From NCBI GenBank assembly GCA_017521605.1, contig JAFXCD010000046.1, positions 1-64,000 of the forward strand: 64,000 nt of DNA, read 5' to 3'. The stretch comes from Lachnospiraceae bacterium. Lineage in GTDB: Bacteria; Bacillota; Clostridia; Lachnospirales; Lachnospiraceae. The notes beneath the pieces are model-generated. The model was not told where the DNA came from and ran no database searches. It was given only the letters and a program-made list of their open reading frames with translations. Positions 1 through 64,000 of the stretch are shown in pieces (the stretch's first letter is position 1; the number at the start of each line of letters is the position of its first letter). Made by a program: the position numbers and the translations under genes.

Positions 1-123
1 CTTAATGCTCTGGGTATTGAGACCTTGAATCATAATCAATGACTTTTCTCCGTTTCCAAAAGTAATACAATTCATTTGTGTATCCTGAATATTTAACACC
101 TGCTCTTTTGCATTCCAAAACAT
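1..123 (-). CDS. Alpha/beta hydrolase, N-terminal fragment cut by the window edge
   Basis: Only the first 41 codons are inside the window. They encode a beta-strand pattern followed by LIMIQGLNTQ, which matches the start of alpha/beta hydrolases where the first core strand leads to the oxyanion-hole loop. The ATG at 121-123 is preceded by AGGAAAG and lies one base after the stop of the upstream TetR gene, so the two are surely co-transcribed. The catalytic serine region is outside the window, so the substrate cannot be judged. A TetR repressor and a small hydrolase in tandem is a common detoxification arrangement (inference). Confidence 0.7.
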   Translation of the reverse strand, partial: MFWNAKEQVLNIQDTQMNCITFGNGEKSLIMIQGLNTQSIK

Positions 124-124
124 A

Positions 125-757
125 TTATTCTTTCCTTTCTACAAAACCAGCTTTTAATATCTCTATATAAACTGATAATTCTTGGATATATTTCTTCTTG
201 AGTTGTTCGAACGATTCCTTGTTAATATCTGCCTTTTTTAAAAAAGCCTTATTAAAACCTTCGAGAATCCACTTAAGTATTTCTGCAATCTTTTCTTTAC
301 CGTTCTTAAGATTTTCTTCTTCAATACCGGTAAGCAGTTCATAATATATATTTTCTCCACGAGCACCGTATCGCTCTGTCATCTTGCTGCAAATCCCTTC
401 ATCCTTCTCCGTAACGGTACTCATTATCAAACGTCCCTTATCCGGATGCTTTATGTACCAAGATATCTCTAAAGCTGAATAATCTACAATTCTCTGAAAA
501 AGCTCTGTTGGTAAATTCTCTACATTACCTTCTATATCTCGTAACATTTCCCACATAACAGTATCCAATATGAAAAAGTACAAATCCTCTTTATCTACAA
601 AATACTTAAATAAACTACCTTTACTTATACCACACTCCTTTACAATTCGATTTGTCGAGGCATTGACATATGTATTGTGAGCAAACTCTTTGATTGCTGC
701 TTGTATAATGCGATTCTGTTTTTCTGCTTCTAAATTTAAAAATTGATTTGTAGGCAT
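125..757 (-). CDS. TetR/AcrR family transcriptional regulator
   Basis: A 210-aa DNA-binding repressor. The N-terminal helix-turn-helix is clear: an RIIQAAIKEFAHN helix, then GISKGSLFKYFVDKEDLY, the standard TetR recognition-helix region (about residues 10-55). The rest is the helical ligand-binding/dimerisation domain, whose ligand cannot be inferred. The start at 757 is chosen because AGGAGG stands 8 bases upstream of that ATG; an in-frame upstream start at 784 lacks a ribosome site and would overlap the operator. It is the first gene of an operon with the alpha/beta hydrolase at 1-123 and is probably autoregulated through the palindrome at 785-800. Confidence 0.9.
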   Translation of the reverse strand: MPTNQFLNLEAEKQNRIIQAAIKEFAHNTYVNASTNRIVKECGISKGSLFKYFVDKEDLYFFILDTVMWEMLRDIEGNVENLPTELFQRIVDYSALEISWYIKHPDKGRLIMSTVTEKDEGICSKMTERYGARGENIYYELLTGIEEENLKNGKEKIAEILKWILEGFNKAFLKKADINKESFEQLKKKYIQELSVYIEILKAGFVERKE

Positions 758-784
758 TTGATAAATCCCTCCTAACAAGCACAA

Positions 785-833
785 GTGACCATGTGGTCAC
801 TATTAGTATATATACTTCTACGCTATTTGTCAA
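785..833 (-). promoter_or_regulatory. Promoter and TetR-type operator of the tetR-hydrolase operon
   Basis: Reading the minus strand there is a -35 TTGACA (828-833), a 17-base spacer and a -10 TATACT (805-810). Immediately downstream, at the expected transcription start, lies the palindrome GTGACCATGTGGTCAC (785-800): two perfect 7-bp arms around TG. Its position over +1 and in front of the tetR start fits an autorepression operator. The sequence is directly visible; binding by this TetR protein is inference. Confidence 0.8.
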
Positions 834-877
834 TTCCCCCCCGTTATTATCACTTAATCAAATATTTTTCCAATTAA

Positions 878-902
878 AATGCGGAGTATTACACTCCGCA
901 TT
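878..902 (-). terminator. Possible rho-independent terminator hairpin
   Basis: A perfect 10-bp stem (AATGCGGAGT with ACTCCGCATT) and a 5-base loop. On the minus strand it is followed by TTTTAATT, a modest U tract. It lies about 150 bases past the stop of the DUF3800 gene and could end that transcript. The rest of 834-1051 holds nothing else recognisable. Confidence 0.45.
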
Positions 903-1051
903 CACACTACATATATCTCAACAGAAACTTCAAATAAACTCGTGTATTTCTCTAACTTTCCAGTATTTACGGGCTTTCCCTCCCATCAACATCTATAAAA
1001 TTTTTACTTTTCCCTTATATTTTCCCTTACGGCAAATAACAAGGGAAAATC

Positions 1052-1728
1052 CTATAATTTCTTCTTGACAATATTTTTATAGATATTTTTCTTGAACTCA
1101 TTCTTTGAGTGAAAGAATTCACTTTCTGACTTTGTTAATACATTCTTTTGTGCTATCGCTTCTACTGTACAAATCAAATCTGCTGCTTGTGATAATTTAT
1201 ACTGATTCGTCTCTATCTTTCTAAATTCCACATTAGAAAACATGGTGTTAAACACAGACACAAGAATCTGCGCCAACTCAACCTGTCCATAGTCATAGTA
1301 AACAATAATTCTATCAAATGCTGAAAAATATGTATAATTTGCTCGTAGCTGATTAGCAATCTCTTTTGTCAATTTATCTGTATAAGCTAGTTTTGATTTT
1401 TCCGCACATTCTCCTTGATTAATTACCGGACAGATGTATTTAATATCCAACAGACGCGTAAAATGATACAGTGCATTAAACAAAGCTTTTCTTTGTTCTC
1501 TTAAATCATTTTTATAGACACTTTCACGTCTGATTAATGGACCTGTATGAATTGTATGCTCCGGATATCCCCAATTACTTATCTGCCTTTCCAATGCTTC
1601 AATATTCCTTGAAATATCTATTTCCTGATTATGTAAAACCATCGCAACATAGTAATTCGGAGAAACCGGATTATATTGTCCAAAATCTCCGGACTCATCT
1701 ATAAAAACACTAAGTACTTTTCCTTCAT
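1052..1728 (-). CDS. DUF3800 domain protein, start region out of frame (apparent -1 shift)
   Basis: The protein carries the DUF3800 signature FIDESGDFG near its N terminus and further acidic positions (YYDYGQ, QAADLICT) expected of this RNase H-like nuclease family; function is not established. The only ATG with a ribosome site (AGAGG, 7 bases upstream) is at 1726-1728. It opens a nine-residue frame, MKEKYLVFL, that ends at TAG. The domain is read in the -1 frame, entered at a run of five T at 1703-1707 (codons GTG TTT TTA TAG). The domain frame stays open upstream to 1810 but that stretch is the structured RNA below and has no credible start. Either a programmed or transcriptional slip, a one-base indel, or an unusual start is needed. 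Confidence 0.65.
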
Positions 1729-1747
1729 GTAACCGCCTCTTTATGTA

Positions 1748-1842
1748 TAAAAATGGCGGGGTAAATCCCCGCCAGCCGGTGGACCAGGACCTTTCGGTCA
1801 GCCCAAACATTAATGCACTTCGTGCAACAGATTCATATCTGT
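1748..1842 (-). ncRNA. Small structured RNA upstream of the DUF3800 gene
   Basis: On the minus strand a promoter (1849-1877) is followed by about 95 bases rich in hairpins: TGCAC-GAA-GTGCA, GACC-GAAA-GGTC with a GNRA loop, and finally GGCGGGG-ATTTA-CCCCGCC (1755-1773) followed by TTTTTAT, a textbook terminator. The RNA therefore ends about 20 bases before the DUF3800 ATG. Several structured RNA motifs associated with DUF3800 genes have been reported (the DUF3800 motif series found by comparative genomics). Assignment of this RNA to one of those classes is likely but not proven here. Confidence 0.7.
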
Positions 1843-1848
1843 ATAAAT

Positions 1849-1877
1849 ATTATATGTTGTATTCCTTAAAATATCAA
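1849..1877 (-). promoter_or_regulatory. Promoter of the DUF3800-linked RNA
   Basis: TTGATA (1872-1877), a 17-base spacer and TATAAT (1849-1854) on the minus strand. This near-consensus promoter would start transcription around 1842, just before the hairpin-rich RNA. Confidence 0.8.
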
Positions 1878-1907
1878 CTGGTTTTTATAATATTTTCAAC
1901 CTCGCAG

Positions 1908-1958
1908 AGCGAAATACCCAGAGTACAAATCTTCGATTTGTACTCTGGGTATTTCGCT
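1908..1958. repeat. Perfect 24-bp inverted repeat with a 3-base loop
   Basis: The arms at 1908-1931 and 1935-1958 are exactly complementary over 24 bp, separated by TTC. On the plus strand the right arm runs into TTTTT (958-962 of kilobase 2), so it looks like a terminator for plus-strand transcription, yet no plus-strand gene precedes it. On the minus strand there is no U tract. It lies between the 120-aa gene and the promoter of the DUF3800 RNA. It could insulate the RNA promoter or be a small mobile palindrome. Confidence 0.85.
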
Positions 1959-1983
1959 TTTTCATTATGATTATGGATACTTC

Positions 1984-2346
1984 TTATAAAAATTCTGTTT
2001 CAAAGTACCGCTTCGACTTTTTTCGATTATTAACTGAAATAAAGTAATAATGTTCCTGCTTATCATAGTGCCACATAGTATCTGTAATCACAGCATCTTC
2101 TAAATTTTTCTTTGTTTTTACAATTTCTTCAAAACCATATTTCGGAGTTGGAACAAATCTAAGCAATTTCTTTCGTACCCTATAACAATTATTTCTATAC
2201 CTCAATGTTATGTATTCACTTTCAGCCATAACTTCATATACCTTACTACTATTAGCTACTTGCTCAAACGCTTCTAAATCTTCTGGATGTATTAACTCAA
2301 TGCCTGCTTCTACAAACCACGGATATATTGCCCACTTAGAATTCAT
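1984..2346 (-). CDS. Uncharacterised 120-aa protein
   Basis: A compact, charged, soluble protein with no signal peptide or membrane segment. The N terminus WAIYPWFVEAGIELIHPEDL is rich in aromatic residues, and the C-terminal half is basic. I do not recognise the function. The start is secure: GGAGGTGAG precedes the ATG at 2346 by a normal distance. It stands alone between the broken symporter and the DUF3800 unit. Its codon use is more AT-rich than the neighbouring metabolic genes, in keeping with an accessory region. Confidence 0.7.
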   Translation of the reverse strand: MNSKWAIYPWFVEAGIELIHPEDLEAFEQVANSSKVYEVMAESEYITLRYRNNCYRVRKKLLRFVPTPKYGFEEIVKTKKNLEDAVITDTMWHYDKQEHYYFISVNNRKKSKRYFETEFL

Positions 2347-2405
2347 TTTCTCACCTCCAGATAATCAAAATAAATATTACACATAACGCTAATAGATACA
2401 ATATC

Positions 2406-3820
2406 TTAATTTTTACCCTTGTTTTTTCCCTTATCAGAGGTCATAACCAAGGATAAAACGATATAACACGATACAAGATTTGATGGAGAGGACACCGCAA
2501 TCAAGTTGGGAATTACCATCAGTCCATTAAAGGTATCTGAAATGCTCCATACCAGTCCTAAATCTATGGTGGCACCTACAATAGCCATTAAGGAATACAC
2601 TACCATAAAAGGCTTTACTATCTTGGCTGAAAATATAAATTCCGCACAGCGGGCACCGTAAAGTCCCCATTCGATAATGGTGGAAAAAGCAAAACAGCAC
2701 ATAGCCACTGCCGTAAAAATAGATACCCAGTTGCCATAGGTGGAAGTAAATCCCAGAATGGTAAGCTCTGCACCTGCTACCTCGCCAAAGGTAATAGACA
2801 CACCACTACATAAAATAACTAATGCAGTCAGTGTACAAATAATGATGCTATCCGCAAACACCTCGAAAATACCGAAAAAGCCCTGCTTTACAGGTTCCTT
2901 GGTATCTGCACAGGCGTGGGCGATAGAGCCGGTACCTAAACCTGCTTCGTTGGAGAAAATACCTCTGGATACACCCTTTGTCATACTAAGGAAAAAGCTT
3001 CCTACCACACCACCGGTTACTGTTGCCGGGTTAATGCACCATAGAAAATAGAACCAAACACTGAAGGTACGTTCTTAATATTGAGTACTACAACACCGAT
3101 TGCCAATAAAATATATATAATCGCCATAAAAGGTACCAGTTTCTCAGTAACCTTTCCGATACGTTTAATACCACCCAATAACACACATGCCACCAGAATC
3201 ATAATAATAATACCGATAATCCAATTGCTAATGTTTACATTAGATTCTGAAATGACATTATAATTAAGCAATGCCGAATTAACTACTGCCGTAATGGTAT
3301 TCACCTGGGTTGCATTCCCGGTTCCAAATACCGTAAATACGCCGAATATTGCAAACAATACTGCCAGCCAATGCCACTTCTTTCCCAGACCATTCTTAAT
3401 ATAATACATGGGACCACCCACCAGTTCACCCTTTTCATTACGCTCTCTGCAATGCACAGCAAGGGTTACCTCACAGAACTTGGTACACATACCAAGCAAA
3501 GCTGAAATCCACATCCAAAATACAGCTCCGGGACCACCGATGGCAATGGCACCTGCCACGCCGGCAATATTACCCGTTCCCACCGTCGCAGAAAGGGCTG
3601 TTCACACTGCCTGGAAAGGGGTCATAGTTCCATCCTTAGCTTCCCTTTTTTCAAACATCTTTCCGATGGTATTCTTAATAGCCAAAGGGAACTTACGTAT
3701 CTGGATAAAACGGATACGGATACTTAAGTAAAGTCCCACACCAATGATACAGACCATGGCCGGCACACCCCATATAAAACCGTTCACCTTTGAATTAATT
3801 GCTTCGATGATTTCTAACAT
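2406..3820 (-). pseudogene. Alanine/glycine:cation symporter (AGCS family), broken by a stop and a frameshift
   Basis: Three consecutive pieces together give a full-length (about 470 aa) AGCS-family sodium/proton:amino-acid symporter with many membrane segments. Recognisable blocks are GVPAMVCIIGVGLYLSIR, VGTGNIAGVAGAIAIGGPGA, MYYIKNGLG and GIFSNEAGLGTGSIAHA. Lesion 1 is an in-frame TGA at 3602-3604, directly before TALSATVGTGNIAG, where the family usually has Cys or Ser. Lesion 2 is a one-base loss near 3028-3031 in a short C run, after FGSIFYGALT, which shifts the frame before TVTGGVVGSFF. Both ends are otherwise intact, so decay is recent. With two separate lesions it is very unlikely to be functional. 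Confidence 0.85.
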
Positions 3821-3840
3821 ACTTTTCTTCGTAACCTTTC

Positions 3841-4785
3841 TTATTTTACTTCCAAAATATTCTCTATAAATTCAATGGCTTGTTCTGTCATCTGTAAGCC
3901 TGCTTCTTCTTCAAAATAATGGTCGGCACCTTCTATCATAAGTAACCTTGCATTCGGATAGGTTTCCAACGCTTTGCCATAATAATAATCCATTTCCTCC
4001 AATTCTTCCTCCGTATGAACCGTTCCCTGGAAAATCAGCACTTCCCCCTGGTACTTCTCCATACTCTCAAAAATATCACATTCTCGAATGGTCTTTACAA
4101 ACTCCCTACTCACCGGCAAAGGGTATTCCATTACAAACGGTATTTCTGCTCCTTCCGGAAACAATTCCCTAAACTGGTCAGGAACAAAGAAAGATGGCTC
4201 TAACAATATCAAACCTTGAATATCCTGCCCTCTTTCTCCTGCCACACCGGCAGATACCAGACCACCAAAACTATGTCCCCATAGAAACAGCTTACTATTA
4301 TCAAGCTCGGGCCATTTAAGAGCCTCATCCAACACTATGTTTAAGTCCGACACATTAGAAGGCATGGTTCTGTCAAAAGCCGTACCATCACTAAAACTGG
4401 TAGTACCGATTCCTGTAAAATCAAAAATCACGGCTGCAATTCCCTTTTCATTCAATAGTTCTACATAATCCATCTGGTAAGCAAAATTTGCATCAAATCC
4501 GTTAGCCATAACCACTACCGGAAAAGGTCCTTCCCCTTGTGGCATATGTAATTGACCATAGATTTTCAGATTATCCCGATAAAGACGGAATTCTTTTACC
4601 GTATCCGAAATAGTAATTATTTCGTTTTCTTTTTGTTTTTCGCCTGCCTCTTCCATTGATTCAACGGTCTGCTTTTGTTCTTGAACCTGATTTTCTGCCT
4701 CTCCATCTTTCATAGCAGTGGAGCAAGCCGTCAAAAGCCCAATCATACACAGCATACCCAAAAACATTCGTATTCTTCTTTTCAT
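3841..4785 (-). CDS. Secreted lipoprotein of the alpha/beta hydrolase fold
   Basis: A 314-aa protein with a lipoprotein signal: MKRRIRM, a hydrophobic stretch and the lipobox LLTAC, so it should be anchored to the outer face of the membrane. After a charged linker (about residues 25-60) comes a hydrolase domain with FPVVVMANGFDANF (oxyanion region) and the nucleophile elbow GHSFGG; an Asp and the His of EGADHYFEE complete a plausible triad. The start at 4785 is chosen over an ATG at 4803 because GGAGG lies just upstream of it. It resembles dienelactone-hydrolase-like esterases; the substrate is unknown. It follows the broken symporter in opposite reading order, both on the minus strand. Confidence 0.85.
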   Translation of the reverse strand: MKRRIRMFLGMLCMIGLLTACSTAMKDGEAENQVQEQKQTVESMEEAGEKQKENEIITISDTVKEFRLYRDNLKIYGQLHMPQGEGPFPVVVMANGFDANFAYQMDYVELLNEKGIAAVIFDFTGIGTTSFSDGTAFDRTMPSNVSDLNIVLDEALKWPELDNSKLFLWGHSFGGLVSAGVAGERGQDIQGLILLEPSFFVPDQFRELFPEGAEIPFVMEYPLPVSREFVKTIRECDIFESMEKYQGEVLIFQGTVHTEEELEEMDYYYGKALETYPNARLLMIEGADHYFEEEAGLQMTEQAIEFIENILEVK

Positions 4786-4999
4786 AAAATCTTTCCTCCC
4801 CATAAATCATCATTTCAATACTAACAGATTTCCATCATCTTTACAACATTTTTACCTATAATCCCCTGCTCCCCACGATGTTTCTTTGTTTTTTCCACAA
4901 AATCTTCGGAAAGTGCCAATTTTTCTAATTATAATGGTTTACTTTATGCAGAAAATATACTAAAATAATTGTGATAAAAATTTAAAAGGAGATATGGTC

Positions 5000-6661
5000 A
5001 TGAATATTTCACCATTACAGAAAGCAAGATACGAGTATACTCCTAAGCTTCCCGGTATGTTAAGAAACGGTATCGCAGAAATCTGCGTAAAGGAAGGCGA
5101 GGAGACTCAGAGCGTAGCTGATCAGGAGAAGATCAAAGCACTTTTCCCTAATACTTACGGCAAGCCGGAAATTACTTTCCAGAAGGGTCAGAACACCTCA
5201 GAAGCTAAGAAGCAGATCGTAGGCGTTATCCTTTCCGGAGGACAGGCTCCCGGAGGACACAATGTTGTTTGCGGTTTATATGATGCATTAAAGGCAACCA
5301 ACAAGGAAAATGAAGTATATGGTTTCAAGGGCGGCCCCAGTGGTCTGATTGAAGACAATTACATCGTTCTGACTGATGAGTATGTAGATCAGTACAGAAA
5401 TACCGGTGGTTTTGATATCATCGGTTCCGGCAGAACCAAATTAGAAACTAACGAGCAGTTTGCAATCGCTGCTGAAGTTTGTAAGAAGCACGGCATCACC
5501 GCTATCGTTATCATCGGTGGTGACGATTCCAACACCAACGCTGGTATCCTTGCTGAGTACTTTGCAGCTCACAACACCGGCGTACAGGTAATCGGTTGTC
5601 CTAAGACCATCGACGGTGACTTAAAGAACGAAGATATCGAGTGCTCTTTCGGTTTCGATACCGCAACCAAGACCTACAGCGAAATCATCGGTAACATCGC
5701 AAGAGACTGTAACTCTGCAAAGAAATACTGGCATTTCATTAAGGTTATGGGAAGAAGCGCATCTCACGTTGCTTTGGAATGTGCTCTGGAGACCCAGCCT
5801 AACATCTGCTTGATTTCAGAAGAAGTAGCAGCTAAGAAGATGAGCCTTTCTGCAATCGCTGACTACATCGCTGATTCTGTAGAAGCAAGAGCAGCTAAGG
5901 GTATGAACTTCGGTATCGCAGTTATTCCTGAAGGTGTAGTAGAATTCGTTCCTGAGTTCTCTGTACTGATCCAGGAAATCAACGAATTACTTGCAGGCAG
6001 CAAGGCTGATGAATTCAACGCTCTTCCTACCTGGGAAGCTAAGTACGCTTTCATCGAAAAGGGCTTAACCAAGGAATCTATGGAAGTATTTGCAATCCTT
6101 CCTCAGGCTATCCAGCAGCAGTTATTCTTAGAAAGAGATCCTCACGGTAATGTACAGGTATCCCTTATCGAATCTGAGAAATTATTCTCTGCATTGGTAG
6201 CAGATAAATTAGCAGCAAGAAAAGCAGCTGGTACATACAAGGGCAAATTCGCTACACTTCATCACTTCTTAGGTTATGAAGGAAGATGTGCATTCCCTTC
6301 AAACTTCGACTCAGACTACTGCTACTCACTGGGTTACAACGCATTCATGCTGATTCAGTATGGTTACAACGGATACCTTTCTAAGGTTTCTAACCTTTCT
6401 GCTCCTGCTAATGAGTGGGTTGCAGGTGGTATGCCTATCACCAAGATGATGAACATCGAAAGAAGACACGGCGAAGATAAGCCCGTTATCAAGAAAGCTC
6501 TTGTAGAGTTAGACGGCGCTCCTTTCAAGTACTTCGAAGCTCATCGTGAAGAGTGGGCTCTTGAAACCTGCTTCAAGTATCCCGGTGCTATCCAGTACTA
6601 CGGCCCTTCAGAGGTTTGTGACATCACAACTGTTACTCTTGCATTAGAGCAGGCTAAATAG
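5000..6661 (+). CDS. pfp: Diphosphate--fructose-6-phosphate 1-phosphotransferase, long form
   Basis: A 553-aa PPi-dependent phosphofructokinase that interconverts fructose 6-phosphate and fructose 1,6-bisphosphate using pyrophosphate. The length and the sequence match the long clade that includes plant and clostridial enzymes. The donor-site motif is GGDDSNTNA, with Asp where ATP-dependent enzymes have Gly, and PKTIDGDL carries the Lys typical of PPi enzymes. Two ATGs are in frame (4994 and 5000); AAGGAG lies only 2 bases from the first but 8 from the second, so 5000 is preferred. It is monocistronic, ends at a strong hairpin and has codon use biased as in highly expressed genes. An ATP-dependent pfkA is at 42053-43021. 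Confidence 0.95.
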   Translation: MNISPLQKARYEYTPKLPGMLRNGIAEICVKEGEETQSVADQEKIKALFPNTYGKPEITFQKGQNTSEAKKQIVGVILSGGQAPGGHNVVCGLYDALKATNKENEVYGFKGGPSGLIEDNYIVLTDEYVDQYRNTGGFDIIGSGRTKLETNEQFAIAAEVCKKHGITAIVIIGGDDSNTNAGILAEYFAAHNTGVQVIGCPKTIDGDLKNEDIECSFGFDTATKTYSEIIGNIARDCNSAKKYWHFIKVMGRSASHVALECALETQPNICLISEEVAAKKMSLSAIADYIADSVEARAAKGMNFGIAVIPEGVVEFVPEFSVLIQEINELLAGSKADEFNALPTWEAKYAFIEKGLTKESMEVFAILPQAIQQQLFLERDPHGNVQVSLIESEKLFSALVADKLAARKAAGTYKGKFATLHHFLGYEGRCAFPSNFDSDYCYSLGYNAFMLIQYGYNGYLSKVSNLSAPANEWVAGGMPITKMMNIERRHGEDKPVIKKALVELDGAPFKYFEAHREEWALETCFKYPGAIQYYGPSEVCDITTVTLALEQAK

Positions 6662-6681
6662 TCATTAAACTATAACAAATT

Positions 6682-6712
6682 AAGGCTGGTACGATTTGTT
6701 CGTATCAGCCTT
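6682..6712 (+). terminator. Rho-independent terminator of pfp
   Basis: A 13-bp stem (AAGGCTGGTACGA with TCGTATCAGCCTT, one G-U pair) followed by ATTATTTT. It sits between the convergent pfp and M56 genes and may serve both strands, since the minus strand also runs into TTAATTTGTT. Confidence 0.85.
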
Positions 6713-6725
6713 ATTATTTTACTTA

Positions 6726-8795
6726 TTATTTGTTAAAATCAATCAAAATTCCTGTCAGGCAGGTATCCTCATACTTAGTTCCGGGATATACATCCCCTAT
6801 CTCAAATCGAAACACTGCCTCTCTACCATTGGCAACAGTCATATTAAGCATAGAAACATCGATATACTGTGGTTCCATACAATCCTTTAAGTGAATGGTT
6901 CCAACATATTGATTCACATAATATACCTTTAGTTCCTTCACGCGGGCATTTTTCTTCCAAATATCCTTATTCTTTGTATATCCGTTGACAAAACAGAATT
7001 GAGTAAAGGTAAGTACATCCTCTCCCGGTCCCATATACATCTGCCGTAGCTCTATGGTTTCACCAATTCCCGGACCTTCCACACCTTCTGTCCATGTGCA
7101 CATTTTGTTATTACTAATCACATTATTGGGATGGTATCCATTTTCACCAGAAGATTCCAAATAAGAAGAGGCTGTGGCAACAGTATAATATTCCATCATA
7201 CTTACTTCATCTTCCAAACTCTCTCTGTCAAAACCAAAATCTGCCTCCCCATCTTCATAAAACTGTCCTACAATCGGCTCAGGGAACTGATAGTCCCAGC
7301 CCTTGGGTAAAAGATAATCTAATCCGACAGTATCATTTATGGCCGTAATCCGATAGAAATAGTGATACTCTGCACCATTCAACTCCCTTATCAATTGGAT
7401 GATATCTCCCCTTTTCTTTCCTACAGCTTCCTTTGCCACATAAGTAATCAGGTCTATAGTGGGAGCTTCATTCTGTTCAACCGATATTATTTCCTTGCCG
7501 ATTTTGGCACATAGTTCATGTTTGTCTGTTATATTTTCGTAGCTATGCTCGTCATTTCTTTTCAAAATTTCTGCACAGAAATGCACCGTATCACCATAAT
7601 CTACCACTTCGTCTCTAGCTTGAGGTTGGGTACTTTCCCCTTTCGGCTGTTGATTGCGGAGTGCTTCCAAATCTTCTTCCTCACGGACTTCTACGGATAC
7701 CTTATCCATGTCTGCTGATTCTGTATCACCGGACACAATTACATTGCTTCCGTTTTCCTTTTGTTCCATAAAACCACAGCCGGTAACTGCTGCCAGCAAT
7801 AATATTGCCAAACAAGCTACTAACACACTATTCTTACGTTTTGAAACAATATTCTCTATTCTGGCACGTAACAGCTTCTTAGGTGCTTTCATATTGGTGG
7901 AAAGAAGTACTCTCTGACCCATACCCCGATGTTTTTTAATCACATCCAGCAAACAACCACCATAAGCCTTATGCTCTGTCTCATTGATTCGTTTCATCAC
8001 CGATTCATCACAAGCCAGCTCACAATCATATCCCGAATATCGAAACGCCAACCATATAATAGGATTATAAAAAAACACTGCCAATAACACATATCTGGTG
8101 ATTACCCAGAAAAAGTCTCCATGCCTAAAATGTCCTTCTTCATGAAGCATGGCATATCGTAATTCATCCTCCGTCATACCGTTGGGCACATACATGGTAG
8201 CACATAGCAAAAAAGGAGAAGTAATACCTTCCAAACAATAAACCGGAAGCTTAGATTTAGGGGTTTCTCCAAGATATACTCTATTATGCCTGCATTTATG
8301 CTCAAACCCCACATTGGTGGAAACAATGCCTGCCAGAATGGCTAAAACAATCAGACCATACACCCCCACCAAGACTTTTGCAAATATAGTTGCAATCCCT
8401 GCACCGGATAGCTTCGTCCCGGATCTATGTTCCAAATATGCACCCTCATCACTACCGGCCCTATCCTCACCGGGCTGCTGACCACCCGAAATAACATCTG
8501 CCAAGGTATCTACCTCTATCTTGGTATCTTCCGGAAGAATAATGGTATAAACCTCCCCTTCCAGCTTTTCCCAGGTCTCCTGACTTAAATCTGCCATCCC
8601 TTGGGGCATGGGAATCCTCACCCAAGGCACCAACAGCAAAAACACCGGTATGGCTATCCACATTCCGTAAATAAAACGTTTGGAAAGCTTCTTTCCCAAG
8701 AAGAAACGAATCAGCAGAATAATGATGGCAATCAGGCTGACTCCCACCAGGCATTTTATGTAGAACTCATCCATGGCCTTCATCCATTCCCACAT
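6726..8795 (-). CDS. BlaR1-like M56 family membrane metallopeptidase with an unusual C-terminal domain
   Basis: A 689-aa membrane protein. About four membrane helices (residues 10-30, 38-55, 140-165, 215-240 and one near 330) surround the zinc peptidase motif HEEGHFRHGDFFW of family M56. In BlaR1/MecR1 this domain inactivates the BlaI repressor. The C-terminal part (about 345-689) is extracellular but is not a penicillin-binding domain. Its last 170 residues (ASSYLESSG, YHPNNVISNNKMCTWTEG, GIGETIEL) resemble the discoidin-like NADase-type glycan-binding domain. It starts 3 bases after the blaI-type gene and has its own GGAGG. The likely role is as sensor-protease that lifts BlaI repression in response to a cell-surface signal (inference). 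Confidence 0.88.
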   Translation of the reverse strand: MWEWMKAMDEFYIKCLVGVSLIAIIILLIRFFLGKKLSKRFIYGMWIAIPVFLLLVPWVRIPMPQGMADLSQETWEKLEGEVYTIILPEDTKIEVDTLADVISGGQQPGEDRAGSDEGAYLEHRSGTKLSGAGIATIFAKVLVGVYGLIVLAILAGIVSTNVGFEHKCRHNRVYLGETPKSKLPVYCLEGITSPFLLCATMYVPNGMTEDELRYAMLHEEGHFRHGDFFWVITRYVLLAVFFYNPIIWLAFRYSGYDCELACDESVMKRINETEHKAYGGCLLDVIKKHRGMGQRVLLSTNMKAPKKLLRARIENIVSKRKNSVLVACLAILLLAAVTGCGFMEQKENGSNVIVSGDTESADMDKVSVEVREEEDLEALRNQQPKGESTQPQARDEVVDYGDTVHFCAEILKRNDEHSYENITDKHELCAKIGKEIISVEQNEAPTIDLITYVAKEAVGKKRGDIIQLIRELNGAEYHYFYRITAINDTVGLDYLLPKGWDYQFPEPIVGQFYEDGEADFGFDRESLEDEVSMMEYYTVATASSYLESSGENGYHPNNVISNNKMCTWTEGVEGPGIGETIELRQMYMGPGEDVLTFTQFCFVNGYTKNKDIWKKNARVKELKVYYVNQYVGTIHLKDCMEPQYIDVSMLNMTVANGREAVFRFEIGDVYPGTKYEDTCLTGILIDFNK

Positions 8796-8798
8796 GGT

Positions 8799-9170
8799 TT
8801 ATTCCTCCGATTTGCCCTTTTCCAAAATCTCATACAATTCATCCAGTTCTTCCTTAGACAACGCATCTTCCTTAATCATGGTGTTAATCATCAGGCCCAG
8901 CTTTCCCTTAAAAGCCTTCTGCAGAAAACTCTTTGCCTCTTCCACTACTGCTTCATTCTGAGGAATCTTGGCATAGTACTGCTTAGCACGCTCTCCCTCT
9001 TCGTAGTAAACAGCTCCCTTATCCTCCAGTCTCTTTAGCAGGGTCATAACTGTATGCTTGGTCCAACCGGTGGTCTCATGCAACCCCTTAGTTATCTGCA
9101 TAATCGTACTTGGTGATTGCTCCCAAAGTACATTCATAATCTTCCATTCCGCATCTGAAATATTTACCAT
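8799..9170 (-). CDS. BlaI/MecI/CopY family repressor
   Basis: A 123-aa winged-helix repressor: SDAEWKIMNVLWEQSP, then TGWTKHTVMTLLKRLEDKGAV (recognition helix and wing) and a C-terminal helical dimerisation tail. In this family the partner M56 protease cleaves the repressor between these parts. The start at 9170 is preferred over a GTG at 9179 because AGAGGT stands 7 bases ahead of the ATG, while the GTG overlaps that site. It is the first gene of the two-gene operon with the M56 sensor and is preceded by a long palindrome that is its obvious operator. Confidence 0.93.
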   Translation of the reverse strand: MVNISDAEWKIMNVLWEQSPSTIMQITKGLHETTGWTKHTVMTLLKRLEDKGAVYYEEGERAKQYYAKIPQNEAVVEEAKSFLQKAFKGKLGLMINTMIKEDALSKEELDELYEILEKGKSEE

Positions 9171-9195
9171 TTCTGTCACCTCTTAAAAATAATAG

Positions 9196-9264
9196 TAGGT
9201 ATACAAATGTTGTGGTTTACATTTGTATACCTATTATATTATCACTTAGATTCACCTTTGTCAA
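9196..9264 (-). promoter_or_regulatory. Promoter and BlaI-type operator
   Basis: Minus strand: -35 TTGACA (9259-9264), 17-base spacer, -10 TAATAT (9236-9241). It is followed at once by an inverted repeat with two perfect 15-bp arms (9196-9210 and 9219-9233; core ACAAATGT/ACATTTGT) around an 8-base centre. The TACA/TGTA ends recall BlaI/MecI operators, and the site overlaps the transcription start, as expected for autorepression. Confidence 0.88.
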
Positions 9265-9276
9265 CCTTGCATTTCA

Positions 9277-11025
9277 CTAATACTCTAAATATGCACCCTT
9301 CATAGGGCTAACAGCATGCTCACTAAACATACGCAACACCCCTGATTTATAGCGTGGTTTCTTTGGTAACCATTTTGCCCTTCTTGCTTCAAGAATCTTT
9401 GCAATCTCTTCCGGAGTTTTCCTTTCTCCGGCTATACCTACAATATTCAGCCTTCTTTCCCGAATATCAATTTCAATAAGGTCACCTTCTTCCACCAAGG
9501 CAATAGTTCCTCCATCTGCCGCTTCCGGACTGCAATGACCTATTACCGGACCGGTAGATGCACCGGAAAAACGCCCATCCGTAATCAGGGCAATACTTCG
9601 TCCCAGCTCTTTGTCACTGCTGATTGCCTGTGAGGTATAAAACATTTCCGGCATACCACTGCCCTTGGGACCTTCATATCGTATAAAGACAGCATCCCCC
9701 TTTTGTACTTCATGCTTCAATACTGCCTCCAGACACTCCTCTTCACTGTCAAAGGGTCTGGCATGTAATATTACTTTAAACATCTCTTCCGGACAGGCTG
9801 TATGCTTGATTACTGCCCCTTCCGGTGCCAGATTACCTCGAAGCACTGCAATACTTCCGTCAGTACCCAAAGGCTTGTCATAAGATCTTATAATATCCTC
9901 TTTCACCAAAGACACTCCATAGCGGCTATTAAACTCCTTTAGATAACCTTGGCTACGCTCATAAAATCCGTTCTTCTTCAGCTCTTCCAGGTTTTCACCC
10001 AAAGTTTTACCGGTAATAGTCATCACATCCAAATGCAAATATTCCTTAATCTCTTCCATGATTGCCGGTACGCCCCCTGCATAATAGAAGCATTCTGCAG
10101 GCCACTGACCGGTGGGTCTTATATTTAGCAAATATTTAGCATTCCTATGCAGTCTGTCAAAAGTGTCTCCCGTAATTTCCAGACCCAGCTCATGAGCAAT
10201 AGCCGGAATATGAAGCATACAATTAGTACTACCGGATATTGCCGCATGTACCAAAATAGCATTTTCAAAGCTTTTCACTGTAAGCATATTATGAGGAATC
10301 ATCTGAGAATTTCCAGCCAACTCTACGGACAGTTTTCCCGCTTCTTTTGCCAAGTGTAAAAGTTCCGGACTTGTAGCAGGTACTAATGCACTTCCCGGAA
10401 GTCCCAGTCCCAGGGCTTCTGCCATAATCTGCATAGTGGATGCTGTCCCCATAAAGGAACAGGCGCCACAACTTGGACAAGCATGATGCTTTGCCCAGTT
10501 TAATTCTTCCTCTCCAATTTCTCCTCGCAGAAATCCAGCATTATAATCCCCTAACTGATTTAAAGTAAGCATGTCAGGTCCGGCATTCATAATTCCACCG
10601 GGTACGACAATTGCAGGAATATTCACACGACACAATCCCATCAGACAACCAGGCAGCCCTTTATCACAGCTTGATAAATAGACCCCTGCATCAAAAGGTA
10701 TGGCCCCTGCCTGTATTTCAATCATATTGGCTATCATCTCTCGACTGACTAAGCTATAATTGATGCCGTCCGTGCCCTGACTCTCTCCATCACACATATC
10801 CGTACAAAAATATCTGGCGCCAAACCCTCCAGCTTCTACAATACCTTTTCGTACTTCTTCTACCAAAATATCCAAATGCCCACTCCCCGGGTGGCTGTCT
10901 CCAAAAGTACTTACAATAAAAATTTGTGGTTTTTCCAAATCTTCGGGATTCCAGCCGGTTCCTATACGAAGCGGATCCAGCTCCGGTGCTATTTTGCGCA
11001 TTTCCTGACTCTTTAAGCTTCCCAT
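9277..11025 (-). CDS. ilvD: Dihydroxy-acid dehydratase family protein (IlvD/Edd)
   Basis: A 582-aa iron-sulfur dehydratase. The cluster cysteines are visible in FCTDMCDG, SSCDKGLPGC and HHACPSCGACSFMGTAST. Motifs STFGDSHPGSGH and ITDGRFSGAS are also those of the IlvD/Edd family. In the branched-chain pathway this enzyme converts 2,3-dihydroxy-3-methyl acids to 2-keto acids. The family also contains sugar-acid dehydratases, and no ilv or sugar-acid genes adjoin it, so the substrate is uncertain. The start at 11025 follows AGGAGG by 5 bases. A tiny ORF ends just before that ribosome site. Confidence 0.8.
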   Translation of the reverse strand: MGSLKSQEMRKIAPELDPLRIGTGWNPEDLEKPQIFIVSTFGDSHPGSGHLDILVEEVRKGIVEAGGFGARYFCTDMCDGESQGTDGINYSLVSREMIANMIEIQAGAIPFDAGVYLSSCDKGLPGCLMGLCRVNIPAIVVPGGIMNAGPDMLTLNQLGDYNAGFLRGEIGEEELNWAKHHACPSCGACSFMGTASTMQIMAEALGLGLPGSALVPATSPELLHLAKEAGKLSVELAGNSQMIPHNMLTVKSFENAILVHAAISGSTNCMLHIPAIAHELGLEITGDTFDRLHRNAKYLLNIRPTGQWPAECFYYAGGVPAIMEEIKEYLHLDVMTITGKTLGENLEELKKNGFYERSQGYLKEFNSRYGVSLVKEDIIRSYDKPLGTDGSIAVLRGNLAPEGAVIKHTACPEEMFKVILHARPFDSEEECLEAVLKHEVQKGDAVFIRYEGPKGSGMPEMFYTSQAISSDKELGRSIALITDGRFSGASTGPVIGHCSPEAADGGTIALVEEGDLIEIDIRERRLNIVGIAGERKTPEEIAKILEARRAKWLPKKPRYKSGVLRMFSEHAVSPMKGAYLEY

Positions 11026-11038
11026 CCATTCCTCCTAT

Positions 11039-11083
11039 TCATCCAATCTGCCATACCACTGTGACTTTGATGTATTTCTCCAT
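11039..11083 (-). CDS. 14-aa leader ORF upstream of the dehydratase gene
   Basis: A small frame, MEKYIKVTVVWQIG, begins with ATG at 11081-11083 behind a perfect AGGAGG (5 or more complementary bases at good distance). Its stop lies 2 bases before the AGGAGG of the dehydratase gene. Three of 14 residues are Val and two Ile. No attenuator hairpin fits between it and the gene, so translational coupling is more likely than classical attenuation. Confidence 0.5.
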   Translation of the reverse strand: MEKYIKVTVVWQIG

Positions 11084-11120
11084 GCTATAACCTCCTCAAA
11101 TAATATAAGACTTTTTATCT

Positions 11121-11149
11121 ATTATACCATTTAATAATTTTTCTGTCTT
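11121..11149 (-). promoter_or_regulatory. Promoter of the leader-ilvD unit
   Basis: Minus strand: -10 TATAAT (11121-11126) with a TGG just upstream, and -35 AAGACA (11144-11149, 4 of 6 consensus bases) at 17-base spacing. Located about 30 bases before the leader ribosome site. Confidence 0.6.
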
Positions 11150-11240
11150 GTATATAAGAGAAGCTTTTACATAATCGTAAAATATATTATAATATAAGTG
11201 TTATTCTAATTAGTGCTTATAAAAGATTGGAGAACTATAT

Positions 11241-13226
11241 ATGGCTAAAACAAAAGATGAACGAATCAGAAAATTTAAAAGAAAACGTATCTGGCCATCC
11301 ATATTGGGATTATTCTTTATTTCTACTTTCCTTACAATACTTATGGCATTAGTGATAGGATTCCTAATCAACAACGTCATGACGAATAAAACTTTAGAGG
11401 GACTTAGCAATCTGGAAGAAGTAGCTAAGATTATGGAACAGGCAGACTCTCCGGAAGAAATAACTGAAATTGAAGACCAATTATTACTATATATTGAATT
11501 CGACACAAATGTGGAAGATATTGCGCTATTAGATACTGACCAAAAACCTATCTGGTCCGGCAATAACCAATACCCTTCCAAGCTACTAGAGAATACTGTG
11601 ATTCTCGACAAAAACTTAAAAGTATTCATCCATAATAATCCGGACAATTCATTTACCATAAAAAATGATGAGATTGGCATTAATAAAGAGTTTTTCGAAG
11701 GCCTGAATTTCAAGGATTTTATCAATACAGACAGTTTTACCGATGCTTCAAGTATTGTCCTCGGACAGTTGAAGGTATGGTTGGAACGCCCCTCAAAACT
11801 AGGAAACATCTATGTCTTACAAAATGTTACACTCAACTTTAATGACATATTTTCCGTTGCAGTATGTGCCGCCTTGGTAGCAATCATTATTGCCATATTT
11901 GTGCTGTACTATCTGATTTCCTTCATCAGCTTAATTTGCAATATACGTAAGATTAACAAGATTATCTACACGGATATGATAACAGGCGGTCCCAATTGGA
12001 TCTACTTTGAGAAAAAAGGAAACTCCATACTCAAAAGGAACCGTCACGGTGGAAAAAATTATGCCGTAATTCACCTAAGAATGCGCAAATACAGAAGCTA
12101 TTGCACTTGCTTTGGGGTAAAGGATGGCGAAGCACTGATTGAAAAGTATTATGATATATTGAAGAAAAAAATTAAGCATAATGAGCTTATGGCACATCGC
12201 GAAAATGCTCATTTCGGTCTCTTTCTTACTTATGAAAACAGAGAACAGTTAGTGAATCGAATCAAAGAAATGGAAGTTGCATTAGATACAATTTCTCCCA
12301 ACATTAAATTATACTTTGGTGTAGGAATTTATCTGACCGAAAAGGGGGATAAAGATATTGAACAGCTTTACAATAATGCCTTACTGGCTTGCGATATGCC
12401 TGAAGACGAAGCAGAAAGCAAAATTGCCTTCTTTGATATTGAGATGAACAATCAGAGAATTTGGGAACGTAAGGTGGAGGATGATTTGGATCGTGCCTTA
12501 GCCAACAAGGAATTCCAGGTATATTTACAGCCTAAGATTCAAACCTCAAAAGAAACCCTGGCAGGAGCCGAAGCTCTGGTTCGTTGGATTCATCCTGAGG
12601 ATGGTTTCATTCCGCCCAATAAATTCATACCCATTTTGGAAAAAAACGGCTTTATTACTAAATTGGATGACTATATGCTGGAGGAAGTGGCTGCCTTACA
12701 GTCCCGTTGGATTGCAGAAGGTCGTAAAATTGTACCAATTTCCGTAAATGTTTCCAGGGCACATTTCACCAGAACGGATTTGGCTAAACATATCTGTGCC
12801 ATTGTAGATAAATATAATACGCCCCACGATGTCATTGAACTGGAGCTGACAGAAAGTGCATTCTTTGATGATAAAAATCTCCTTCTGAATACGGTTAAAC
12901 AGTTAAGACAAGCCGGCTTCAGCGTATCCATGGATGATTTCGGTGCAGGATATTCTTCACTGAATTCTCTGAAGGAACTACAGATAGATGTTCTGAAAAT
13001 TGATGCAGATTTTTTCCGCGGTGCAGATGAAAAAGAGCGGGGACTGCTTATTGTTTCTGAGGTCATAGACCTTGCTAAGAAGCTGGATATGAAGATTGTG
13101 GCGGAAGGTATTGAAAGCCGTGAGCAAGTGGATTTCTTAACTGAGCAACAATGTGATTTGATTCAAGGCTACTTCTTTGCAAAACCTATGCCCATACCTG
13201 AGTTTGTAGAAAAATATAAGGATTAA
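11241..13226 (+). CDS. Membrane-bound cyclic-di-GMP phosphodiesterase (EAL) with degenerate GGDEF domain
   Basis: A 661-aa protein: membrane helix about 18-42, an extracellular sensor region to about 195, a second helix about 205-232, a GGDEF-like domain (about 245-400) lacking the GG[D/E]EF loop, then an EAL domain (about 415-660). EAL catalytic positions are all present: EALVRW, NVSR, ELTES, DDFGAGYSS, LKID, AEGIE and QGYFFAKP. It should therefore hydrolyse c-di-GMP, with the GGDEF part serving only for regulation. The start follows GGAG at a normal distance. It is monocistronic, with a terminator directly downstream. The sensed signal is unknown. Confidence 0.92.
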   Translation: MAKTKDERIRKFKRKRIWPSILGLFFISTFLTILMALVIGFLINNVMTNKTLEGLSNLEEVAKIMEQADSPEEITEIEDQLLLYIEFDTNVEDIALLDTDQKPIWSGNNQYPSKLLENTVILDKNLKVFIHNNPDNSFTIKNDEIGINKEFFEGLNFKDFINTDSFTDASSIVLGQLKVWLERPSKLGNIYVLQNVTLNFNDIFSVAVCAALVAIIIAIFVLYYLISFISLICNIRKINKIIYTDMITGGPNWIYFEKKGNSILKRNRHGGKNYAVIHLRMRKYRSYCTCFGVKDGEALIEKYYDILKKKIKHNELMAHRENAHFGLFLTYENREQLVNRIKEMEVALDTISPNIKLYFGVGIYLTEKGDKDIEQLYNNALLACDMPEDEAESKIAFFDIEMNNQRIWERKVEDDLDRALANKEFQVYLQPKIQTSKETLAGAEALVRWIHPEDGFIPPNKFIPILEKNGFITKLDDYMLEEVAALQSRWIAEGRKIVPISVNVSRAHFTRTDLAKHICAIVDKYNTPHDVIELELTESAFFDDKNLLLNTVKQLRQAGFSVSMDDFGAGYSSLNSLKELQIDVLKIDADFFRGADEKERGLLIVSEVIDLAKKLDMKIVAEGIESREQVDFLTEQQCDLIQGYFFAKPMPIPEFVEKYKD

Positions 13227-13227
13227 T

Positions 13228-13268
13228 AAAAAGATGCGAGCTTCAAAATGAGGGGCCCGCATCTTTTT
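13228..13268. terminator. Bidirectional terminator
   Basis: An 11-base complementary pair, AAAAAGATGCG with CGCATCTTTTT, encloses a 19-base loop. T runs on both strands let it end the EAL gene (plus) and the convergent XRE gene (minus). Confidence 0.85.
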
Positions 13269-13275
13269 TATGTAA

Positions 13276-13524
13276 TTACGCAGATACTATCATTTTTGCA
13301 TCTGTCATCACCAAAACATCATCCACCTTTACGCCTAAAACAGCCGCTAATACCACTAAATTGTCAATAGTGGGCAATGCTGTTCCATGCTGCCACTTGT
13401 AGATGGCCTGTGGTGTACCAAAGCCAAATACATCCTGCAAATCTCTAACAGAAATGCCTGCCGCCTTTCGTAATCGATTGATGTTCTGGCCTGTTCGTAC
13501 CATATCTATAGTTGGAATAGCCAT
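13276..13524 (-). CDS. Small XRE-family helix-turn-helix protein
   Basis: An 82-aa single-domain regulator. The helix-turn-helix is GQNINRLRKAAGISVRDLQDVFG followed by TPQAIYKWQHGTALPTIDNL, the classical Cro/CI-like pattern. No other domain is present. AAGGAGG precedes the ATG. It follows rtcB by 37 bases on the same strand and is probably co-transcribed with it, making it a candidate regulator of that operon (inference). Confidence 0.88.
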   Translation of the reverse strand: MAIPTIDMVRTGQNINRLRKAAGISVRDLQDVFGFGTPQAIYKWQHGTALPTIDNLVVLAAVLGVKVDDVLVMTDAKMIVSA

Positions 13525-13561
13525 AATTTCCTCCTTCCCGGCATGTGGGCCGGGGGAGAAT

Positions 13562-14797
13562 TTATCTCATGCTCTTATCGAACTTCGCCGGCTCAGATGC
13601 CTTAAAATTATATATTGGTTTTAATACTTCAATCACTTCTACAGAGTCCTCAATTACATCCATGATGTCGCTCAAAGCCTTGTATGCCATGGGGGCCTCG
13701 TCCAAGGTATCCTCGTTTACGGAAGTGGTATAAATACCCTCCATCGCCTTCTTGTACTCCTCTAAAGATAAACTCTTACGAGCACCCGCTCTGGACATAA
13801 CCCTACCGGCACCATGGGGTGCGGAGTAGTTCCACTCCGGATTGCCCTTACCAACAGCCAGTACACTTCCATCCCTCATATTAATTGGAATCAGCACTTT
13901 CTCTCCTTTGTGGGCTGCAATCGCCCCTTTTCTTAAAATCATTTCATCTGTATCAATATAATTATGAATGGTATGAAATGCGTCCACTGCTGTAAGTTCG
14001 CATCTGCCTAAGATAACCTCTGCGATTAACTCACGGTTTCTCTTGGCAAACTGCTGGCAGATTTCCACGTCTGCCAAATAATCTTCAAAATACTTGCCGT
14101 AAAGGTAGCATAAATCCTCCGGCATGGAGGCTTCTTTTACTTCCTTTTGGTGTAAAAGCTCTTTTAACGCTGCCTGGATTTCACTTCTTCTACCCTGTTC
14201 CTTGTAGGTACGGATGATTTCTTCTCTCTGTTCAAAATAGTCCTCCATACCACAATGTAAGTCCACTGCAAGCTGCTGGTAAATTTCAGCTACCTGCTTG
14301 CCCAAATTACGGCTACCGGTGTGGATGACAAGGTATTTGGTACCGTCCTGCGCCTGGTCTACTTCAATAAAGTGATTACCGCCACCCAGAGTACCTAAGC
14401 TTCTCTCTAATCTCTTACTGTCCTTTAATGCCCTGAAGCAACGGAGCTTCTCTAAATCGAACCGTTCCTTTCGCCCCTCCCATACACGCATGCTCGAAGG
14501 TACGTAATGGCAGGCTTCATCCAACTTTTCAAAATCCAACTCCACATTACCAAGTTTCACTGTATACATACCGCAGCCGATATCCACACCTACAATATTG
14601 GGTACCGCTTTATCCACTACTGTCATGGTGGTACCGATGGTACAACCCTTACCCGCATGTACATCAGGCATGATTCTCACCTTGGAGCCTTCCGTAAATT
14701 CGTAATCGCACATTCTGCGAATCTGCTCTATGGCTTCCTCTTCAATGACCGTAGCATAGCAAATGGCTGTATTTACTTTTCCTTTGATCTCTAACAT
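13562..14797 (-). CDS. rtcB: RtcB family RNA-splicing ligase
   Basis: A 411-aa GTP-dependent RNA ligase that joins 2',3'-cyclic-phosphate (or 3'-phosphate) and 5'-OH ends, as left when tRNAs are cut by ribotoxins. Family motifs run in order: MPDVHAGKGCTIGTT, IVGVDIGCGMYT (metal-binding Cys), LGTLGGGNHFIE, HTGSRNLGKQV, HKGEKVLIPINMRDGS and SAPHGAGRVMSR, which holds the His that takes up GMP. The start at 14797 follows AAGGAG; a longer open frame upstream runs through a terminator and is rejected. That terminator's U run ends about 16 bases before the start, so rtcB expression must come from read-through of the small-protein unit at 14814-15133. Confidence 0.93.
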   Translation of the reverse strand: MLEIKGKVNTAICYATVIEEEAIEQIRRMCDYEFTEGSKVRIMPDVHAGKGCTIGTTMTVVDKAVPNIVGVDIGCGMYTVKLGNVELDFEKLDEACHYVPSSMRVWEGRKERFDLEKLRCFRALKDSKRLERSLGTLGGGNHFIEVDQAQDGTKYLVIHTGSRNLGKQVAEIYQQLAVDLHCGMEDYFEQREEIIRTYKEQGRRSEIQAALKELLHQKEVKEASMPEDLCYLYGKYFEDYLADVEICQQFAKRNRELIAEVILGRCELTAVDAFHTIHNYIDTDEMILRKGAIAAHKGEKVLIPINMRDGSVLAVGKGNPEWNYSAPHGAGRVMSRAGARKSLSLEEYKKAMEGIYTTSVNEDTLDEAPMAYKALSDIMDVIEDSVEVIEVLKPIYNFKASEPAKFDKSMR

Positions 14798-14813
14798 TTT
14801 GATTCTCCTTTCC

Positions 14814-14851
14814 AAAAAAACATACCGCCTACCCATCTCTAGGTAAGCGGT
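14814..14851 (-). terminator. Terminator or attenuator between small ORF copy 1 and rtcB
   Basis: On the minus strand ACCGCTTACC pairs with GGTAGGCGGT (14824-14851, one G-U pair), followed after two bases by seven T. It is nearly identical to the hairpin at 19103-19131. Because the U run directly abuts the rtcB ribosome site there is no space for a separate rtcB promoter, so this hairpin should act as an attenuator. Confidence 0.85.
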
Positions 14852-14882
14852 ACGCAAAATACATGTTCTTATTCCTGAAGTT

Positions 14883-15032
14883 TTACAACCTCAACGCTAT
14901 ATTACAAACACAATTTCCTCGTATTGACTTATCTATAGATGAGTGCATGAACTTCAAGCCCAGCTCGTGTTCATCGAGTTGTGCTTTCAGGCATTCACTA
15001 TACAGACTATATATACGATTCATTGCTGCCAT
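14883..15032 (-). CDS. Small protein, copy 1 (49 aa), upstream of rtcB
   Basis: Starts MAAMNRIYSLYSECL behind GGAAAGGAAAG and contains the block FMHSSIDK, then RGNCV. A second copy, 43 aa, lies at 19178-19309 with the same layout. Aligned codons differ mostly at third positions or by conservative changes (ELGLKF against EMGLCF) and one whole-codon indel, which argues that both are translated. There is no signal peptide or membrane segment. I know no family for it. It lies between its own promoter (15089-15133) and a terminator that precedes rtcB. Confidence 0.7.
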   Translation of the reverse strand: MAAMNRIYSLYSECLKAQLDEHELGLKFMHSSIDKSIRGNCVCNIALRL

Positions 15033-15088
15033 GTCTCTTTCCTTTCCGGAACGTACTACGTCCCCGCTTATTCTTACCTTACATCGTC

Positions 15089-15133
15089 ATAATAGCACAA
15101 AAACTTTAGCTTGTAAATTATACTTGTGGTATA
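15089..15133 (-). promoter_or_regulatory. Promoter with upstream inverted repeat, copy 1
   Basis: Minus strand: -35 TTTACA (15112-15117), 17-base spacer ending TGC, -10 TATTAT (15089-15094; extended -10). Just upstream of the -35 is TATACCACAAGTATA (15119-15133), with TATAC/GTATA arms. The same promoter and the same 15-base element, with two base changes, stand before copy 2 at 19361-19405, so both units probably answer to one regulator. Confidence 0.78.
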
Positions 15134-15138
15134 GAGTT

Positions 15139-15480
15139 TTACGTCCAGCTCTTCCATACCTCCGGTGCATATCCTACCGTAGCCTGCTTCCCATTCCTCA
15201 CAATAGGTGTCTTAATCACCTGCTGATTGGCCAGTAGCTTCTCTTCCTTCTGGTCATCGGAAATATACTTCACCAGCGCTAGGGCGTCCTTATCCTTACA
15301 GTCATCGTTAATCATGGCTTGGATTCCTCCTACCACCTGACATACACTGCGAAACTCGCCCTTGCTGATTTCCTTCTCATTCATATCGATAAATTGAAAC
15401 TTAATGCCCCGCTCTTTGAAATAACGCTGGGCTTTCTTGGTGTCGTTGCACTTCTTCGTACCGAAAATTTGGATATTCAA
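15139..15480 (-). CDS. ArsC/Spx-like thioredoxin-fold protein
   Basis: A 113-aa protein of the ArsC family: IFGTKKCNDTKKAQRYF carries the single N-terminal Cys, and IKTPIVRNGKQATVGY is the conserved cis-Pro region. The single Cys in a CxxT context is like YffB/Spx rather than a proven arsenate reductase, and no ars genes adjoin it. The start codon is TTG at 15478-15480 behind AAGGAG. It is the last gene of the five-gene operon from 18403 and ends just before the promoter of the small-protein unit. Confidence 0.85.
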   Translation of the reverse strand: MNIQIFGTKKCNDTKKAQRYFKERGIKFQFIDMNEKEISKGEFRSVCQVVGGIQAMINDDCKDKDALALVKYISDDQKEEKLLANQQVIKTPIVRNGKQATVGYAPEVWKSWT

Positions 15481-15497
15481 TGTTCTACTCCTTGTTG

Positions 15498-16523
15498 CTA
15501 TTCTTTCTCGCCTTCGTTTGCTTCTTCCATTTCAAGCTGCTTTTCGCCGGTGCCCTCTTCAAACCGCACTCTTAGTACCGCCTGGGGCCAATTGACAGAA
15601 ATGTAAGCTCGCTTATTCTTTGCCCTAGCTTCTTCATCAAATACTTCCAGAAGCCCTGACAAAACCTCTTTGGTCAGATATCCGCCTCTCCAATGGAACA
15701 GAAGCACCTTCCCCTTCTTCACCGCCTGCTTGGTACGGTTTCGCACCTCATCCATGGTGGTCCATGAGACTTTCTTCTCCTTGTAATAAAAATGGTCGTT
15801 ATCACTGCAAACAGGCACCTTCCAGATCACCGGCTCATGGTCTCTGAAAATCTGCTTATCCGACAAATTCACATAGTCATATCTCACCGTATCATCTTTT
15901 GAAAGAGTGTTGTCAAAGGTGGCATCCAAATGATAATACTGCCCATCGATACGAATTACATTCCAGGCATGCCTGTATTTGATGCCCTTGTCCGGATTGG
16001 CTTCCGACAAGGCGATAATACACCAGATATTCAGCTCATCGCAAAGAATCTTCACTGCCTTAGCCATACCCTCACAGACCGCCACACCGTTCCCTAGTGC
16101 ACCGATGATTTCATGGGAATACTCTTTCTTCAGCTTATCATACTTTACATTCTGCACGATGAAATCATGGATAAAAAGCTCTTTCCCCTTTTCATCCAAA
16201 TCCGCCGCCTGACGAGCCAGCTTCTTCACCCTGGCTGCAATAGCCTGACGATGTTCCCTGATTTTATCCTTTGAAAAAAGATATTGGGGTATCATCTCCA
16301 CTGCTGTGGAATCCGGATAATACCGATAGGCAAAAGTTACCGAGTAAAAGATGGCAGGACAATCCATGCGAATCATAAAATAGATGTCTGCCAACTCTTT
16401 CCCCGAAAGCTTAGGCACCGCAAAGGAATCCTGAAGATTTAACAAACCTTCCTTCATGGCATAGTAGACTCTCTGCTGCGCTTTATTCAATTGGTCATAA
16501 TAATAATTGCCTGCCTTCGCCAT
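15498..16523 (-). CDS. Transglutaminase-like cysteine protease domain protein
   Basis: A 341-aa cytosolic protein (no signal peptide). The transglutaminase core carries the three catalytic positions: Cys in GVAVCEGMAKAV, His in KYRHAWNVI and Asp in YYHLDATFDNTL. The N-terminal 100 residues are helical, and the C-terminal tail (after about 325) is very acidic. The start at 16523 is chosen because GGAAG precedes it, while an upstream TTG overlaps the previous stop. It follows the deformylase-like gene in the same operon. Transglutaminase-core proteins of this type are often peptidases or peptide-bond-forming enzymes; the target is unknown. Confidence 0.85.
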   Translation of the reverse strand: MAKAGNYYYDQLNKAQQRVYYAMKEGLLNLQDSFAVPKLSGKELADIYFMIRMDCPAIFYSVTFAYRYYPDSTAVEMIPQYLFSKDKIREHRQAIAARVKKLARQAADLDEKGKELFIHDFIVQNVKYDKLKKEYSHEIIGALGNGVAVCEGMAKAVKILCDELNIWCIIALSEANPDKGIKYRHAWNVIRIDGQYYHLDATFDNTLSKDDTVRYDYVNLSDKQIFRDHEPVIWKVPVCSDNDHFYYKEKKVSWTTMDEVRNRTKQAVKKGKVLLFHWRGGYLTKEVLSGLLEVFDEEARAKNKRAYISVNWPQAVLRVRFEEGTGEKQLEMEEANEGEKE

Positions 16524-16540
16524 CTCGAAGCTTCCTTTCG

Positions 16541-16951
16541 TCAAATCACGATGCCTGCCACATGATCCAGCTCGTGTTGAATAATCTGAGCCGTCCAGCC
16601 TGTATACTTTCCGTGCTGGGGCTTGAAATTCCGGTCCAGATAATCCACCTCTATCTCCTTATATCTGGTGCAAGGTCGCACGCCCTCCAACGACAGACAA
16701 CCTTCCTCTGTCTTGAATGCATCTTTTTTCTTTGTAATCTTCGCATTGATCATGGCAAGCATAAACGGTCCTACCGCCACCACGATAATATTCTTTTTTA
16801 TACCGATCATGTTCGCAGCCATGCCAACACACCTGTCCTGATTGGCCTGCAATGTATCCAAAAGATCCTGAACCACCTGCTTGTCCGCTTCTGTTGCAGG
16901 TTCGGATTTTTGTGATAAGAATAGCGGGTCGCGAATAATTGGTTTTATCAT
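16541..16951 (-). CDS. def: Peptide deformylase-like protein
   Basis: A 136-aa zinc hydrolase of the deformylase family, which removes the formyl group from N-terminal Met. Two of the three family motifs are intact: EGCLS (metal Cys) and QHELDH (metal His and catalytic Glu). Motif 1 is GMAANMIG, missing the usual Gln of GxGLAAxQ, and the protein is somewhat shorter than typical enzymes. It is therefore a divergent, second-type deformylase. Its ATG overlaps the stop of the MazG-like gene by 4 bases (ATGA), showing tight coupling in the operon. Confidence 0.88.
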   Translation of the reverse strand: MIKPIIRDPLFLSQKSEPATEADKQVVQDLLDTLQANQDRCVGMAANMIGIKKNIIVVAVGPFMLAMINAKITKKKDAFKTEEGCLSLEGVRPCTRYKEIEVDYLDRNFKPQHGKYTGWTAQIIQHELDHVAGIVI

Positions 16952-17289
16952 TGGGGGCCTCCTTTGCTTGTTTCAGAAGAAACTTCCTTCAAAAGTATTC
17001 TCTTATCAAAAGCTCCACGTTTCTCAGCCTTCTCTATGCGGACAGCTTCTAATTCTTCTCGAGAATACCCTCTTGCCTTTGCAGCCGCCAGAAGCACTTC
17101 CATAAGATCTGCAAGTTCTTCAACATTCTGGTCCTTGTGGTACTCTGCAAGTTCCTCATCCAACTTAGCATCCAGCATATCTAAATATCTTTCCTCCGAA
17201 AGAGTTTCCACGATACAATTTTTACCGGAAGCTTCTATTATCTCCGGAATTTTATCTCTTACAAGTTTATTATAGGTGATTACACTCAT
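16948..17289 (-). CDS. MazG-like nucleotide pyrophosphohydrolase
   Basis: A 113-aa all-helical protein starting MSVITYNKLVRDKIPEII. The acidic pattern LDEELAEYH, then VEELADLMEVLLAAAK, is the metal-binding EExxE...ExxD arrangement of all-alpha NTP pyrophosphatases, which hydrolyse (d)NTPs to monophosphates. The start at 17289 is preferred over 17331 because AAGGAG lies 10 bases upstream and the overlap with the HNH gene is smaller (20 bases). It is the second gene of the operon and overlaps the next gene by 4 bases. Confidence 0.87.
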   Translation of the reverse strand: MSVITYNKLVRDKIPEIIEASGKNCIVETLSEERYLDMLDAKLDEELAEYHKDQNVEELADLMEVLLAAAKARGYSREELEAVRIEKAEKRGAFDKRILLKEVSSETSKGGPQ

Positions 17290-18403
17290 GGTATGTCCAC
17301 TCCTTAAATCCCTGATTTTTAGCTGAATCATAGACCGGCTTTATAACATTGGCCAGACGTTGTCTAAAAGCCTCTTTTTCCAGTCCTTCTTCATATAGGC
17401 TGTTTCGTATTTCCTGATTATTTAAATGATATGGTGCGATTCGGTCAAAAGCTTTCGCCACAGCCTCTTCTTTAGCTTTTAACTCGTACGCTCTATATTC
17501 TAACTCGCTAAGGGATACAAAATAAACATCCCATGCCGGAAGACAATTGCTTTTGCTACTATTGATGGAACGTATGGTAGGATGTAAGTTCCAAAGTTCA
17601 TCATGAGCAACATACTGCCATGGCACAAAATGGTCCACGGAAATACTCTTCTCAGCCAGCGTAATCTCTCCATAGATATCCTTAAGCGAAGGATCCAAAT
17701 CAATAATCAGTCGCCAGTACCTTCTCACACGTTCAATATCTCTTGCAGCAGGCGCCTCTATCTTATCTGCAATACCCGGTACACTGGGATTCTTATTCTG
17801 TAGATACTGAATCAATTTCAACTGCGTCCAGCCCTTTAAAATTTCCTTATGCTTGGTTAAATAATCCACCCAGATACTATCGACTTCAATCCTTGAACCA
17901 AGCCCCGAAATCTGAGTAAAATAATACATCAATCTGCGTTGACTGTTAATCACATTAGTGAGTTCTATCTTTGACCCATGCCATAATTGTTTTCCGATTG
18001 TAATTTCATCATAAAAAGGTACCTGCAATCTATACGGCACATTTAAAGTAAGGTCTGATTTGTATTTGGCAATCTGCTTATCCTCTGTACTATTTAAAAA
18101 AGCCAGAATATCTTCTCGCTCCTGCGAAGAACGAAAAGGATAGTTCTCATAAATATAATTCACTACCTCTTCCAAATTGTCAGTAATCCCTAATGGTCCT
18201 AAATGCAAATGATACTCTGTCACCATATACCAAGCATCCGCAATCATTTCATTTATCAGTTCATCAAACGTAAAACTGTTATGTATGCCATCTACTTTGC
18301 GAAGAACTGCCTGAAACCAGAAAAACTTATAGCAATTCGAGGTGTTATCAAACAGCCTGCTTAAATAACCAATATTCAGTTTATCTGAATAAGGAAGTGA
18401 CAT
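17270..18403 (-). CDS. HNH endonuclease domain protein
   Basis: A 377-aa soluble protein. The HNH-like module lies at about residues 265-300: SVDHFVPWQYVAHDELWNL followed by RSINSSKSNCLP, giving the His, the central Asn and the closing Asn/His region. The long N-terminal part (1-260) is helical and unrecognised, so the protein is likely a specialised nuclease rather than a homing enzyme. The ATG follows AAGGAG. It is the first gene of the operon HNH-mazG-def-transglutaminase-arsC and has its own promoter at 18501-18529, immediately downstream of the tRNA array terminator. Confidence 0.8.
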   Translation of the reverse strand: MSLPYSDKLNIGYLSRLFDNTSNCYKFFWFQAVLRKVDGIHNSFTFDELINEMIADAWYMVTEYHLHLGPLGITDNLEEVVNYIYENYPFRSSQEREDILAFLNSTEDKQIAKYKSDLTLNVPYRLQVPFYDEITIGKQLWHGSKIELTNVINSQRRLMYYFTQISGLGSRIEVDSIWVDYLTKHKEILKGWTQLKLIQYLQNKNPSVPGIADKIEAPAARDIERVRRYWRLIIDLDPSLKDIYGEITLAEKSISVDHFVPWQYVAHDELWNLHPTIRSINSSKSNCLPAWDVYFVSLSELEYRAYELKAKEEAVAKAFDRIAPYHLNNQEIRNSLYEEGLEKEAFRQRLANVIKPVYDSAKNQGFKEWTYHECNHL

Positions 18404-18465
18404 GAAGTACTCCTTTCCGCGAAATCATTTTTTATGCAAATCACACTTAATTGAGAAAATGCAAA

Positions 18466-18529
18466 ACACATTCTTATCACAAATGTGTATATTTATTCAA
18501 ATTATACCTATATATTATTGCAAAATCAA
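18466..18529 (-). promoter_or_regulatory. Promoter and candidate operator of the HNH operon
   Basis: Minus strand: -35 TTGATT (18524-18529), 17-base spacer, -10 TATAAT (18501-18506). Downstream, in the leader, ACACATT and AATGTGT (18466-18488) form an inverted repeat with a 9-base spacer, a possible operator. Confidence 0.7.
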
Positions 18530-18546
18530 TAGAAAGGTCAATGCAT

Positions 18547-18577
18547 AAAGGCCCACCTTTAATAAAAGCAGGCCTTT
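18547..18577 (-). terminator. Terminator of the tRNA array
   Basis: AAAGGCC and GGCCTTT (7-bp arms) enclose an internal CTTT/AAAG stem. It stands about 15 bases past the last tRNA, and the stem's own TTT ends the hairpin on the minus strand. Confidence 0.65.
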
Positions 18578-18591
18578 CAACATGAATATAG

Positions 18592-18679
18592 CGTTTGCGG
18601 AGGGATTCGAACCCCCGGTGCGAATATACGCACATCACCTTAGCAGGGTGACACCTTAAACCATCTCGGTCACACAAAC
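18592..18679 (-). tRNA. tRNA-Ser (anticodon GCT)
   Basis: An 88-nt cloverleaf. The acceptor GTTTGTG pairs with CGCAAAC (one G-U); the discriminator is G, as usual for Ser. The anticodon stem-loop is TCACC-CTGCTAA-GGTGA. A long variable arm (GTGCG/CGCAC) and a normal TTCGAAT T-loop follow. The D-stem is only 3 bp, typical of Ser, but position 10 is A rather than G. CCA is not encoded. It is the last tRNA of the array. Confidence 0.9.
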
Positions 18680-18683
18680 AAAG

Positions 18684-18767
18684 TGGGCAGGATTGGACTT
18701 GAACCAACAGAACCCGAAGGCACCAGATTTACAGTCTGGCCCGCTACCAATTACGGTTTACCTACCC
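18684..18767 (-). tRNA. tRNA-Tyr (anticodon GTA)
   Basis: An 84-nt cloverleaf with long variable arm, as in bacterial tRNA-Tyr. The acceptor GGGTAGG pairs with CCTGCCC; the anticodon arm is CCAGA-CTGTAAA-TCTGG. The T-loop is TTCAAGT. The D-arm (CCG/CGG) is weak and somewhat irregular. CCA is not encoded. Confidence 0.9.
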
Positions 18768-18771
18768 TTAG

Positions 18772-18844
18772 TGACCCCTATGGGACTTGAACCCAATACC
18801 CCAGCCTTGAAAGGGCTGTGTCCTAACCTTTAGACTAAGGGGCC
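18772..18844 (-). tRNA. tRNA-Glu (anticodon TTC)
   Basis: A 73-nt cloverleaf. The acceptor GGCCCCT pairs with AGGGGTC; the anticodon arm is CAGCC-CTTTCAA-GGCTG. The D-arm TAGTCTAAAGGTTAGGACA is normal and the T-loop is TTCAAGT. CCA is not encoded. It lies 8 bases after the tRNA-Ser(TGA). Confidence 0.93.
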
Positions 18845-18852
18845 TTATATAA

Positions 18853-18968
18853 CGCAGAGCCAGAGATTCGAACCCTGATACCCTTTCGGGATGTCGGTTT
18901 TCAAGACCGATGCCTCCTCTACAATTGAACATTCGCAGTTCAATTGTCATGAATTGAGCCAACTCTGC
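18853..18968 (-). tRNA. tRNA-Ser (anticodon TGA) with a hairpin inserted in the D-loop
   Basis: Acceptor GCAGAGT/GCTCTGC, G discriminator, anticodon arm TCGGT-CTTGAAA-ACCGA, variable arm CCC-GAAA-GGG and T-arm CAGGG-TTCGAAT-CTCTG are all normal for tRNA-Ser. The gene is 116 nt instead of about 89. The extra 27 nt lie in the D-loop and form a perfect 10-bp hairpin, ACAATTGAAC/GTTCAATTGT, with a 7-base loop (18921-18947). The remaining D-loop lacks the usual GG that docks with the T-loop. It is the first tRNA of the array. Whether it is charged and used in translation is open. Confidence 0.75.
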
Positions 18969-18970
18969 AA

Positions 18971-19087
18971 AATAAGCAGACTCGAAAAGCTTCGCTTTCC
19001 TCGTTCGTGTTGCTCGTCAAATCCCTGTACTGCCAGCCGCTCATGCAAGCATGTCGGCTGACATACAGGCACTTGACTCTGCTTATT
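18971..19087 (-). ncRNA. Structured RNA element between small-protein copy 2 and the tRNA array
   Basis: A perfect 10-bp closing stem, AATAAGCAGA/TCTGCTTATT (18971-18980 with 19078-19087), encloses two hairpins. The long one pairs GTCAA/TTGAC, CCTGTA/TACAGG and CAGCCG/CGGCTG (19016-19077), with CATGC/GCATG at its tip. The second is GAAAGC/GCTTTTC with a GAA loop. This is a three-way junction of about 117 nt ending 2 bases before the tRNA-Ser acceptor. No ORF fits. It may be a processed RNA co-transcribed with the array. No known family is recognised. Confidence 0.6.
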
Positions 19088-19090
19088 CAC

Positions 19091-19131
19091 GCAAAATAAA
19101 ACACCGCCTACCCATCATCAAGGTAAGCGGT
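19091..19131 (-). terminator. Terminator after small ORF copy 2
   Basis: ACCGCTTACC pairs with GGTAGGCGGT (19103-19131), followed by GTTTTATTTT on the minus strand. Near-identical to 14824-14851. Read-through would enter the structured RNA and the tRNA array. Confidence 0.8.
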
Positions 19132-19177
19132 ACGCGTAAACATGTTTATGATACCGTTAGCAACTGAATACCGTATC

Positions 19178-19309
19178 TCAAACACAATTTCCTCGTTTTT
19201 GCTTATCTATAGATGAGTGCATGAAACATAAACCCATCTCGGATTCTTCGAGATATGCTGACTGATAACTTTCTCTATAGATGTAATACAAACGATTCAT
19301 TGTAGTCAT
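19178..19309 (-). CDS. Small protein, copy 2 (43 aa), upstream of the tRNA array
   Basis: Starts MTTMNRLYYIYRESY behind GGAAAGGAAAAG and shares MNR-Y--Y-E, E-GL-FMHSSIDK and RGNCV with copy 1 at 14883-15032; it stops right after RGNCV, six residues earlier than copy 1. Conservation is strongest over FMHSSIDK--RGNCV, where even the bases are almost unchanged, so that segment may also have an RNA role. No membrane segment. Unknown family. Confidence 0.7.
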   Translation of the reverse strand: MTTMNRLYYIYRESYQSAYLEESEMGLCFMHSSIDKQKRGNCV

Positions 19310-19360
19310 GTCTTTTCCTTTCCCGGCACTTTTCGTTCCGCTTATCTTGATTACATTGTC

Positions 19361-19405
19361 ATCATAGCATGAGATACGACGCTTGTAAATTATACGCGTG
19401 GTATA
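19361..19405 (-). promoter_or_regulatory. Promoter with upstream inverted repeat, copy 2
   Basis: Minus strand: -35 TTTACA (19384-19389), 17-base spacer ending TGC, -10 TATGAT (19361-19366). TATACCACGCGTATA (19391-19405) stands directly upstream of the -35, in the same place as the matching element of copy 1. Confidence 0.78.
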
Positions 19406-19430
19406 AAATGAATGGGAAGCATATCACTTC

Positions 19431-19541
19431 TTATTTTACTCTGCAATACACTTCTCTACTTTGTACAGGAGATATCTCCAGCAACTCCTTTACTCTTTCA
19501 AAGCGAAGCTTTGCCAAAATCATTCCCTGTTCCTTATCCAT
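19431..19541 (-). CDS. Small 36-aa protein upstream of copy 2
   Basis: MDKEQGMILAKLRFERVKE begins behind a very strong GGGGGAGG site. The sequence is one charged helix, LAKLRFERVKELLE, then a short tail. The helix recalls the first helix of HEPN-type proteins (AKxRLERAKE), but 36 residues is too short for that fold, so it could be a remnant or an independent micro-protein. It lies 26 bases ahead of the copy-2 upstream element on the same strand. Confidence 0.5.
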   Translation of the reverse strand: MDKEQGMILAKLRFERVKELLEISPVQSREVYCRVK

Positions 19542-19693
19542 ACAAAACCTCCCCCTCCATAGCAATACTTCTAAAGTACAAATATGCTGAGACAATTGAG
19601 GCGAAGTTAATCATGTGTTAAAATGTGATAACCCCAAGGAAGTATACGTGACTCTCAACAAGGTTGTTATTATCGGTAACTTCCCCTAAAGGC
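19542..19693. other. Intergenic stretch without a recognisable gene
   Basis: No ORF with a credible start. An open plus-strand run ending KVVIIGNFP before a TAA at about 19688 looks like the tail of a lost coding sequence, but it has no start and no context. Confidence 0.4.
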
Positions 19694-19740
19694 AAAAAAA
19701 GGAAACCAGGATGAGGAGACATTCCCCTATCCTGATTCCT
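19694..19740 (-). terminator. Rho-independent terminator
   Basis: AGGAAxCAGGAT pairs with ATCCTGxTTTCCT (19700-19740) and is followed by seven T on the minus strand. It ends the gene at 19794-20417. Confidence 0.85.
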
Positions 19741-19793
19741 ATTATAATCATTATACATCTTTAAATACTGAATCAAATAAAGTATATGAATAT

Positions 19794-20417
19794 TTAATCC
19801 TTAAGTCTATAACTTACATCTGACATGGTGGTCTTACCACTCTCGCCGGTGTTAAACCTAATCGTAATCTGCCATATTTCATCTTCGTACACAAGAGAAT
19901 CACCTGATTCTTTTGCTGGTTCACCGTATGCTTTCTTAACTTCTTCAAGCGTACTCTTCCATGTAATACCCTGAGGCAACACAACCTTATTAGCGGTAAA
20001 TGTTCCCATAGAAAGATGTTCAATAAACACATCATCAAGTGCCTGCTCTTCCTCATAAGGATTAATTAATACCACACTAATAATCTTTTGCTTATCATTT
20101 GAATTATGAACATTCATACTATTGGTAACTGTATTAGCCGGGAATTTCTCATATTTCATATTTAAGGTTTCCTCAATCAACCATCCACTCTCAGCCATAT
20201 CTGCTACAGTTACCGGCAACTGGTATACCTTTCCATCAAGATAGAAGCCACCGTCCATAATACCGTCTCCCATTTGTCCTACTGCTTCTTCTATCTCTTC
20301 TTCAGAGGCATGAAGGGTTGATTTATTCCCTTTCTTCATAAGACTGAAAACGTTTAAGGCAATTATCACAATAAATATTAGTACAAAAATTCCTACAATC
20401 TTTAAAAATTTTTTCAT
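19794..20417 (-). CDS. Membrane-anchored protein of unknown function
   Basis: A 207-aa protein with one N-terminal membrane helix (about residues 5-26, no lipobox or clear cleavage site) and an extracellular domain. The C-terminal part (ITWKSTLEEVKKAYGEPA, YEDEIWQITIRFNTGES) resembles the BLIP/SmpA-like pattern in which a short helix is followed by GxP and strands, as found in many Firmicute surface proteins. No catalytic motif. It is monocistronic, with a strong terminator. Confidence 0.75.
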   Translation of the reverse strand: MKKFLKIVGIFVLIFIVIIALNVFSLMKKGNKSTLHASEEEIEEAVGQMGDGIMDGGFYLDGKVYQLPVTVADMAESGWLIEETLNMKYEKFPANTVTNSMNVHNSNDKQKIISVVLINPYEEEQALDDVFIEHLSMGTFTANKVVLPQGITWKSTLEEVKKAYGEPAKESGDSLVYEDEIWQITIRFNTGESGKTTMSDVSYRLKD

Positions 20418-20461
20418 CTTTCATGTACCTCGCATTATACCTTGTTATATCATTCTGTATA

Positions 20462-22069
20462 TTAATTCAAACTCTTCATCGTAGGGAAGAATAATACGTC
20501 CCTAATCGCCTGTGAATCGGTCAGTAGCATACACAATCTATCCAATCCGTAGCCGATACCGCCTGTAGGAGGCATACCGATTTCCAAAGCGTTCATGAAG
20601 TCTTCGTCGGTGGTGTTGGCTTCGTCATCGCCTGCTGCCAACGCTGCTTCCTGTGCCTTGAAACGTTCTCTCTGGTCGATTGGATCGTTTAATTCGGAGT
20701 ATGCGTTACACATTTCCCATCCGTTGATAAAGAGCTCGAAACGCTCTACATAGTCCGGCTTGTCCGGCTTTCTCTTGGTGAGAGGAGAAATCTCTACGGG
20801 ATGGTCCATGATGAAGGTAGGCTGAATCAGATGCTCTTCTACGAACTCTTCGAAGAACAGGTTCAGGATATCTCCCTTTTCATGACGTGCTTCGTATTCT
20901 ACATGCTTTTCATCTGCAATTTTCTTTGCTGCTGCAGTATCAGGGATTTCATCAAAATCCACGCCTGCGTACTTCTTTACAGCTTCAATCATGGTAAGTC
21001 TTTCAAAAGGCTTACCGAAGTCGATGGTATGAGGGCCGTACTGAATCACGGTAGTACCGCAAACCTCCTGTGCCACATACTTAAACATGCTCTCGGTGAG
21101 CTCCATCATACCGTAATAATCGGTATATGCCTGATAAAGTTCCATCAGGGTAAACTCAGGATTGTGTCTGGTGTCCACACCTTCGTTACGAAATACTCTA
21201 CCGATTTCGTATACTCGCTCCAAGCCGCCTACGATTAATCTCTTTAAGTAAAGTTCCAGGGAAATACGAAGCTTTACATCCTCGTCTAATGCATTGAAGT
21301 GGGTTTCAAAAGGTCTTGCTGCTGCACCACCTGCATTTGCCACAAGCATAGGTGTCTCCACTTCCATAAAGTTACGTCCGTCTAAGAAATTACGGATGCT
21401 CTTCATCATCTTAGAACGCTTGATAAAGGTATCCTTCACTTCCTCGTTCATAATCAGATCCACATATCTCTGACGATAACGGGTATCGGTATCGGTCAGA
21501 CCGTGGAACTTCTCAGGCAAGATCTGTAAGCTCTTGCTGAGCATGATCATCTCCACTGCATGTACGGAAATTTCACCGGTCTTGGTACGGAATACATAGC
21601 CCTTGATACCATAAATATCACCAATATCTGACTTCTTGAAGTCTGCGTATGCATCTTCTCCGATAGCGTCTCTAGCCACATATACCTGGATTCTGCCTTC
21701 CAAGTCCTGAATATTGCAAAAAGATGCCTTACCCATAACACGCTTAAACATCATACGTCCTGCAATGGATACGTTGATGGGACTTGCGTCCATGATTGCT
21801 CTTCTTTCGTTATAATCTGCATTCACTGCTTCTCTTGCTGCAGCCTCGTCCAAACCTTCCACATTCACAGCCGCTCTGCCTGCCAGAAGCTGCGCCTCAT
21901 GAGCCTCATACTGTGCTCTCGCTTGCGCAGTATGATGAGTCACATCATACTTAGTAATCTGAAACGGATCCTTGTCTGCTGCCTGTAAATTCGCCAGCTT
22001 CTCTCTTCTTACCTTTAATAACTGATTTATATCCTGTTCCTGTACATTGTTGTTCTGTACTTCTGCCAT
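20462..22069 (-). CDS. lysS: Lysine--tRNA ligase, class II
   Basis: A 535-aa cytosolic aminoacyl-tRNA synthetase that charges tRNA-Lys. An OB-fold anticodon-binding domain (about 60-185, MFKRVMGKASFCNIQDLEGRIQ) precedes the class II core. Motif 2 is FRNEGVDTRHNPEFT, and motif 3 is GGIGYGLDRLCML with LFFPTMK. An insertion QEAALAAGDDEANTTDEDF is usual for bacterial LysRS. The start at 22069 follows AGGAG; a GTG three codons earlier lies within the site. It is downstream of greA, an arrangement common in Firmicutes. The last bases are near a promoter-less junction with the 207-aa gene. Confidence 0.97.
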   Translation of the reverse strand: MAEVQNNNVQEQDINQLLKVRREKLANLQAADKDPFQITKYDVTHHTAQARAQYEAHEAQLLAGRAAVNVEGLDEAAAREAVNADYNERRAIMDASPINVSIAGRMMFKRVMGKASFCNIQDLEGRIQVYVARDAIGEDAYADFKKSDIGDIYGIKGYVFRTKTGEISVHAVEMIMLSKSLQILPEKFHGLTDTDTRYRQRYVDLIMNEEVKDTFIKRSKMMKSIRNFLDGRNFMEVETPMLVANAGGAAARPFETHFNALDEDVKLRISLELYLKRLIVGGLERVYEIGRVFRNEGVDTRHNPEFTLMELYQAYTDYYGMMELTESMFKYVAQEVCGTTVIQYGPHTIDFGKPFERLTMIEAVKKYAGVDFDEIPDTAAAKKIADEKHVEYEARHEKGDILNLFFEEFVEEHLIQPTFIMDHPVEISPLTKRKPDKPDYVERFELFINGWEMCNAYSELNDPIDQRERFKAQEAALAAGDDEANTTDEDFMNALEIGMPPTGGIGYGLDRLCMLLTDSQAIRDVLFFPTMKSLN

Positions 22070-22096
22070 GTTTATCACTCCTCTGTTCTTTTCGTA

Positions 22097-22167
22097 GAGT
22101 TTGCCCGCAAACTCTCATACGAAACTTAGAAACTCTTAGGTCGCGTTCTTTGCGACCTTAAGTTTCT
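22097..22167 (-). other. Two hairpins between greA and lysS
   Basis: GAGTTTGC/GCAAACTC (22097-22114) and a longer stem, AGAAACT with AGTTTCT plus AGGTCGC with GCGACCT (22128-22167). Neither has a U run, so they look like mRNA processing or stability elements rather than terminators. Confidence 0.5.
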
Positions 22168-22177
22168 TTTCGTATTG

Positions 22178-22663
22178 TTAAGCGCGCTGAATCTCCAGCA
22201 CCTTGTAGGCAATCACGCCTGCCTGAGTATCCACTTCTACAGTTTCACCCACCTTGCATCCCATCAAAGCCTTACCTACAGGGCTTTCGTTAGAAATCTT
22301 GCCCTTTAAGCTGTTCGCTTCAGTAGAACCTACGATTTTATATTCTAATTCTTCATTAAATTCTACATCTAAAATCTTCACCATGCAGCCAATATTGATC
22401 TTGTCCAAATCTACTTCGTCCTCATCCACTACTTCTGCATTCTTCAAAATCTTCTCTAATTCTTCGATACGGGCTTCAATATCTCTCTGCTCGTCCTTTG
22501 CAGCATCATACTCTGCATTTTCAGACAAGTCACCCTGCTCTCTTGCTTCCTTAATCTTCTGGGCAACCTCCTGGCGTTTGACTACTTTCAGATGCTCTAA
22601 TTCGCTCTCATATTTCATCAATCCTTCATAAGTTAAAATGTTTTTCTTTTCTTTTAATGCCAT
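22178..22663 (-). CDS. greA: Transcription elongation factor GreA
   Basis: A 161-aa factor that rescues backtracked RNA polymerase by stimulating transcript cleavage. The N-terminal coiled coil holds the family signature [21 protein letters not shown] with the acidic tip, and the C-terminal FKBP-like domain has IVGSTEA and [22 protein letters not shown] precedes the ATG. It heads the greA-lysS transcript. Confidence 0.97.
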
Positions 22664-22704
22664 TGTTTTACCCTTCCTTTATTTTTATATTATATTATGC
22701 CAAT

Positions 22705-23532
22705 CTATAATCTGCCTATTTTAACTTCCGTATTATACGCAAATTTACTGATAATGTCAAGCGTTTGGAGCATTTCTCTTTTCCAAATTGTTTTTAAGGA
22801 GTAATATTTTACTCCTGTACTGCGTTCTTCCATAGTATGGCGCTTGGCTGCAGACGAATCCATATCCATCCAGACACTGCCCTTTTTCAGCCCAACTACG
22901 GACATTGGTTCTTTACCAGAGAAATCAATTACCAGCACCGGTTCCTGGCTTCGTAAGTATAGCCCGGTGTATTCTCTGCCGGTGGTCAGATGTACCCGGG
23001 TCAGCATGCCGTACTCCTCCAAAAGCATTTCCTGCAATTCTTCCACACCCTTAGTGGCAAATTCCAGATAGAACTCTATAACATTCACCCTGTCTGCTAT
23101 CAAAGGTATCCAATCCCTGATTCCCATGCCACTTCCCAGGATATAAGCTTTGCCCGGCCATTCCTTTGCTGCAGTTTGTTCCAACATCCACCTTAGATTC
23201 TCCCCGGTGGCAAAATCATAATACAAAGGATATCCCCATGCGTTCAGCCATTCCTCTTTACTTTCATCGTCCCCAAGCCATTTTTCAAAGCTTTCGTCAA
23301 AGGTAAGATAGGTATGAATGGCTTCTTCCTTTTTCGCAAAGCGCTCCTGCATGTGCCAATAAGCCTTCTGCATCTCCCCCAACACCGAAGGATACTCCTG
23401 TGCCCGGGGATATCCACAAAGTTGAAAATAGTACACCACAAAAGGCTCCATTTGGGAGCGGAAAACCTGTACTCTATGTCCGGGTATCTCTTTTCTACCC
23501 TTTGCAACTGTGAAAAATAATATTCTGTCCAT
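22705..23532 (-). CDS. Uncharacterised 275-aa protein
   Basis: A soluble protein rich in aromatic residues. The middle segment GKAYILGSGMGIRDWIPLIADRVNVIEFYLE has a glycine loop after a strand, like a nucleotide-binding fold, and a later strand ends VLVIDFSGKEP. I do not recognise the family, which seems restricted to Lachnospiraceae-like genomes (inference). It lies between dusB and greA on the same strand with a 54-base gap to dusB, so it is probably in the coaX-dusB operon. Confidence 0.75.
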   Translation of the reverse strand: MDRILFFTVAKGRKEIPGHRVQVFRSQMEPFVVYYFQLCGYPRAQEYPSVLGEMQKAYWHMQERFAKKEEAIHTYLTFDESFEKWLGDDESKEEWLNAWGYPLYYDFATGENLRWMLEQTAAKEWPGKAYILGSGMGIRDWIPLIADRVNVIEFYLEFATKGVEELQEMLLEEYGMLTRVHLTTGREYTGLYLRSQEPVLVIDFSGKEPMSVVGLKKGSVWMDMDSSAAKRHTMEERSTGVKYYSLKTIWKREMLQTLDIISKFAYNTEVKIGRL

Positions 23533-23586
23533 GCTTCATTCTATGAATCTTATCCTAAAACCATGCACATTTTATGAAGTCTTCCA

Positions 23587-24558
23587 CTATTTTCCTACAA
23601 AGATTTCTTCTACACTGGCAATGAGTTGATCCATGCTTTCCATGGAGTTAATCATTTGGCGAAATCTGGCTGAATTGGGATATCCTGCGGTATACCAGGA
23701 CAGGTGCTTACGCATTTCCCGTACTCCGGTATATTCTCCCTTGTATTCCAACTGTAATTTGGCATGACGAATGACTGTTTCCTTCACCTGTTCCGGTGTT
23801 GGCTTAGGTGGTATCACACCGGTCTCCAAATAAGTCACCACTTCCCTGAAAATCCAAGGATTACCTTGTGCTGCCCGGCCAATCATCACTCCATCACAGC
23901 CGGTTTGGTCTATAAGTGACTTGGCACTATAAGCATCCACCACATCGCCGTTACCAATGACCGGTATTTTTACCGCATTCTTTACTGCAGCTATGATGTC
24001 CCAGTCTGCCTTGCCACTGTAATACTGCTCCCTGGTACGTCCATGAACCGCTACTGCTGCCACACCGCAGCTTTCCGCAATACGGGCAATCTCCACAGCA
24101 TTTACATTTGAGTCATTGAAACCCTTACGGATTTTGACAGTAACCGGCTTTTTGATAGCCTTCACCAGCTTAGTCAGTATTTCCTCCACCAGCTTAGGAT
24201 TCTTCATGAGAGCGGAGCCTTCTTTGTTATTCACCACCTTGGGTACGGGACATCCCATATTGATATCCAGTATGGAAAATGGGCGCTCCTCGATGCGCTT
24301 GGCCATGTCTGCGATAATATCTGGTTCGGATCCAAAAAGCTGCAATGATACCGGTGTCTCATCCGGATGGATGACCATCAAATCTTCTGTATTTTTGTTA
24401 TTATAGTAAATCGCCTTGGCACTGACCATTTCCATGCAAATCAGGCCTACACCCTGTTCCTTGCATAACAAACGAAAAGGCAGGTCTGTTACGCCTGCCA
24501 TAGGAGCCAAGATACAATTGTTTGCCAGGGCTACATCCCCTATTTGTAGTTTGCTCAT
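23587..24558 (-). CDS. dusB: tRNA-dihydrouridine synthase (DusB type)
   Basis: A 323-aa flavoenzyme that reduces uridines in the tRNA D-loop. A TIM barrel with APMAGVTDLPFR at the start, the catalytic Cys region MGCPVPKVVN, HGRTREQYYSG and IGNGDV, followed by GCDGVMIGRAAQGNPWIF. The C-terminal helical domain (from about 245) binds tRNA. It starts 11 bases after coaX ends, in an operon with coaX and birA. Confidence 0.95.
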   Translation of the reverse strand: MSKLQIGDVALANNCILAPMAGVTDLPFRLLCKEQGVGLICMEMVSAKAIYYNNKNTEDLMVIHPDETPVSLQLFGSEPDIIADMAKRIEERPFSILDINMGCPVPKVVNNKEGSALMKNPKLVEEILTKLVKAIKKPVTVKIRKGFNDSNVNAVEIARIAESCGVAAVAVHGRTREQYYSGKADWDIIAAVKNAVKIPVIGNGDVVDAYSAKSLIDQTGCDGVMIGRAAQGNPWIFREVVTYLETGVIPPKPTPEQVKETVIRHAKLQLEYKGEYTGVREMRKHLSWYTAGYPNSARFRQMINSMESMDQLIASVEEIFVGK

Positions 24559-24569
24559 TTTTTTACTCT

Positions 24570-25340
24570 CTATCGTCTATTCTTCTCATAAACAATACGC
24601 AAACCATCCAGGGTCAGCGTACTGTCATATATATCAATTGTATCGGTCTCATCCGCAATGGTTCTGCCTAAGCCCCCGGTGGCTACCACCTTCATATCGG
24701 CAAGACCGGTTTCTTCCTTTACCTTTTTGATGATGTATTCCGTCTGACCGATTTGACCATACATCAAACCTGCCTGCATACTGGTGATGGTTTCCTGTGC
24801 CAGTATGGATTTGGGTTTCTTGATTTCGATATTGGGAAGCTTGGCTGCCGCTTTGCCTAAGGCCTCAGAACTGATACGGATACCGGGAGCTGTAATCCCT
24901 GCCGCAAACTGTCCCTGTACTGTCACATAGTCATAAGTGGTAGCAGTACCAAAATCAATAACCAGAATGGGACCACCATATTTCTCATAGGCTGCCACTG
25001 CATCCACAATTCGGTCTGCCCCGATACCTCGTGGGTCCTCTGTAGTGATTTTTATACCGGTTTTTACACCGGGTCCTACAAGCAAGGGCTCCGTATTGGT
25101 GTAACGTACAATACCACCTACCAGAGAGTGCATTACATCCGGCACCACACTGGCTATAATACTTCCTTCAATATCCTTCAGGCTCAAATCCTTCATGGAT
25201 AAAAGCTGGGAAAAAATCGCTCCATACTCATCAGAGGTTCGTTGGGTTTTGGTATTAATACGGAAAGTTGCCTTCAGCTCCTTCCCTTCATATACGCCAC
25301 AGGTAATATTGGTATTGCCCACATCCACTACTAAGATCAT
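24570..25340 (-). CDS. coaX: Type III pantothenate kinase
   Basis: A 256-aa ASKHA-fold kinase that phosphorylates pantothenate, the first step of coenzyme A synthesis. It starts [17 protein letters not shown] (phosphate-binding loop) and has [37 protein letters not shown] and [12 protein letters not shown], all CoaX signatures. GGAGGAATAAGGG precedes the ATG. It lies 3 bases after the upstream 121-aa gene. Confidence 0.96.
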
Positions 25341-25343
25341 CCC

Positions 25344-25709
25344 TTATTCCTCCAACATATCGGAAATATCTTCCTTCAGTATAAATACTCTGTAAAACAG
25401 GCTTAAGGATTCCAAAAGCTCCTGACGCTTCCTGCGAATCTCGGAAACCAGCAGACCGCTGGATATTTCATCATAGTAAATATCATCCTCTTCTGCCTGG
25501 GTTTCCAAAGAGATGGAACCATCCTGTTCAAATACTATGGTAAAGATCCCTCCTACCTCTTCGGTAAACAACACACATATGATATGTAGCTCATCCTTAA
25601 TGGATTCGGGGATACCGTTAAATTTTTCGTTAAAATAATATTTCTGTTCGTAGGCATTGGCGCCGCAAAGTACGATTCTTTCTTCCAATTCCCTACCATC
25701 CTTTCTCAT
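25344..25709 (-). CDS. Small conserved protein, probably DUF6145
   Basis: A 121-aa acidic soluble protein with LCGANAYEQKYYFNEKFNGIPE and IICVLFTEEVGGIFTIVFE. I associate this sequence with the DUF6145 family of Lachnospiraceae, by memory only. No motif suggests enzymatic activity. Its place between birA and coaX points to a vitamin or cofactor operon, although that may be coincidental. Confidence 0.75.
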   Translation of the reverse strand: MRKDGRELEERIVLCGANAYEQKYYFNEKFNGIPESIKDELHIICVLFTEEVGGIFTIVFEQDGSISLETQAEEDDIYYDEISSGLLVSEIRRKRQELLESLSLFYRVFILKEDISDMLEE

Positions 25710-25742
25710 TGTCCGGCCTGATAACTTTAATACTTCCGGACA

Positions 25743-26522
25743 CTATACATAACCATACAGACCACGTACGGACACTTCCCCGGCATAAACCTTTTGTACC
25801 TGTCCGTCCCCGCACTCTACCAGCAATTCACCGGTAGTGGTAATGCCCTTTGCCACACCTTCATACTCGCCCTGTGGCTCCAAAACACGTACCTGTCTGT
25901 TTTGATTTACTAACCATTCGTTGTATTCTTCCCTTAGGAAGCTCAAATCTTCATAATGCAGAAATTCTTCATAAGCTCTCTCAAAGTGGCCTAAAATCGC
26001 TCGTAACAGCCCTTCACGGTCTATCTTTATTCCGCACTGCCCTTCCAGAGATGTAGCTTTATCCCGGATATCTTCCGCAAACTCCTGCTTTCCTACATTG
26101 ACCCCTACTCCTGCCACGCAATAATCCAGCCGGGTATCGGTGAGTTTCATTTCTGACAATATGCCACAAATCTTTTTCCCAGCCACCACTATATCATTGG
26201 GCCATTTAATCTGTGCCTCCAAACCGGTAAACTCCCTGACTGCTACCGTCACTGCATAAGCCATCACCAGTGTCAGCATAGAAGCCTTATCCGATGCAAC
26301 CGGTGGTCTTAACAGGATGGTAAAGTACAAATTGTCCGTCTCATGGGAATACCAACTGCGACCTCTACGACCTTTTCCTGATGTCTGCACATCTGCCCAA
26401 AAAACTACACCGTGCTCCGCTCCTGCGTTGCCGGCCCGTTTTGCCTCTTCATTGGTGGAGTCCATTTGCTTTTCATGCAGTATTGTTTTACCTGCCCATA
26501 AGGGCATATCTTTATTAACCAT
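25743..26522 (-). CDS. birA: Biotin--[acetyl-CoA-carboxylase] ligase, without HTH domain
   Basis: A 259-aa ligase that attaches biotin to carboxylase carrier proteins. Motifs are [21 protein letters not shown] (biotinyl-AMP loop), IKWPNDIVV and CGILSEM, with a C-terminal SH3-like domain. It begins directly with the catalytic domain, so unlike bifunctional BirA it lacks the N-terminal DNA-binding domain and should not act as a repressor. Its start overlaps the argF stop by 8 bases. Confidence 0.94.
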
Positions 26523-27510
26523 TATAACCTAAGGTTGCTGCCATCACAGCCTTGATGGTGTGCATACGGTTCTCTGCTTCCTCAAACACCAGTGACTGGG
26601 CAGATTCAAACACTTCGTCCGTAACCTCCATCTCACTGATACCGAATTTCTTCTCAATCTCCTGACCGATGGTGGTCTTCAAATCATGGAATGCCGGTAA
26701 GCAATGAAGGAAAATGGCCTGTTCACCGGCATTATCCATTACTGCCTTATTTACCTGATAAGGAGACAACTCCTCAATTCTTTCAGACCATACTTCGTCC
26801 GGTTCACCCATGGATACCCATACATCAGTATAAATAACGTCTGCGCCCTTGGTCCCCTCTTCCACGCTATCCGTTAAGGTAATGGTTGCACCTGTGGTAG
26901 CCGCGATTTTCTTACATTCTTCTACCAATGCAGGATCCGGGAAATACTTGGGAGTAGTGCATGCAGTAAAATGCATACCCATCTTTGCACAGGTTACCAT
27001 CCAGGAGTTACCCATATTGTAACGGGCATCACCCATATAGGTTAATTTAATTCCTTCCACCTTGCCAAAATGCTCACGAATGGTGAGTAAATCTGCCAGC
27101 ATCTGTGTAGGATGGAATTCATTGGTCAGACCATTCCAAACAGGCACCTTGGAGTACTTAGCCAGTTCCTCCACAATATCCTGTCCATAGCCCCTGTATT
27201 CTATACCATCATACATACTCGCAAGCACTCTTGCGGTATCGGCAATACTTTCCTTCTTTCCAATCTGGGAACTGGAAGGATCCAGATAAGTGGTTCCCAT
27301 ACCCAAATCATGAGCTGCTACCTCAAAGGAACATCTGGTACGGGTACTGGTCTTTTCAAAAATTAGGGCAACATTCTTTCCACGAAGACCATCCACTAAA
27401 ATGCCCTTCTTTTTTTTCTCCTTTAATTCTGCTGCCAAATCCACCAGATATGTAATCTCCTCAGTGGTAAAATCCAATAATTTCAAAAAATCGCGTCCCT
27501 TTAAATCCAT
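26515..27510 (-). CDS. argF: Ornithine carbamoyltransferase
   Basis: A 331-aa enzyme that makes citrulline from ornithine and carbamoyl phosphate (arginine synthesis, or the reverse in arginine deiminase catabolism). Binding motifs are [27 protein letters not shown] and the ornithine loop [10 protein letters not shown]. It starts 11 bases behind AAGGAGG and has its own promoter. No other arg genes adjoin it, so biosynthetic or catabolic use cannot be decided; argF is the conventional name. Confidence 0.95.
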
Positions 27511-27550
27511 AATGATTCCTCCTTGGGTTCAAAATAAAAAAGATACTTCA

Positions 27551-27579
27551 ACTATATTACAAAAACAGGAATTTATCAA
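27551..27579 (-). promoter_or_regulatory. Promoter of argF
   Basis: Minus strand: TTGATA (27574-27579), 17-base spacer, TATAGT (27551-27556). It immediately follows the terminator of the SPFH gene. Confidence 0.75.
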
Positions 27580-27583
27580 GCCC

Positions 27584-27611
27584 AAAAAAGAGGGCGCTTA
27601 TTTGCGCCCTC
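27584..27611 (-). terminator. Terminator of the nfeD-SPFH operon
   Basis: GAGGGCGC/GCGCCCTC, perfect 8-bp arms (27590-27611) around AAATAA, followed by six T on the minus strand; it stands 11 bases after the SPFH stop. Confidence 0.92.
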
Positions 27612-27622
27612 CTGTTAACATC

Positions 27623-28540
27623 TTAGTTCTCTTTTGATACTTCCTTAAAAGCAGTTGCAAGACTTGCAATACCTGATAATTCAGAAGGAATAAGGATGGT
27701 AGTAGCTTTACCATCAGCCACCTTCTCAAATGCTTCCAGACTCTTCATCTTAAGAACTGCTTCATCAGCACCTGCTTCTCTTAACATTCTGATACCATCC
27801 GCATTAGCCTGCTGTACCTTAAGAATTGCTTCTGCTTCACCTTCTGCTTCACGGATCATCTTTTCCTTCTGTGCTTCTGCACGTAAGATTGCAGATTCCT
27901 TTTCAGCCTGAGCACGTAAGATTGCAGATTCCTTTTCACCTTCTGCCTGAAGGATGCTTGCCTTCTTTTCACCTTCTGCACGAGTTACAGCTTCACGTCT
28001 TTCACGTTCTGCTTTCATCTGCTTCTCCATTGCGTTCTGGATTTCTGCAGGAGGGATGATGTTCTTAAGCTCTACACGGTTTACCTTGATACCCCAAGGG
28101 TCAGTTGCAATATCCAATGCAGAACGCATCTGGGTATTAATATTATCTCTGGAAGTCAGAGTCTGGTCTAATTCCAAATCACCGATAATATTACGAAGTG
28201 TAGTTGCTGTTAAGTTTTCAATCGCCATCATAGGATTTTCTACACCATAGGTGAAAAGCTTAGGGTCAGTAATCTGATAGAATACTACCGTATCGATTCT
28301 CATGGTAACGTTATCTTTTGTAATAACGGGCTGGGGCGGGAAATCCGCCACCTGTTCCTTCATATTTACTCTTCTTGCTACCTTATCAATTAAAGGCATT
28401 TTCAGATGTAAACCGGTATCCCAGGTATCCTGATAAGCACCTAAACGTTCGATAACATAATTCTGTGCCTGAGGCACAATTTTAATACATGATGCTATAA
28501 TAACAATTACTACAACTAATAAACCTATTACTATTGGCAT
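27623..28540 (-). CDS. SPFH/band 7 membrane scaffold protein (paraslipin-like)
   Basis: A 305-aa protein with one N-terminal membrane helix (residues 3-20), the band-7 domain (VPQAQNYVIERLGAYQDTW, VVFYQITDPKLFTYGVEN) and a long coiled coil (about 165-250) made of repeated EKESAILRAxAEKE units. The DNA there holds a 26-base direct repeat (about 27879 and 27911), explained by the coiled coil. It resembles QmcA/stomatin-like proteins that organise membrane microdomains. The upstream nfeD gene is its usual partner. GGAGG precedes the start. Confidence 0.93.
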   Translation of the reverse strand: MPIVIGLLVVVIVIIASCIKIVPQAQNYVIERLGAYQDTWDTGLHLKMPLIDKVARRVNMKEQVADFPPQPVITKDNVTMRIDTVVFYQITDPKLFTYGVENPMMAIENLTATTLRNIIGDLELDQTLTSRDNINTQMRSALDIATDPWGIKVNRVELKNIIPPAEIQNAMEKQMKAERERREAVTRAEGEKKASILQAEGEKESAILRAQAEKESAILRAEAQKEKMIREAEGEAEAILKVQQANADGIRMLREAGADEAVLKMKSLEAFEKVADGKATTILIPSELSGIASLATAFKEVSKEN

Positions 28541-28568
28541 TTCATTTTCCTCCGTTTTCTTATTTGGT

Positions 28569-29009
28569 TTATTTTGCAGGTGAACTGACCTTTACCATCA
28601 GCTTCACACCACTTACTTTTTCAATGATGACAACCGTTCCCTCCGGAATCACCTCATCATCTGCCGCATTTCTGGCACTCCATTCCTGACCCCCTACAAT
28701 AACCTGACCGGTTGCCTGTAAATTGTCAATTGTTTCGGTTACTATTGCTTGTTTGCCCTCTAAGGTGCTTATATTCGTTTTTACCCTGCTCTTATTGAAA
28801 TGTTTCATAGCAATAGGTCTGGTGAAGTATAATAACACACCGGAAACCACCAATGCACCAATAATCTGTAACCACCAAGGTGCATGTAATGCTGCCAAAA
28901 CAAGTCCTACCAAAGAACCACCGGCAAACCAAACACTAACCAGTACCACAGTACATGCTTCTGCAATAATAAAGAATACTATTAGTGCAAGCCACAACCA
29001 TACTGACAT
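28569..29009 (-). CDS. NfeD family membrane protein
   Basis: A 146-aa protein with membrane helices at about 5-25, 28-45 and 47-64 and a C-terminal OB-like soluble domain (from about 82) carrying GKQAIVTETIDNLQATGQVIVG and the family's W-x-A-R. NfeD proteins pair with stomatin-like SPFH proteins; here the partner follows 28 bases downstream. AAGGAGGG precedes the ATG. Confidence 0.93.
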   Translation of the reverse strand: MSVWLWLALIVFFIIAEACTVVLVSVWFAGGSLVGLVLAALHAPWWLQIIGALVVSGVLLYFTRPIAMKHFNKSRVKTNISTLEGKQAIVTETIDNLQATGQVIVGGQEWSARNAADDEVIPEGTVVIIEKVSGVKLMVKVSSPAK

Positions 29010-29120
29010 ACGCTTCCCTCCTTCTTTCGAAATCCATTTTTCATTAACATAACTATACTACAATCACCCCAAAACTGCAATGGTGTTTCTTGCCACTTTA
29101 CTTAATTCTAACGTGCAGTT

Positions 29121-31250
29121 TTATACACGTTCCTTTATCTTCTTGTCAATATAGTTGTAAATAAGACTGATTACAAAACACAAAATACCAGATCCAAAGA
29201 AGCTCAATGCATTTCCAAGTGTATTTTCATAACTGATATCAATCATTATCAGCTTGAAAATGCTAATCATGGAAAGCACCAGTCCAAACATTCTCAATGA
29301 TTTATAGTCTCCCATAAATCCAATAATAATACTAACAATAGCGAACAGTAAACAAGCAATGCTGATTACATAATTTACTGCTTCAAAGGAGTTTAACAAT
29401 ACTACCAAAAACAGAACAAACTTAATCCCCACATAAACACCTGCTGCCATATTGTCACGCTTTTCAAGATAATTCTTGCTATTCACCAAAAAAGTAAGCA
29501 ACGTAAGAACAATCCATATAAAATGTAATATTGCTGACTCATTTTGATTATTGATAGCACTTAATCCAACTATCATAAGGATTAAGTTAACCAGATTATA
29601 AAGCGCCGGTGACTCCTGTTTACCTGTTTTAAAGTCTAAACAGAAAGTACTCTTCATAGCAAATAAATTATATGCTGTTACCAATATATAAACAATCACT
29701 CCCACAATGCTATCATTTTGTATCAATACAGCAAGTACTTCTCCACCTTGTAACAAAGTAAGTATGGTCAACAAATATGTACAAATCTTATACCCCTGTT
29801 GGTACTGCTCCTTTTTCCGAAAAAGTAACAGATGTGCCACCACTATCACAAAAAGGCATAATATATAATGAACATATAGATTAATCTCACCTAAACTGAA
29901 TAGATACACTGCCGCCACTAATAATCCGGCATATCGGAATACTATATTTTTCATCAGGAAACCAGCCACCAATGCCGGCAAAATAAGCAATGGTACTGCG
30001 CCATATGCAAAACCTTTTTCCCAACAGCAAACACCTATTATAGCTATTATATAAAGAATCCACTGCACAGCATATTTGCCTTCTTCATCATTGGTCTTTT
30101 TCCATTGAAACAAAGCCATAAACAGAATCGAAGTCACATAAGCTATAGCTCCGAACATCCATACTTTGGCACAAAATGAAAAAATAATGACATAGCTCAT
30201 TATAATATAAATCATTCCAAACATACAAAAGCTGAAGGACTCTTTCTGAGCTTTGTGCCAAAAAGTACATGCTAAACTTACTATTACCAATGCCAAAAGC
30301 AGCCATATCTCTATCCTGCTAATAGGTTCACCTACAAATCCCAAACAGCTTAAACCAATAAAGAAGAGATTTATCACATTAAAAATGTGATGCATTATAT
30401 TGTCAATAAACTCCTCCTGATAGTGAACCACATAGAAAACACCAAAAGAAATACTATAAAATATTATTAATACTATAAACTTTACCACATCTGCCTGCTC
30501 CAAACAGAGCACACAGCCGAATAACATGGCAATTGTAATTCCCAATTCTCCAATAACCTGAAAAATCTTACTTCGTTCCCTGGAAAATAGTATTACACCA
30601 ATTCCCCAAATACATATTAGTATGTATAAAGGAATATCACCTAACACTTTAAAATACATATTACTGAGTAATAATGATATGTACAATGCTCCCATACCGC
30701 AACCGGTTAGTGCTATATAAAACTTATTCTGTGGCTCCCTTTTCATCTTCCAAAGTCCCGCACCCAGAAAAGCAAAGCTGACCACATACGTAGTTATCAT
30801 CTTAGCCGTATCATTAAAATACGGTAGCAATAATGTAGAGAATATAATCAGGCTGATAAAAATAAGTACTGATGCAAAAATACCCATCAGAGATTTTCCA
30901 ATAGTTTTTTCCCATCCTGCACCATTCGCAAAGGATGCCCATTTAGTTTCTATTTTTGTCACATTAGATTGTACCGATTTTTCCTCTTGCGGAACATAAT
31001 TTTCTTCTACCACTGCTGATTCCACAGGTTTTTCTGTTGTACTCTTCTGTGTCAAAAGTTCTGCTTTCAAAATTTCCGCCTGACCGCTCAAATACTCTAG
31101 TTCCTTCTGAAAACATTGCAATTTGTACTCTACTAATTTAGAATCTGAAACGTCACTCATTTGGGTTTCTTCCAGCAATTGTAAAATTTCCTTACGGTCT
31201 GCCAGAAGACGTTTCTCCAAGAATATTAATTGCTTTAGTCTTTCGCTCAT
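29121..31250 (-). CDS. Large polytopic membrane protein (DUF2339-like)
   Basis: A 709-aa protein: a coiled-coil cytoplasmic start (1-70), a low-complexity linker (75-105), then roughly twenty closely packed membrane helices to the end. The short charged segment before the first helix, WEKTIGKSLMGIFASVLIFISL, and the continuous helix array resemble DUF2339 proteins. Function unknown; no catalytic residues stand out. AAGGGGGG precedes the start. It is flanked by terminators and is probably monocistronic. A 9-bp inverted repeat (29071-29079 with 29114-29122) at its stop may terminate it. Confidence 0.82.
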   Translation of the reverse strand: MSERLKQLIFLEKRLLADRKEILQLLEETQMSDVSDSKLVEYKLQCFQKELEYLSGQAEILKAELLTQKSTTEKPVESAVVEENYVPQEEKSVQSNVTKIETKWASFANGAGWEKTIGKSLMGIFASVLIFISLIIFSTLLLPYFNDTAKMITTYVVSFAFLGAGLWKMKREPQNKFYIALTGCGMGALYISLLLSNMYFKVLGDIPLYILICIWGIGVILFSRERSKIFQVIGELGITIAMLFGCVLCLEQADVVKFIVLIIFYSISFGVFYVVHYQEEFIDNIMHHIFNVINLFFIGLSCLGFVGEPISRIEIWLLLALVIVSLACTFWHKAQKESFSFCMFGMIYIIMSYVIIFSFCAKVWMFGAIAYVTSILFMALFQWKKTNDEEGKYAVQWILYIIAIIGVCCWEKGFAYGAVPLLILPALVAGFLMKNIVFRYAGLLVAAVYLFSLGEINLYVHYILCLFVIVVAHLLLFRKKEQYQQGYKICTYLLTILTLLQGGEVLAVLIQNDSIVGVIVYILVTAYNLFAMKSTFCLDFKTGKQESPALYNLVNLILMIVGLSAINNQNESAILHFIWIVLTLLTFLVNSKNYLEKRDNMAAGVYVGIKFVLFLVVLLNSFEAVNYVISIACLLFAIVSIIIGFMGDYKSLRMFGLVLSMISIFKLIMIDISYENTLGNALSFFGSGILCFVISLIYNYIDKKIKERV

Positions 31251-31317
31251 AATTCCCCCCTTATTTCTTGATTATATTTTGAAGACGGAAAGCTGTCAAG
31301 TTTTAGGATTTGTATGC

Positions 31318-31361
31318 AAAAAAGTCATGTTACTGAGAATAAACTCTCATAACATGACTTT
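31318..31361 (-). terminator. Terminator of the cell wall hydrolase gene
   Basis: A long stem, AAGTCATGTTAxTGAGA with TCTCAxAACATGACTT, with one internal mismatch, followed by six T on the minus strand. Confidence 0.9.
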
Positions 31362-31389
31362 CTTATCACAAACATCTAATATTTTTGTT

Positions 31390-32466
31390 CTAATGGAACA
31401 CGTGGTTACCGATGACAATACCGTCACGACCATCGTTACGTCTAAAGTGGGTCAAATCACCTACATTAGATACACCGGCTAATGCTTCCTCTGCCGCCTG
31501 GATACAGCTGGGATAAATCTTACCGGATTCCAATACGCGGTTCACCTTGCCGCTCATGGCGGGGGAGAACTGACCGGATGCATAAATAACACCATGAATG
31601 GTATCAGGATATGCCTTACTTCTGACACGGTTCATAACTACCGCACCAACTGCCACCTGACCTTCATATGGTTCACCGCCTGCTTCACAATGAATCAAGG
31701 CCGCCAACAACAACAAGGTGTCTGCATCTGTTGTATATTCACCATAATTTACATGTCTTTTTGCTTCACGTTCGGCTTCCTTACGGGTCTTAATTTCCGC
31801 ATTGGTTTCACCATAATCAATTTTGAATTCCAAATTCAAAAACTCACTCAGTACATAAGCATCCTGACCCTCGTAATCTACTCGCGCCCAGCCATTTTCA
31901 TCGATGGCCGTCACGTCAAAGATCTCTCCTTTTGCTACTACACTGAGTACTTCTGCCTCTTCACTAGCATCCTTACGAATGTTAAGTGCATCTGACTTGG
32001 TTACTGCAATGGTTCTTCCCACACTTTCAGCGAGTTCTTTTGCTTCCTCGCCAAACAGCAGGTATTCATCCTTTGCCCAACCTATCAAGTTACCGGATTG
32101 AATCTTGGTCCATCCATCCTTTTGTTCCAGGATTTCACCTCCGCAATCCTTGTATAACTTTCCTACTTTTTCTGAATTTCCGCTGGCTTCTGCTCTAACA
32201 TTCAGAGCATTTCTTACATTGGCCATAACCAATGTGGATACATCCATTTCTTCGGATGCAAATTGACTTATTTCTTCTTTTGTTGTGGTAATCAGTTCTT
32301 CTGCGTTATCATTTTCATAACTCAGAATGGCCGCCACACCACCATTTAGTGAATCCAGGTAATTACCATTGCTACCAGCTTCCACGGTCATGCTCATCAC
32401 ACTGCTAAGACTTAAAGACACAACCAGTCCCAGCGTTGTTATAAGCAGCCTTCTGCTTCTTGCCAT
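31390..32466 (-). CDS. Secreted cell wall hydrolase: two SH3 domains and a SleB-like catalytic domain
   Basis: A 358-aa exported protein. The signal peptide covers about 1-30 (MARSRRLLITTLGLVVSLSL ... VEA). Two bacterial SH3 domains (about 85-140 and 155-215; ALNVRAEASG and ALNIRKDASE) bind the wall. The C-terminal hydrolase_2 domain has LLAALIHCEAGGEPYEGQVA (catalytic Glu), GAVVMNRVRS and a GQFSP motif, as in SleB/CwlJ lytic enzymes of spore cortex or vegetative wall. The start at 32466 follows GGAGGT; an ATG at 32484 overlaps that site. Confidence 0.93.
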   Translation of the reverse strand: MARSRRLLITTLGLVVSLSLSSVMSMTVEAGSNGNYLDSLNGGVAAILSYENDNAEELITTTKEEISQFASEEMDVSTLVMANVRNALNVRAEASGNSEKVGKLYKDCGGEILEQKDGWTKIQSGNLIGWAKDEYLLFGEEAKELAESVGRTIAVTKSDALNIRKDASEEAEVLSVVAKGEIFDVTAIDENGWARVDYEGQDAYVLSEFLNLEFKIDYGETNAEIKTRKEAEREAKRHVNYGEYTTDADTLLLLAALIHCEAGGEPYEGQVAVGAVVMNRVRSKAYPDTIHGVIYASGQFSPAMSGKVNRVLESGKIYPSCIQAAEEALAGVSNVGDLTHFRRNDGRDGIVIGNHVFH

Positions 32467-32625
32467 TTTTTTACCTCCAAACAAATAGCTCTTTATTGTA
32501 ATATTATTCCTTAATATTTTAGTAATATTCAGTCAAAATTATTACAACATTGTTAAATTTGTTACCGAGGCACATAATAACAAATAGATTTTGTTTTGTC
32601 AACTACTAAAAAAAAATAATTTTCT

Positions 32626-33423
32626 TTACAAATTACGCGATTTTTCGGCACATGCCTCCATGGCGTCCATTACAGCGGCACGAAATCCCTTCTGCTCCAA
32701 CACCTTAACAGCATCAATCGTAGTACCACCGGGAGAGCATACCATGTCCTTTAATTCCCCGGGATGTTTGCCGGTTTCCAGCACCATTTTGGCACTTCCG
32801 AGCACAGTCTGCGCCGCAAAGGTATAGGCCTGATTTCTAGGCATTCCTTCCGCCACTGCCGCATCTGCCATGGCTTCAATAAAAAGGAATACATAAGCAG
32901 GTGCACTACCACTGACTGCTACCACAGCGTCCATTAAACGCTCCGGTACCTCCTGTGCCACGCCAAAGCTCTCCAGCAAAGAAAGTGCCTGTGACATTTC
33001 TTCTTTTGTCACGCTTTCACTGGCACAAACTCCGGTGCAACCCTCACCAACCAAGGCAGGAGTATTGGGCATACAACGGATAATTTTTCTGGATTTTCCA
33101 CCCATTCCCTGCTTCATAAAGTCTATACTTTTACCTGCCACAATGCTGACCATAACCGTATTTTCTTTTACTACATCAGCAATTTCTGCAAGTACCTGTG
33201 ACAGGAAAATCGGTTTCACTGCAAAAAACAATATGTCAGCCTCTGCCGCTACCTTCTTATTATCTTCGCCGGTATCAATCCCAAACTGTTCTGCTGCCTT
33301 TGTACGACCAGCTTCACTTACATCCGAACCAATGATATCCTGACTGCTTACCAGTCCCTTTTTTAACATACCACCAATCATGGCACTAGCCATATTGCCA
33401 AGTCCGATAAAACCTAATTTCAT
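32626..33423 (-). CDS. proC: Pyrroline-5-carboxylate reductase
   Basis: A 265-aa NAD(P)H enzyme catalysing the last step of proline synthesis. Rossmann start MKLGFIGLGNMASAMIGGML, FFAVKPIFL, RCMPNTPALVGEGCTGVC, AVSGSAPAYVFLFIEAMADA (substrate loop) and CSPGGTTIDAVKVLE are all characteristic. AAAGGAG precedes the start. It is a single gene with no other pro genes nearby. Confidence 0.96.
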   Translation of the reverse strand: MKLGFIGLGNMASAMIGGMLKKGLVSSQDIIGSDVSEAGRTKAAEQFGIDTGEDNKKVAAEADILFFAVKPIFLSQVLAEIADVVKENTVMVSIVAGKSIDFMKQGMGGKSRKIIRCMPNTPALVGEGCTGVCASESVTKEEMSQALSLLESFGVAQEVPERLMDAVVAVSGSAPAYVFLFIEAMADAAVAEGMPRNQAYTFAAQTVLGSAKMVLETGKHPGELKDMVCSPGGTTIDAVKVLEQKGFRAAVMDAMEACAEKSRNL

Positions 33424-33558
33424 ACTTTTTCTCCTTTATTATTCATATACTTTTTGACCGTTTCGTCGCTCCAAACAAACCAAACTCCACTACCATATAA
33501 TGTGGCACATTTTGGTGCATTTTTCCACCTTTTTTTGCAAATTTGTTTCTTGTTACCA

Positions 33559-34041
33559 TTAACTAATCAACAATATCCCTTCTTCTGAATATACAATATC
33601 GTCCTCTTCTATAAAATCAGCTACATCTTCCCATGATTCTATCTCTGAATATCCGCTGCCCAGATTTACAAAATCATTATCTTCAGGATAATCCCAAAAT
33701 TCCTTAAGAACTTCTCCCTCTTGGATAACAATCATTTCACCATAAGGCATAGCATCATTATATCCTGCAACAACCAAGTCTCTATTACCAGCAAGAGACA
33801 GCCATGATTCTGCAGGAATAGAAGTATAAAAACCTGACAAGTCTTCAAAAACTGACCATCCTTCATTTTCATAGGCATATAAACACGAACCCTTCCATTG
33901 ACCATTTTCATCTAAAGACTTATCTACCGCTTCAGAATATTCCACTTGCTTCCTTTCAAAAAAAGCCTTCTTATTCCAACTTTCCAATCTACTAATTGCA
34001 CTCTCTAAATCCGTTTTTATTCTAAAGTAACTTGGATTCAT
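33559..34041 (-). CDS. Uncharacterised 160-aa acidic protein
   Basis: Starts MNPSYFRIKTDLESAI behind AAAGGAG; an upstream start at 34068 is less likely because it precedes that site. The middle and end (GWSVFEDLSGFYTSIP, WLSLAGNRDLVVAGYND, WEDVADFIEEDDIVY) resemble the acidic, aromatic-rich layout of immunity or SMI1-like proteins, but I cannot name a family. Its ATG overlaps the stop of the decayed acetyltransferase gene by 4 bases, so the two were translationally coupled. Confidence 0.7.
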   Translation of the reverse strand: MNPSYFRIKTDLESAISRLESWNKKAFFERKQVEYSEAVDKSLDENGQWKGSCLYAYENEGWSVFEDLSGFYTSIPAESWLSLAGNRDLVVAGYNDAMPYGEMIVIQEGEVLKEFWDYPEDNDFVNLGSGYSEIESWEDVADFIEEDDIVYSEEGILLIS

Positions 34042-34589
34042 CTCAAATCTCCTTTCAACATTGCGCAAAACGCCAAGTCAAACAGCCCTTGATTATTTCT
34101 TCCGGCCTTACGCAGGACACCTTCCTTTTGCATCCCAACTTTTTCCAAGACTCTGCCGGATGCCGGATTCTTCACATCGTAACCGGCCTCAATTCGGTTC
34201 ACCTGTATCTCTTCAAACAAATATCGAATCACTTCTTTTAAAGCTTCCGTCACAATCCTAAGTCCCCACCATGCACTGCCGATACAGTAGGTCACCTATA
34301 CAGTTTCTGTACGATTTTTAACAGTGGGGGCCGCTATAGTTCCAATTATCCGACTGGTTTCTTTCCAGACAATTGCCCAACAATATCGTTCAGGACTCTC
34401 ATAGCGTTCCACTCAATCGGTTAGCAGTTTCCTGGTTTCTTCCACACTCTTATGAATGGACCAAGTCAAAAATTTATTCACTTTGCTGTCGGATGTTACA
34501 TTCTGATAAAACTCTTCTGCATCCTCTACTTGGAAACGACGCAGTATTAATCGCTCTGTTTGTAAGGTCTTTGTCCCTTGATGGTTCAT
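34038..34589 (-). pseudogene. RimJ/RimL-type GNAT acetyltransferase, inactivated by two stop codons
   Basis: One continuous frame of 184 codons, ATG at 34587-34589 behind GAGGAG, reads as a full GNAT protein: LQTERLILRRFQVEDA at the start and AGYDVKNPASGRVLEKVGMQ near the end. It is interrupted by TGA after ETRKLLTD (where Trp is expected) and TAG after NRTETV. No frameshift is present, so the damage is two point mutations. The residual 85-codon open piece (34038-34295) holds only the C-terminal half. Confidence 0.85.
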
Positions 34590-34629
34590 ATTAGCTCCTC
34601 ATAATCATGCTTTATAAAATGATTTCAAA

Positions 34630-35652
34630 CTACTTCTTCCGATATACCAAGTACCCATTCGCAAGCAATTCTGCTACCTTAAGCACCCTTTGGGATACCT
34701 TGCCGATACTTCTGGTGGAATCTATGATAACTACCTCTGTTTGGGTTTCATCTGTAAACTCTTTAAAAAACATCACATGACTACCAACCTTGGCAAATAC
34801 ATCCCCTTGGCAGATTTCGTTTAATTCTATCACCTCTGCATACAAAGGGATATCCCTTGTGGCAATCTTTTTCGGCAAATCCCAGCATCTGGTAAGAAGT
34901 CCCGAGCAATCCACACCCACAGTATAATGACTGCCATATCGTGATTTATCCTCCGGCACATTGCCGGCATATTTTCCTTCCTTAAGTCCGGCAGCAAACT
35001 CCTCCAAAGTAGACGCGTTGCCCCAGCCATACGGGATACCTATATTAACTTGTCCCACCTGCCACCAACCGCAGTCCAGTTCTACTCCCTTCCATGTCAC
35101 ATCGGGAGTATCTACAAATCGCCCCGCTTCATCCACCCCATGAAGTACATTGGCTGACCTAGGAATCCATTTATAATTTACATATTCCAGGGCTTTCTCA
35201 ATGACTTGACGGCCCCAACTATTATTATCCATAATTAAACTTCCCCAAAATTCAAGCAACTTTGGCTGAATCTCCGGGTATGTCCAGTTTTCCGGCAATT
35301 CATCCGTTATCACAATTTTTTCTATTTCACTATGTAGCTCTTCTTCAAACTCTTCCACCTCAGCATAGAACAATTTACCAAAGGTTTCCGTACCTTCAAA
35401 ATGCTCCGATGAGGTCACAGAATAAATCCCTAGCGGCTCTATGGTATAACGCAATGCACCGGTTTCCTCGTATAGTTCCCGCCTGGCGGTTTCTTCAATC
35501 GTTTCTCCCGGCTCCCGATGACCACCGGGTACCTCTAGTGTTTCTCGCATCTTATGCTTACAAAACACCCAATGTCCCTGATATTTGGTGATAATTACAG
35601 CGAACTTCAGCAAGGAATCTTCTATATCATCATAAAATCTCACAACTGTCAT
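34630..35652 (-). CDS. Nudix hydrolase fused to an NlpC/P60-like cysteine hydrolase domain
   Basis: A 340-aa cytosolic fusion. Residues 1-140 are a Nudix hydrolase with a full Nudix box (GGHREPGE followed by RELYEETG), which would cleave nucleoside diphosphate derivatives. Residues 150-340 carry VGVDCSGLLTRCW and a later SHVMFF, which match the Cys and His of NlpC/P60 (CHAP-like) hydrolases; a VDTPDVTWKGVELDCGWW region precedes them. No signal peptide is present, so the second domain would work inside the cell. It begins 4 bases after comEB ends. The frame is uninterrupted across the junction. Confidence 0.85.
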   Translation of the reverse strand: MTVVRFYDDIEDSLLKFAVIITKYQGHWVFCKHKMRETLEVPGGHREPGETIEETARRELYEETGALRYTIEPLGIYSVTSSEHFEGTETFGKLFYAEVEEFEEELHSEIEKIVITDELPENWTYPEIQPKLLEFWGSLIMDNNSWGRQVIEKALEYVNYKWIPRSANVLHGVDEAGRFVDTPDVTWKGVELDCGWWQVGQVNIGIPYGWGNASTLEEFAAGLKEGKYAGNVPEDKSRYGSHYTVGVDCSGLLTRCWDLPKKIATRDIPLYAEVIELNEICQGDVFAKVGSHVMFFKEFTDETQTEVVIIDSTRSIGKVSQRVLKVAELLANGYLVYRKK

Positions 35653-35656
35653 ATCC

Positions 35657-36154
35657 TTATATTTCTCCTGCTTCCTGCACCCATTTCAAATTCTTAGCTG
35701 CTACCACTTCGTAATTGTCCGCGCCCTCGCCTACGCGTAAATATACATTGTTGATGCCTGCCTGTATGATACTTCTGGCACACAAAGGACAGGGCTTGGC
35801 ACGGTGGATAGAATTATCCTTAGGATTAATACCGGTCAGGTATAAATCGGCCCCCATTGTCTGCTGTCTGGAGCAATTCAGTAGGGCATTGGCCTCTGCA
35901 TGGATGGCACGGCACATCCCATAGCCTTCCCCCTGATGGAGATTCCGCTCTATTCTTGGACATGTACCTATATCACAGCAATTCTCAAAGCCTCTAGGAG
36001 CACCATTATATCCTGTGGAAATTACCACGTCATCCTTCACAATCACTGCACCATATTTTCGTTTCAAACAGGTGCTTCTATAGGCAAAAACCTCCGCACA
36101 ATTCAAGTAGGTATCCACTTTAGATACTCTATCTCCACTTAACATTTTAACCAT
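35657..36154 (-). CDS. dCMP/cytidine deaminase family protein (ComEB type)
   Basis: A 165-aa zinc deaminase. The zinc ligands are in CRAIHAEANALLNC (HAE) and AKPCPLCARSIIQAG (PCxxC), with an additional CCDIGTCPR zinc-binding stretch typical of dCMP deaminases/ComEB, which feed dUMP to thymidylate synthesis. The start follows AGAGG by a short spacer; a second in-frame ATG three codons later is an alternative. It is co-transcribed with the Nudix fusion, so both may act on nucleotides. Confidence 0.93.
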   Translation of the reverse strand: MVKMLSGDRVSKVDTYLNCAEVFAYRSTCLKRKYGAVIVKDDVVISTGYNGAPRGFENCCDIGTCPRIERNLHQGEGYGMCRAIHAEANALLNCSRQQTMGADLYLTGINPKDNSIHRAKPCPLCARSIIQAGINNVYLRVGEGADNYEVVAAKNLKWVQEAGEI

Positions 36155-36289
36155 ATAACCTCTTTCCTCCCCAAATCAAGCCACTTTTCTATTTTTCCTG
36201 TTTTAGGATGAATTCCTGCTTTCAGTTACCCCATGCACCATACTCTTACACTATAATTTTATCAAAAGTGACTGGCATTAATTGGCAAG

Positions 36290-36724
36290 CTACAGCCACT
36301 GTATAAACGCAGTCTTATCCGCACTGTTATATCCGGCATTTTTATAAAAATTCAAGGTCTTCTCTTCCTTGGAACCGGTCAGCAGCATCATCTTATAGCA
36401 ATTATTTTCCTCTGCAATTTTCTTGGCAAAATTCAAGCAATCTGTAGCATATCCTCTACCCCGATAATCCTCATGAGTCACTACATTTTCTACAAAGGCA
36501 TAAGGTCTGACACCTCTGGTTAAATTGGGAATAATCACGCAAACGCAGGAAGCCACGATTTTTCCTTCCACTTCACACACAATCAAATGGTGTGCCGGGT
36601 CTGTAAGTATCTGCTCCCATGTCTTTTGTAAATGCTCCGAATCTTGCGGTACATCCTTTTCATGCAAATATAAATACAGCTCTAAAAGAGCCTGCAAATC
36701 TTCCTTTTTTGCTTCCCGTATCAT
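36290..36724 (-). CDS. GNAT family N-acetyltransferase
   Basis: A 144-aa protein with MIREAKKEDLQALLELYLYL at the start, AFVENVVTHEDYRGRGYAT (acetyl-CoA loop, R/QxxGxG/A) and a C-terminal FYKNAGY motif. Substrate unknown. The start at 36724 follows GGAGG; a longer frame from 36751 precedes it. The gene begins 28 bases past the end of the downstream-oriented 217-aa gene and lies in the same operon direction. Confidence 0.9.
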   Translation of the reverse strand: MIREAKKEDLQALLELYLYLHEKDVPQDSEHLQKTWEQILTDPAHHLIVCEVEGKIVASCVCVIIPNLTRGVRPYAFVENVVTHEDYRGRGYATDCLNFAKKIAEENNCYKMMLLTGSKEEKTLNFYKNAGYNSADKTAFIQWL

Positions 36725-36751
36725 GGTATTTCCTCCGTTTATATACCCCAA

Positions 36752-37405
36752 TTAAGCCTTCACATAATATTGCTTTGCCTGCGTAAATTCTTTTCCGTTT
36801 TTCCACTTTTCTATTTCCTCTGCACAGAATTGTACACACTTGTCTATATAAGAGGTTATTACTTCCCAGGTATAAAGCTCCAATTCCTCCTTCTTACAGG
36901 GCTCTGCCACGAAATACCCCTTTACCGACTCTAGCATCGGCTCAAGCAAATCCTGTCGCACTTCCTCTACAGGCACTTCCCTACTAAAAAAGTCCGGCTT
37001 CGATAACCTATACTCCTCCAACAAAAGATAATTCAGACGATCATAGTCTTTATATCCTTTTTGATAATATGCCTTCTTCACTTCACCGGTATAGATGCGG
37101 ACATACTTATTTGCCACATCATGGACCCAAATGGCATCCTCCATTAAATGACACCAATACCCCAAGTAAAAGGTATCTGCTTTAAACCTGTCACCATACT
37201 TGTCCGCAAATCGGTTAAAATCAATCCCTTTCATGGTTCGGTCCTGTAACCACCCCCGAAAATGAGCCGCATCATAAGAGCCATCCCCATGGGAGGATGC
37301 ATCCGGTGCAACCACAGCACCCAAAAGAAATCTCTCCACATCCTCTATCCCTGCAAACTCTGCCACTCTCTTTGAAATCACATAATGTATCATAGCGGAA
37401 GCCAT
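36752..37405 (-). CDS. Zinc-dependent phospholipase C/nuclease-fold-like protein
   Basis: A 217-aa soluble, helical protein. MIHYVISKRVAE at the N terminus, LGAVVAPDAS, HFRGW and FYLGYWCHLMEDAIWVHD give a His/Asp pattern resembling the zinc-dependent phospholipase C/S1-P1 fold found in many Firmicute hypothetical proteins. It has no signal peptide, unlike secreted phospholipases. The family assignment rests on motif spacing only. AAGGAGG precedes the ATG. Confidence 0.65.
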   Translation of the reverse strand: MASAMIHYVISKRVAEFAGIEDVERFLLGAVVAPDASSHGDGSYDAAHFRGWLQDRTMKGIDFNRFADKYGDRFKADTFYLGYWCHLMEDAIWVHDVANKYVRIYTGEVKKAYYQKGYKDYDRLNYLLLEEYRLSKPDFFSREVPVEEVRQDLLEPMLESVKGYFVAEPCKKEELELYTWEVITSYIDKCVQFCAEEIEKWKNGKEFTQAKQYYVKA

Positions 37406-37431
37406 AGTGACTACCTCCTTGTATTGCTTAT

Positions 37432-37899
37432 TTATACGAGTTTTGTTACTTTACCATCCATAACTTTCCAGATTTTCCCTTGGTTTTCCGTATAATACTC
37501 CACCCTTCCATCCGACACTTTTATCAGACTGACATCTGTTGCTCCGCTTTCCCGCAAATGGTCCTGTATCAAATAGAACTCTCCGTATTCTGCCGCCACT
37601 TTCAGCAAATCATTTCGTACGTAGGTTTCATCCCCTGCCACCAATCTTTGCGGATATTCTTCTTCCTCCGTATTATTGTGGGGATAAATGGATATGCCGT
37701 CCAGATTCAATCCTTCCTCCACTTGAAAATCAGGATACTCCTCACTACAGGGCGTGATGATAATATATTTTGACATGAACATAGCCCCGGCACTTAAGCC
37801 TACCATAAGCCCGTTATAATCCTGCAATGCATTGATTAAGTCCAGTTCCACGCAAAGCTCTTTTAACTGAAAAGGATTCCCTCCCAAAAGCATAAGCAT
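37432..37899 (-). CDS. Peptidase S51-like protein, possibly 5'-truncated
   Basis: 155 aa with MLMLLGGNPFQL and the nucleophile region VGLSAGAMFMSKY of the dipeptidase E/S51 (class I amidotransferase-like) family. Homologues usually have another 50-70 residues before the GGNP motif. Here the frame stays open 22 codons further up (reading RDEVQKKEAVSNAD, which looks like genuine coding sequence) but then meets a stop inside the GNAT gene and offers no start. It may start at the internal ATG 37899, or be a truncated remnant. Confidence 0.7.
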   Translation of the reverse strand: MLMLLGGNPFQLKELCVELDLINALQDYNGLMVGLSAGAMFMSKYIIITPCSEEYPDFQVEEGLNLDGISIYPHNNTEEEEYPQRLVAGDETYVRNDLLKVAAEYGEFYLIQDHLRESGATDVSLIKVSDGRVEYYTENQGKIWKVMDGKVTKLV

Positions 37900-37910
37900 A
37901 TCCGCATTAC

Positions 37911-38357
37911 TTACAGCTTCCTTTTTTTGTACTTCATCTCTTCCATACCATATTCCACAAGCCCGGTTTCAACAAAACCACAGCTTCCATACAGCCTCTT
38001 TGCCACTTCATTTCCCAGTGCCACGCCGGTATATATCTCGCACACGCCAAACTTCTCTTGCAAATATGCGATACCCTGTGTTAAAGCTGCTCTGCCATAT
38101 CCTCTATTCTGGTATTCTTTATCTATGAAGAATTTCCACAAGGTATATTGTTTTCTCTCCTCATAATAGCCCAACATAATAAAGCCCACCAAAACATCAT
38201 CCGCATAGATTGCAAAGGGAAATGCCTTCTCCTTATAAACATATGCTTGTGCTAATGAATGAGCCGTTGAGGACACAAATGCTTGCTGTTCTTCTGCAAT
38301 CTGTAAGTTTAAAACGTCCTCAAGATTATCCTTTGTTATTTCTCTTAATTTGACCAT
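37911..38357 (-). CDS. GNAT family N-acetyltransferase
   Basis: A 148-aa acetyltransferase: MVKLREITKDNLEDVLNL, then WKFFIDKEYQNRGYGRAAL (acetyl-CoA loop) and AKRLYGSCGFVETG near the end. It is similar to spermine/spermidine acetyltransferase-like GNATs (inference). The start at 38357 is chosen because AGGAG stands ahead of it. It is in an operon with the hydrolase upstream (13-base gap) and the S51-like gene downstream. Confidence 0.9.
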   Translation of the reverse strand: MVKLREITKDNLEDVLNLQIAEEQQAFVSSTAHSLAQAYVYKEKAFPFAIYADDVLVGFIMLGYYEERKQYTLWKFFIDKEYQNRGYGRAALTQGIAYLQEKFGVCEIYTGVALGNEVAKRLYGSCGFVETGLVEYGMEEMKYKKRKL

Positions 38358-38370
38358 ACCATTTAGCTCC

Positions 38371-39279
38371 TTACGCCTGCTCTTCCACCCATTCCAAAAT
38401 ATCCGCAAACCGTTCCTCTGTCAGAGCATGTGCTCCCGGATATCTCTTGTGGTATAGGTTCTGAGAAGCTCCCAACTGAGCATACTTTTCCCCTGCTTTT
38501 TTCACGATATAGGGTGCATCCATGGAATACTTATCCTCCTCGGCAGACACCAAAAGTAACTTTCTGGGTGCAATACATTTTACCAAATCATCAATATCAT
38601 ACTTTCCGTGAAAGCCGGGGATGACACTGGATAATTCAATCCCCGTACCATTCTTCATGCGATGCTCAAAGGTACAAGCGTTTCCGCTGGCACAGGCAAA
38701 AGAAATTCTCTTATCCATGGCCGACAGAAACAATACTGTATTTCCACCATAGGAATGCCCCAGCGTACCAATACGCTTCTGATCCACGCACTCCAAACCT
38801 GCCAGCAAACTGATGCCCTTCATGGCATCCTCCAGTACCTTTTTCATTAACCACTCACCACGAAGGATGCGATAGCACATCTCATCCAAATGCTGCCAGA
38901 GATCAAAACCTTCTACGCTTGGATCCTTCCTTCTGGATTCAAAGCAGATAGAATCCGGTGCCAGTACCACAAAACCCTTTTTCGCCAGCATAGGTCCAAA
39001 CGCCTGCAAGGGATTCCCAGCCAGACCACAAACCTCACTCTTGCCCAAATGATGCTCCCTGTTATGCTGATGATTAATTAAAATGGCCGGATGGTTTCCT
39101 GATTTCTCAGGCAATAGCAAATAGGCACTTACCTTATCCTCGCCGGAAGCGTACTCTATCAATTGTCTGGTGTAGCCATCCTCTTCCACTATTTCCAATA
39201 CCTTATAGTCCACCGTTTCTTCCATCGGTGGCAACTGAATTCCAATAATTTCTGCTATTTCTTTTCTAATACTCTCCAT
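38371..39279 (-). CDS. Alpha/beta hydrolase (dienelactone hydrolase/acetyl esterase-like)
   Basis: A 302-aa cytosolic hydrolase. GHSYGG (nucleophile Ser) follows the strand RIGTL; Asp in LVSAEEDKYSMDAP and His in YPGAHALTEE complete the triad. A short HQHNREHHLG stretch near residue 70 is the oxyanion region. The 50-residue N-terminal extension is like that of acetyl-esterase/dienelactone hydrolases. The substrate is unknown. It begins an operon with a GNAT gene. Confidence 0.88.
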   Translation of the reverse strand: MESIRKEIAEIIGIQLPPMEETVDYKVLEIVEEDGYTRQLIEYASGEDKVSAYLLLPEKSGNHPAILINHQHNREHHLGKSEVCGLAGNPLQAFGPMLAKKGFVVLAPDSICFESRRKDPSVEGFDLWQHLDEMCYRILRGEWLMKKVLEDAMKGISLLAGLECVDQKRIGTLGHSYGGNTVLFLSAMDKRISFACASGNACTFEHRMKNGTGIELSSVIPGFHGKYDIDDLVKCIAPRKLLLVSAEEDKYSMDAPYIVKKAGEKYAQLGASQNLYHKRYPGAHALTEERFADILEWVEEQA

Positions 39280-39295
39280 ACTTTCCTCTTCACTC

Positions 39296-40279
39296 CTAAT
39301 ACTCCAGCCTCTTCAAGCACCCTTCCCCAAAACCATACTCCGGAGTTCGGATACTACCTGTAAGCTCTTCTTCATAATACCATGGATTTTCTTCATGCAA
39401 AGAATTCTTCAACACATGAAACTCTTGGGCAGGCATATAGCCTTGCGCAAGCAAGAAAGCTTTTTCACCCCGCTCGTTTTCACACATATCCACTATCATT
39501 ACCACATGACCGGGACTGCCACCCTTTAAGATTACATCTCCTACGTGGGCTTCTTCTACTGAAATTGTCTCCGATTCCTGCTCCATGGACAATGTCCCTG
39601 CATAAGTAAATACCATACGCATAAACTTCACAAAGGTCTCATAGGAATCATCATAACCGGCTGACTTTACCCAGCTTACATTATTTCCATCAACAGATAT
39701 GCGGTAGCCTTCCCGCCATTTGTCATACTCTGCCAAAAATCCATTGGTAAAGTGGAAGCGTATCTTTTCATACTTCTGTGCAGACCAATAATACTCTGCA
39801 TACACTCTCATAATGGAATCCGCACATTGTTGCAAATCTTTTTCTTCTATTGGTAAAGCAAATACTGCCACATGGGCATCCTGACTCCACTTTTCACTAC
39901 CATCATACAAAAGCACCGGACTGCCGTGCTCTTTTAAAGAGTAAGTTCGTAAAAACTCAGTCAGGCTTCCCGCTTCAACTTCTGTCCGTGCGTACCCTTC
40001 CGGCACACGGATGCGGCTTTCCAAGGTCATCCTTTCAGTATTTAAATACTGATATGGTACAGGTGTTGCCTCCGGCTCTATCTCTTCAATCTCTGTGGCT
40101 CCCACTTGGGCTTTGTTCCCTTCCGAAAATTTTCCATTTTCTAATTCCTCTATTGTTTCGGTTTCTACCTGAACATAGTCTCCCCGACTGCTCTCAACGT
40201 CAGGGTCTCTCTTTCCGCAACTCACCAACACCATGCAGATAAAAATAGCACACAATAACAAGTACTTTCTATTTTTCAT
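39296..40279 (-). CDS. DUF4846 lipoprotein
   Basis: A 327-aa lipoprotein: MKNRKYLLLCAIFICMVLVSC (lipobox LVSC). The mature part, after an acidic linker (25-75), has RIRVPEGYARTEVEAGS, FAEYYWSAQ-like segments and VGDVILKGGSPGHVVMIVDM, the hallmark of DUF4846, a family of uncharacterised exported proteins. The start at 40279 follows GTGAGGA. Function unknown; the GSPGHV loop suggests a papain-like or fold-related hydrolase but catalytic residues are not certain. Confidence 0.88.
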   Translation of the reverse strand: MKNRKYLLLCAIFICMVLVSCGKRDPDVESSRGDYVQVETETIEELENGKFSEGNKAQVGATEIEEIEPEATPVPYQYLNTERMTLESRIRVPEGYARTEVEAGSLTEFLRTYSLKEHGSPVLLYDGSEKWSQDAHVAVFALPIEEKDLQQCADSIMRVYAEYYWSAQKYEKIRFHFTNGFLAEYDKWREGYRISVDGNNVSWVKSAGYDDSYETFVKFMRMVFTYAGTLSMEQESETISVEEAHVGDVILKGGSPGHVVMIVDMCENERGEKAFLLAQGYMPAQEFHVLKNSLHEENPWYYEEELTGSIRTPEYGFGEGCLKRLEY

Positions 40280-40461
40280 TAATTTCCTCACCACTCTTTA
40301 GGCATATACAGATTTATTTATCTCCTATACCTAAAATCTTGTCATTATCGGCATGAAAATTCGTATATTACGTAGCTTTTTAGGTATACAGAGTACGTTT
40401 TTCTCTATATGACTAAAACACGACCAGCACACATATTTCCGCCACTAACAATTATCATTCT

Positions 40462-41166
40462 CTACTCTTTCTCAAACACCAAATGATGGAAAAAGGCAAT
40501 GGCACGGAACTCTTCCATCTGAGACACCCTCATTTCCAGCTCCACCATCTTGTCCTGCCACTCATCCAAACTATGCTTTTCCTGTTTCTGCTGCAAATCC
40601 CAAAAAGTACGGATTCCAAAACTATCCACCAACTTAAGCGACGGCTCCCAATTAGAAACTGACTCATCCTCATAATAACGGATTGCTCCAAACTTGGATG
40701 CCGCACTGTCCTTACCATCCAGCAAATCATGTGCTTTTTCAAAATCATCCAAAAGCACTGCCATCTGCATGACTCTGCCAGCCCGGTTATGCTTCACTAT
40801 GGAAAGCATTCCTCCCGGCTTTAATACACGACACAACTCCTTTACAATCTGAGTCTTATCATCTATATACTCTAAAACATTATGACAAAATACTACATCA
40901 AAGGAATTCTCCTTCATTTCGGCAACTGCCGAAATATCTCCCTGTATCTGTAAGTACTCATAATCCTTCCAACGATTCTGTAGCATTTCTTCCCAAGGTT
41001 CCACCGCTACCACTTCATTATCCTTTGCAAAATAATTGGCGGTAATGCCTTCTCCACTACCAAAATCCAGTATCTTTTTATCCTTCATATCACCCAGCTG
41101 AGCCCAAAGAATCTTTTTTAATAATCTCTCCCAGCCTGCCAATTCTGTCAATTTACGCATATTCAT
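40462..41166 (-). CDS. Class I SAM-dependent methyltransferase
   Basis: A 234-aa methyltransferase: DKKILDFGSGEGITANYF (motif I), VVAVEPWEEML (acidic loop), FDVVFCHNVLEYIDDK (motif post-I) and LKPGGMLSIVKHN. The target is unknown. The start codon shares a base with the stop of the upstream rRNA/tRNA methyltransferase gene (TAATG), so the two are translationally coupled. Confidence 0.9.
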   Translation of the reverse strand: MNMRKLTELAGWERLLKKILWAQLGDMKDKKILDFGSGEGITANYFAKDNEVVAVEPWEEMLQNRWKDYEYLQIQGDISAVAEMKENSFDVVFCHNVLEYIDDKTQIVKELCRVLKPGGMLSIVKHNRAGRVMQMAVLLDDFEKAHDLLDGKDSAASKFGAIRYYEDESVSNWEPSLKLVDSFGIRTFWDLQQKQEKHSLDEWQDKMVELEMRVSQMEEFRAIAFFHHLVFEKE

Positions 41167-41954
41167 TACCCCTTCCTCTGTCTGTGTGCTTCATACATTA
41201 ATAGCGATGTTGCAATAGCTGCATTCAAAGACTCTACATGACCCTCCATGGGAATCTTCAGATAAGCCGATGCCACATCTGCAGTGGACTTCTTCAGTCC
41301 GTTTCCTTCATTACCAATAAGAAAAGCTGTACCTTCCTTAAAAGAAAAACTATCATAATAATCTTTCCCTGCCAGATGTGCCGCATAGGTCTTCACCCCT
41401 ACTTTATGTAAACTAAAAATCGCCTCTTCTACATCTTCTACAATTGCAAAAGGTACCCTGTAAATTGAGCCCATAGTAGCACGGATAGTCTTGGGATTGT
41501 AGATATCCACTGTGTTTTTGGTCATAAATACAGCTGATACTCCTGCCCCCTCTCCGGTACGGATGATGGTCCCCAAATTACCCGGGTCCTGTAAATCCTC
41601 TAATATCACAAACAAAGGATTCTCTATTTTCAACAGTTCCTCAAACTTATATGTGGGTCTTTCTACAATTGCCAAAATCCCCTGTGGAGTCTGTGTATCT
41701 GACATTTTCCTAAATACTTCTGAAGAAACGGTTTCAAAACCGACTTTCTCCAGCTTCTCATAAATTCCGCTTCCCTTTTCCAGCTTCGCTAAAAGAGTTT
41801 CTTCTATATATACTTCCTTTATGGATTCCTCCGGTGCTTCTTCAAACATTTTCAAGCCTTCAACCAGGAAGATATTATCTTTCTTACGTTCCTTTGCTTT
41901 GGTATGCCAGGACACCACCTGCTTCACCTTTTGATTTGCCACACTAGTAATCAT
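41166..41954 (-). CDS. TrmH/SpoU family RNA 2'-O-methyltransferase
   Basis: A 262-aa SPOUT methyltransferase. The N-terminal substrate-binding domain (1-95, AKERKKDNIFLVEGLKMFEEA) and the knotted domain with LQDPGNLGTIIRTGEGAG, FLIGNEGNGL and IPMEGHVESLNAAIATSLLMY are standard for the RlmB/TrmH-like group acting on 23S rRNA or tRNA ribose. The exact nucleotide is unknown. GGAGGATTAGG precedes the start. Confidence 0.93.
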   Translation of the reverse strand: MITSVANQKVKQVVSWHTKAKERKKDNIFLVEGLKMFEEAPEESIKEVYIEETLLAKLEKGSGIYEKLEKVGFETVSSEVFRKMSDTQTPQGILAIVERPTYKFEELLKIENPLFVILEDLQDPGNLGTIIRTGEGAGVSAVFMTKNTVDIYNPKTIRATMGSIYRVPFAIVEDVEEAIFSLHKVGVKTYAAHLAGKDYYDSFSFKEGTAFLIGNEGNGLKKSTADVASAYLKIPMEGHVESLNAAIATSLLMYEAHRQRKG

Positions 41955-41998
41955 CCTAATCCTCCATGTCTTCTGAATATAGCGCAGACTCCTATTAG

Positions 41999-42043
41999 AA
42001 AAAGAAGGCTGCTATACTCCCACCTAAGGTGCATAACAGCCTT
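41999..42043 (-). terminator. Terminator of pfkA
   Basis: AAGGCTG/CAGCCTT arms (42005-42043) with an inner CACC/GGTG stem, followed by CTTTTTC on the minus strand. Confidence 0.82.
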
Positions 42044-42052
42044 GTCCATTCA

Positions 42053-43021
42053 TTAGAGTAAACGAGCAGTATTGTACTGGTACTCGTTAATATCCTTATG
42101 CATATTCAATGCTTCTTCAATATCATAATCCACAAACTCACCCTTTTTGAAAGCTACCACACGATTGGACTTGCCCTGTAGCAAAATATCCACCGCATAA
42201 GCACCCATCATGGACGCATAATAACGGTCCTTACAGGTAGGACTACCACCACGCTGCATGTAACCCAGGATAGTTGCACGGGTTTCAATACCGGTAGCCG
42301 CTTCAATTCTTCTGGCCATAGAAGTAGAGTGCCCGATACCCTCTGCATTGATAATAATATGATGAGTCTTACCACGCTTACGATTCTCAATAATGTTATT
42401 GATGATATTCTGTTCGTTATAATCATATTTCTCCGGAATCAGAATATCTTCAGCGCCATTTGCCACACCACACCAAAGTGCAATATAGCCTGCATTTCTA
42501 CCCATAACCTCGATAACACTACATCTTTCATGGGAAGAGGAAGTATCCTTTACCTTATCAATAGCGTTCATGGCAGTATTTACCGCGGTATCAAAACCAA
42601 TAGTATATTCTGAACAGGCAATATCCAGGTCAATGGTACCTGGTACACCCACCGTATTGATACCTAGTCTGGCAAGCTTCTGGGCACCTCTGTAGGAACC
42701 ATCACCACCGATAACTACCATACCGTCAATACCATGCTTTTTACAAACCTCCGCACCCTGCTGCTGCCCCTCTAAGGTCATGAATTCCATACAACGTGCA
42801 GTACCTAAAATAGTACCACCACGCTGAATAATATCCGATACACTCTTGGGTGCCATATCAATAATTTCTTCATTGAGGAGACCCTGATAGCCCTTCTTAA
42901 TTCCTTTTACTTTTATTCCCTTTGCAATAGCAGTACGTACCACTGCACGAATAGCTGCGTTCATACCCGGTGCATCTCCGCCACTGGTTAATACGCCGAT
43001 TGTTTTAATCTCTTTTTCCAC
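42053..43021 (-). CDS. pfkA: ATP-dependent 6-phosphofructokinase
   Basis: A 322-aa PfkA that commits fructose 6-phosphate to glycolysis. MKTIGVLTSGGDAPGMNAAIR-like start, GGDGSYRGAQKLA (Gly form, ATP donor), VPGTIDLD-IACSEYTIGFDTA (catalytic Asp) and EVMGRNAGYIA. The start codon is GTG at 43019-43021, because AAGGAGG lies 7 bases ahead of it; the longer upstream ATG frame is not supported by a ribosome site. It follows dnaE with a 70-base gap, the usual Firmicute order. Confidence 0.95.
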   Translation of the reverse strand: MEKEIKTIGVLTSGGDAPGMNAAIRAVVRTAIAKGIKVKGIKKGYQGLLNEEIIDMAPKSVSDIIQRGGTILGTARCMEFMTLEGQQQGAEVCKKHGIDGMVVIGGDGSYRGAQKLARLGINTVGVPGTIDLDIACSEYTIGFDTAVNTAMNAIDKVKDTSSSHERCSVIEVMGRNAGYIALWCGVANGAEDILIPEKYDYNEQNIINNIIENRKRGKTHHIIINAEGIGHSTSMARRIEAATGIETRATILGYMQRGGSPTCKDRYYASMMGAYAVDILLQGKSNRVVAFKKGEFVDYDIEEALNMHKDINEYQYNTARLL

Positions 43022-43091
43022 AATATCCTCCTTGCATACCACAAGCAACGTTTGTGGCACTGACTTCTGACAGTTTATTGTAATTCATTTT

Positions 43092-46000
43092 TTAGTTGTT
43101 TTCAATAGGTTTTATACGAAACTTCACATTTTCTGCTCCAAAAACAGCTTCCAACCTGTTTTTCAGTTCCTCATTGGCACAGACATTACGATTTGGGGGA
43201 AGCACCTTGATTCCTTTCGGTTCCTTGATAAATACCACCAGAGAATCATTTCCTTCTGAGTCCACAGTCGTTTCATATAAGGTTTTCTCTGCTGCCTCAA
43301 AGTCTGCTATGGTAGCAAACTGTACCCAAACCCCTTCCGGTAGCTTGTTAAGCTTCTGTGGGAAATTGCCTGCTACTGTTGCCTCGCTTCGGTTCACCAC
43401 TCCTTGATTGCCTTCCGCCTGCTGCCCATAAGTACTACGTCCCTGCCAGTTATTACCGGTGCCGCGATTATTCCCGGCTCTACCATAACGATTCTCAAAT
43501 AAGGGGCCACCCTTTAAGGCATCCTCAAAAGCCACAATCTGCTCACAAATCAACTTGCCATCCTTTTCTTCTTCAACAGAGATTCTTCCCTTAATAAATA
43601 CCTTGGAATCCTCCACCAGAAGAGGAGCATACTTTTCATAATCTCTGGGAAATACTACTACCTCCACGGTTCCCACCAGATCTTCAATGTTTAAGAAGGC
43701 CATGACCTTATCATTCTTTGTATATTTTATGGTTTTATCCATAATCATACCACCGATAATTGCCGTTTTCTGGTCCTCTGCCACCACTGCCCCTGTTTCT
43801 TCATCCAGCATAAAATCCGTGGTCCGGTTACTGATATTTCTTTCCCAGATTTCCTGATACTCTTCCAAAGGATGTCCGCTGACATAAATACCCAGCACTT
43901 CTTTTTCGAAAGAAAGCATCATCTCCTTGGAATACTCTCCCACATCCGGCATCCGGATATCGAACTCATCCTTATCCTCTTCTGAGGCAATATCGAATAA
44001 ACTCAGCTGTCCTGCCAAGTTATTCTTTCTATCCTTGGTTATGTGGTCCAGAATCTGCACATACACACTCATACACTGCTTTCTGGTACCGCCCAGACTA
44101 TCCAAAGCACCTGCCTTTATAAAGTTCTCGATAGCACGTTTATTCACATCCAACTCCGCCACTCGGGTGATAAAATCCTTCAGATTGGTGAATTTTCCTC
44201 TTTCTCTTCTCTCTGCTGCAATAGCCTCAATTACAGGACGTCCCACACTCTTAATGGCTGTCAAAGCATAACGAATGGAATTACCCGATACCGAGAAGCC
44301 GGCTTCTCCTTCATTAATATCCGGCGCTAGGATTTCAATGCCCATGTTTCGACAGGTAAGAATGTACTCCGAAACCTTCTTGGCATTATCAATAACAGAT
44401 GTCAGTAAGGCTGCCATAAATTCCACAGGATAATAATATTTCAAATAAGCGGTCTGATAGGCCACCACTGCATAGCAGGCTGCATGGGATTTATTGAAAG
44501 CATACTTGGCGAAATCCATCATATCCTCATAAATCTGTCCTGCCACAGCCTCATTGATACCGTTAGCCACACAGCCGGGAACCCCTTCCTCTTCATTACC
44601 GTATACGAAATTAGCACGTTCCTTTTCCATTACAGACTGCTTCTTTTTACTCATGGCACGACGTACCAAATCACTTCGTCCCAGTGTATATCCGCCCAGG
44701 TCACGCACAATCTGCATTACCTGCTCCTGATACACGATACAACCATAAGTAGGGGCCAGAATAGGCTCCAACTCCTGACATGGATATTGAATAGCTTCAT
44801 GATTATCCTTACCCTTGATATATTTAGGGATAAAGTCCATGGGACCCGGGCGGTATAGGGAAATACCCGCAATCACATCCTCCAGATTCTGCGGCTTTAA
44901 CTCCTTCATGAAGTTCTTCATACCTGCAGATTCCAGCTGGAACACACCGTCCGTCTTACCGGTACCGATAGAGGCCAGCACCTCTTTATCGTCATAATCA
45001 ATACTATCCACATCTATCAAACGCCCTGTGGACTTCTCCACATAATCCACCGCATTCTTAATTACCGTCAACGTACGCAGTCCCAGGAAATCCATCTTCA
45101 GAAGCCCCAGTTCCTCCAAAGTAGTCATGGTAAACTGAGTCACAATAGAGCCATCACTTCCCCTTGAAAGAGGCACAAATTCATCCGCTGACTTCTGGCA
45201 GATTACCACACCTGCCGCATGCATGGAGGTATGACGAGGGAGTCCCTCCAACCTCTTACACATATCTATCAGATACTTTACCTGCTCGTCCTGCTCATAA
45301 AGCTTACGCATCTCCGGATTCATATCCAGCGCCTTTTCCAATGTAATGCCCAGTTCACCCGGCACCATCTTGGCTATGGAATCCACAAAGGCATAGGGCA
45401 AATCCATTACACGTCCCACATCGCGTATTACACCCTTTGCCAGTAAAGTACCAAAGGTAACAATCTGTACCACCTTATCAGCACCATACTTACGCCCTAC
45501 ATAATCAATAACCTCCTGTCTTCTTTCAAAACAGAAGTCAATATCAATATCGGGCATGGATACACGCTCCGGATTTAAGAAACGCTCAAACAGCAGATTA
45601 TAACGGATGGGATCGATATTGGTAATCTTCAAGCAATAAGAAACAATACTTCCTGCCGCGGAACCACGTCCCGGACCTACCGGGATACCATTCTGACGGG
45701 CATAGTTGATAAAATCCCAAACAATCAGGAAATAATCCACGTACCCCATATTTTTAATAACATTTAACTCATAATCCAGTCTTTCTGCCAAAGTAAGACC
45801 TGTATTGGCTGCCGGCCGGTTCACATCTCCGTAACGCTCACTCAACCCGTCCTTACATAATTTATTCAGATAGGTCCAGGAATCATATCCTTCCGGCACC
45901 TCATACTTAGGCAATTTGGTCACACCAAACTCTATTTCCACATTGCACCGGTCCGCAATTCTCTGGGTATTCTCCACAGCCTCCCAGGCATAGGGAAAAA

Positions 46001-46760
46001 GTCCCTTCATTTCCTCTTCGCTCTTTACATAATACTGACCGCCGTCATAGCGCATACGATCCTCATCCGCCAGCTTCTTACCGGTCTGCAGACAAAGCAA
46101 AATATCATGGGACTCCGCATCCGTGGCATAGGTATAATGGACATCATTGGTTGCTACCAATGGAATCTGCAGCTCTCGGCTCATCTTCATAAGCTCCATA
46201 TTCACGGTCTGCTGCTCCGCAATGCCATGGTCCTGCAACTCCAGGAAATAATTTCCCTTCCCAAAACACTGCTCATACTTTAGTGCCGCCTGCTTTGCTT
46301 CATGCAAAAGTCCTTTTGTAATATATCGCTGCACCTCTCCTGCCAGACAGGCAGACAATGCAATGATACCCTCATGGTAGCGATTCAAAATCTCGAAGTC
46401 CACTCGGGGTCTGTAATAATATCCTTCTGTAAATCCGGCACTGACAATCTTCATCAGATTGGCATATCCCTGATTATTCTCCGCCAAAAGCACCAGATGA
46501 TAGTATCTGTCCTCCCCACCGGTCAATTCTTTATCAAAGCGGGAATTCGGCGCCACATATACTTCGCAGCCCAAAATTGGCTTAATACCCTGTTCCTTTG
46601 CTGCCCGGTAAAAGTCAATAACGCCATACATTACACCATGGTCCGTAATGGCTGCACTGTCCATGCCCAGCTCTTTTACACGCTTCACATATTCTTTTAT
46701 TTTATTGGAACCGTCCAACAGGGAAAACTCTGTATGAACATGCAAATGTGCAAATGCCAT
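43092..46760 (-). CDS. dnaE: DNA polymerase III subunit alpha (DnaE)
   Basis: A 1222-aa replicative polymerase. PHP domain at the start (HLHVHTEFSLLDG), catalytic aspartates in MPDIDIDFCFERR, the palm and fingers with VQIVTFGTLLAKGVIRDVGRV, and a helix-hairpin-helix and OB-fold (VMAFLNIEDLVGTVEVVVFP) towards the C terminus. After the OB-fold is a 45-residue Gly/Asn/Arg-rich linker (RAGNNRGTGNNWQGRS) and a small C-terminal domain. There is no 3'-5' exonuclease domain, so it is DnaE and not PolC. The upstream flavin reductase gene is 33 bases away. Confidence 0.97.
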   Translation of the reverse strand: MAFAHLHVHTEFSLLDGSNKIKEYVKRVKELGMDSAAITDHGVMYGVIDFYRAAKEQGIKPILGCEVYVAPNSRFDKELTGGEDRYYHLVLLAENNQGYANLMKIVSAGFTEGYYYRPRVDFEILNRYHEGIIALSACLAGEVQRYITKGLLHEAKQAALKYEQCFGKGNYFLELQDHGIAEQQTVNMELMKMSRELQIPLVATNDVHYTYATDAESHDILLCLQTGKKLADEDRMRYDGGQYYVKSEEEMKGLFPYAWEAVENTQRIADRCNVEIEFGVTKLPKYEVPEGYDSWTYLNKLCKDGLSERYGDVNRPAANTGLTLAERLDYELNVIKNMGYVDYFLIVWDFINYARQNGIPVGPGRGSAAGSIVSYCLKITNIDPIRYNLLFERFLNPERVSMPDIDIDFCFERRQEVIDYVGRKYGADKVVQIVTFGTLLAKGVIRDVGRVMDLPYAFVDSIAKMVPGELGITLEKALDMNPEMRKLYEQDEQVKYLIDMCKRLEGLPRHTSMHAAGVVICQKSADEFVPLSRGSDGSIVTQFTMTTLEELGLLKMDFLGLRTLTVIKNAVDYVEKSTGRLIDVDSIDYDDKEVLASIGTGKTDGVFQLESAGMKNFMKELKPQNLEDVIAGISLYRPGPMDFIPKYIKGKDNHEAIQYPCQELEPILAPTYGCIVYQEQVMQIVRDLGGYTLGRSDLVRRAMSKKKQSVMEKERANFVYGNEEEGVPGCVANGINEAVAGQIYEDMMDFAKYAFNKSHAACYAVVAYQTAYLKYYYPVEFMAALLTSVIDNAKKVSEYILTCRNMGIEILAPDINEGEAGFSVSGNSIRYALTAIKSVGRPVIEAIAAERRERGKFTNLKDFITRVAELDVNKRAIENFIKAGALDSLGGTRKQCMSVYVQILDHITKDRKNNLAGQLSLFDIASEEDKDEFDIRMPDVGEYSKEMMLSFEKEVLGIYVSGHPLEEYQEIWERNISNRTTDFMLDEETGAVVAEDQKTAIIGGMIMDKTIKYTKNDKVMAFLNIEDLVGTVEVVVFPRDYEKYAPLLVEDSKVFIKGRISVEEEKDGKLICEQIVAFEDALKGGPLFENRYGRAGNNRGTGNNWQGRSTYGQQAEGNQGVVNRSEATVAGNFPQKLNKLPEGVWVQFATIADFEAAEKTLYETTVDSEGNDSLVVFIKEPKGIKVLPPNRNVCANEELKNRLEAVFGAENVKFRIKPIENN

Positions 46761-46793
46761 GGTCTTAACGCTCCTTTTTCATTCTAATCAAAT

Positions 46794-47351
46794 CTATTCC
46801 TTTTTTAATCTCATGCCATCCTGAAAAGCATGTCCTACCACTTCACCCAAAGTCATATAAGTATGATTTACCGGGTCGTAAGCAATAGGTCTTAACTTCT
46901 TGGGATCCACTTTTCCATCTGTAAGAATGCTTTCCTCCGCATTCACATTTACGATTTCTCCCACCAGGATTTCATCCTCATAGCTTTTTACTTTACATTC
47001 CAAAGCCATGGGAAGCTCCGCTATCAGTGGTGCATTGACAAATTCACTTTTTACTACATGAAATCCGGCTCTCTCAAACTTGTCAGGCACCTTGCTTGCC
47101 GACTCCACACCTACATAATCACAGGCCACAACTGTATCCTCTGTCGCAAAGCTAACGGTAAAATCTCCTGTATGGGCAAAATTTTCTGTAGTTTTATGAG
47201 GCGACATACTGATAGTGATTTCATTCATATCTGTAATAGCTCCCCAAGCCGCATTCATAGCATTAGGGACACCCTTTTCATCATAAGTTCCCACAATAAG
47301 TACCGGCATGGGATATATAAATGGTTTGGGACCAAAATTCATTCTGCTCAT
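46794..47351 (-). CDS. Flavin reductase family protein (FMN-binding split barrel)
   Basis: A 185-aa FMN-binding protein: FIYPMPVLIVGTYDEKGVPNAMNAAWG at the start, and THKTTENFAHTGDFTVSFA-type strand pattern (ISMSPHKTTENFA) typical of the flavoredoxin/flavin reductase family. The redox partner is not known. GAGGAGGC precedes the ATG. It lies just upstream of dnaE on the same strand, though the functions seem unrelated. Confidence 0.92.
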   Translation of the reverse strand: MSRMNFGPKPFIYPMPVLIVGTYDEKGVPNAMNAAWGAITDMNEITISMSPHKTTENFAHTGDFTVSFATEDTVVACDYVGVESASKVPDKFERAGFHVVKSEFVNAPLIAELPMALECKVKSYEDEILVGEIVNVNAEESILTDGKVDPKKLRPIAYDPVNHTYMTLGEVVGHAFQDGMRLKKE

Positions 47352-47463
47352 GGTAAATGCCTCCTCTTTGTCTCAAAAATATCACAAGTATAGTGTATCA
47401 CAATCAATGAAAAGATTAAAGTTTTTTTAACACTACAAAGCATAAATTATCCCCGCCTCCACA

Positions 47464-47509
47464 AAGAAACCGGCCGGAAAGCACTCAGGCACCTCCCAGC
47501 CGGTTTCTT
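47464..47509. terminator. Terminator hairpin after the MATE gene
   Basis: AAGAAACCGGC/GCCGGTTTCTT, perfect 11-bp arms around a 24-base loop, located 17 bases past the MATE stop. Only a short T run follows. Confidence 0.65.
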
Positions 47510-47525
47510 ATATATTTATACCCTT

Positions 47526-48881
47526 TTACGCATGTTTCACAATGGATTTTGTTCTCCATTTTCCTTTGAAATACCGGATAACACATACCACACCGGTCAG
47601 TGCCCAAGTAAGTCCTGTGGTCAACCAGATTCCCCAGTAACCAAGGAATGGTATACTGGTCAGAATCAGAGAAAATACCACTCGGCAAATCACCTCGGTG
47701 ACACCGTTTATCATGGCAAAGCCTGTATCTCCGCAACCATTTAACACAGATCTGGGTACATAAATCATTCCAAGTCCGAAATAGCACAAACTATTGATAC
47801 GGATAGCCTTCGCACCGATAGCGATGACCTCCGGATCATTTACAAAAATGCCTACTATCTGCTCACCGAAAAGATAAGCAATGGGTAGCATACACATACT
47901 GAAGACCAGTACCATCACAGTTCCTTGGCGGAAGCCCTTCTTCACTCGGTCTATCTGTCCTGCGCCCATATTCTGACCGCTATATGTAGTCAAAGCACTA
48001 CCCAGAGACATATAAGGCTGCTGTACCACCTGTTCGATACGACCAATGACCGTATAAGCCGCCATTACCGTTTCTCCAAAGGTATTTACCACTCCCTGAA
48101 GCACCATGCAGGATACGGCAATCATGGAATTCTGCATAGCAATGGGCACGCCGATTTTAAAGGAATTTGCGATAATCCGGGGATTCATCCTCAGCTGTTC
48201 TTTGGTCAGTCTGAAATACTCTATCTTGTGATAAGCGTATATGATACAACTAAATGCGGATGTGGCCTGTGCAATAATCGTAGCCAATGCCACACCAAAC
48301 ACGCCCCAACCAAGAGTCAGTACAAACACCAAATCCAGCACTACATTGATAATACTGGACAAAATCAAAAAGTACAGTGGAGTCTTGGAGTCTCCCAAGG
48401 CTCTAAGCATGGCAGCCACACCATTATATGTAGCGATGAAAAGAATGCCTGCACAGGAGGTTCTCATATAAATGATGGAATCTCCTATGACGGTTTCCGG
48501 CGTTTGAAGGAGTCGCAGTAGTGCCGGACAAAGCACAATGCCAATGATACTTACTGTAATTGCGGCCCCCCACAATACGTAAATGGAATTGGCTATTGTA
48601 TTTCTAACATTCTTTTCATCCCCTGCTCCAAAGAACTGAGCCACTATAATTCCGATACCAATGGCCAAGCCTGAGCTTAAAGAAAAGAACAAAAAGTTAG
48701 TGGAACCGCAGGCACCCACTGCTGCCAAAGCATCCTCACTTACAAATTTACCCACAACAATGGAATCCACCATGTTGTATAATTGCTGGAACAGATTGCC
48801 CAGCAAAAGAGGCAGAGTAAACTTAATAATGTGCTTAGCCGGGCTTCCCACAGTCATATCTGTTACATTTTTACGATTCAT
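47526..48881 (-). CDS. MATE family efflux transporter
   Basis: A 451-aa, 12-helix cation-coupled exporter of the multidrug and toxin extrusion family. PLLLGNLFQQLYNMVDSIVVGKFV is the family's first helix, and GLGMIYVPRSVLNGCGDT sits in the C-lobe. The start at 48881 is chosen because the AGGAG overlaps the earlier ATG (48893). The substrate is unknown. It precedes a convergent-free region and has a hairpin downstream. Confidence 0.93.
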   Translation of the reverse strand: MNRKNVTDMTVGSPAKHIIKFTLPLLLGNLFQQLYNMVDSIVVGKFVSEDALAAVGACGSTNFLFFSLSSGLAIGIGIIVAQFFGAGDEKNVRNTIANSIYVLWGAAITVSIIGIVLCPALLRLLQTPETVIGDSIIYMRTSCAGILFIATYNGVAAMLRALGDSKTPLYFLILSSIINVVLDLVFVLTLGWGVFGVALATIIAQATSAFSCIIYAYHKIEYFRLTKEQLRMNPRIIANSFKIGVPIAMQNSMIAVSCMVLQGVVNTFGETVMAAYTVIGRIEQVVQQPYMSLGSALTTYSGQNMGAGQIDRVKKGFRQGTVMVLVFSMCMLPIAYLFGEQIVGIFVNDPEVIAIGAKAIRINSLCYFGLGMIYVPRSVLNGCGDTGFAMINGVTEVICRVVFSLILTSIPFLGYWGIWLTTGLTWALTGVVCVIRYFKGKWRTKSIVKHA

Positions 48882-48915
48882 TTCTTTTGACATCTCCTAT
48901 GCAATATTGTAACCC

Positions 48916-50145
48916 CTACAATACCACAGTCAGAACTCCCTCTTCTGAGGTTCTTAAATCAAATGAGACCTTCTTCTCCCCATTTTCAAGTATATAATCC
49001 CCTTTAAAACCTTCTACATAAACCATACCGTTGTCGTCGGTACATACTTCTTCATCTGTCCACCATTCTTCCTTGAACAGCTTATGTAACATCTTATAAA
49101 CAGGCTTGATTTTATTATCCTTATAAATCACACCACTGGGTGCATTGAGCCACATACCATCAGCAAAATCCCAGCCTGTAACAGCCTCAATCAAAGGATG
49201 TTCAAACAAAATACGATACAGATTCTCCCATTCCTTGGACTGTCTTTCTTCACCTTCCGGTGTAGAAGGCCATACATCCGGTTGCCAGTCATTTAAGTCT
49301 ACAATGTGTGCCGGCAGCAAATCACCTGATACAAAGGTATTTTCCGTAAAGTGGATGGGCTTTCCAAATCTGGAGTATCTGTCCAGTACCTGATACAGTT
49401 TTTCATCTCCCCAGTAACCCTGGTGCTGATGGGACTGAATACCGATTACATCAATGGGTGCACCTGCCTGCAAAGCTCCATCTATTAAAATTTCATAAGC
49501 CACAGAAGTATTAAAATCATTCAAAAGCAAGGTGGAATCCGGATTGGCAGCCTTTGCCTCCTCAAATACCTTCTTAATCAGATTCACTCTGCCATGTTCT
49601 AAACATATGCGGGTAATCGCATTGTCATACCTGTCATAATCAGGCATGATTACTACTTCATTTATTACATCCCACATATCGATGGTTCCCTTAAACTGGG
49701 TCACATCTCTTTCAATTCTCTTTAACTGCTTATCCAAAATGGTAGCATTATCATACTCCATCAACCAGTTCACACAGCCTGTATGCCAGCAAAGCGGGTG
49801 TCCTTTTACCTGCACTCCCTTTTCCTTCATCAGCTTTGCCGCAGCCATACGGCTTTCCCAGCGAGGTTCTCCCTCCACCGGTTCATAACCGCCCCAATAA
49901 AAAGGCAATGTTCCGTAATTAAACAAATCAAACCAAAGGTCCATTCTCTCCTGATACATGGCCTTTTTGTCTGCATCTTCGGTTTCAAAGTAAGAATTAA
50001 TATCAAAAGCACCACAGCCAAACAGGAAGGCATGCTTTACCTGCTTCAATTGCAATTTGGTGTTCTTTAAAGGATTCCCTGAACTGTCTGTTACACGCAA
50101 GGTTTTTCCTGCTCTACGATGAGCTACTTTTTCAAATTTGTTCAT
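48916..50145 (-). CDS. GH10 endo-1,4-beta-xylanase, intracellular
   Basis: A 409-aa glycoside hydrolase of family 10. The acid/base Glu is in WDVINEVV, the nucleophile Glu in KPIHFTENTF, and the substrate-binding VKGHPLCWHTG precedes them; WDFADGMW closes the barrel. The N-terminal 40 residues form a short beta segment found in cytosolic GH10 enzymes. It has no signal peptide, so it likely cuts imported xylo-oligosaccharides. It is divergent from an AraC regulator at 50415, its probable activator. Confidence 0.93.
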   Translation of the reverse strand: MNKFEKVAHRRAGKTLRVTDSSGNPLKNTKLQLKQVKHAFLFGCGAFDINSYFETEDADKKAMYQERMDLWFDLFNYGTLPFYWGGYEPVEGEPRWESRMAAAKLMKEKGVQVKGHPLCWHTGCVNWLMEYDNATILDKQLKRIERDVTQFKGTIDMWDVINEVVIMPDYDRYDNAITRICLEHGRVNLIKKVFEEAKAANPDSTLLLNDFNTSVAYEILIDGALQAGAPIDVIGIQSHQHQGYWGDEKLYQVLDRYSRFGKPIHFTENTFVSGDLLPAHIVDLNDWQPDVWPSTPEGEERQSKEWENLYRILFEHPLIEAVTGWDFADGMWLNAPSGVIYKDNKIKPVYKMLHKLFKEEWWTDEEVCTDDNGMVYVEGFKGDYILENGEKKVSFDLRTSEEGVLTVVL

Positions 50146-50414
50146 ACTTGCATCTCCATTTCTTGTAATTGAGAGGATTTAATTTCTGTAACATGCTTTA
50201 AGTATAATCACATTTTGTCTCATTTACTTCTAAAACCTTGCCTATTTTTGCTCATTTTTTGTCATTCTGTCATTTTATAATTCCTACCCATATCCTGTTT
50301 CCATCATCTCTCCAAATAAAAAGAGCTTCTGTAATTACTTGACAGAAAGCCTTTTCCCTTGTATTGTGTAATTATAGATTATAAAACGCAAATTATTCTA
50401 AAAATGGTGATGTT
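50146..50414. other. Divergent control region between the xylanase and AraC genes
   Basis: A 269-base AT-rich spacer with both promoters expected. Near the AraC side, GCTTCTGT and ACAGAAAGC (50325-50350) form a hairpin with T runs on both strands, a possible attenuator for the AraC transcript. No clear operator repeat was seen. Confidence 0.5.
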
Positions 50415-51284
50415 ATGACAAAAAATGAACAATTCGAAAAATTATATTTAAATACTTCCGTGAATCCAATACTTGCTACGGACTACCCGGCAAACTTCCC
50501 CCTACATTGGCACCAATATGTAGAGATTATGGCTCTGCCTCATGATGCCAATATGCTTATCGCTCCCACCGTCACCGTTAATAATACAGATTATACTTTA
50601 CAACCCGGCGATATGATTTTCGCCTGGTCCGGAGAATTACATAAAATCCACCAGAACACAGATAAACAGGTAGTTGCACTACAATTTCCCGGAAATCTGA
50701 TTACGGAACTTCCGGAATTTATGCCTTTACTTAATTCCTTCCGTTCCATTCATATTGTTTCAGCAAAGGAGCACCCTGAATTAAGTCAGCTGCTACAGGC
50801 TCACATAAAGCACATGTCTGAACTAAAAACATCGGGCACACCTTTCAGCAATGTAGAAATCCTGATTTGTCTGTATGAATTGTTCATCGCACTGGGGACC
50901 TATGTCCGTGAAAACCAGCCTTCTCAAACCTTTGACCTTTCAGAAGGCTCACACCAATCCTTAAGTAAAATGACTCATGCCTGTTCCTATATCAGTGAAA
51001 ACTGTGAACAGGTAATTACTCTTGATGATATCGCAGAACAGTTTGGTTTCAGTTCCTATTATTTTTCCAGATTATTTAAATCTGCCACCGGCTACAATTT
51101 TACCGAATACCTAACACTCCAACGTGTGAAGCGTGCCCAGCTTTTCCTGGCAGATTCGGACATGAACATTACAGAGATTGCTTTCTCTTCCGGCTTCAAA
51201 AGCATTTCATCCTTTAACCGCGCCTTCCGTCAGATTCGTGGCTGCGCTCCCAGAGATTATCGTAAGTATCATTCTGCGGAGTAA
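50415..51284 (+). CDS. AraC family transcriptional regulator
   Basis: A 289-aa regulator. The N-terminal cupin (about 15-110; FPLHWHQYVEIMALPH, LQPGDMIFAWSGELHKI) binds an effector, probably a sugar. The C-terminal double helix-turn-helix (about 185-285) carries TLDDIAEQFGFSSYYFSRLFKSATGYNF and NITEIAFSSGFKSISSFNRAFR. Divergent placement from the xylanase gene suggests it controls xylan or hemicellulose use. Confidence 0.93.
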   Translation: MTKNEQFEKLYLNTSVNPILATDYPANFPLHWHQYVEIMALPHDANMLIAPTVTVNNTDYTLQPGDMIFAWSGELHKIHQNTDKQVVALQFPGNLITELPEFMPLLNSFRSIHIVSAKEHPELSQLLQAHIKHMSELKTSGTPFSNVEILICLYELFIALGTYVRENQPSQTFDLSEGSHQSLSKMTHACSYISENCEQVITLDDIAEQFGFSSYYFSRLFKSATGYNFTEYLTLQRVKRAQLFLADSDMNITEIAFSSGFKSISSFNRAFRQIRGCAPRDYRKYHSAE

Positions 51285-51288
51285 GAGA

Positions 51289-52413
51289 TTATGGGATATA
51301 CCACCCTATCACACCATCTTTCTTCACAATATAACCCATGGAGGTTTCCTGAATTACGGATAGTTTGTCCCCCACAGCAATCTCCAGGCAAGTATCGCTG
51401 AAATCGCTACAGTTGTAGAATTGATCATCTCTGCCATAGAGATAGGATTTGGGTACCAAGAACTCCATACCGGTACTCACATGGCGCACTTTCGCCACAT
51501 CCTCCAAATTTTCCAGCAGTTCTACCTTGCAATCGAAATAACGTATGGTAACCGTACGTTCCTTTGCTGCCTGAGATTTCTTTGCAACAATCGCCGGCAA
51601 ATCATCATAGGCTTCATAGCTCACAGATTCCACCGGTGCATAAGCAGAGGATATCAGTAGCGCATTGAGCTGCGCACCATATTTCAAGGCACAACCACCA
51701 TCTATGGCGATAATGTGCTTCTTACTATCAAAAATCGGATTCATACAATCTATCTCATCACTGTACAAACAGGTGGGCCAATGTCCTACAATCACATACT
51801 TCTGAAAGACCACCTCCTCCTTCAAAAAAGTCTCCCTTTTTAGGAAAGAAAACATATCTTCCCCTTTTAATTCTTCCAGCCGGTCTGTTGGGATTCCCCC
51901 ATGAACAAATACATAATTGCCTATTTCTAATATGGTAGATGCTTCCTCAAATAAACTTAGCTCCCTTGCATACTCCCTACGTATCCGTTCCTTTATAAGA
52001 GAAATCTTCTCTCCCGTCAATTCCTCTAAATCTACCCGCATTTCCTCCAGAATATCCAAGAAAAAACCTCGTTTCCACACCTTTCGGGTCCATTGCTGGG
52101 TTCCCGCAAAGTCATAATCTGCCTGTTCTCCTTCCCTATAGAAAAGCTCCAGTCTGTCATAATCCACATTACCCAAGGTTACATAAACGTAAGGATTTTC
52201 TTCCTTCAATTTTAGGATACGACGTACCGTCTTTAGACTTTCCTCCCCTTTTTCAATCACATCTCCCACGATTACCAACACATCCTTTGTGGTATAACCA
52301 ACCTTTTTCAGTACCCCTTCCAGATAATTGTCCATGCCGTGAATATCACTAAGTGCAATGATTCGGGTATTTGCTTCTACTTCCACTTTTTGTATCTTTA
52401 ACTCTTTGTCCAT
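51289..52413 (-). CDS. Metallophosphoesterase (PPP-like) with C-terminal extension
   Basis: A 374-aa protein. The calcineurin-like motifs are IIALSDIHGMDNY, VIVGDVIEKGEE (GDxxxxG), VTLGNVDYDRLE (GNxD/E in place of GNHE), VIVGHWP and DGGCA. The order fits bacterial PPP-type phosphatases acting on Ser/Thr phosphate or dinucleoside polyphosphates. The C-terminal 100 residues end in an SH3-like ISQETSMGYIVKKDGVIGW segment. It ends 5 bases from the convergent AraC stop. Confidence 0.88.
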   Translation of the reverse strand: MDKELKIQKVEVEANTRIIALSDIHGMDNYLEGVLKKVGYTTKDVLVIVGDVIEKGEESLKTVRRILKLKEENPYVYVTLGNVDYDRLELFYREGEQADYDFAGTQQWTRKVWKRGFFLDILEEMRVDLEELTGEKISLIKERIRREYARELSLFEEASTILEIGNYVFVHGGIPTDRLEELKGEDMFSFLKRETFLKEEVVFQKYVIVGHWPTCLYSDEIDCMNPIFDSKKHIIAIDGGCALKYGAQLNALLISSAYAPVESVSYEAYDDLPAIVAKKSQAAKERTVTIRYFDCKVELLENLEDVAKVRHVSTGMEFLVPKSYLYGRDDQFYNCSDFSDTCLEIAVGDKLSVIQETSMGYIVKKDGVIGWYIP

Positions 52414-52499
52414 GTGCCTTCACCTCTGTTATACATTCTACTATATATACCTTAAAAAGTCATTCAGAACATAGGTCCAAAAAATTATCAACTTCCCTC

Positions 52500-52558
52500 T
52501 TGACAAATCTTTCCACCTACATTATTATGTCTATACAATACATGTCGAGCCTCGACAT
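52500..52558 (+). promoter_or_regulatory. Promoter and PadR-type operator
   Basis: Plus strand: TTGACA (52500-52505), 17-base spacer, TATTAT (52523-52528). Then ATGTCGAG-C-CTCGACAT (52542-52558), a perfect 8-bp inverted repeat, lies just past the start site; a GACATGTC palindrome (52569-52576) follows. The ATGT...ACAT ends resemble PadR operators, so the padR gene probably represses itself and the cassette. Confidence 0.82.
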
Positions 52559-52624
52559 ATCGAGCAAAGACATGTCGACGTGAAACATATCTCGCTAGAC
52601 AGTCAAAAGAAATGGAGGATACGT

Positions 52625-52954
52625 ATGGAGGATAAGTTACTTAAAAAATACTGTCCCATGACAGAAACCATATTTTACACATTACTGGCTTTGCTGGAGC
52701 CTAACCATGGTTACGGCATCATGAAATTCGTCAAGGAACTGACGGATGAACGGATTAAGATGGGCACCGGCACCCTGTACACCATGCTGGGACGTCTGGT
52801 AGAAGACCAGATGATTATCGTAGTTAACGAAGTAGATGGAAAGAAAACCTATCAAATCACCGAGGATGGCAAAAATCTTCTGCTACTGGAGCAGGAACGT
52901 CTGGAAAAACAATGTGAAAACGGAGAGAAAATCTTAGGAGGAATCAACGCATGA
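52625..52954 (+). CDS. PadR family transcriptional regulator
   Basis: A 109-aa winged-helix protein: PMTETIFYTLLALLEPNHGYGIMKFV, GTGTLYTMLGRLVEDQMI (recognition helix and wing) and a C-terminal dimerising helix. The start at 52625 follows GGAGG; the frame extends further upstream through the operator and is rejected. It overlaps the next gene by 4 bases (ATGA). Confidence 0.93.
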   Translation: MEDKLLKKYCPMTETIFYTLLALLEPNHGYGIMKFVKELTDERIKMGTGTLYTMLGRLVEDQMIIVVNEVDGKKTYQITEDGKNLLLLEQERLEKQCENGEKILGGINA

Positions 52955-54042
52955 AAAAAATAAAATTCTTTGCAAGTTTGTTAAAAGAAAGAGACTGGCT
53001 GGAGGAAATGGCCACCCAGGGTTGGTTGTTAACCGACATGACATTGGGCATCATTTATAATTTCAAAGAAATCCCCCCTTGCGAAAAGGTATATGAAATT
53101 GAGCGTTTCGCAGTATCTCCCCACTCTACCATAGCAGACCTCACTGCCAGAACCAACGCGATCAGTCTGGCAAAGGAATTCGGTTGGGAGGTGGCTACCC
53201 ACGATGAAGATATGAATTATTACTTTGTCAAGGACAAAGCCGGCGACGAATCCGATGAGTTTTATGATAATGAAGAAACCCGAAAGGAAAGAGCAGAACG
53301 CTATCGCAATCGCTTGTGTATCGAACACCCACACTTATTAGCAAAGTTTGATATGGTACTTACTGTTTTTTATCTTATCCTTATTGCCTTAATTGCAACC
53401 CTTACAATGAAATCCGACATGGATAAATTAGGATTAATCGTGATATGTGTACTATTGGGTCTTTATTCCTTCAGCGCCTTGAGTACAACCCTTTCCAATT
53501 TACTATACAACAAATGGGGAAATCAATGGTACAAGGAACTTTGTATGACACGTGCCGAATGGGAAAACTACAAAAACTTCACCGAAAAGAAATCCTTCGG
53601 AAAAGTACAGCACCTTCGCTCCTACTTGCAGGAAAAAAGTGAATTCGGATTATCCTTCATCGGATACGAAGGCGGTGTTTACCAGTTTGAAGAGGATACC
53701 CAGAGGTACAATTATTTCATTGATACAAAAAAGAATCTATTGAAGCGTATGAAAAAAGCAGGTGTCAAATTTACAGCAGAAGCAAAGGATTTGTTTTCGA
53801 CAAGTCTGAAATGGTATGAAACCAGTATCGCAGATGCCGCTCAATATGATTTAAAGCCGGTGGCAGTTATCAACCAAAGCATCCTGGTTTACAAGAGACC
53901 TTACTCTGATAAGCATTTGCCTTGGGAAAACGGAAATGAAACCATTGGATACTCGAAACCGACCAGCAAATTCATAATCGCTATGCTTATTCTTTTCTTA
54001 ATTGGTTTTTGTCTGGGTACTGTTTTAAGCCATATTATATAA
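52951..54042 (+). CDS. DUF2812 membrane protein
   Basis: A 363-aa protein. The N-terminal domain (KKIKFFASLLKERDWLEEMATQGWLLTD, then FEWEVATHDEDMNYYFV-like) is DUF2812, commonly linked to PadR genes. Membrane helices lie at about 133-153, 158-178 and 338-358. The function of DUF2812 is not known. It is translationally coupled to padR and followed by two membrane proteases, which suggests a sensing or anti-sigma-like role (inference). Confidence 0.88.
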   Translation: MKKIKFFASLLKERDWLEEMATQGWLLTDMTLGIIYNFKEIPPCEKVYEIERFAVSPHSTIADLTARTNAISLAKEFGWEVATHDEDMNYYFVKDKAGDESDEFYDNEETRKERAERYRNRLCIEHPHLLAKFDMVLTVFYLILIALIATLTMKSDMDKLGLIVICVLLGLYSFSALSTTLSNLLYNKWGNQWYKELCMTRAEWENYKNFTEKKSFGKVQHLRSYLQEKSEFGLSFIGYEGGVYQFEEDTQRYNYFIDTKKNLLKRMKKAGVKFTAEAKDLFSTSLKWYETSIADAAQYDLKPVAVINQSILVYKRPYSDKHLPWENGNETIGYSKPTSKFIIAMLILFLIGFCLGTVLSHII

Positions 54043-54061
54043 ATACCGGGAGGATTTTAAA

Positions 54062-55054
54062 ATGAATCACAAAAAAACTTTTTCAAAAATCGGTCTTATC
54101 CTGTTTATAGGAACTATCCTGAATATTATGATAAGAAGACTCGCCGGCTATTTAAGCATGTTCGTTACATATAGCATCCCAAGTGGAGACTTCCACTTTC
54201 TGGTCCAAATGCTGAGTATGTATTTTGTCACCTTTCCGATTATATTTTTTCTGTTCAAAGCAGTTCCTACACAGCCTGTGATTGAACAGAAAAAGATGAA
54301 AATCAGCCACCTGATTACCACTATTCTGATTAGTTATGCTACCACCTTTTTACTGAATCTCTTGGGTACTCTGATTATCGGAGCTATCGGTATGATGATG
54401 AGCAATGAAGTAGAACATGTAATGATGACCATAACCGGTTCTATCAGCCCTTTTACCAACTTCCTGATTATTGTCATTTGTGCACCGATTATGGAAGAGT
54501 TACTGTTCCGTAAAGCTATTATTAGCAGAGTCTCCCACTACGGAGAAAAAATAGCCATTCTATTTTCCGCAACCCTTTTCGGATTATTCCATGGCAATCT
54601 GTTACAATTCGGATACGCCTTTGTTCTGGGCTTGTTCTTTGGCTTTATCTTTGTTAAAACCGGGCGGCTCCTTTACACCATCCTCCTACATATGTCCGTG
54701 AATTTCCTAGGGTCTTTCATTGGTCCCATTATCTTAGAGAAAACCGGTGCTTTAGAGTTCCTGAACAAATTCAACGAATTATCCGGTAACGAAACATTCT
54801 ATAGCGAGCTGATGGATATTACCATGGAACATATGAATGGTCTGCTACTATTAGGACTGTATGAAATCTTCCTACTGGTAATGGTTATCACCGGTCTGGT
54901 GTTACTCATCAAAAGCAGAAAAAAATTCATCTGTAATCCGGGCGAAATCACCATCGAAAAAGGGAAACGCTTCACCACTATGTTTATTAACTTAGGAGCC
55001 ATTCTGTTTTGCGGTTTCTGGCTGGCACAAATGGTATTGCAGTTATTTGGCTAA
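54062..55054 (+). CDS. CPBP family intramembrane metalloprotease
   Basis: A 330-aa protein with about eight membrane helices. The CPBP (Abi/Rce1) motifs are EELLFRKAII (EExxxR), FGLFHGN (FxxxH) and ILLHMSVNF (third His). Such proteases cleave within membranes and are often linked to peptide maturation or immunity. It is the third gene of the padR cassette; AAAGGAG-like GGGAGG precedes it. Confidence 0.9.
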   Translation: MNHKKTFSKIGLILFIGTILNIMIRRLAGYLSMFVTYSIPSGDFHFLVQMLSMYFVTFPIIFFLFKAVPTQPVIEQKKMKISHLITTILISYATTFLLNLLGTLIIGAIGMMMSNEVEHVMMTITGSISPFTNFLIIVICAPIMEELLFRKAIISRVSHYGEKIAILFSATLFGLFHGNLLQFGYAFVLGLFFGFIFVKTGRLLYTILLHMSVNFLGSFIGPIILEKTGALEFLNKFNELSGNETFYSELMDITMEHMNGLLLLGLYEIFLLVMVITGLVLLIKSRKKFICNPGEITIEKGKRFTTMFINLGAILFCGFWLAQMVLQLFG

Positions 55055-55081
55055 TTATACTATCGAAAGGAACTGTTAAAA

Positions 55082-56227
55082 ATGAAAAAAACAAAAAAGA
55101 AAAAAAGGAACTGGAAAAGTCTGCTCGGTAGTACTATATATTTACTTATCTGTTTTTGTATCGGAATGGGCATGGGCAGATTTTTATCCGCCAACAAAAC
55201 ACCAAATAAAGATGTCGGAAGTATACTCTTCATTTTCTTTTTTAGTATATTTATTTTTTACCTGTCCTGCTTACTGCAGATGATTGTACATGAAGCAGGA
55301 CACCTGGTTTGCGGTCTGTTAACCGGATATCAGTTTTCTTCCTTCCGTATTGGCAGCTTTATGTGGATAAAAGATAATGACAAACTACGACTGAAACGCT
55401 ATTCACTGGCAGGCACCGGGGGACAATGCCTAATGTCCCCACCGGATTTGCAAGACGATAAAATCCCTTATGTACTATACAATTTGGGCGGTTGCCTGGC
55501 CAATCTGTTACTTTCTGTCATTTGCCTGTTGCTTTTCCTATTCTTTCGGGAATATCGATACACAGCCCTATTCCTGATTATATGCGCAATTGTAGGGCTA
55601 CTGTTTGCCTTACTGAATGGTATCCCCATACGCGATATAAGTAACGATGGCTACAATGCACTGAATCTCGGCAAAGATAAGGAGGCTCTCAGAGCCTTCT
55701 GGATTCAGCTGAAAACAAATCAGCAATACTCTTTAGGAAAGCATCTCAAGGATTTACCAGAGGAGTGGTTTACTCTTCCCCCCGAGGATAAGCTGGACAA
55801 TAGCATCATTGCAACCATTGCCGTTTTTCGTTGCAATTATTTGATGGACCAGGGCAAATACGAAGAAGCAGATTCCTTAATGGAAGACCTTCTACAGAAG
55901 AAAACAGGTATGGTAGGTATTCATCGTCACCTACTGATTAATGACCGTATCTTTTGTAAAATAATCAGTGAAAACAGCAAAGAGCAGATTGATGAACTTC
56001 TTACAAAAGAACAAATGAACTTCATGAAAAGCATGAAAACCAATCCCAGCATCCTACGAACCGGTTACCTATATACCAAATATATTAAAAAGGATGAATC
56101 GCTGGCGAACAAAGCTATGGCTGCCTTTGAAAAAACAGCCGCCAGATATCCCTATCCACAGGATATCGAGTCCGAGCGGGAAATGATTGTATATGCAACA
56201 GAGAAAAAAGAGACCAGCAACGAATAA
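55082..56227 (+). CDS. M50-like membrane metalloprotease with C-terminal helical repeat region
   Basis: A 381-aa protein: a helix at about 17-35, then LSCLLQMIVHEAGHLVCGLLTG with the zinc motif HEAGH, and further helices at about 130-155 and 160-180, as in site-2-protease-like families. No distant second NPDG-type Asp motif is obvious. The C-terminal half (195-381) is soluble, helical and TPR-like. It closes the cassette; AAAGGAAC precedes the ATG. The target is unknown. Confidence 0.82.
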   Translation: MKKTKKKKRNWKSLLGSTIYLLICFCIGMGMGRFLSANKTPNKDVGSILFIFFFSIFIFYLSCLLQMIVHEAGHLVCGLLTGYQFSSFRIGSFMWIKDNDKLRLKRYSLAGTGGQCLMSPPDLQDDKIPYVLYNLGGCLANLLLSVICLLLFLFFREYRYTALFLIICAIVGLLFALLNGIPIRDISNDGYNALNLGKDKEALRAFWIQLKTNQQYSLGKHLKDLPEEWFTLPPEDKLDNSIIATIAVFRCNYLMDQGKYEEADSLMEDLLQKKTGMVGIHRHLLINDRIFCKIISENSKEQIDELLTKEQMNFMKSMKTNPSILRTGYLYTKYIKKDESLANKAMAAFEKTAARYPYPQDIESEREMIVYATEKKETSNE

Positions 56228-56233
56228 TATTCA

Positions 56234-56260
56234 AGCCGTCCGGTTTTCAACCGGGCGGCT
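56234..56260. terminator. Hairpin between convergent padR cassette and metK
   Basis: AGCCG/CGGCT with CCGGTT/AACCGG and one bulge; the following T content is weak on both strands. Confidence 0.55.
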
Positions 56261-56275
56261 CGCCTTATTCTCTCG

Positions 56276-57469
56276 TTATAAGTATTTCTTCAAATCCTCT
56301 ACCTTATCCAGTGCTTCCCAAGGTAAATTCAAATCATTACGTCCGAAATGTCCGTATGCAGAAGTCTGCTTGTAGATAGGTCTGCGCAGGTCAAGCATCT
56401 TAATGATACCTGCCGGACGCAGATCAAAGTTCTCTCGGATGATACCTACCAGCTTCTCGTCTGCAATCTTGCCGGTACCAAAGGTATCCACCATTACAGA
56501 AGTAGGATGTGCCACACCGATAGCATAGGAAAGCTGAATTTCACACTTATCGGCAAGGCCTGCTGCTACGATGTTCTTTGCTACATAACGTGCTGCATAT
56601 GCTGCTGAACGATCTACCTTGGTACAGTCCTTTCCGGAAAAAGCACCGCCGCCATGGCGAGCATATCCACCATAGGTATCTACGATAATCTTACGACCGG
56701 TCAAACCGCTGTCACCATTAGGTCCGCCGATAACGAAACGTCCGGTAGGGTTGATGAAGAATTTGGTATCTGCATCAATCATCTCTGCGGGAAGTACCGG
56801 GTCAAATACATACTTCTTGATATCTGCATGAATCTGCTCCTGAGTTACTGCCGCATCATGCTGGGTAGATAAAACTACCGCTTCCAGACGATAAGGCTTA
56901 CCGTTTTCATCATATTCTACAGAAACCTGGCTCTTTCCATCAGGTCTTAAATAAGTCAATGTACCGTCCTTACGAACCTCGGTCAGCTTCTTGGTTAATT
57001 TATGAGCCAAAGAAATAGGGTAAGGCATATATTCTTCTGTTTCATTAGAAGCATAACCAAACATCATACCCTGGTCACCTGCGCCGATGGCTTCGATTTC
57101 TGCATCAGTCATTTCGCCATCCTTTGCTTCCTTTGCCTTATCAACACCCATAGCGATATCTGTGGACTGCTTGTCCAAAGAAACCATTACCGCACAGGTA
57201 TTGCCGTCAAAGCCCTTTTCTGAGCTGTCATAACCGATTTCGGTCACGGTCTGACGTACAATGCTTGGGATATCCACGTTCGCCTTGGTAGTGATTTCGC
57301 CCATTACCAGTACGAAACCGGTATTGGTACAGGTCTCACAAGCTACACGACTATAAGGGTCCTGTGCCATTAACGCATCTAAAACAGCGTCAGAAACTGC
57401 ATCACAAATTTTGTCCGGATGACCTTCGGTTACAGATTCGGAAGTAAATAATCTTTTTTCTTTTTCCAT
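56276..57469 (-). CDS. metK: S-adenosylmethionine synthetase
   Basis: A 397-aa enzyme that makes SAM from methionine and [71 protein letters not shown] and [20 protein letters not shown] are all signatures of the family. The start at 57469 follows AAAGGAG; a longer upstream frame runs through the riboswitch terminator region. An S-box riboswitch lies directly upstream. Confidence 0.97.
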
Positions 57470-57522
57470 GTTTTTCTCCTTTTGTTGGTTGGGGTGGTCT
57501 GCACCGACTCTAAATATAGAAA

Positions 57523-57669
57523 GAGTCCGCAATAATGCGGACTCCTATCATGTCGATAATCAAATCCACTTATTGTTCAAGCTGTTACTCTTGCTCAGGT
57601 TGGCACCTTCCTTTTCAGGGGTTGCCGTGGCTTCACAGGTCCTCTGTACCTCCACCACTCTGAATAAGT
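57523..57669 (-). promoter_or_regulatory. SAM-I (S-box) riboswitch with terminator, controlling metK
   Basis: The aptamer runs from 57669 down to 57568 on the minus strand, closed by ACTTATT/AATAAGT. Its core carries GGTGGAGG, GAAGCC, CGGCAACC and AAGGTGCCAAC, the conserved S-box positions. The terminator stem GAGTCCGC/GCGGACTC with TTTC lies at 57523-57544. SAM binding should favour this terminator and shut off metK. Confidence 0.93.
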
Positions 57670-57760
57670 CGAAATCCTATTAAATTCTTTCGTGATTACA
57701 ATACACTATTCAAAGGTACTTGTCAATCGCTTTTCTTCAAAATCCAGCAATTTCCTTCAT

Positions 57761-60046
57761 TTATTTCTGCTCATCCAGATATAATTGCACGCGACTATCA
57801 ACATTATCTGCCGTCTTATTCGCATCCTGCACACCATTATAGAACAATTCTGCCTCCTGCATGATAATATCTGATATTGCTTCTATACGGAAGGGTGTGG
57901 GGCCACAATTCTCCAAAAAGTCCAGATATTCATCAAAGTAAGGGGTTCCATCCGGCTTGGCTTCCAGAATAATATAACTGCCCGCACTTGTCTTATAATG
58001 TGGTCTGGTATCCCACTCAGGAATAAACATACTCTCCTCTACTACCTTTCTGTGAATGGTATTCCCCTGTACCTTTCTTTGATTCCTAAGAGACAATACC
58101 TCCTCTAAATAATCTGCAATATCCTCTTTATATTGAGAATTCTTATTGACCACCAAAAACTCCGTGCATATCCAATTTCCCACATACTTCTTTTCCGAAG
58201 GTTGCCCTACCGGATGACACTCTTCACCCATCCTACGCATATCCTCGCAAAAAGCATACACTGCCGGTATAGTTGTATTCACACCCAAATATTGTCCGTT
58301 TTGCACATCCTCTATACTTGCATGCTGTGCCTTCTCGGTATATTGCTTAGTCAGTTCTAAAATCCGCGCAAATTCCTTTCTGTCAAAATGACTTTCCCCT
58401 TTCACGAAATCAACAAAGGGAGAATCTGTCATATCATAACAAACCAGATTATACAACATACTTTTACCCGGGTATACATTTCCAGCAGCATCACAAAACA
58501 GTCCTTCCAGATCCTGTTTCTTTTCCATAAGCTCCAAAATATCCAATGCACTCCAACCGGCTTCCGGCCAAGTAGACTTTGCTGTAAAAATTGTTTCTGC
58601 ATATCCCTGCGTAACCAATCCCACGAACTCACCATTTATGGTGCCGGAAGCAATAATGCCATCAAAAATCCCTTCTATCATTTCCGGTTCAATCAGTTCT
58701 GACAATTCCACAATCATACCTTTTTCCTGCAAAAGACGCATATCCTCCGCACTGACCCAAAGCATATCCGGTCCACCACCATTTGCCATATCCGTCAGAA
58801 TTCTGGTACGCGTAGCATCCATCTCACCGGATTTCTTTTCATACTTTATCACAGTACCGGGATGCTTACGGGAATATGAAGCCGCACAGCTTTGAAGATA
58901 ATTATTATCAAATGTAAGACTGGCTATTGTTATGGTCTTCTCCCCATCTCCTAACTCACCGGGACTTAACACATATGCTGCCTTTTCTTCACCTCCATAC
59001 TGATACAAAAGCACTTCACCCTTCTCATCGCAATCTACAAATACCCATTGTAAGTCACTAATTCCATTGTCACTGAATGAAAAAATACTTTCACAGACTC
59101 CGGTTCTTATATTCCAACGATACAGCATATTTCCCAAAACATAATATACATAACTGTACTCTGTCACTCTTGCATTATTAAAATAGGCTTTACTGATAGA
59201 AGCTAATGTTTTGGGCACAGTACTCTCTCCATCCAGCCAAAGAAGCTTACCTACCCATTCATTATAATCAGACAGGCTAAATGCTACCGTACCATCCGGC
59301 AACAAAATCTGTCCTTGGATATTTACCTTCTTATCATTGGAATAGTCGCAGACCAGTGTTTCTTTTCCCTCCTTATCTATCATAAACACCTCCGATGTCC
59401 CCATATCAAGATAGTAAGAATTTCCATAGTTATCAAAAAACGGTTCTCTTGGCAACATAATCCCCAATGGACTCTCTTCCAGAAGTCCATGTCCCTCATA
59501 AAATGGATACAAGGAGGTTTCATATAAAAACTTCCCTTCCATGTTCATATGTAATGCAATACAATCTATTATTTTTGTATCTTCCGTTTCGATGACAAAA
59601 AATACAATTTCCTCTCCACTTACTACCTGCATATGAACTATAGTTCTATGAGTTATTCCCAGCTCTTCTTTATCCAATTCCATACAGCTTTTTTCTTTGG
59701 TATCTCCATCCAGCTTATGCAAAAAATACCGCATTCCACCTTCTATGCTATATTCTTGTAAAAGATATAAATCTCCCCCATAATTGGCATAAGATTCACT
59801 CAGAAAAGTATACTCAAATTCCGGCACCTCCCACTCTAAGGGAATATACTCCATGATAGACAAAGGAGTTCCTTCCACTATTTCTTCAAACGCTTTCCAC
59901 TCCTGGCTTTTCCAGTCATATTCTACCAAGGGTTCCTGCGTAGGCACCGGTGTTTCCTGTGTTTTCTCTTCCACAGAAGCCTTATTGCATCCGGTAATTA
60001 GACACAGTAACAATAGCAATAGTATGCATTTAATCTTTCCTCTCAT
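57761..60046 (-). CDS. Lipoprotein with a propeller-like N-terminal region and a solute-binding domain
   Basis: A 761-aa lipoprotein, MRGKIKCILLLLLLCLITGC (lipobox LITGC). The N-terminal two fifths (60-390) show repeated strand pairs of a beta-propeller kind (PLWLDGESTV, LGNMLYRWNIRTG). From about 395 to 740 it is a family-1 extracellular solute-binding protein: YLQSCAASYSRKHPGTVIKYEK, DMANGGGPDMLWVSA, and GINGEFVGLV-like segments. There is no permease nearby, so it is orphan, perhaps a sensor or a shared binding protein. The start at 60046 follows GGAGGC. Confidence 0.83.
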   Translation of the reverse strand: MRGKIKCILLLLLLCLITGCNKASVEEKTQETPVPTQEPLVEYDWKSQEWKAFEEIVEGTPLSIMEYIPLEWEVPEFEYTFLSESYANYGGDLYLLQEYSIEGGMRYFLHKLDGDTKEKSCMELDKEELGITHRTIVHMQVVSGEEIVFFVIETEDTKIIDCIALHMNMEGKFLYETSLYPFYEGHGLLEESPLGIMLPREPFFDNYGNSYYLDMGTSEVFMIDKEGKETLVCDYSNDKKVNIQGQILLPDGTVAFSLSDYNEWVGKLLWLDGESTVPKTLASISKAYFNNARVTEYSYVYYVLGNMLYRWNIRTGVCESIFSFSDNGISDLQWVFVDCDEKGEVLLYQYGGEEKAAYVLSPGELGDGEKTITIASLTFDNNYLQSCAASYSRKHPGTVIKYEKKSGEMDATRTRILTDMANGGGPDMLWVSAEDMRLLQEKGMIVELSELIEPEMIEGIFDGIIASGTINGEFVGLVTQGYAETIFTAKSTWPEAGWSALDILELMEKKQDLEGLFCDAAGNVYPGKSMLYNLVCYDMTDSPFVDFVKGESHFDRKEFARILELTKQYTEKAQHASIEDVQNGQYLGVNTTIPAVYAFCEDMRRMGEECHPVGQPSEKKYVGNWICTEFLVVNKNSQYKEDIADYLEEVLSLRNQRKVQGNTIHRKVVEESMFIPEWDTRPHYKTSAGSYIILEAKPDGTPYFDEYLDFLENCGPTPFRIEAISDIIMQEAELFYNGVQDANKTADNVDSRVQLYLDEQK

Positions 60047-60084
60047 AAAAACGCCTCCAATCCATTCTCTCATAAGCACTTGGA

Positions 60085-60200
60085 GCCATACAATAAAACA
60101 ACTGTATGGCCCCTGTCATCTTGATTATACCTTATTTCAACAGAAACGTTTCTTATATCTTTCTTACAAATTCTTACGAATTCTTACGAATTCCTTACGA
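60085..60200. repeat. Hairpin and 10-bp tandem repeats at the MutS gene end
   Basis: GCCATAC/GTATGGC (60085-60110) is a possible weak terminator. At 60161-60200 four near-identical 10-bp units (TTCTTACGAA) overlap the stop of the MutS-like gene; copy-number slippage there would change its C-terminal residues. The rest of 60047-60183 is unremarkable. Confidence 0.6.
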
Positions 60201-61797
60201 TTTTGTCATACAAATCCAGACCAAAGCTGGTCAGCTCCGGCTCGTGCTGAATCATCTTAAAGGTACGGTTACCATTGGGTAAACGCTGGGCACTGAAAAA
60301 CTCCACACCATGTGCCGCTTCATCGTACATTCTCTGTGCAAAGGAAAGCAGATGGGTTACGGTCAGTACTTTTACCCCGGCCTCATTCAATGCCTTAATA
60401 ATATCATAAGCAATTACAGAGCCTTCCTTCTCCGTGGTAGTAGCGAAAGACTCATTAAGAAGCACCAGGCTTCTGTCACCCAGATGCTCAATAATCTGGT
60501 TCATACGTCCCAACTCCTCATCCAGACGGCCACTGTTCATGGCACTGTCCTCGCGTCTGGTAAAGTGTGTAAACAGTGACGGAAAGATGCCACTTTCGAA
60601 GCTTTGGGCTGTTACCATAAGTCCACACTGCATCAGTACCTGGGCAATTCCCACACTACGCAGGAAGGTGGATTTACCACCCTGATTGGCACCGGTAACA
60701 ATAAGTAACATCATATCCTCCATATCGCAGGTATTACCTACCGGCAGGATACGCTGTTCCATAGCCATAACCACTTCCTTCAGCTCCTTAAAACGAAGAG
60801 TTCCCTTATCGGTAACCTTGGGATAACAATACTCTAACTCAAATCGTTTAAAGTGATCTGCCAGATTTACTGCTCCACGATAGAAGGCAGTCTGAAAATG
60901 CAAGTGGTCAAAGAATTTTTGGAATCGGAACATGAATTTGCTACAATAATTCATCACATGTCGCACAATTCCCCAATCCAAGTGATCCGCATCATCCTTC
61001 AAAAGGGTATCCTCCGGAATCTGTATACTATCCGGTACTCTGGAATGAATAAAGGTCTGCACCTTACTAATGGTGCTTGCCGGAGAACGATATTTCTTTA
61101 TCTCACTAGTCAGGGACTCCAACTTAAAACCTTCCAGCTTAAAGCCCTCTCCTAAGGTACATTCCATGACCATATGGGGACGCATAATCAATTTATTACC
61201 GCTTATCTCATCCACTGTCATACCTTCCCCATAAAAGGATATATCCATCAATATTTGCTGCAGACTCTCCTGCACCTTATCGGTGAAAATTACATCCAGT
61301 CGATTCTTCAGTTCTTTATAGCCGGGAGACATTAGCTTTCCTTCATACTCCTGACAAAGTGCTTTTATTCTAGTCAAACCATCACAAAAGAGCTCCATCA
61401 GATGAATATCGCCTACCAGATTACTGACAGGGTCCTTGTATCCTACCTTTTGCTTGTCCTTACGCCCCAACTCATCCCACTTTTTCAGCACTTCACTGCT
61501 GATATTATACAATCGTATGGTAAATTCCGGATTCTCCAAACTATCCCTTAACACCTGCTGCCGATAACGAATCTCCTCCTCTGTTTCCAAAGGTACCATC
61601 ATCACCGTCTTCATGGTCTCCTCTATGAAGGTGTCCGGAGTACTAATTTCCTTTACATTATCACCATCCCAAATCACTTCCCGGGCAGCCATCATATACA
61701 AAATACGCAGTCCTAAATCCTGAATAATACTCTTTTCATCAAAATAAGGCTTTACATCTATCCATTCTTTATCCTGATACAATAAATAGGTCTTCAT
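60184..61797 (-). CDS. MutS-like ATPase A
   Basis: A 537-aa protein related to the core and ATPase domains of MutS, with no N-terminal mismatch-recognition domain. Walker A is TGANQGGKSTFLRSVG; the Walker B position reads LVLLNESFATTTEKEG, with Asn in place of the usual Asp of DE. The ST motif region MNSGRLDEELGRM is also present. Its start overlaps the stop of the second ATPase gene by 4 bases. The partner is probably the second protein, forming a heterodimer. Its role (DNA repair, recombination or other) is not known. Confidence 0.85.
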   Translation of the reverse strand: MKTYLLYQDKEWIDVKPYFDEKSIIQDLGLRILYMMAAREVIWDGDNVKEISTPDTFIEETMKTVMMVPLETEEEIRYRQQVLRDSLENPEFTIRLYNISSEVLKKWDELGRKDKQKVGYKDPVSNLVGDIHLMELFCDGLTRIKALCQEYEGKLMSPGYKELKNRLDVIFTDKVQESLQQILMDISFYGEGMTVDEISGNKLIMRPHMVMECTLGEGFKLEGFKLESLTSEIKKYRSPASTISKVQTFIHSRVPDSIQIPEDTLLKDDADHLDWGIVRHVMNYCSKFMFRFQKFFDHLHFQTAFYRGAVNLADHFKRFELEYCYPKVTDKGTLRFKELKEVVMAMEQRILPVGNTCDMEDMMLLIVTGANQGGKSTFLRSVGIAQVLMQCGLMVTAQSFESGIFPSLFTHFTRREDSAMNSGRLDEELGRMNQIIEHLGDRSLVLLNESFATTTEKEGSVIAYDIIKALNEAGVKVLTVTHLLSFAQRMYDEAAHGVEFFSAQRLPNGNRTFKMIQHEPELTSFGLDLYDKIVRNS

Positions 61798-63293
61798 GAT
61801 AGTCTCTCCTTTAACTGCTCATATTTCAGACGATACTTATTCACCTGATTGATGGCACAGGCTATATCTTCCGCTTCCTTGCGGACAATCTTGTGATTTT
61901 GTTTGCCCTGTTCATCCAGCATGGCACGCATACTTACCACACTTTCATGAGCCTCCGTCAGCTCTTTCAAATGGGTCACATATATACCTCTGCATTTTTG
62001 TCCGATAAAATGTTGCAATACACGTTGTCCCATAATAATGGCATCATAATTAGCCGCAGTAGTAAACAACTCATTAATAACCACAAAATCATTATGACTC
62101 TCTACATTCATCATAGGCTTTAAACGCACCAATTCCTCCTGCAGCTTACCTCTACCGGTTTCCACACTTTCCTCCACTGTAAAATGGGTTAGTATGTGGT
62201 TAAAATAGTGGACATTGGCTGCCATAGCCGGCACATCCAGCCCCATCTTGGTAAAGTACATCATCTGTCCTAAGCTTCTGGCAAAGGTAGTCTTACCACC
62301 CTGATTAGGACCTGTCAGAACAATAAAGGTTTCCCCTTCATGATACACAAAATCATTGCTGGTTACTTCCTTGTTATCCTCACTGTTTACACAAGCCAGT
62401 GCCAAATCATAAAGTCCTGTAGCAAACATATCTTGCTTTGCATCTACAGAAGGTGCCGTAAAAGCAAAGCCCAGCTTTTGCATCTTTTCTTCATATTTAT
62501 AGAAGGCAAGATAATATGGCAATTCCTTACCCAGCTGTATGTATACCTCTTTTGCATAGTCCTTGTACTTTTCATAGAAACCAGTGGTCTTTTTAAACAG
62601 TTCCGGCTTCTTTTTTTGCAAAATCTCTATAATCAGCATTTCTAAAGATACCAAATCCGGATTTTCTACAAAAGGACTCTTCATAGGTTTCTCCGGCTCG
62701 GTAAGATTGTCTTTCAGGAAGGTATCATAAGTTCCCGGAATATCCCCCTCCGACACAACCACCTGATTATCATTATAACTAATTGTAAAATGAAAGCTGT
62801 TTCTCTCCTGTACAAGCTCTCCTGCCTGCTGATACATGGTTTTGAACTCTTCCGAAGTAAGGTACTGTTCCAAATCGGTTCTTAGCTCAATCATTCCCTG
62901 AGAACGGATATCTGCTTCCTGTAAAGCTGCAAGCAGCTCCTGCAAAGCTTTCCCATATTGAAGCACCTCTGAAATATGCCAGGCAGCTTTCTGAATCTCT
63001 CTTTTCACAAACTCTTTCGTCTTAATAATTTCCCCATGCTGCTTCATACCCTTTACAAAATTCATCAAAGCAACATTTAAACTTTCTATTTTTATGTCTG
63101 CCATAACAGCACGGCGGTAATCCTCGCTCTCCTTATCTGCGGGCAAATAATAATAGAAGGAGCTGATATTCTCTCCCCAATTCCTACAAATCCTGTCAAT
63201 AATCTGATCCAGATTAAAATCTACATAAAAGCTGGGGCGTATCTCGTCCTTATAGGAGCTGTTATGTAAATCTAAAATACTCTCAAATGCCAT
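61794..63293 (-). CDS. MutS-like ATPase B
   Basis: A 499-aa paralogue of the downstream gene. Walker A is LTGPNQGGKTTFARSLG; the Walker B-like stretch is DFVVINELFTTAANYD, again with Asn where Asp is expected. A helical core (100-300) resembles the MutS lever/connector region. No mismatch-binding or Smr endonuclease domain is present, so this is neither canonical MutS nor MutS2. AAGGAGG-like GGGAGGGAA precedes the start. The two genes overlap by ATGA and should be made at matched levels. Confidence 0.84.
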   Translation of the reverse strand: MAFESILDLHNSSYKDEIRPSFYVDFNLDQIIDRICRNWGENISSFYYYLPADKESEDYRRAVMADIKIESLNVALMNFVKGMKQHGEIIKTKEFVKREIQKAAWHISEVLQYGKALQELLAALQEADIRSQGMIELRTDLEQYLTSEEFKTMYQQAGELVQERNSFHFTISYNDNQVVVSEGDIPGTYDTFLKDNLTEPEKPMKSPFVENPDLVSLEMLIIEILQKKKPELFKKTTGFYEKYKDYAKEVYIQLGKELPYYLAFYKYEEKMQKLGFAFTAPSVDAKQDMFATGLYDLALACVNSEDNKEVTSNDFVYHEGETFIVLTGPNQGGKTTFARSLGQMMYFTKMGLDVPAMAANVHYFNHILTHFTVEESVETGRGKLQEELVRLKPMMNVESHNDFVVINELFTTAANYDAIIMGQRVLQHFIGQKCRGIYVTHLKELTEAHESVVSMRAMLDEQGKQNHKIVRKEAEDIACAINQVNKYRLKYEQLKERLS

Positions 63294-63486
63294 GGTTTCC
63301 CTCCCAAAATAGCTGTTTCTACCTTACCTTTTATGATAGCTTTTATGGGGCTTGGTGTCAACTCAATCATATAGTTCCGGCACATCCCACTTTAAGATTC
63401 TGGTAATACCACAGTATCAGTTTGTCAATCCTCTCTCCTGTTTCCTGTTAGTTAAAAAATGTATAGGAAATTAAAATTCTGCTCAA

Positions 63487-63515
63487 TTGTAGAATCTCCC
63501 TTGTGTTGATATAAT
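63487..63515 (+). promoter_or_regulatory. Promoter of the terminal XRE gene
   Basis: Plus strand: TTGTAG (63487-63492), 17-base spacer with a TGA just before, TATAAT (63510-63515). Confidence 0.72.
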
Positions 63516-63564
63516 ATCATTACAAGGAATTCTTTGATAACTCTTATGGAAGGGAGTAAATATA

Positions 63565-64000
63565 ATGGTAATCCATACAATAATTCAAGAACGACGTAAA
63601 GCTCTGGGCTTAACACAGGAGCAGGTAGCAGAATATCTTGGCATCACTACACCCGCAGTCAATAAATGGGAAAAGGGCAGTACCTGCCCTGATATAACAT
63701 TACTGCCACCCCTGGCCCGACTATTAAAAATTGACTTGAACACCCTGTTCGGTTTTTACGAGGACATTACCCAACAGGAGCTTATACTTTTCTGCAAAGA
63801 AATACACGAAGTGGCTCTTTCCGATGGATTTGATGCAGGATTTTCTGCTGCTCAGGAGAAAATTTGTGAGTATCCCAATAGCGATACGCTCCTTCATAAT
63901 TTCGCTCTTCTGCTTCAAGGCTTGCTGATGATTGCTGGGCTGGAAGAATCGCAAACAAATGCATATATGGCAAAAATCGATGCCTGGTACGAGCGCTTAA
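63565..64000 (+). CDS. XRE family regulator, cut by the window end
   Basis: 145 codons inside the window, starting at ATG 63565 behind GGAAGGGAG. The N-terminal helix-turn-helix is RRKALGLTQEQVAEYLGITTPAVNKWEKGST, of Cro/CI type. The following part (70-145) is helical and resembles the sensor-like tail of Lachnospiraceae XRE regulators with TPR-like repeats. The C terminus lies outside. Confidence 0.9.
   Translation, partial: MVIHTIIQERRKALGLTQEQVAEYLGITTPAVNKWEKGSTCPDITLLPPLARLLKIDLNTLFGFYEDITQQELILFCKEIHEVALSDGFDAGFSAAQEKICEYPNSDTLLHNFALLLQGLLMIAGLEESQTNAYMAKIDAWYERL

Follow-up and report, generated by a model that had tools for sequence, protein, structure and literature searches.

Leader-peptide transcription attenuators are known from the trp, his, and ilv operons, and the T-box riboswitches of Firmicutes are tRNA-sensing terminator/antiterminator elements that bind tRNA directly. 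Leader peptides have also been reported 5' of hisS/hisZ in Firmicutes (PMC2965389). The rsr-yrlBA-rtcBA operon is controlled by RtcR and induced by damaged tRNAs (PMC7790460), and the Anabaena trn operon and rtcB belong to a regulon under TrcR that also includes HNH endonuclease genes (PMC10272220). Here, a duplicated unit preceding rtcB and a tRNA array was analyzed in a Lachnospiraceae contig (the window, 64,000 nt in full). With a probability of about 0.8, both copies are transcription attenuators that work through a leader peptide, as in the trp and his operons, and each would sense the loss of the tRNAs of its own operon. Attenuation by leader peptides is known for amino-acid genes; in this case the controlled genes appear to be those for an RNA ligase and for tRNAs, the same tRNAs that the leader appears to read. 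No description of such leader-controlled tRNA/rtcB operons was found in the literature searched.

Layout of the duplicated unit

The original prediction described two promoter-small protein-terminator units, one before rtcB and one before a tRNA array, under shared control. Pairwise alignment confirmed the duplication, both copies lying on the minus strand and aligning in register in blocks of 103 nt (77%), 59 nt (73%), 25 nt (92%), 25 nt (88%), and 18 nt (94%). The TATAC..GTATA element, the TTTACA/extended -10 promoter, and the terminators (14855-14820 and 19133-19101) were located in both copies (Table 1). The two ORFs are indeed paralogous (62% identical), but the evidence favors an attenuator peptide that serves as a codon reader over a small protein, and the cassette reading was not borne out, as each copy reads as an attenuator.

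Table 1. Features of the two copies and of the genes that follow them.
Feature	Position	Strand	Basis or remark
Small XRE/Cro-type HTH protein, 82 aa	13276..13524	-	Pfam HTH_3; relatives 3' of 39/47 units
rtcB, predicted RNA ligase, 411 aa	13562..14797	-	Pfam PF01139, E 5.7e-58; motifs aligned with solved relative 2epg
Copy 1 terminator hairpin (3:4) and T-tract	14814..14855	-	Ends just 5' of rtcB ribosome-binding site; covariation
Copy 1 leader ORF, 49 aa	14883..15032	-	Sensor codons 8-25 at 14958-15011
Copy 1 region 2, putative antiterminator 5' strand, ORF 3' half	14912..14944	-	Predicted duplex with terminator 5' arm, -19.0 kcal/mol
Copy 1 promoter, TTTACA-17 nt-TATTAT, TG before -10	15089..15117	-	Sequence and alignment
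Copy 1 operator-like palindrome TATACCACAAGTATAAT	15117..15133	-	Directly 5' of -35; exact genome match only here and in copy 2
tRNA-Ser(GCT)	18591..18679	-	ARAGORN, Rfam
tRNA-Tyr(GTA)	18683..18767	-	ARAGORN, Rfam
tRNA-Glu(TTC)	18771..18844	-	ARAGORN, Rfam
Ser(TGA)-like tRNA, hairpin insert in D-loop	18853..18968	-	Read by eye; alignment to the other Ser(TGA) tRNA of the genome; no ARAGORN call
Palindromic hairpin, 3' of the terminator and 5' of the first tRNA	18973..19085	-	Rfam RF01699 (Clostridiales-1), 33 bits vs. cut-off 48, sub-threshold
Copy 2 terminator hairpin (3:4), then T-rich tail	19101..19133	-	Sequence
Copy 2 leader ORF, 43 aa	19178..19309	-	Sensor codons 8-25 at 19235-19288
Copy 2 region 2, putative antiterminator 5' strand	19191..19219	-	Predicted duplex with terminator 5' arm, -16.4 kcal/mol
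Copy 2 promoter, TTTACA-17 nt-TATGAT, TG before -10	19361..19389	-	Sequence
Copy 2 operator-like palindrome TATACCACGCGTATAAT	19389..19405	-	Exact genome match only here and in copy 1

The putative operator has the form TATACCAC(AA/GC)GTATAAT. The pattern TATACYNCNNRTATAAT matched the 3.8-Mb assembly exactly only at the two copies, which further supports shared control, and the 11 other one-mismatch matches in the assembly were not above the control. A similar operator-like site lies 5' of 41 of the 47 units analyzed below (the site was partly used in their selection). The palindrome could exert a second, DNA-level control, perhaps via the linked XRE protein, which may be the operator-binding regulator.

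The gene downstream of copy 1 is predicted to encode the expected RtcB RNA ligase. Its product carries PF01139 and the GVDIGCG, GGGNHF, HTGSRNLG, and HGAGR motifs expected of an RtcB ligase; the best PF01139 stretch spans positions 138-425 of the 426 in the profile, and the product scores under the NCBIfam cut-offs of the RtcB models. Among ten window proteins scanned with Pfam were XRE, ArsC, transglutaminase, deformylase, HNH, and EAL/GGDEF proteins and two without a match. Neither RtcA nor RtcR was found among these ten, nor was an RtcR-type rtcBA operon, which would have rtcA and a divergently oriented rtcR next to rtcB.

Copy 2 leads into a tRNA array in the order Ser-Glu-Tyr-Ser. The array had been predicted together with a structured RNA, which proved to be the palindromic hairpin with its sub-threshold Rfam match. 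Palindromic inserts in operon tRNAs were considered as introns joined by RtcB and rejected; the element is likelier to be an ordinary mobile element because it also occurs outside tRNAs in the same genomes. The genome has further Tyr(GTA), Ser(GCT), and Ser(TGA) tRNAs. Glu(TTC) was absent from the 36 other tRNA hits in this incomplete assembly, and the array Glu(TTC) may therefore not be a spare copy. The T-box covariance model gave no match at E up to 1 (Rfam, window positions 13000-20500), and no other cis-regulatory Rfam family matched the leader. Rfam also lists a plastid 3'UTR family on the opposite strand of tRNA-Ser, which was taken as a chance match.

Recurrence in relatives and codon content of the leaders

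The two window copies were analyzed together with 45 more units found within the same family of bacteria; cultured carriers include [Clostridium] aminophilum KH1P1 (L010). These 47 units are a selected set, because regions without an rtcB or XRE match were dropped before counting; 13 of the 58 fetched regions (L123, L130, L132, L133, and L136-L144), weak profile or pattern hits with no such match, were left out. The genes found 3' of the units were rtcB (29), the small XRE-type HTH gene (39), either of these (45), and intact tRNA genes (30). Accordingly rtcB is missing 3' of 18 units and intact tRNAs 3' of 17, counts on which the short sequence (<3.3 kb) of five units bears; L033 has neither rtcB nor XRE. 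The least selected recurrence figure comes from places outside the window's own genome, 21 of 22 of which adjoin rtcB, XRE, or tRNA genes (20 refetched, one on the contig of L005). The recurrence before tRNA, rtcB, and/or XRE operons supports the shared control originally proposed. In five held-out loci, no rtcB was found downstream within the stretch, and L196 has rtcB just upstream. Pattern scans with TATAYYRYNNRTATAATNNACA were excluded as a census since the spacing was wrong for most units, and alignment A5 excludes L009 and L048.

All 47 units have a short ORF with a ribosome-binding site between the promoter and the controlled genes (a Shine-Dalgarno-like sequence helped choose most ORF starts), and all have an intrinsic terminator ahead of the first controlled gene, with covariation seen across units.

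Codons that the tRNAs of the same operon read were overrepresented among sensor codons 8-25. Over codons 2-28 of the 21 loci with at least two tRNAs (26 of the 47 units, with fewer than two ARAGORN tRNAs, were excluded), leaders matched their own tRNA sets at 186 codons vs. 131.6±7.7 after swapping (p≤5e-5, a statistic that ignores kinship among loci). In the ten loci with <40% leader identity, the corresponding values were 112 and 75.9±7.2. The codon-level excess was found at codons 8-16 (83/189 vs. 57.5) and 17-25 (84/189 vs. 56.1), and was absent at codons 2-7 (6/126 vs. 5.8) and 26-29 (15/84 vs. 14.7); codons 30-45 gave 71/324 vs. 63.4 (p 0.06). At the amino-acid level, codons 26-29 also showed a small excess (25/84 vs. 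18.3, p 0.034).

Individual tRNAs followed the same trend, with small sample sizes: leaders averaged 4.67 Gln codons in the three operons with Gln(TTG) vs. 0.33 in the 18 without, 2.5 TCN codons with Ser(TGA) vs. 0.59 without, and 1.67 Cys and 1.5 His codons with the matching tRNA vs. 0.28 and 0.4 without. Taken singly, Tyr (p 0.19) and Lys (p 0.056) gave no significant result. Gly, Val, Thr, Met, and Pro jointly made up <3% of the 378 sensor codons, and Ala (7.7%), Asn, and Asp codons occurred in the sensor windows, yet no such tRNA was seen in those 21 operons. Synonymous boxes were mixed: TCN made up 10 of the 17 Ser codons in operons with Ser(TGA) vs. 10 of 42 in those without, whereas AGY (17/27 vs. 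22/32) and Leu CTN (15/21 vs. 37/51) showed no difference. In copy 2, 12 of the 18 sensor codons specify Tyr, Glu, or Ser (binomial p 1e-5) vs. 2 of 24 in the remaining ORF; copy 1, which controls no tRNA within the window, has a weak enrichment (7/18, p 0.035). The exception was L194, one of four held-out loci, whose leader mismatches the nearby tRNAs (0.11 vs. 0.14 for other leaders), and at L193 and L196, also held out, one or more leaders from other loci suit the tRNA set better than the locus's own.

RNA pairing, proposed mechanism, and rival explanations

Modeling points to mutually exclusive antiterminator and pre-emptor pairings. Region 1 would be the ORF 5' half with the sensor codons and region 2 the 3' half, and 1:2, 2:3, and 3:4 (the terminator) would form alternatively. 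The 2:3 duplex was more stable with its own partner than with swapped ones (mean -19.74 vs. -16.44 kcal/mol, z -7.8), as was 1:2 (-28.31 vs. -22.49, z -10.5). The antiterminator covariation score was 0.235 vs. 0.175 for shuffled alignments (1/500), and pair changes on both sides were not above shuffles (182/500). With partners slid by -1/+1, both-side changes rose to 24 and 18 vs. 15 cells, but paired cells were only 40 and 43 vs. 79%. A GCGG segment at the leader 5' end was dropped as the terminator-arm partner in favor of region 2:3 because its swap p was only 0.051. With a ribosome placed at codon 16 and the RNA freed beyond it, 2:3 formed in 37/47 truncated transcripts vs. 8/47 without the ribosome. 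For 39/47 units, the equilibrium structure of the full-length RNA retains the terminator despite a stalled ribosome, and therefore antitermination must be kinetic.

With plentiful tRNAs, a translating ribosome would reach the ORF end and cover region 2, and the terminator would halt transcription; if the ORF is not translated, pairings 1:2 and 3:4 would form and transcription would halt too. When a sensed tRNA is missing, the ribosome would stall on region 1, region 2 would pair with region 3, and read-through would yield RtcB and replacement tRNAs. Because the sensor codons correspond to the tRNAs that the operon itself encodes, the operon would detect the loss of tRNAs that it can replace and, via RtcB, re-ligate; a shortage of these tRNAs probably leads the cell to start repair and replacement. 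It is fairly probable that the unit acts as a self-referential alarm, in which a programmable leader lists the suppliable tRNAs, cleavage of any listed tRNA, such as by a rival's or a phage's anticodon nuclease, triggers replacement and ligase, and leader and tRNA set are rewritten jointly upon gain or loss of operon tRNAs.

An uncharged tRNA would look to the leader ribosome the same as an absent one, and classical attenuators sense tRNA charging. The same attenuator could thus respond to amino-acid starvation, which we consider unlikely as the natural signal, since the genes switched on would make tRNAs and an RNA ligase and serve neither biosynthesis nor transport, and up to eight tRNA genes per operon (L006 and L037) would be of little help in starvation. 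An erm-like, antibiotic-triggered sensor of general translation slowdown without codon specificity would agree with the finding that some antibiotics that target the ribosome induce rtcB and the extra tRNA operon in Anabaena (PMC10272220); it is improbable given that sensor codons match the tRNAs of their own operon above those of others. That match might be a by-product of ancestry, as related loci have leader and tRNA set in common and kinship was ignored in the statistics. The effect holds at <40% leader identity and at the codon level is limited to codons 8-25, although the ORFs share ancestry over their full length, which makes a mere by-product very improbable.

A functional small protein, whether toxin, antitoxin, or RtcB partner, co-made with rtcB and the tRNAs, is equally hard to credit. 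The ORF does have a ribosome-binding site, and the N-terminus M.TMNR and the C-terminal motifs are kept in close relatives. On the other hand, residues 8-25 vary with the operon's tRNA set, the copy 2 peptide has no Pfam match, and L045 has the 3' half in another frame. That conserved half, with its FMHSSIDK/RGNCV stretch, largely coincides with the part of the RNA for which base pairing with the terminator is predicted. The original interpretation therefore survives in its shared control and not in its small protein, and its tRNA-stress component is strengthened by the codon match, short of proof. An attenuator sensing tRNA loss would let bacteria without RtcR switch on RtcB and would give extra tRNA arrays a purpose. 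It would also supply a natural family of multi-tRNA sensors with specificity readable from sequence, and the codon list of each operon would predict the tRNAs lost in nature.

Comparison with described systems

Like leader-peptide attenuators, the units combine a short ORF in which key codons are concentrated, predicted pairings that exclude one another, and an intrinsic terminator before the controlled genes. They differ in the genes that would be controlled (tRNA, RNA ligase, and HTH genes), in having many codon types together, and in that the sensor codons track the tRNA content of the operon. The proposed tRNA-sensing terminator/antiterminator also resembles a T-box, but sensing would go through a translated ORF.

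An extra tRNA operon and rtcB under common regulation are shared with the TrcR regulon of Anabaena, which is induced by translational stress (PMC10272220). TrcR is a ribbon-helix-helix repressor that acts at or near -10, whereas the operator here lies 5' of -35; the Anabaena tRNA operon is on a megaplasmid, apart from the chromosomal rtcB, and the word "leader" does not appear in the text of that paper (PMC10272220). As in the RtcR system (PMC7790460), an RtcB operon is proposed to answer tRNA damage. In that system, the signal is 5' tRNA fragments that are bound by a CARF-domain sigma54 activator (PMC7790460), whereas here the signal would be codons read by the ribosome, and the tRNA genes lie within the operon.

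Two leader units and their recurrence within the family

The original prediction of two duplicated units, each with a promoter, a small ORF and a terminator, was confirmed as described in the window. Exact matches to the operator pattern TATACYNCNNRTATAAT occurred only at copy 1 and copy 2 in the 3.8-Mb assembly. Copy 1 is followed by rtcB, whose product contains the family motifs, and then by a small XRE-type gene, and copy 2 by a hairpin, a Ser(TGA)-like tRNA, and intact tRNA-Glu, tRNA-Tyr, and tRNA-Ser(GCT). The genome harbors further Tyr, Ser(GCT), and Ser(TGA) tRNAs with quite different sequences and identical anticodon loops; the remaining 36 tRNA hits, including one partial hit at the end of a contig, did not include Glu(TTC), the assembly being incomplete.

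Features located in the window
Feature	Position	Remark
Operator	15117-15133 and 19389-19405	upstream of -35
HNH endonuclease gene	17270-18403	directly 3' of the tRNA array, same strand
Ser(TGA)-like tRNA, hairpin insert in D-loop	18853-18968	read by eye
Long palindromic hairpin	18973-19085	sub-threshold match to Rfam Clostridiales-1 RNA

When both peptides were used to scan named genome contigs, 44 pattern matches were obtained; eight were confirmed, all with titles of Lachnospiraceae or [Clostridium] aminophilum. The copy-2 peptide alone matched 2 of the 117 nearest relatives (window genome counted), a ten-peptide profile matched 23 of 397 genomes sampled from the family, and a wider profile, applied with a permissive cut-off (E up to 0.05), matched 66 of the 397, many weakly. 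In an order-level sample, 6 of 275 genomes matched (E up to 0.001), every one within the family. Whether homologues adjoin rtcB or tRNA arrays, as the original prediction had asked, was checked at 20 of the ten-peptide profile's 22 places outside the window genome, and all 20 refetched places had rtcB, XRE, or a tRNA directly downstream. One of the 22 is the same sequence as locus L005, and another (L033) was without rtcB, XRE, and tRNA.

Forty-seven units were kept, namely the two in the window and 45 out of 58 fetched regions, the other 13 being excluded for lacking an rtcB or XRE match. Within 3.3 kb downstream (less in five units), rtcB was found in 29 of the 47, XRE in 39, either gene in 45, at least one intact tRNA in 30, and at least one of the three in all 47. 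A frequent gene order was leader, tRNAs, rtcB, XRE, and more tRNAs, and the commonest operon tRNAs were Glu(TTC) (16 units), Tyr (14), Lys(TTT) (14), Ser(GCT) (8), Glu(CTC) (7), and His (6). At L044, on a contig of genome G243 (oriented positions 40-2149), a tRNA-XRE-tRNA block cut by the contig end directly precedes a leader unit that has separate tRNAs and an XRE gene; therefore, tandem units may occur elsewhere. Locus L041 carries a second, diverged rtcB (oriented 3516-4625, 40% identical) after the first rtcB and XRE.

A palindromic element of ~55 nt (CGGTCGKCRCA-N8-GTCCACYGGAC and variants) lies inside operon tRNAs of six loci (L005, L010, L036, L038, L048, and L131). Judged by eye, it usually sits in the T-loop; L131 additionally has it in the anticodon loop, and L038 carries it in the anticodon arm. 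The window genome also has a copy near a tRNA-Gly on contig 88 (L169). Seven of eight core matches in 394 kb scanned fell within 145 kb downstream of leaders, and the element was also located outside tRNAs, with 1-3 copies (at most one mismatch) in 10 of 11 genomes. The element is probably a mobile one tolerated in dispensable tRNAs; that it is an intron joined by RtcB is conceivable only as a distant prospect.

Leader codons and the tRNAs of the same operon

The units most likely constitute a leader-peptide attenuator with self-matching sensor codons (probability about 0.8). For the 21 units in which ARAGORN called two or more tRNAs, own-operon tRNAs decoded 186 of 567 leader codons (positions 2-28), compared with 131.6±7.7 when tRNA sets were swapped between loci (20,000 swaps, p≤5e-5), and the excess persisted (p≤5e-5) with leaders below 70, 50, and 40% identity (15, 12, and 10 loci). 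At the codon level it resided at codons 8-16 (83/189 vs. 57.5) and 17-25 (84/189 vs. 56.1), was absent at codons 2-7 and 26-29, and was not significant at codons 30-45 (p 0.06); at the amino-acid level, codons 26-29 gave p 0.034.

Gln codons averaged 4.67 in Gln(TTG) operons (n = 3) and 0.33 in operons without this tRNA, and Ser(TGA), Cys, His, and Arg(ACG) followed the same trend (n of 3-6), whereas single-tRNA tests for Tyr (p 0.19) and Lys (p 0.056) were below significance. Gly, Val, Thr, Met, and Pro were barely used in the sensor windows (codons 8-25), and Ala made up 7.7% of them, yet no Ala tRNA was seen in the operons of the tested loci. The L044 operon, with Phe, Ile, Ser, Lys, Cys, Gln, and Gln tRNAs, has a sensor window rich in F, S, C, and Q, and that of L125 (Tyr, Cys, Gln, Gln, and Ser tRNAs) reads CYSYQYEQQLVQEYEQS. 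Measured against codon use in 47 window ORFs, Tyr/Glu/Ser accounted for 12 of 18 sensor codons in copy 2 (binomial p 1e-5; 2/24 in the rest of the ORF) and for 7 of 18 in copy 1 (p 0.035; 3/30 in the rest).

Five further loci from the order search were gathered once the test was fixed. All five had an XRE match downstream (just 39% identity in L194) and none had rtcB downstream within the stretch; in L196, rtcB was directly upstream. Four of them carried two or more tRNAs and were scored for own-set matching. In three of these, the own leader exceeded the other-leader average (0.67 vs. 0.54, 0.78 vs. 0.56, and 0.67 vs. 0.44), the best other leader reaching 0.83, 0.72, and 0.72, while the L194 leader fitted its own set no better than others (0.11 vs. 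0.14). These results are not independent because L193, L194, and L195 have an identical sensor peptide.

Predicted RNA switch

A terminator hairpin was present in all 47 units. Predicted pairing of the ORF 3' half with the terminator 5' arm and loop averaged -19.74 kcal/mol in own combinations and -16.44 in swapped ones (z -7.8), and that of the ORF 5' half with the 3' half -28.31 and -22.49 (z -10.5); these swaps covered all 47 units, close relatives included. The terminator had 96.8% of cells paired and covariation exceeding every shuffle. In an alignment of 45 of the 47 units, the outer antiterminator helix had 79.1% of cells paired, compared with 74.0% when shuffled and 29-62% when slid, and its covariation score was 0.235 vs. 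0.175 (1/500 shuffles). Antiterminator pairs changed on both sides showed no excess over shuffles in this alignment (182/500), and such changes were more numerous at slides of -1 and +1 than in the true register.

When only the RNA past a ribosome stalled at codon 16 was folded, in transcripts ending with region 3 (the 5' side of the terminator), predicted antiterminator pairing exceeded 0.5 in 37 of 47 units, compared with 8 of 47 with a free leader. Placing the ribosome at the stop codon gave a predicted terminator in all 47 units. At equilibrium, full-length RNA favored the terminator in 39 of 47 units despite the stall (antiterminator above 0.5 in six); therefore, the switch must be kinetic.

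Trigger and comparison with known systems

The output genes suggest that the natural trigger is tRNA loss or cleavage, which appears rather more probable than starvation. No report of a leader-peptide attenuator before rtcB or tRNA genes was found among the titles and abstract starts retrieved in searches of open-access literature. The nearest known work includes leader peptides in Firmicutes (PMC2965389), the RtcR-controlled operon, which is induced by tRNA fragments (PMC7790460), and the Anabaena trn/rtcB regulon controlled by TrcR (PMC10272220). The window operator is similar to the TrcR motif ATACTACACTTGTATTAC given in the latter report, and the TrcR regulon there also includes HNH genes, like the one beside the window tRNA array. 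In contrast to the Anabaena system, the regulator linked here is of XRE type and the operator lies upstream of the -35 element.
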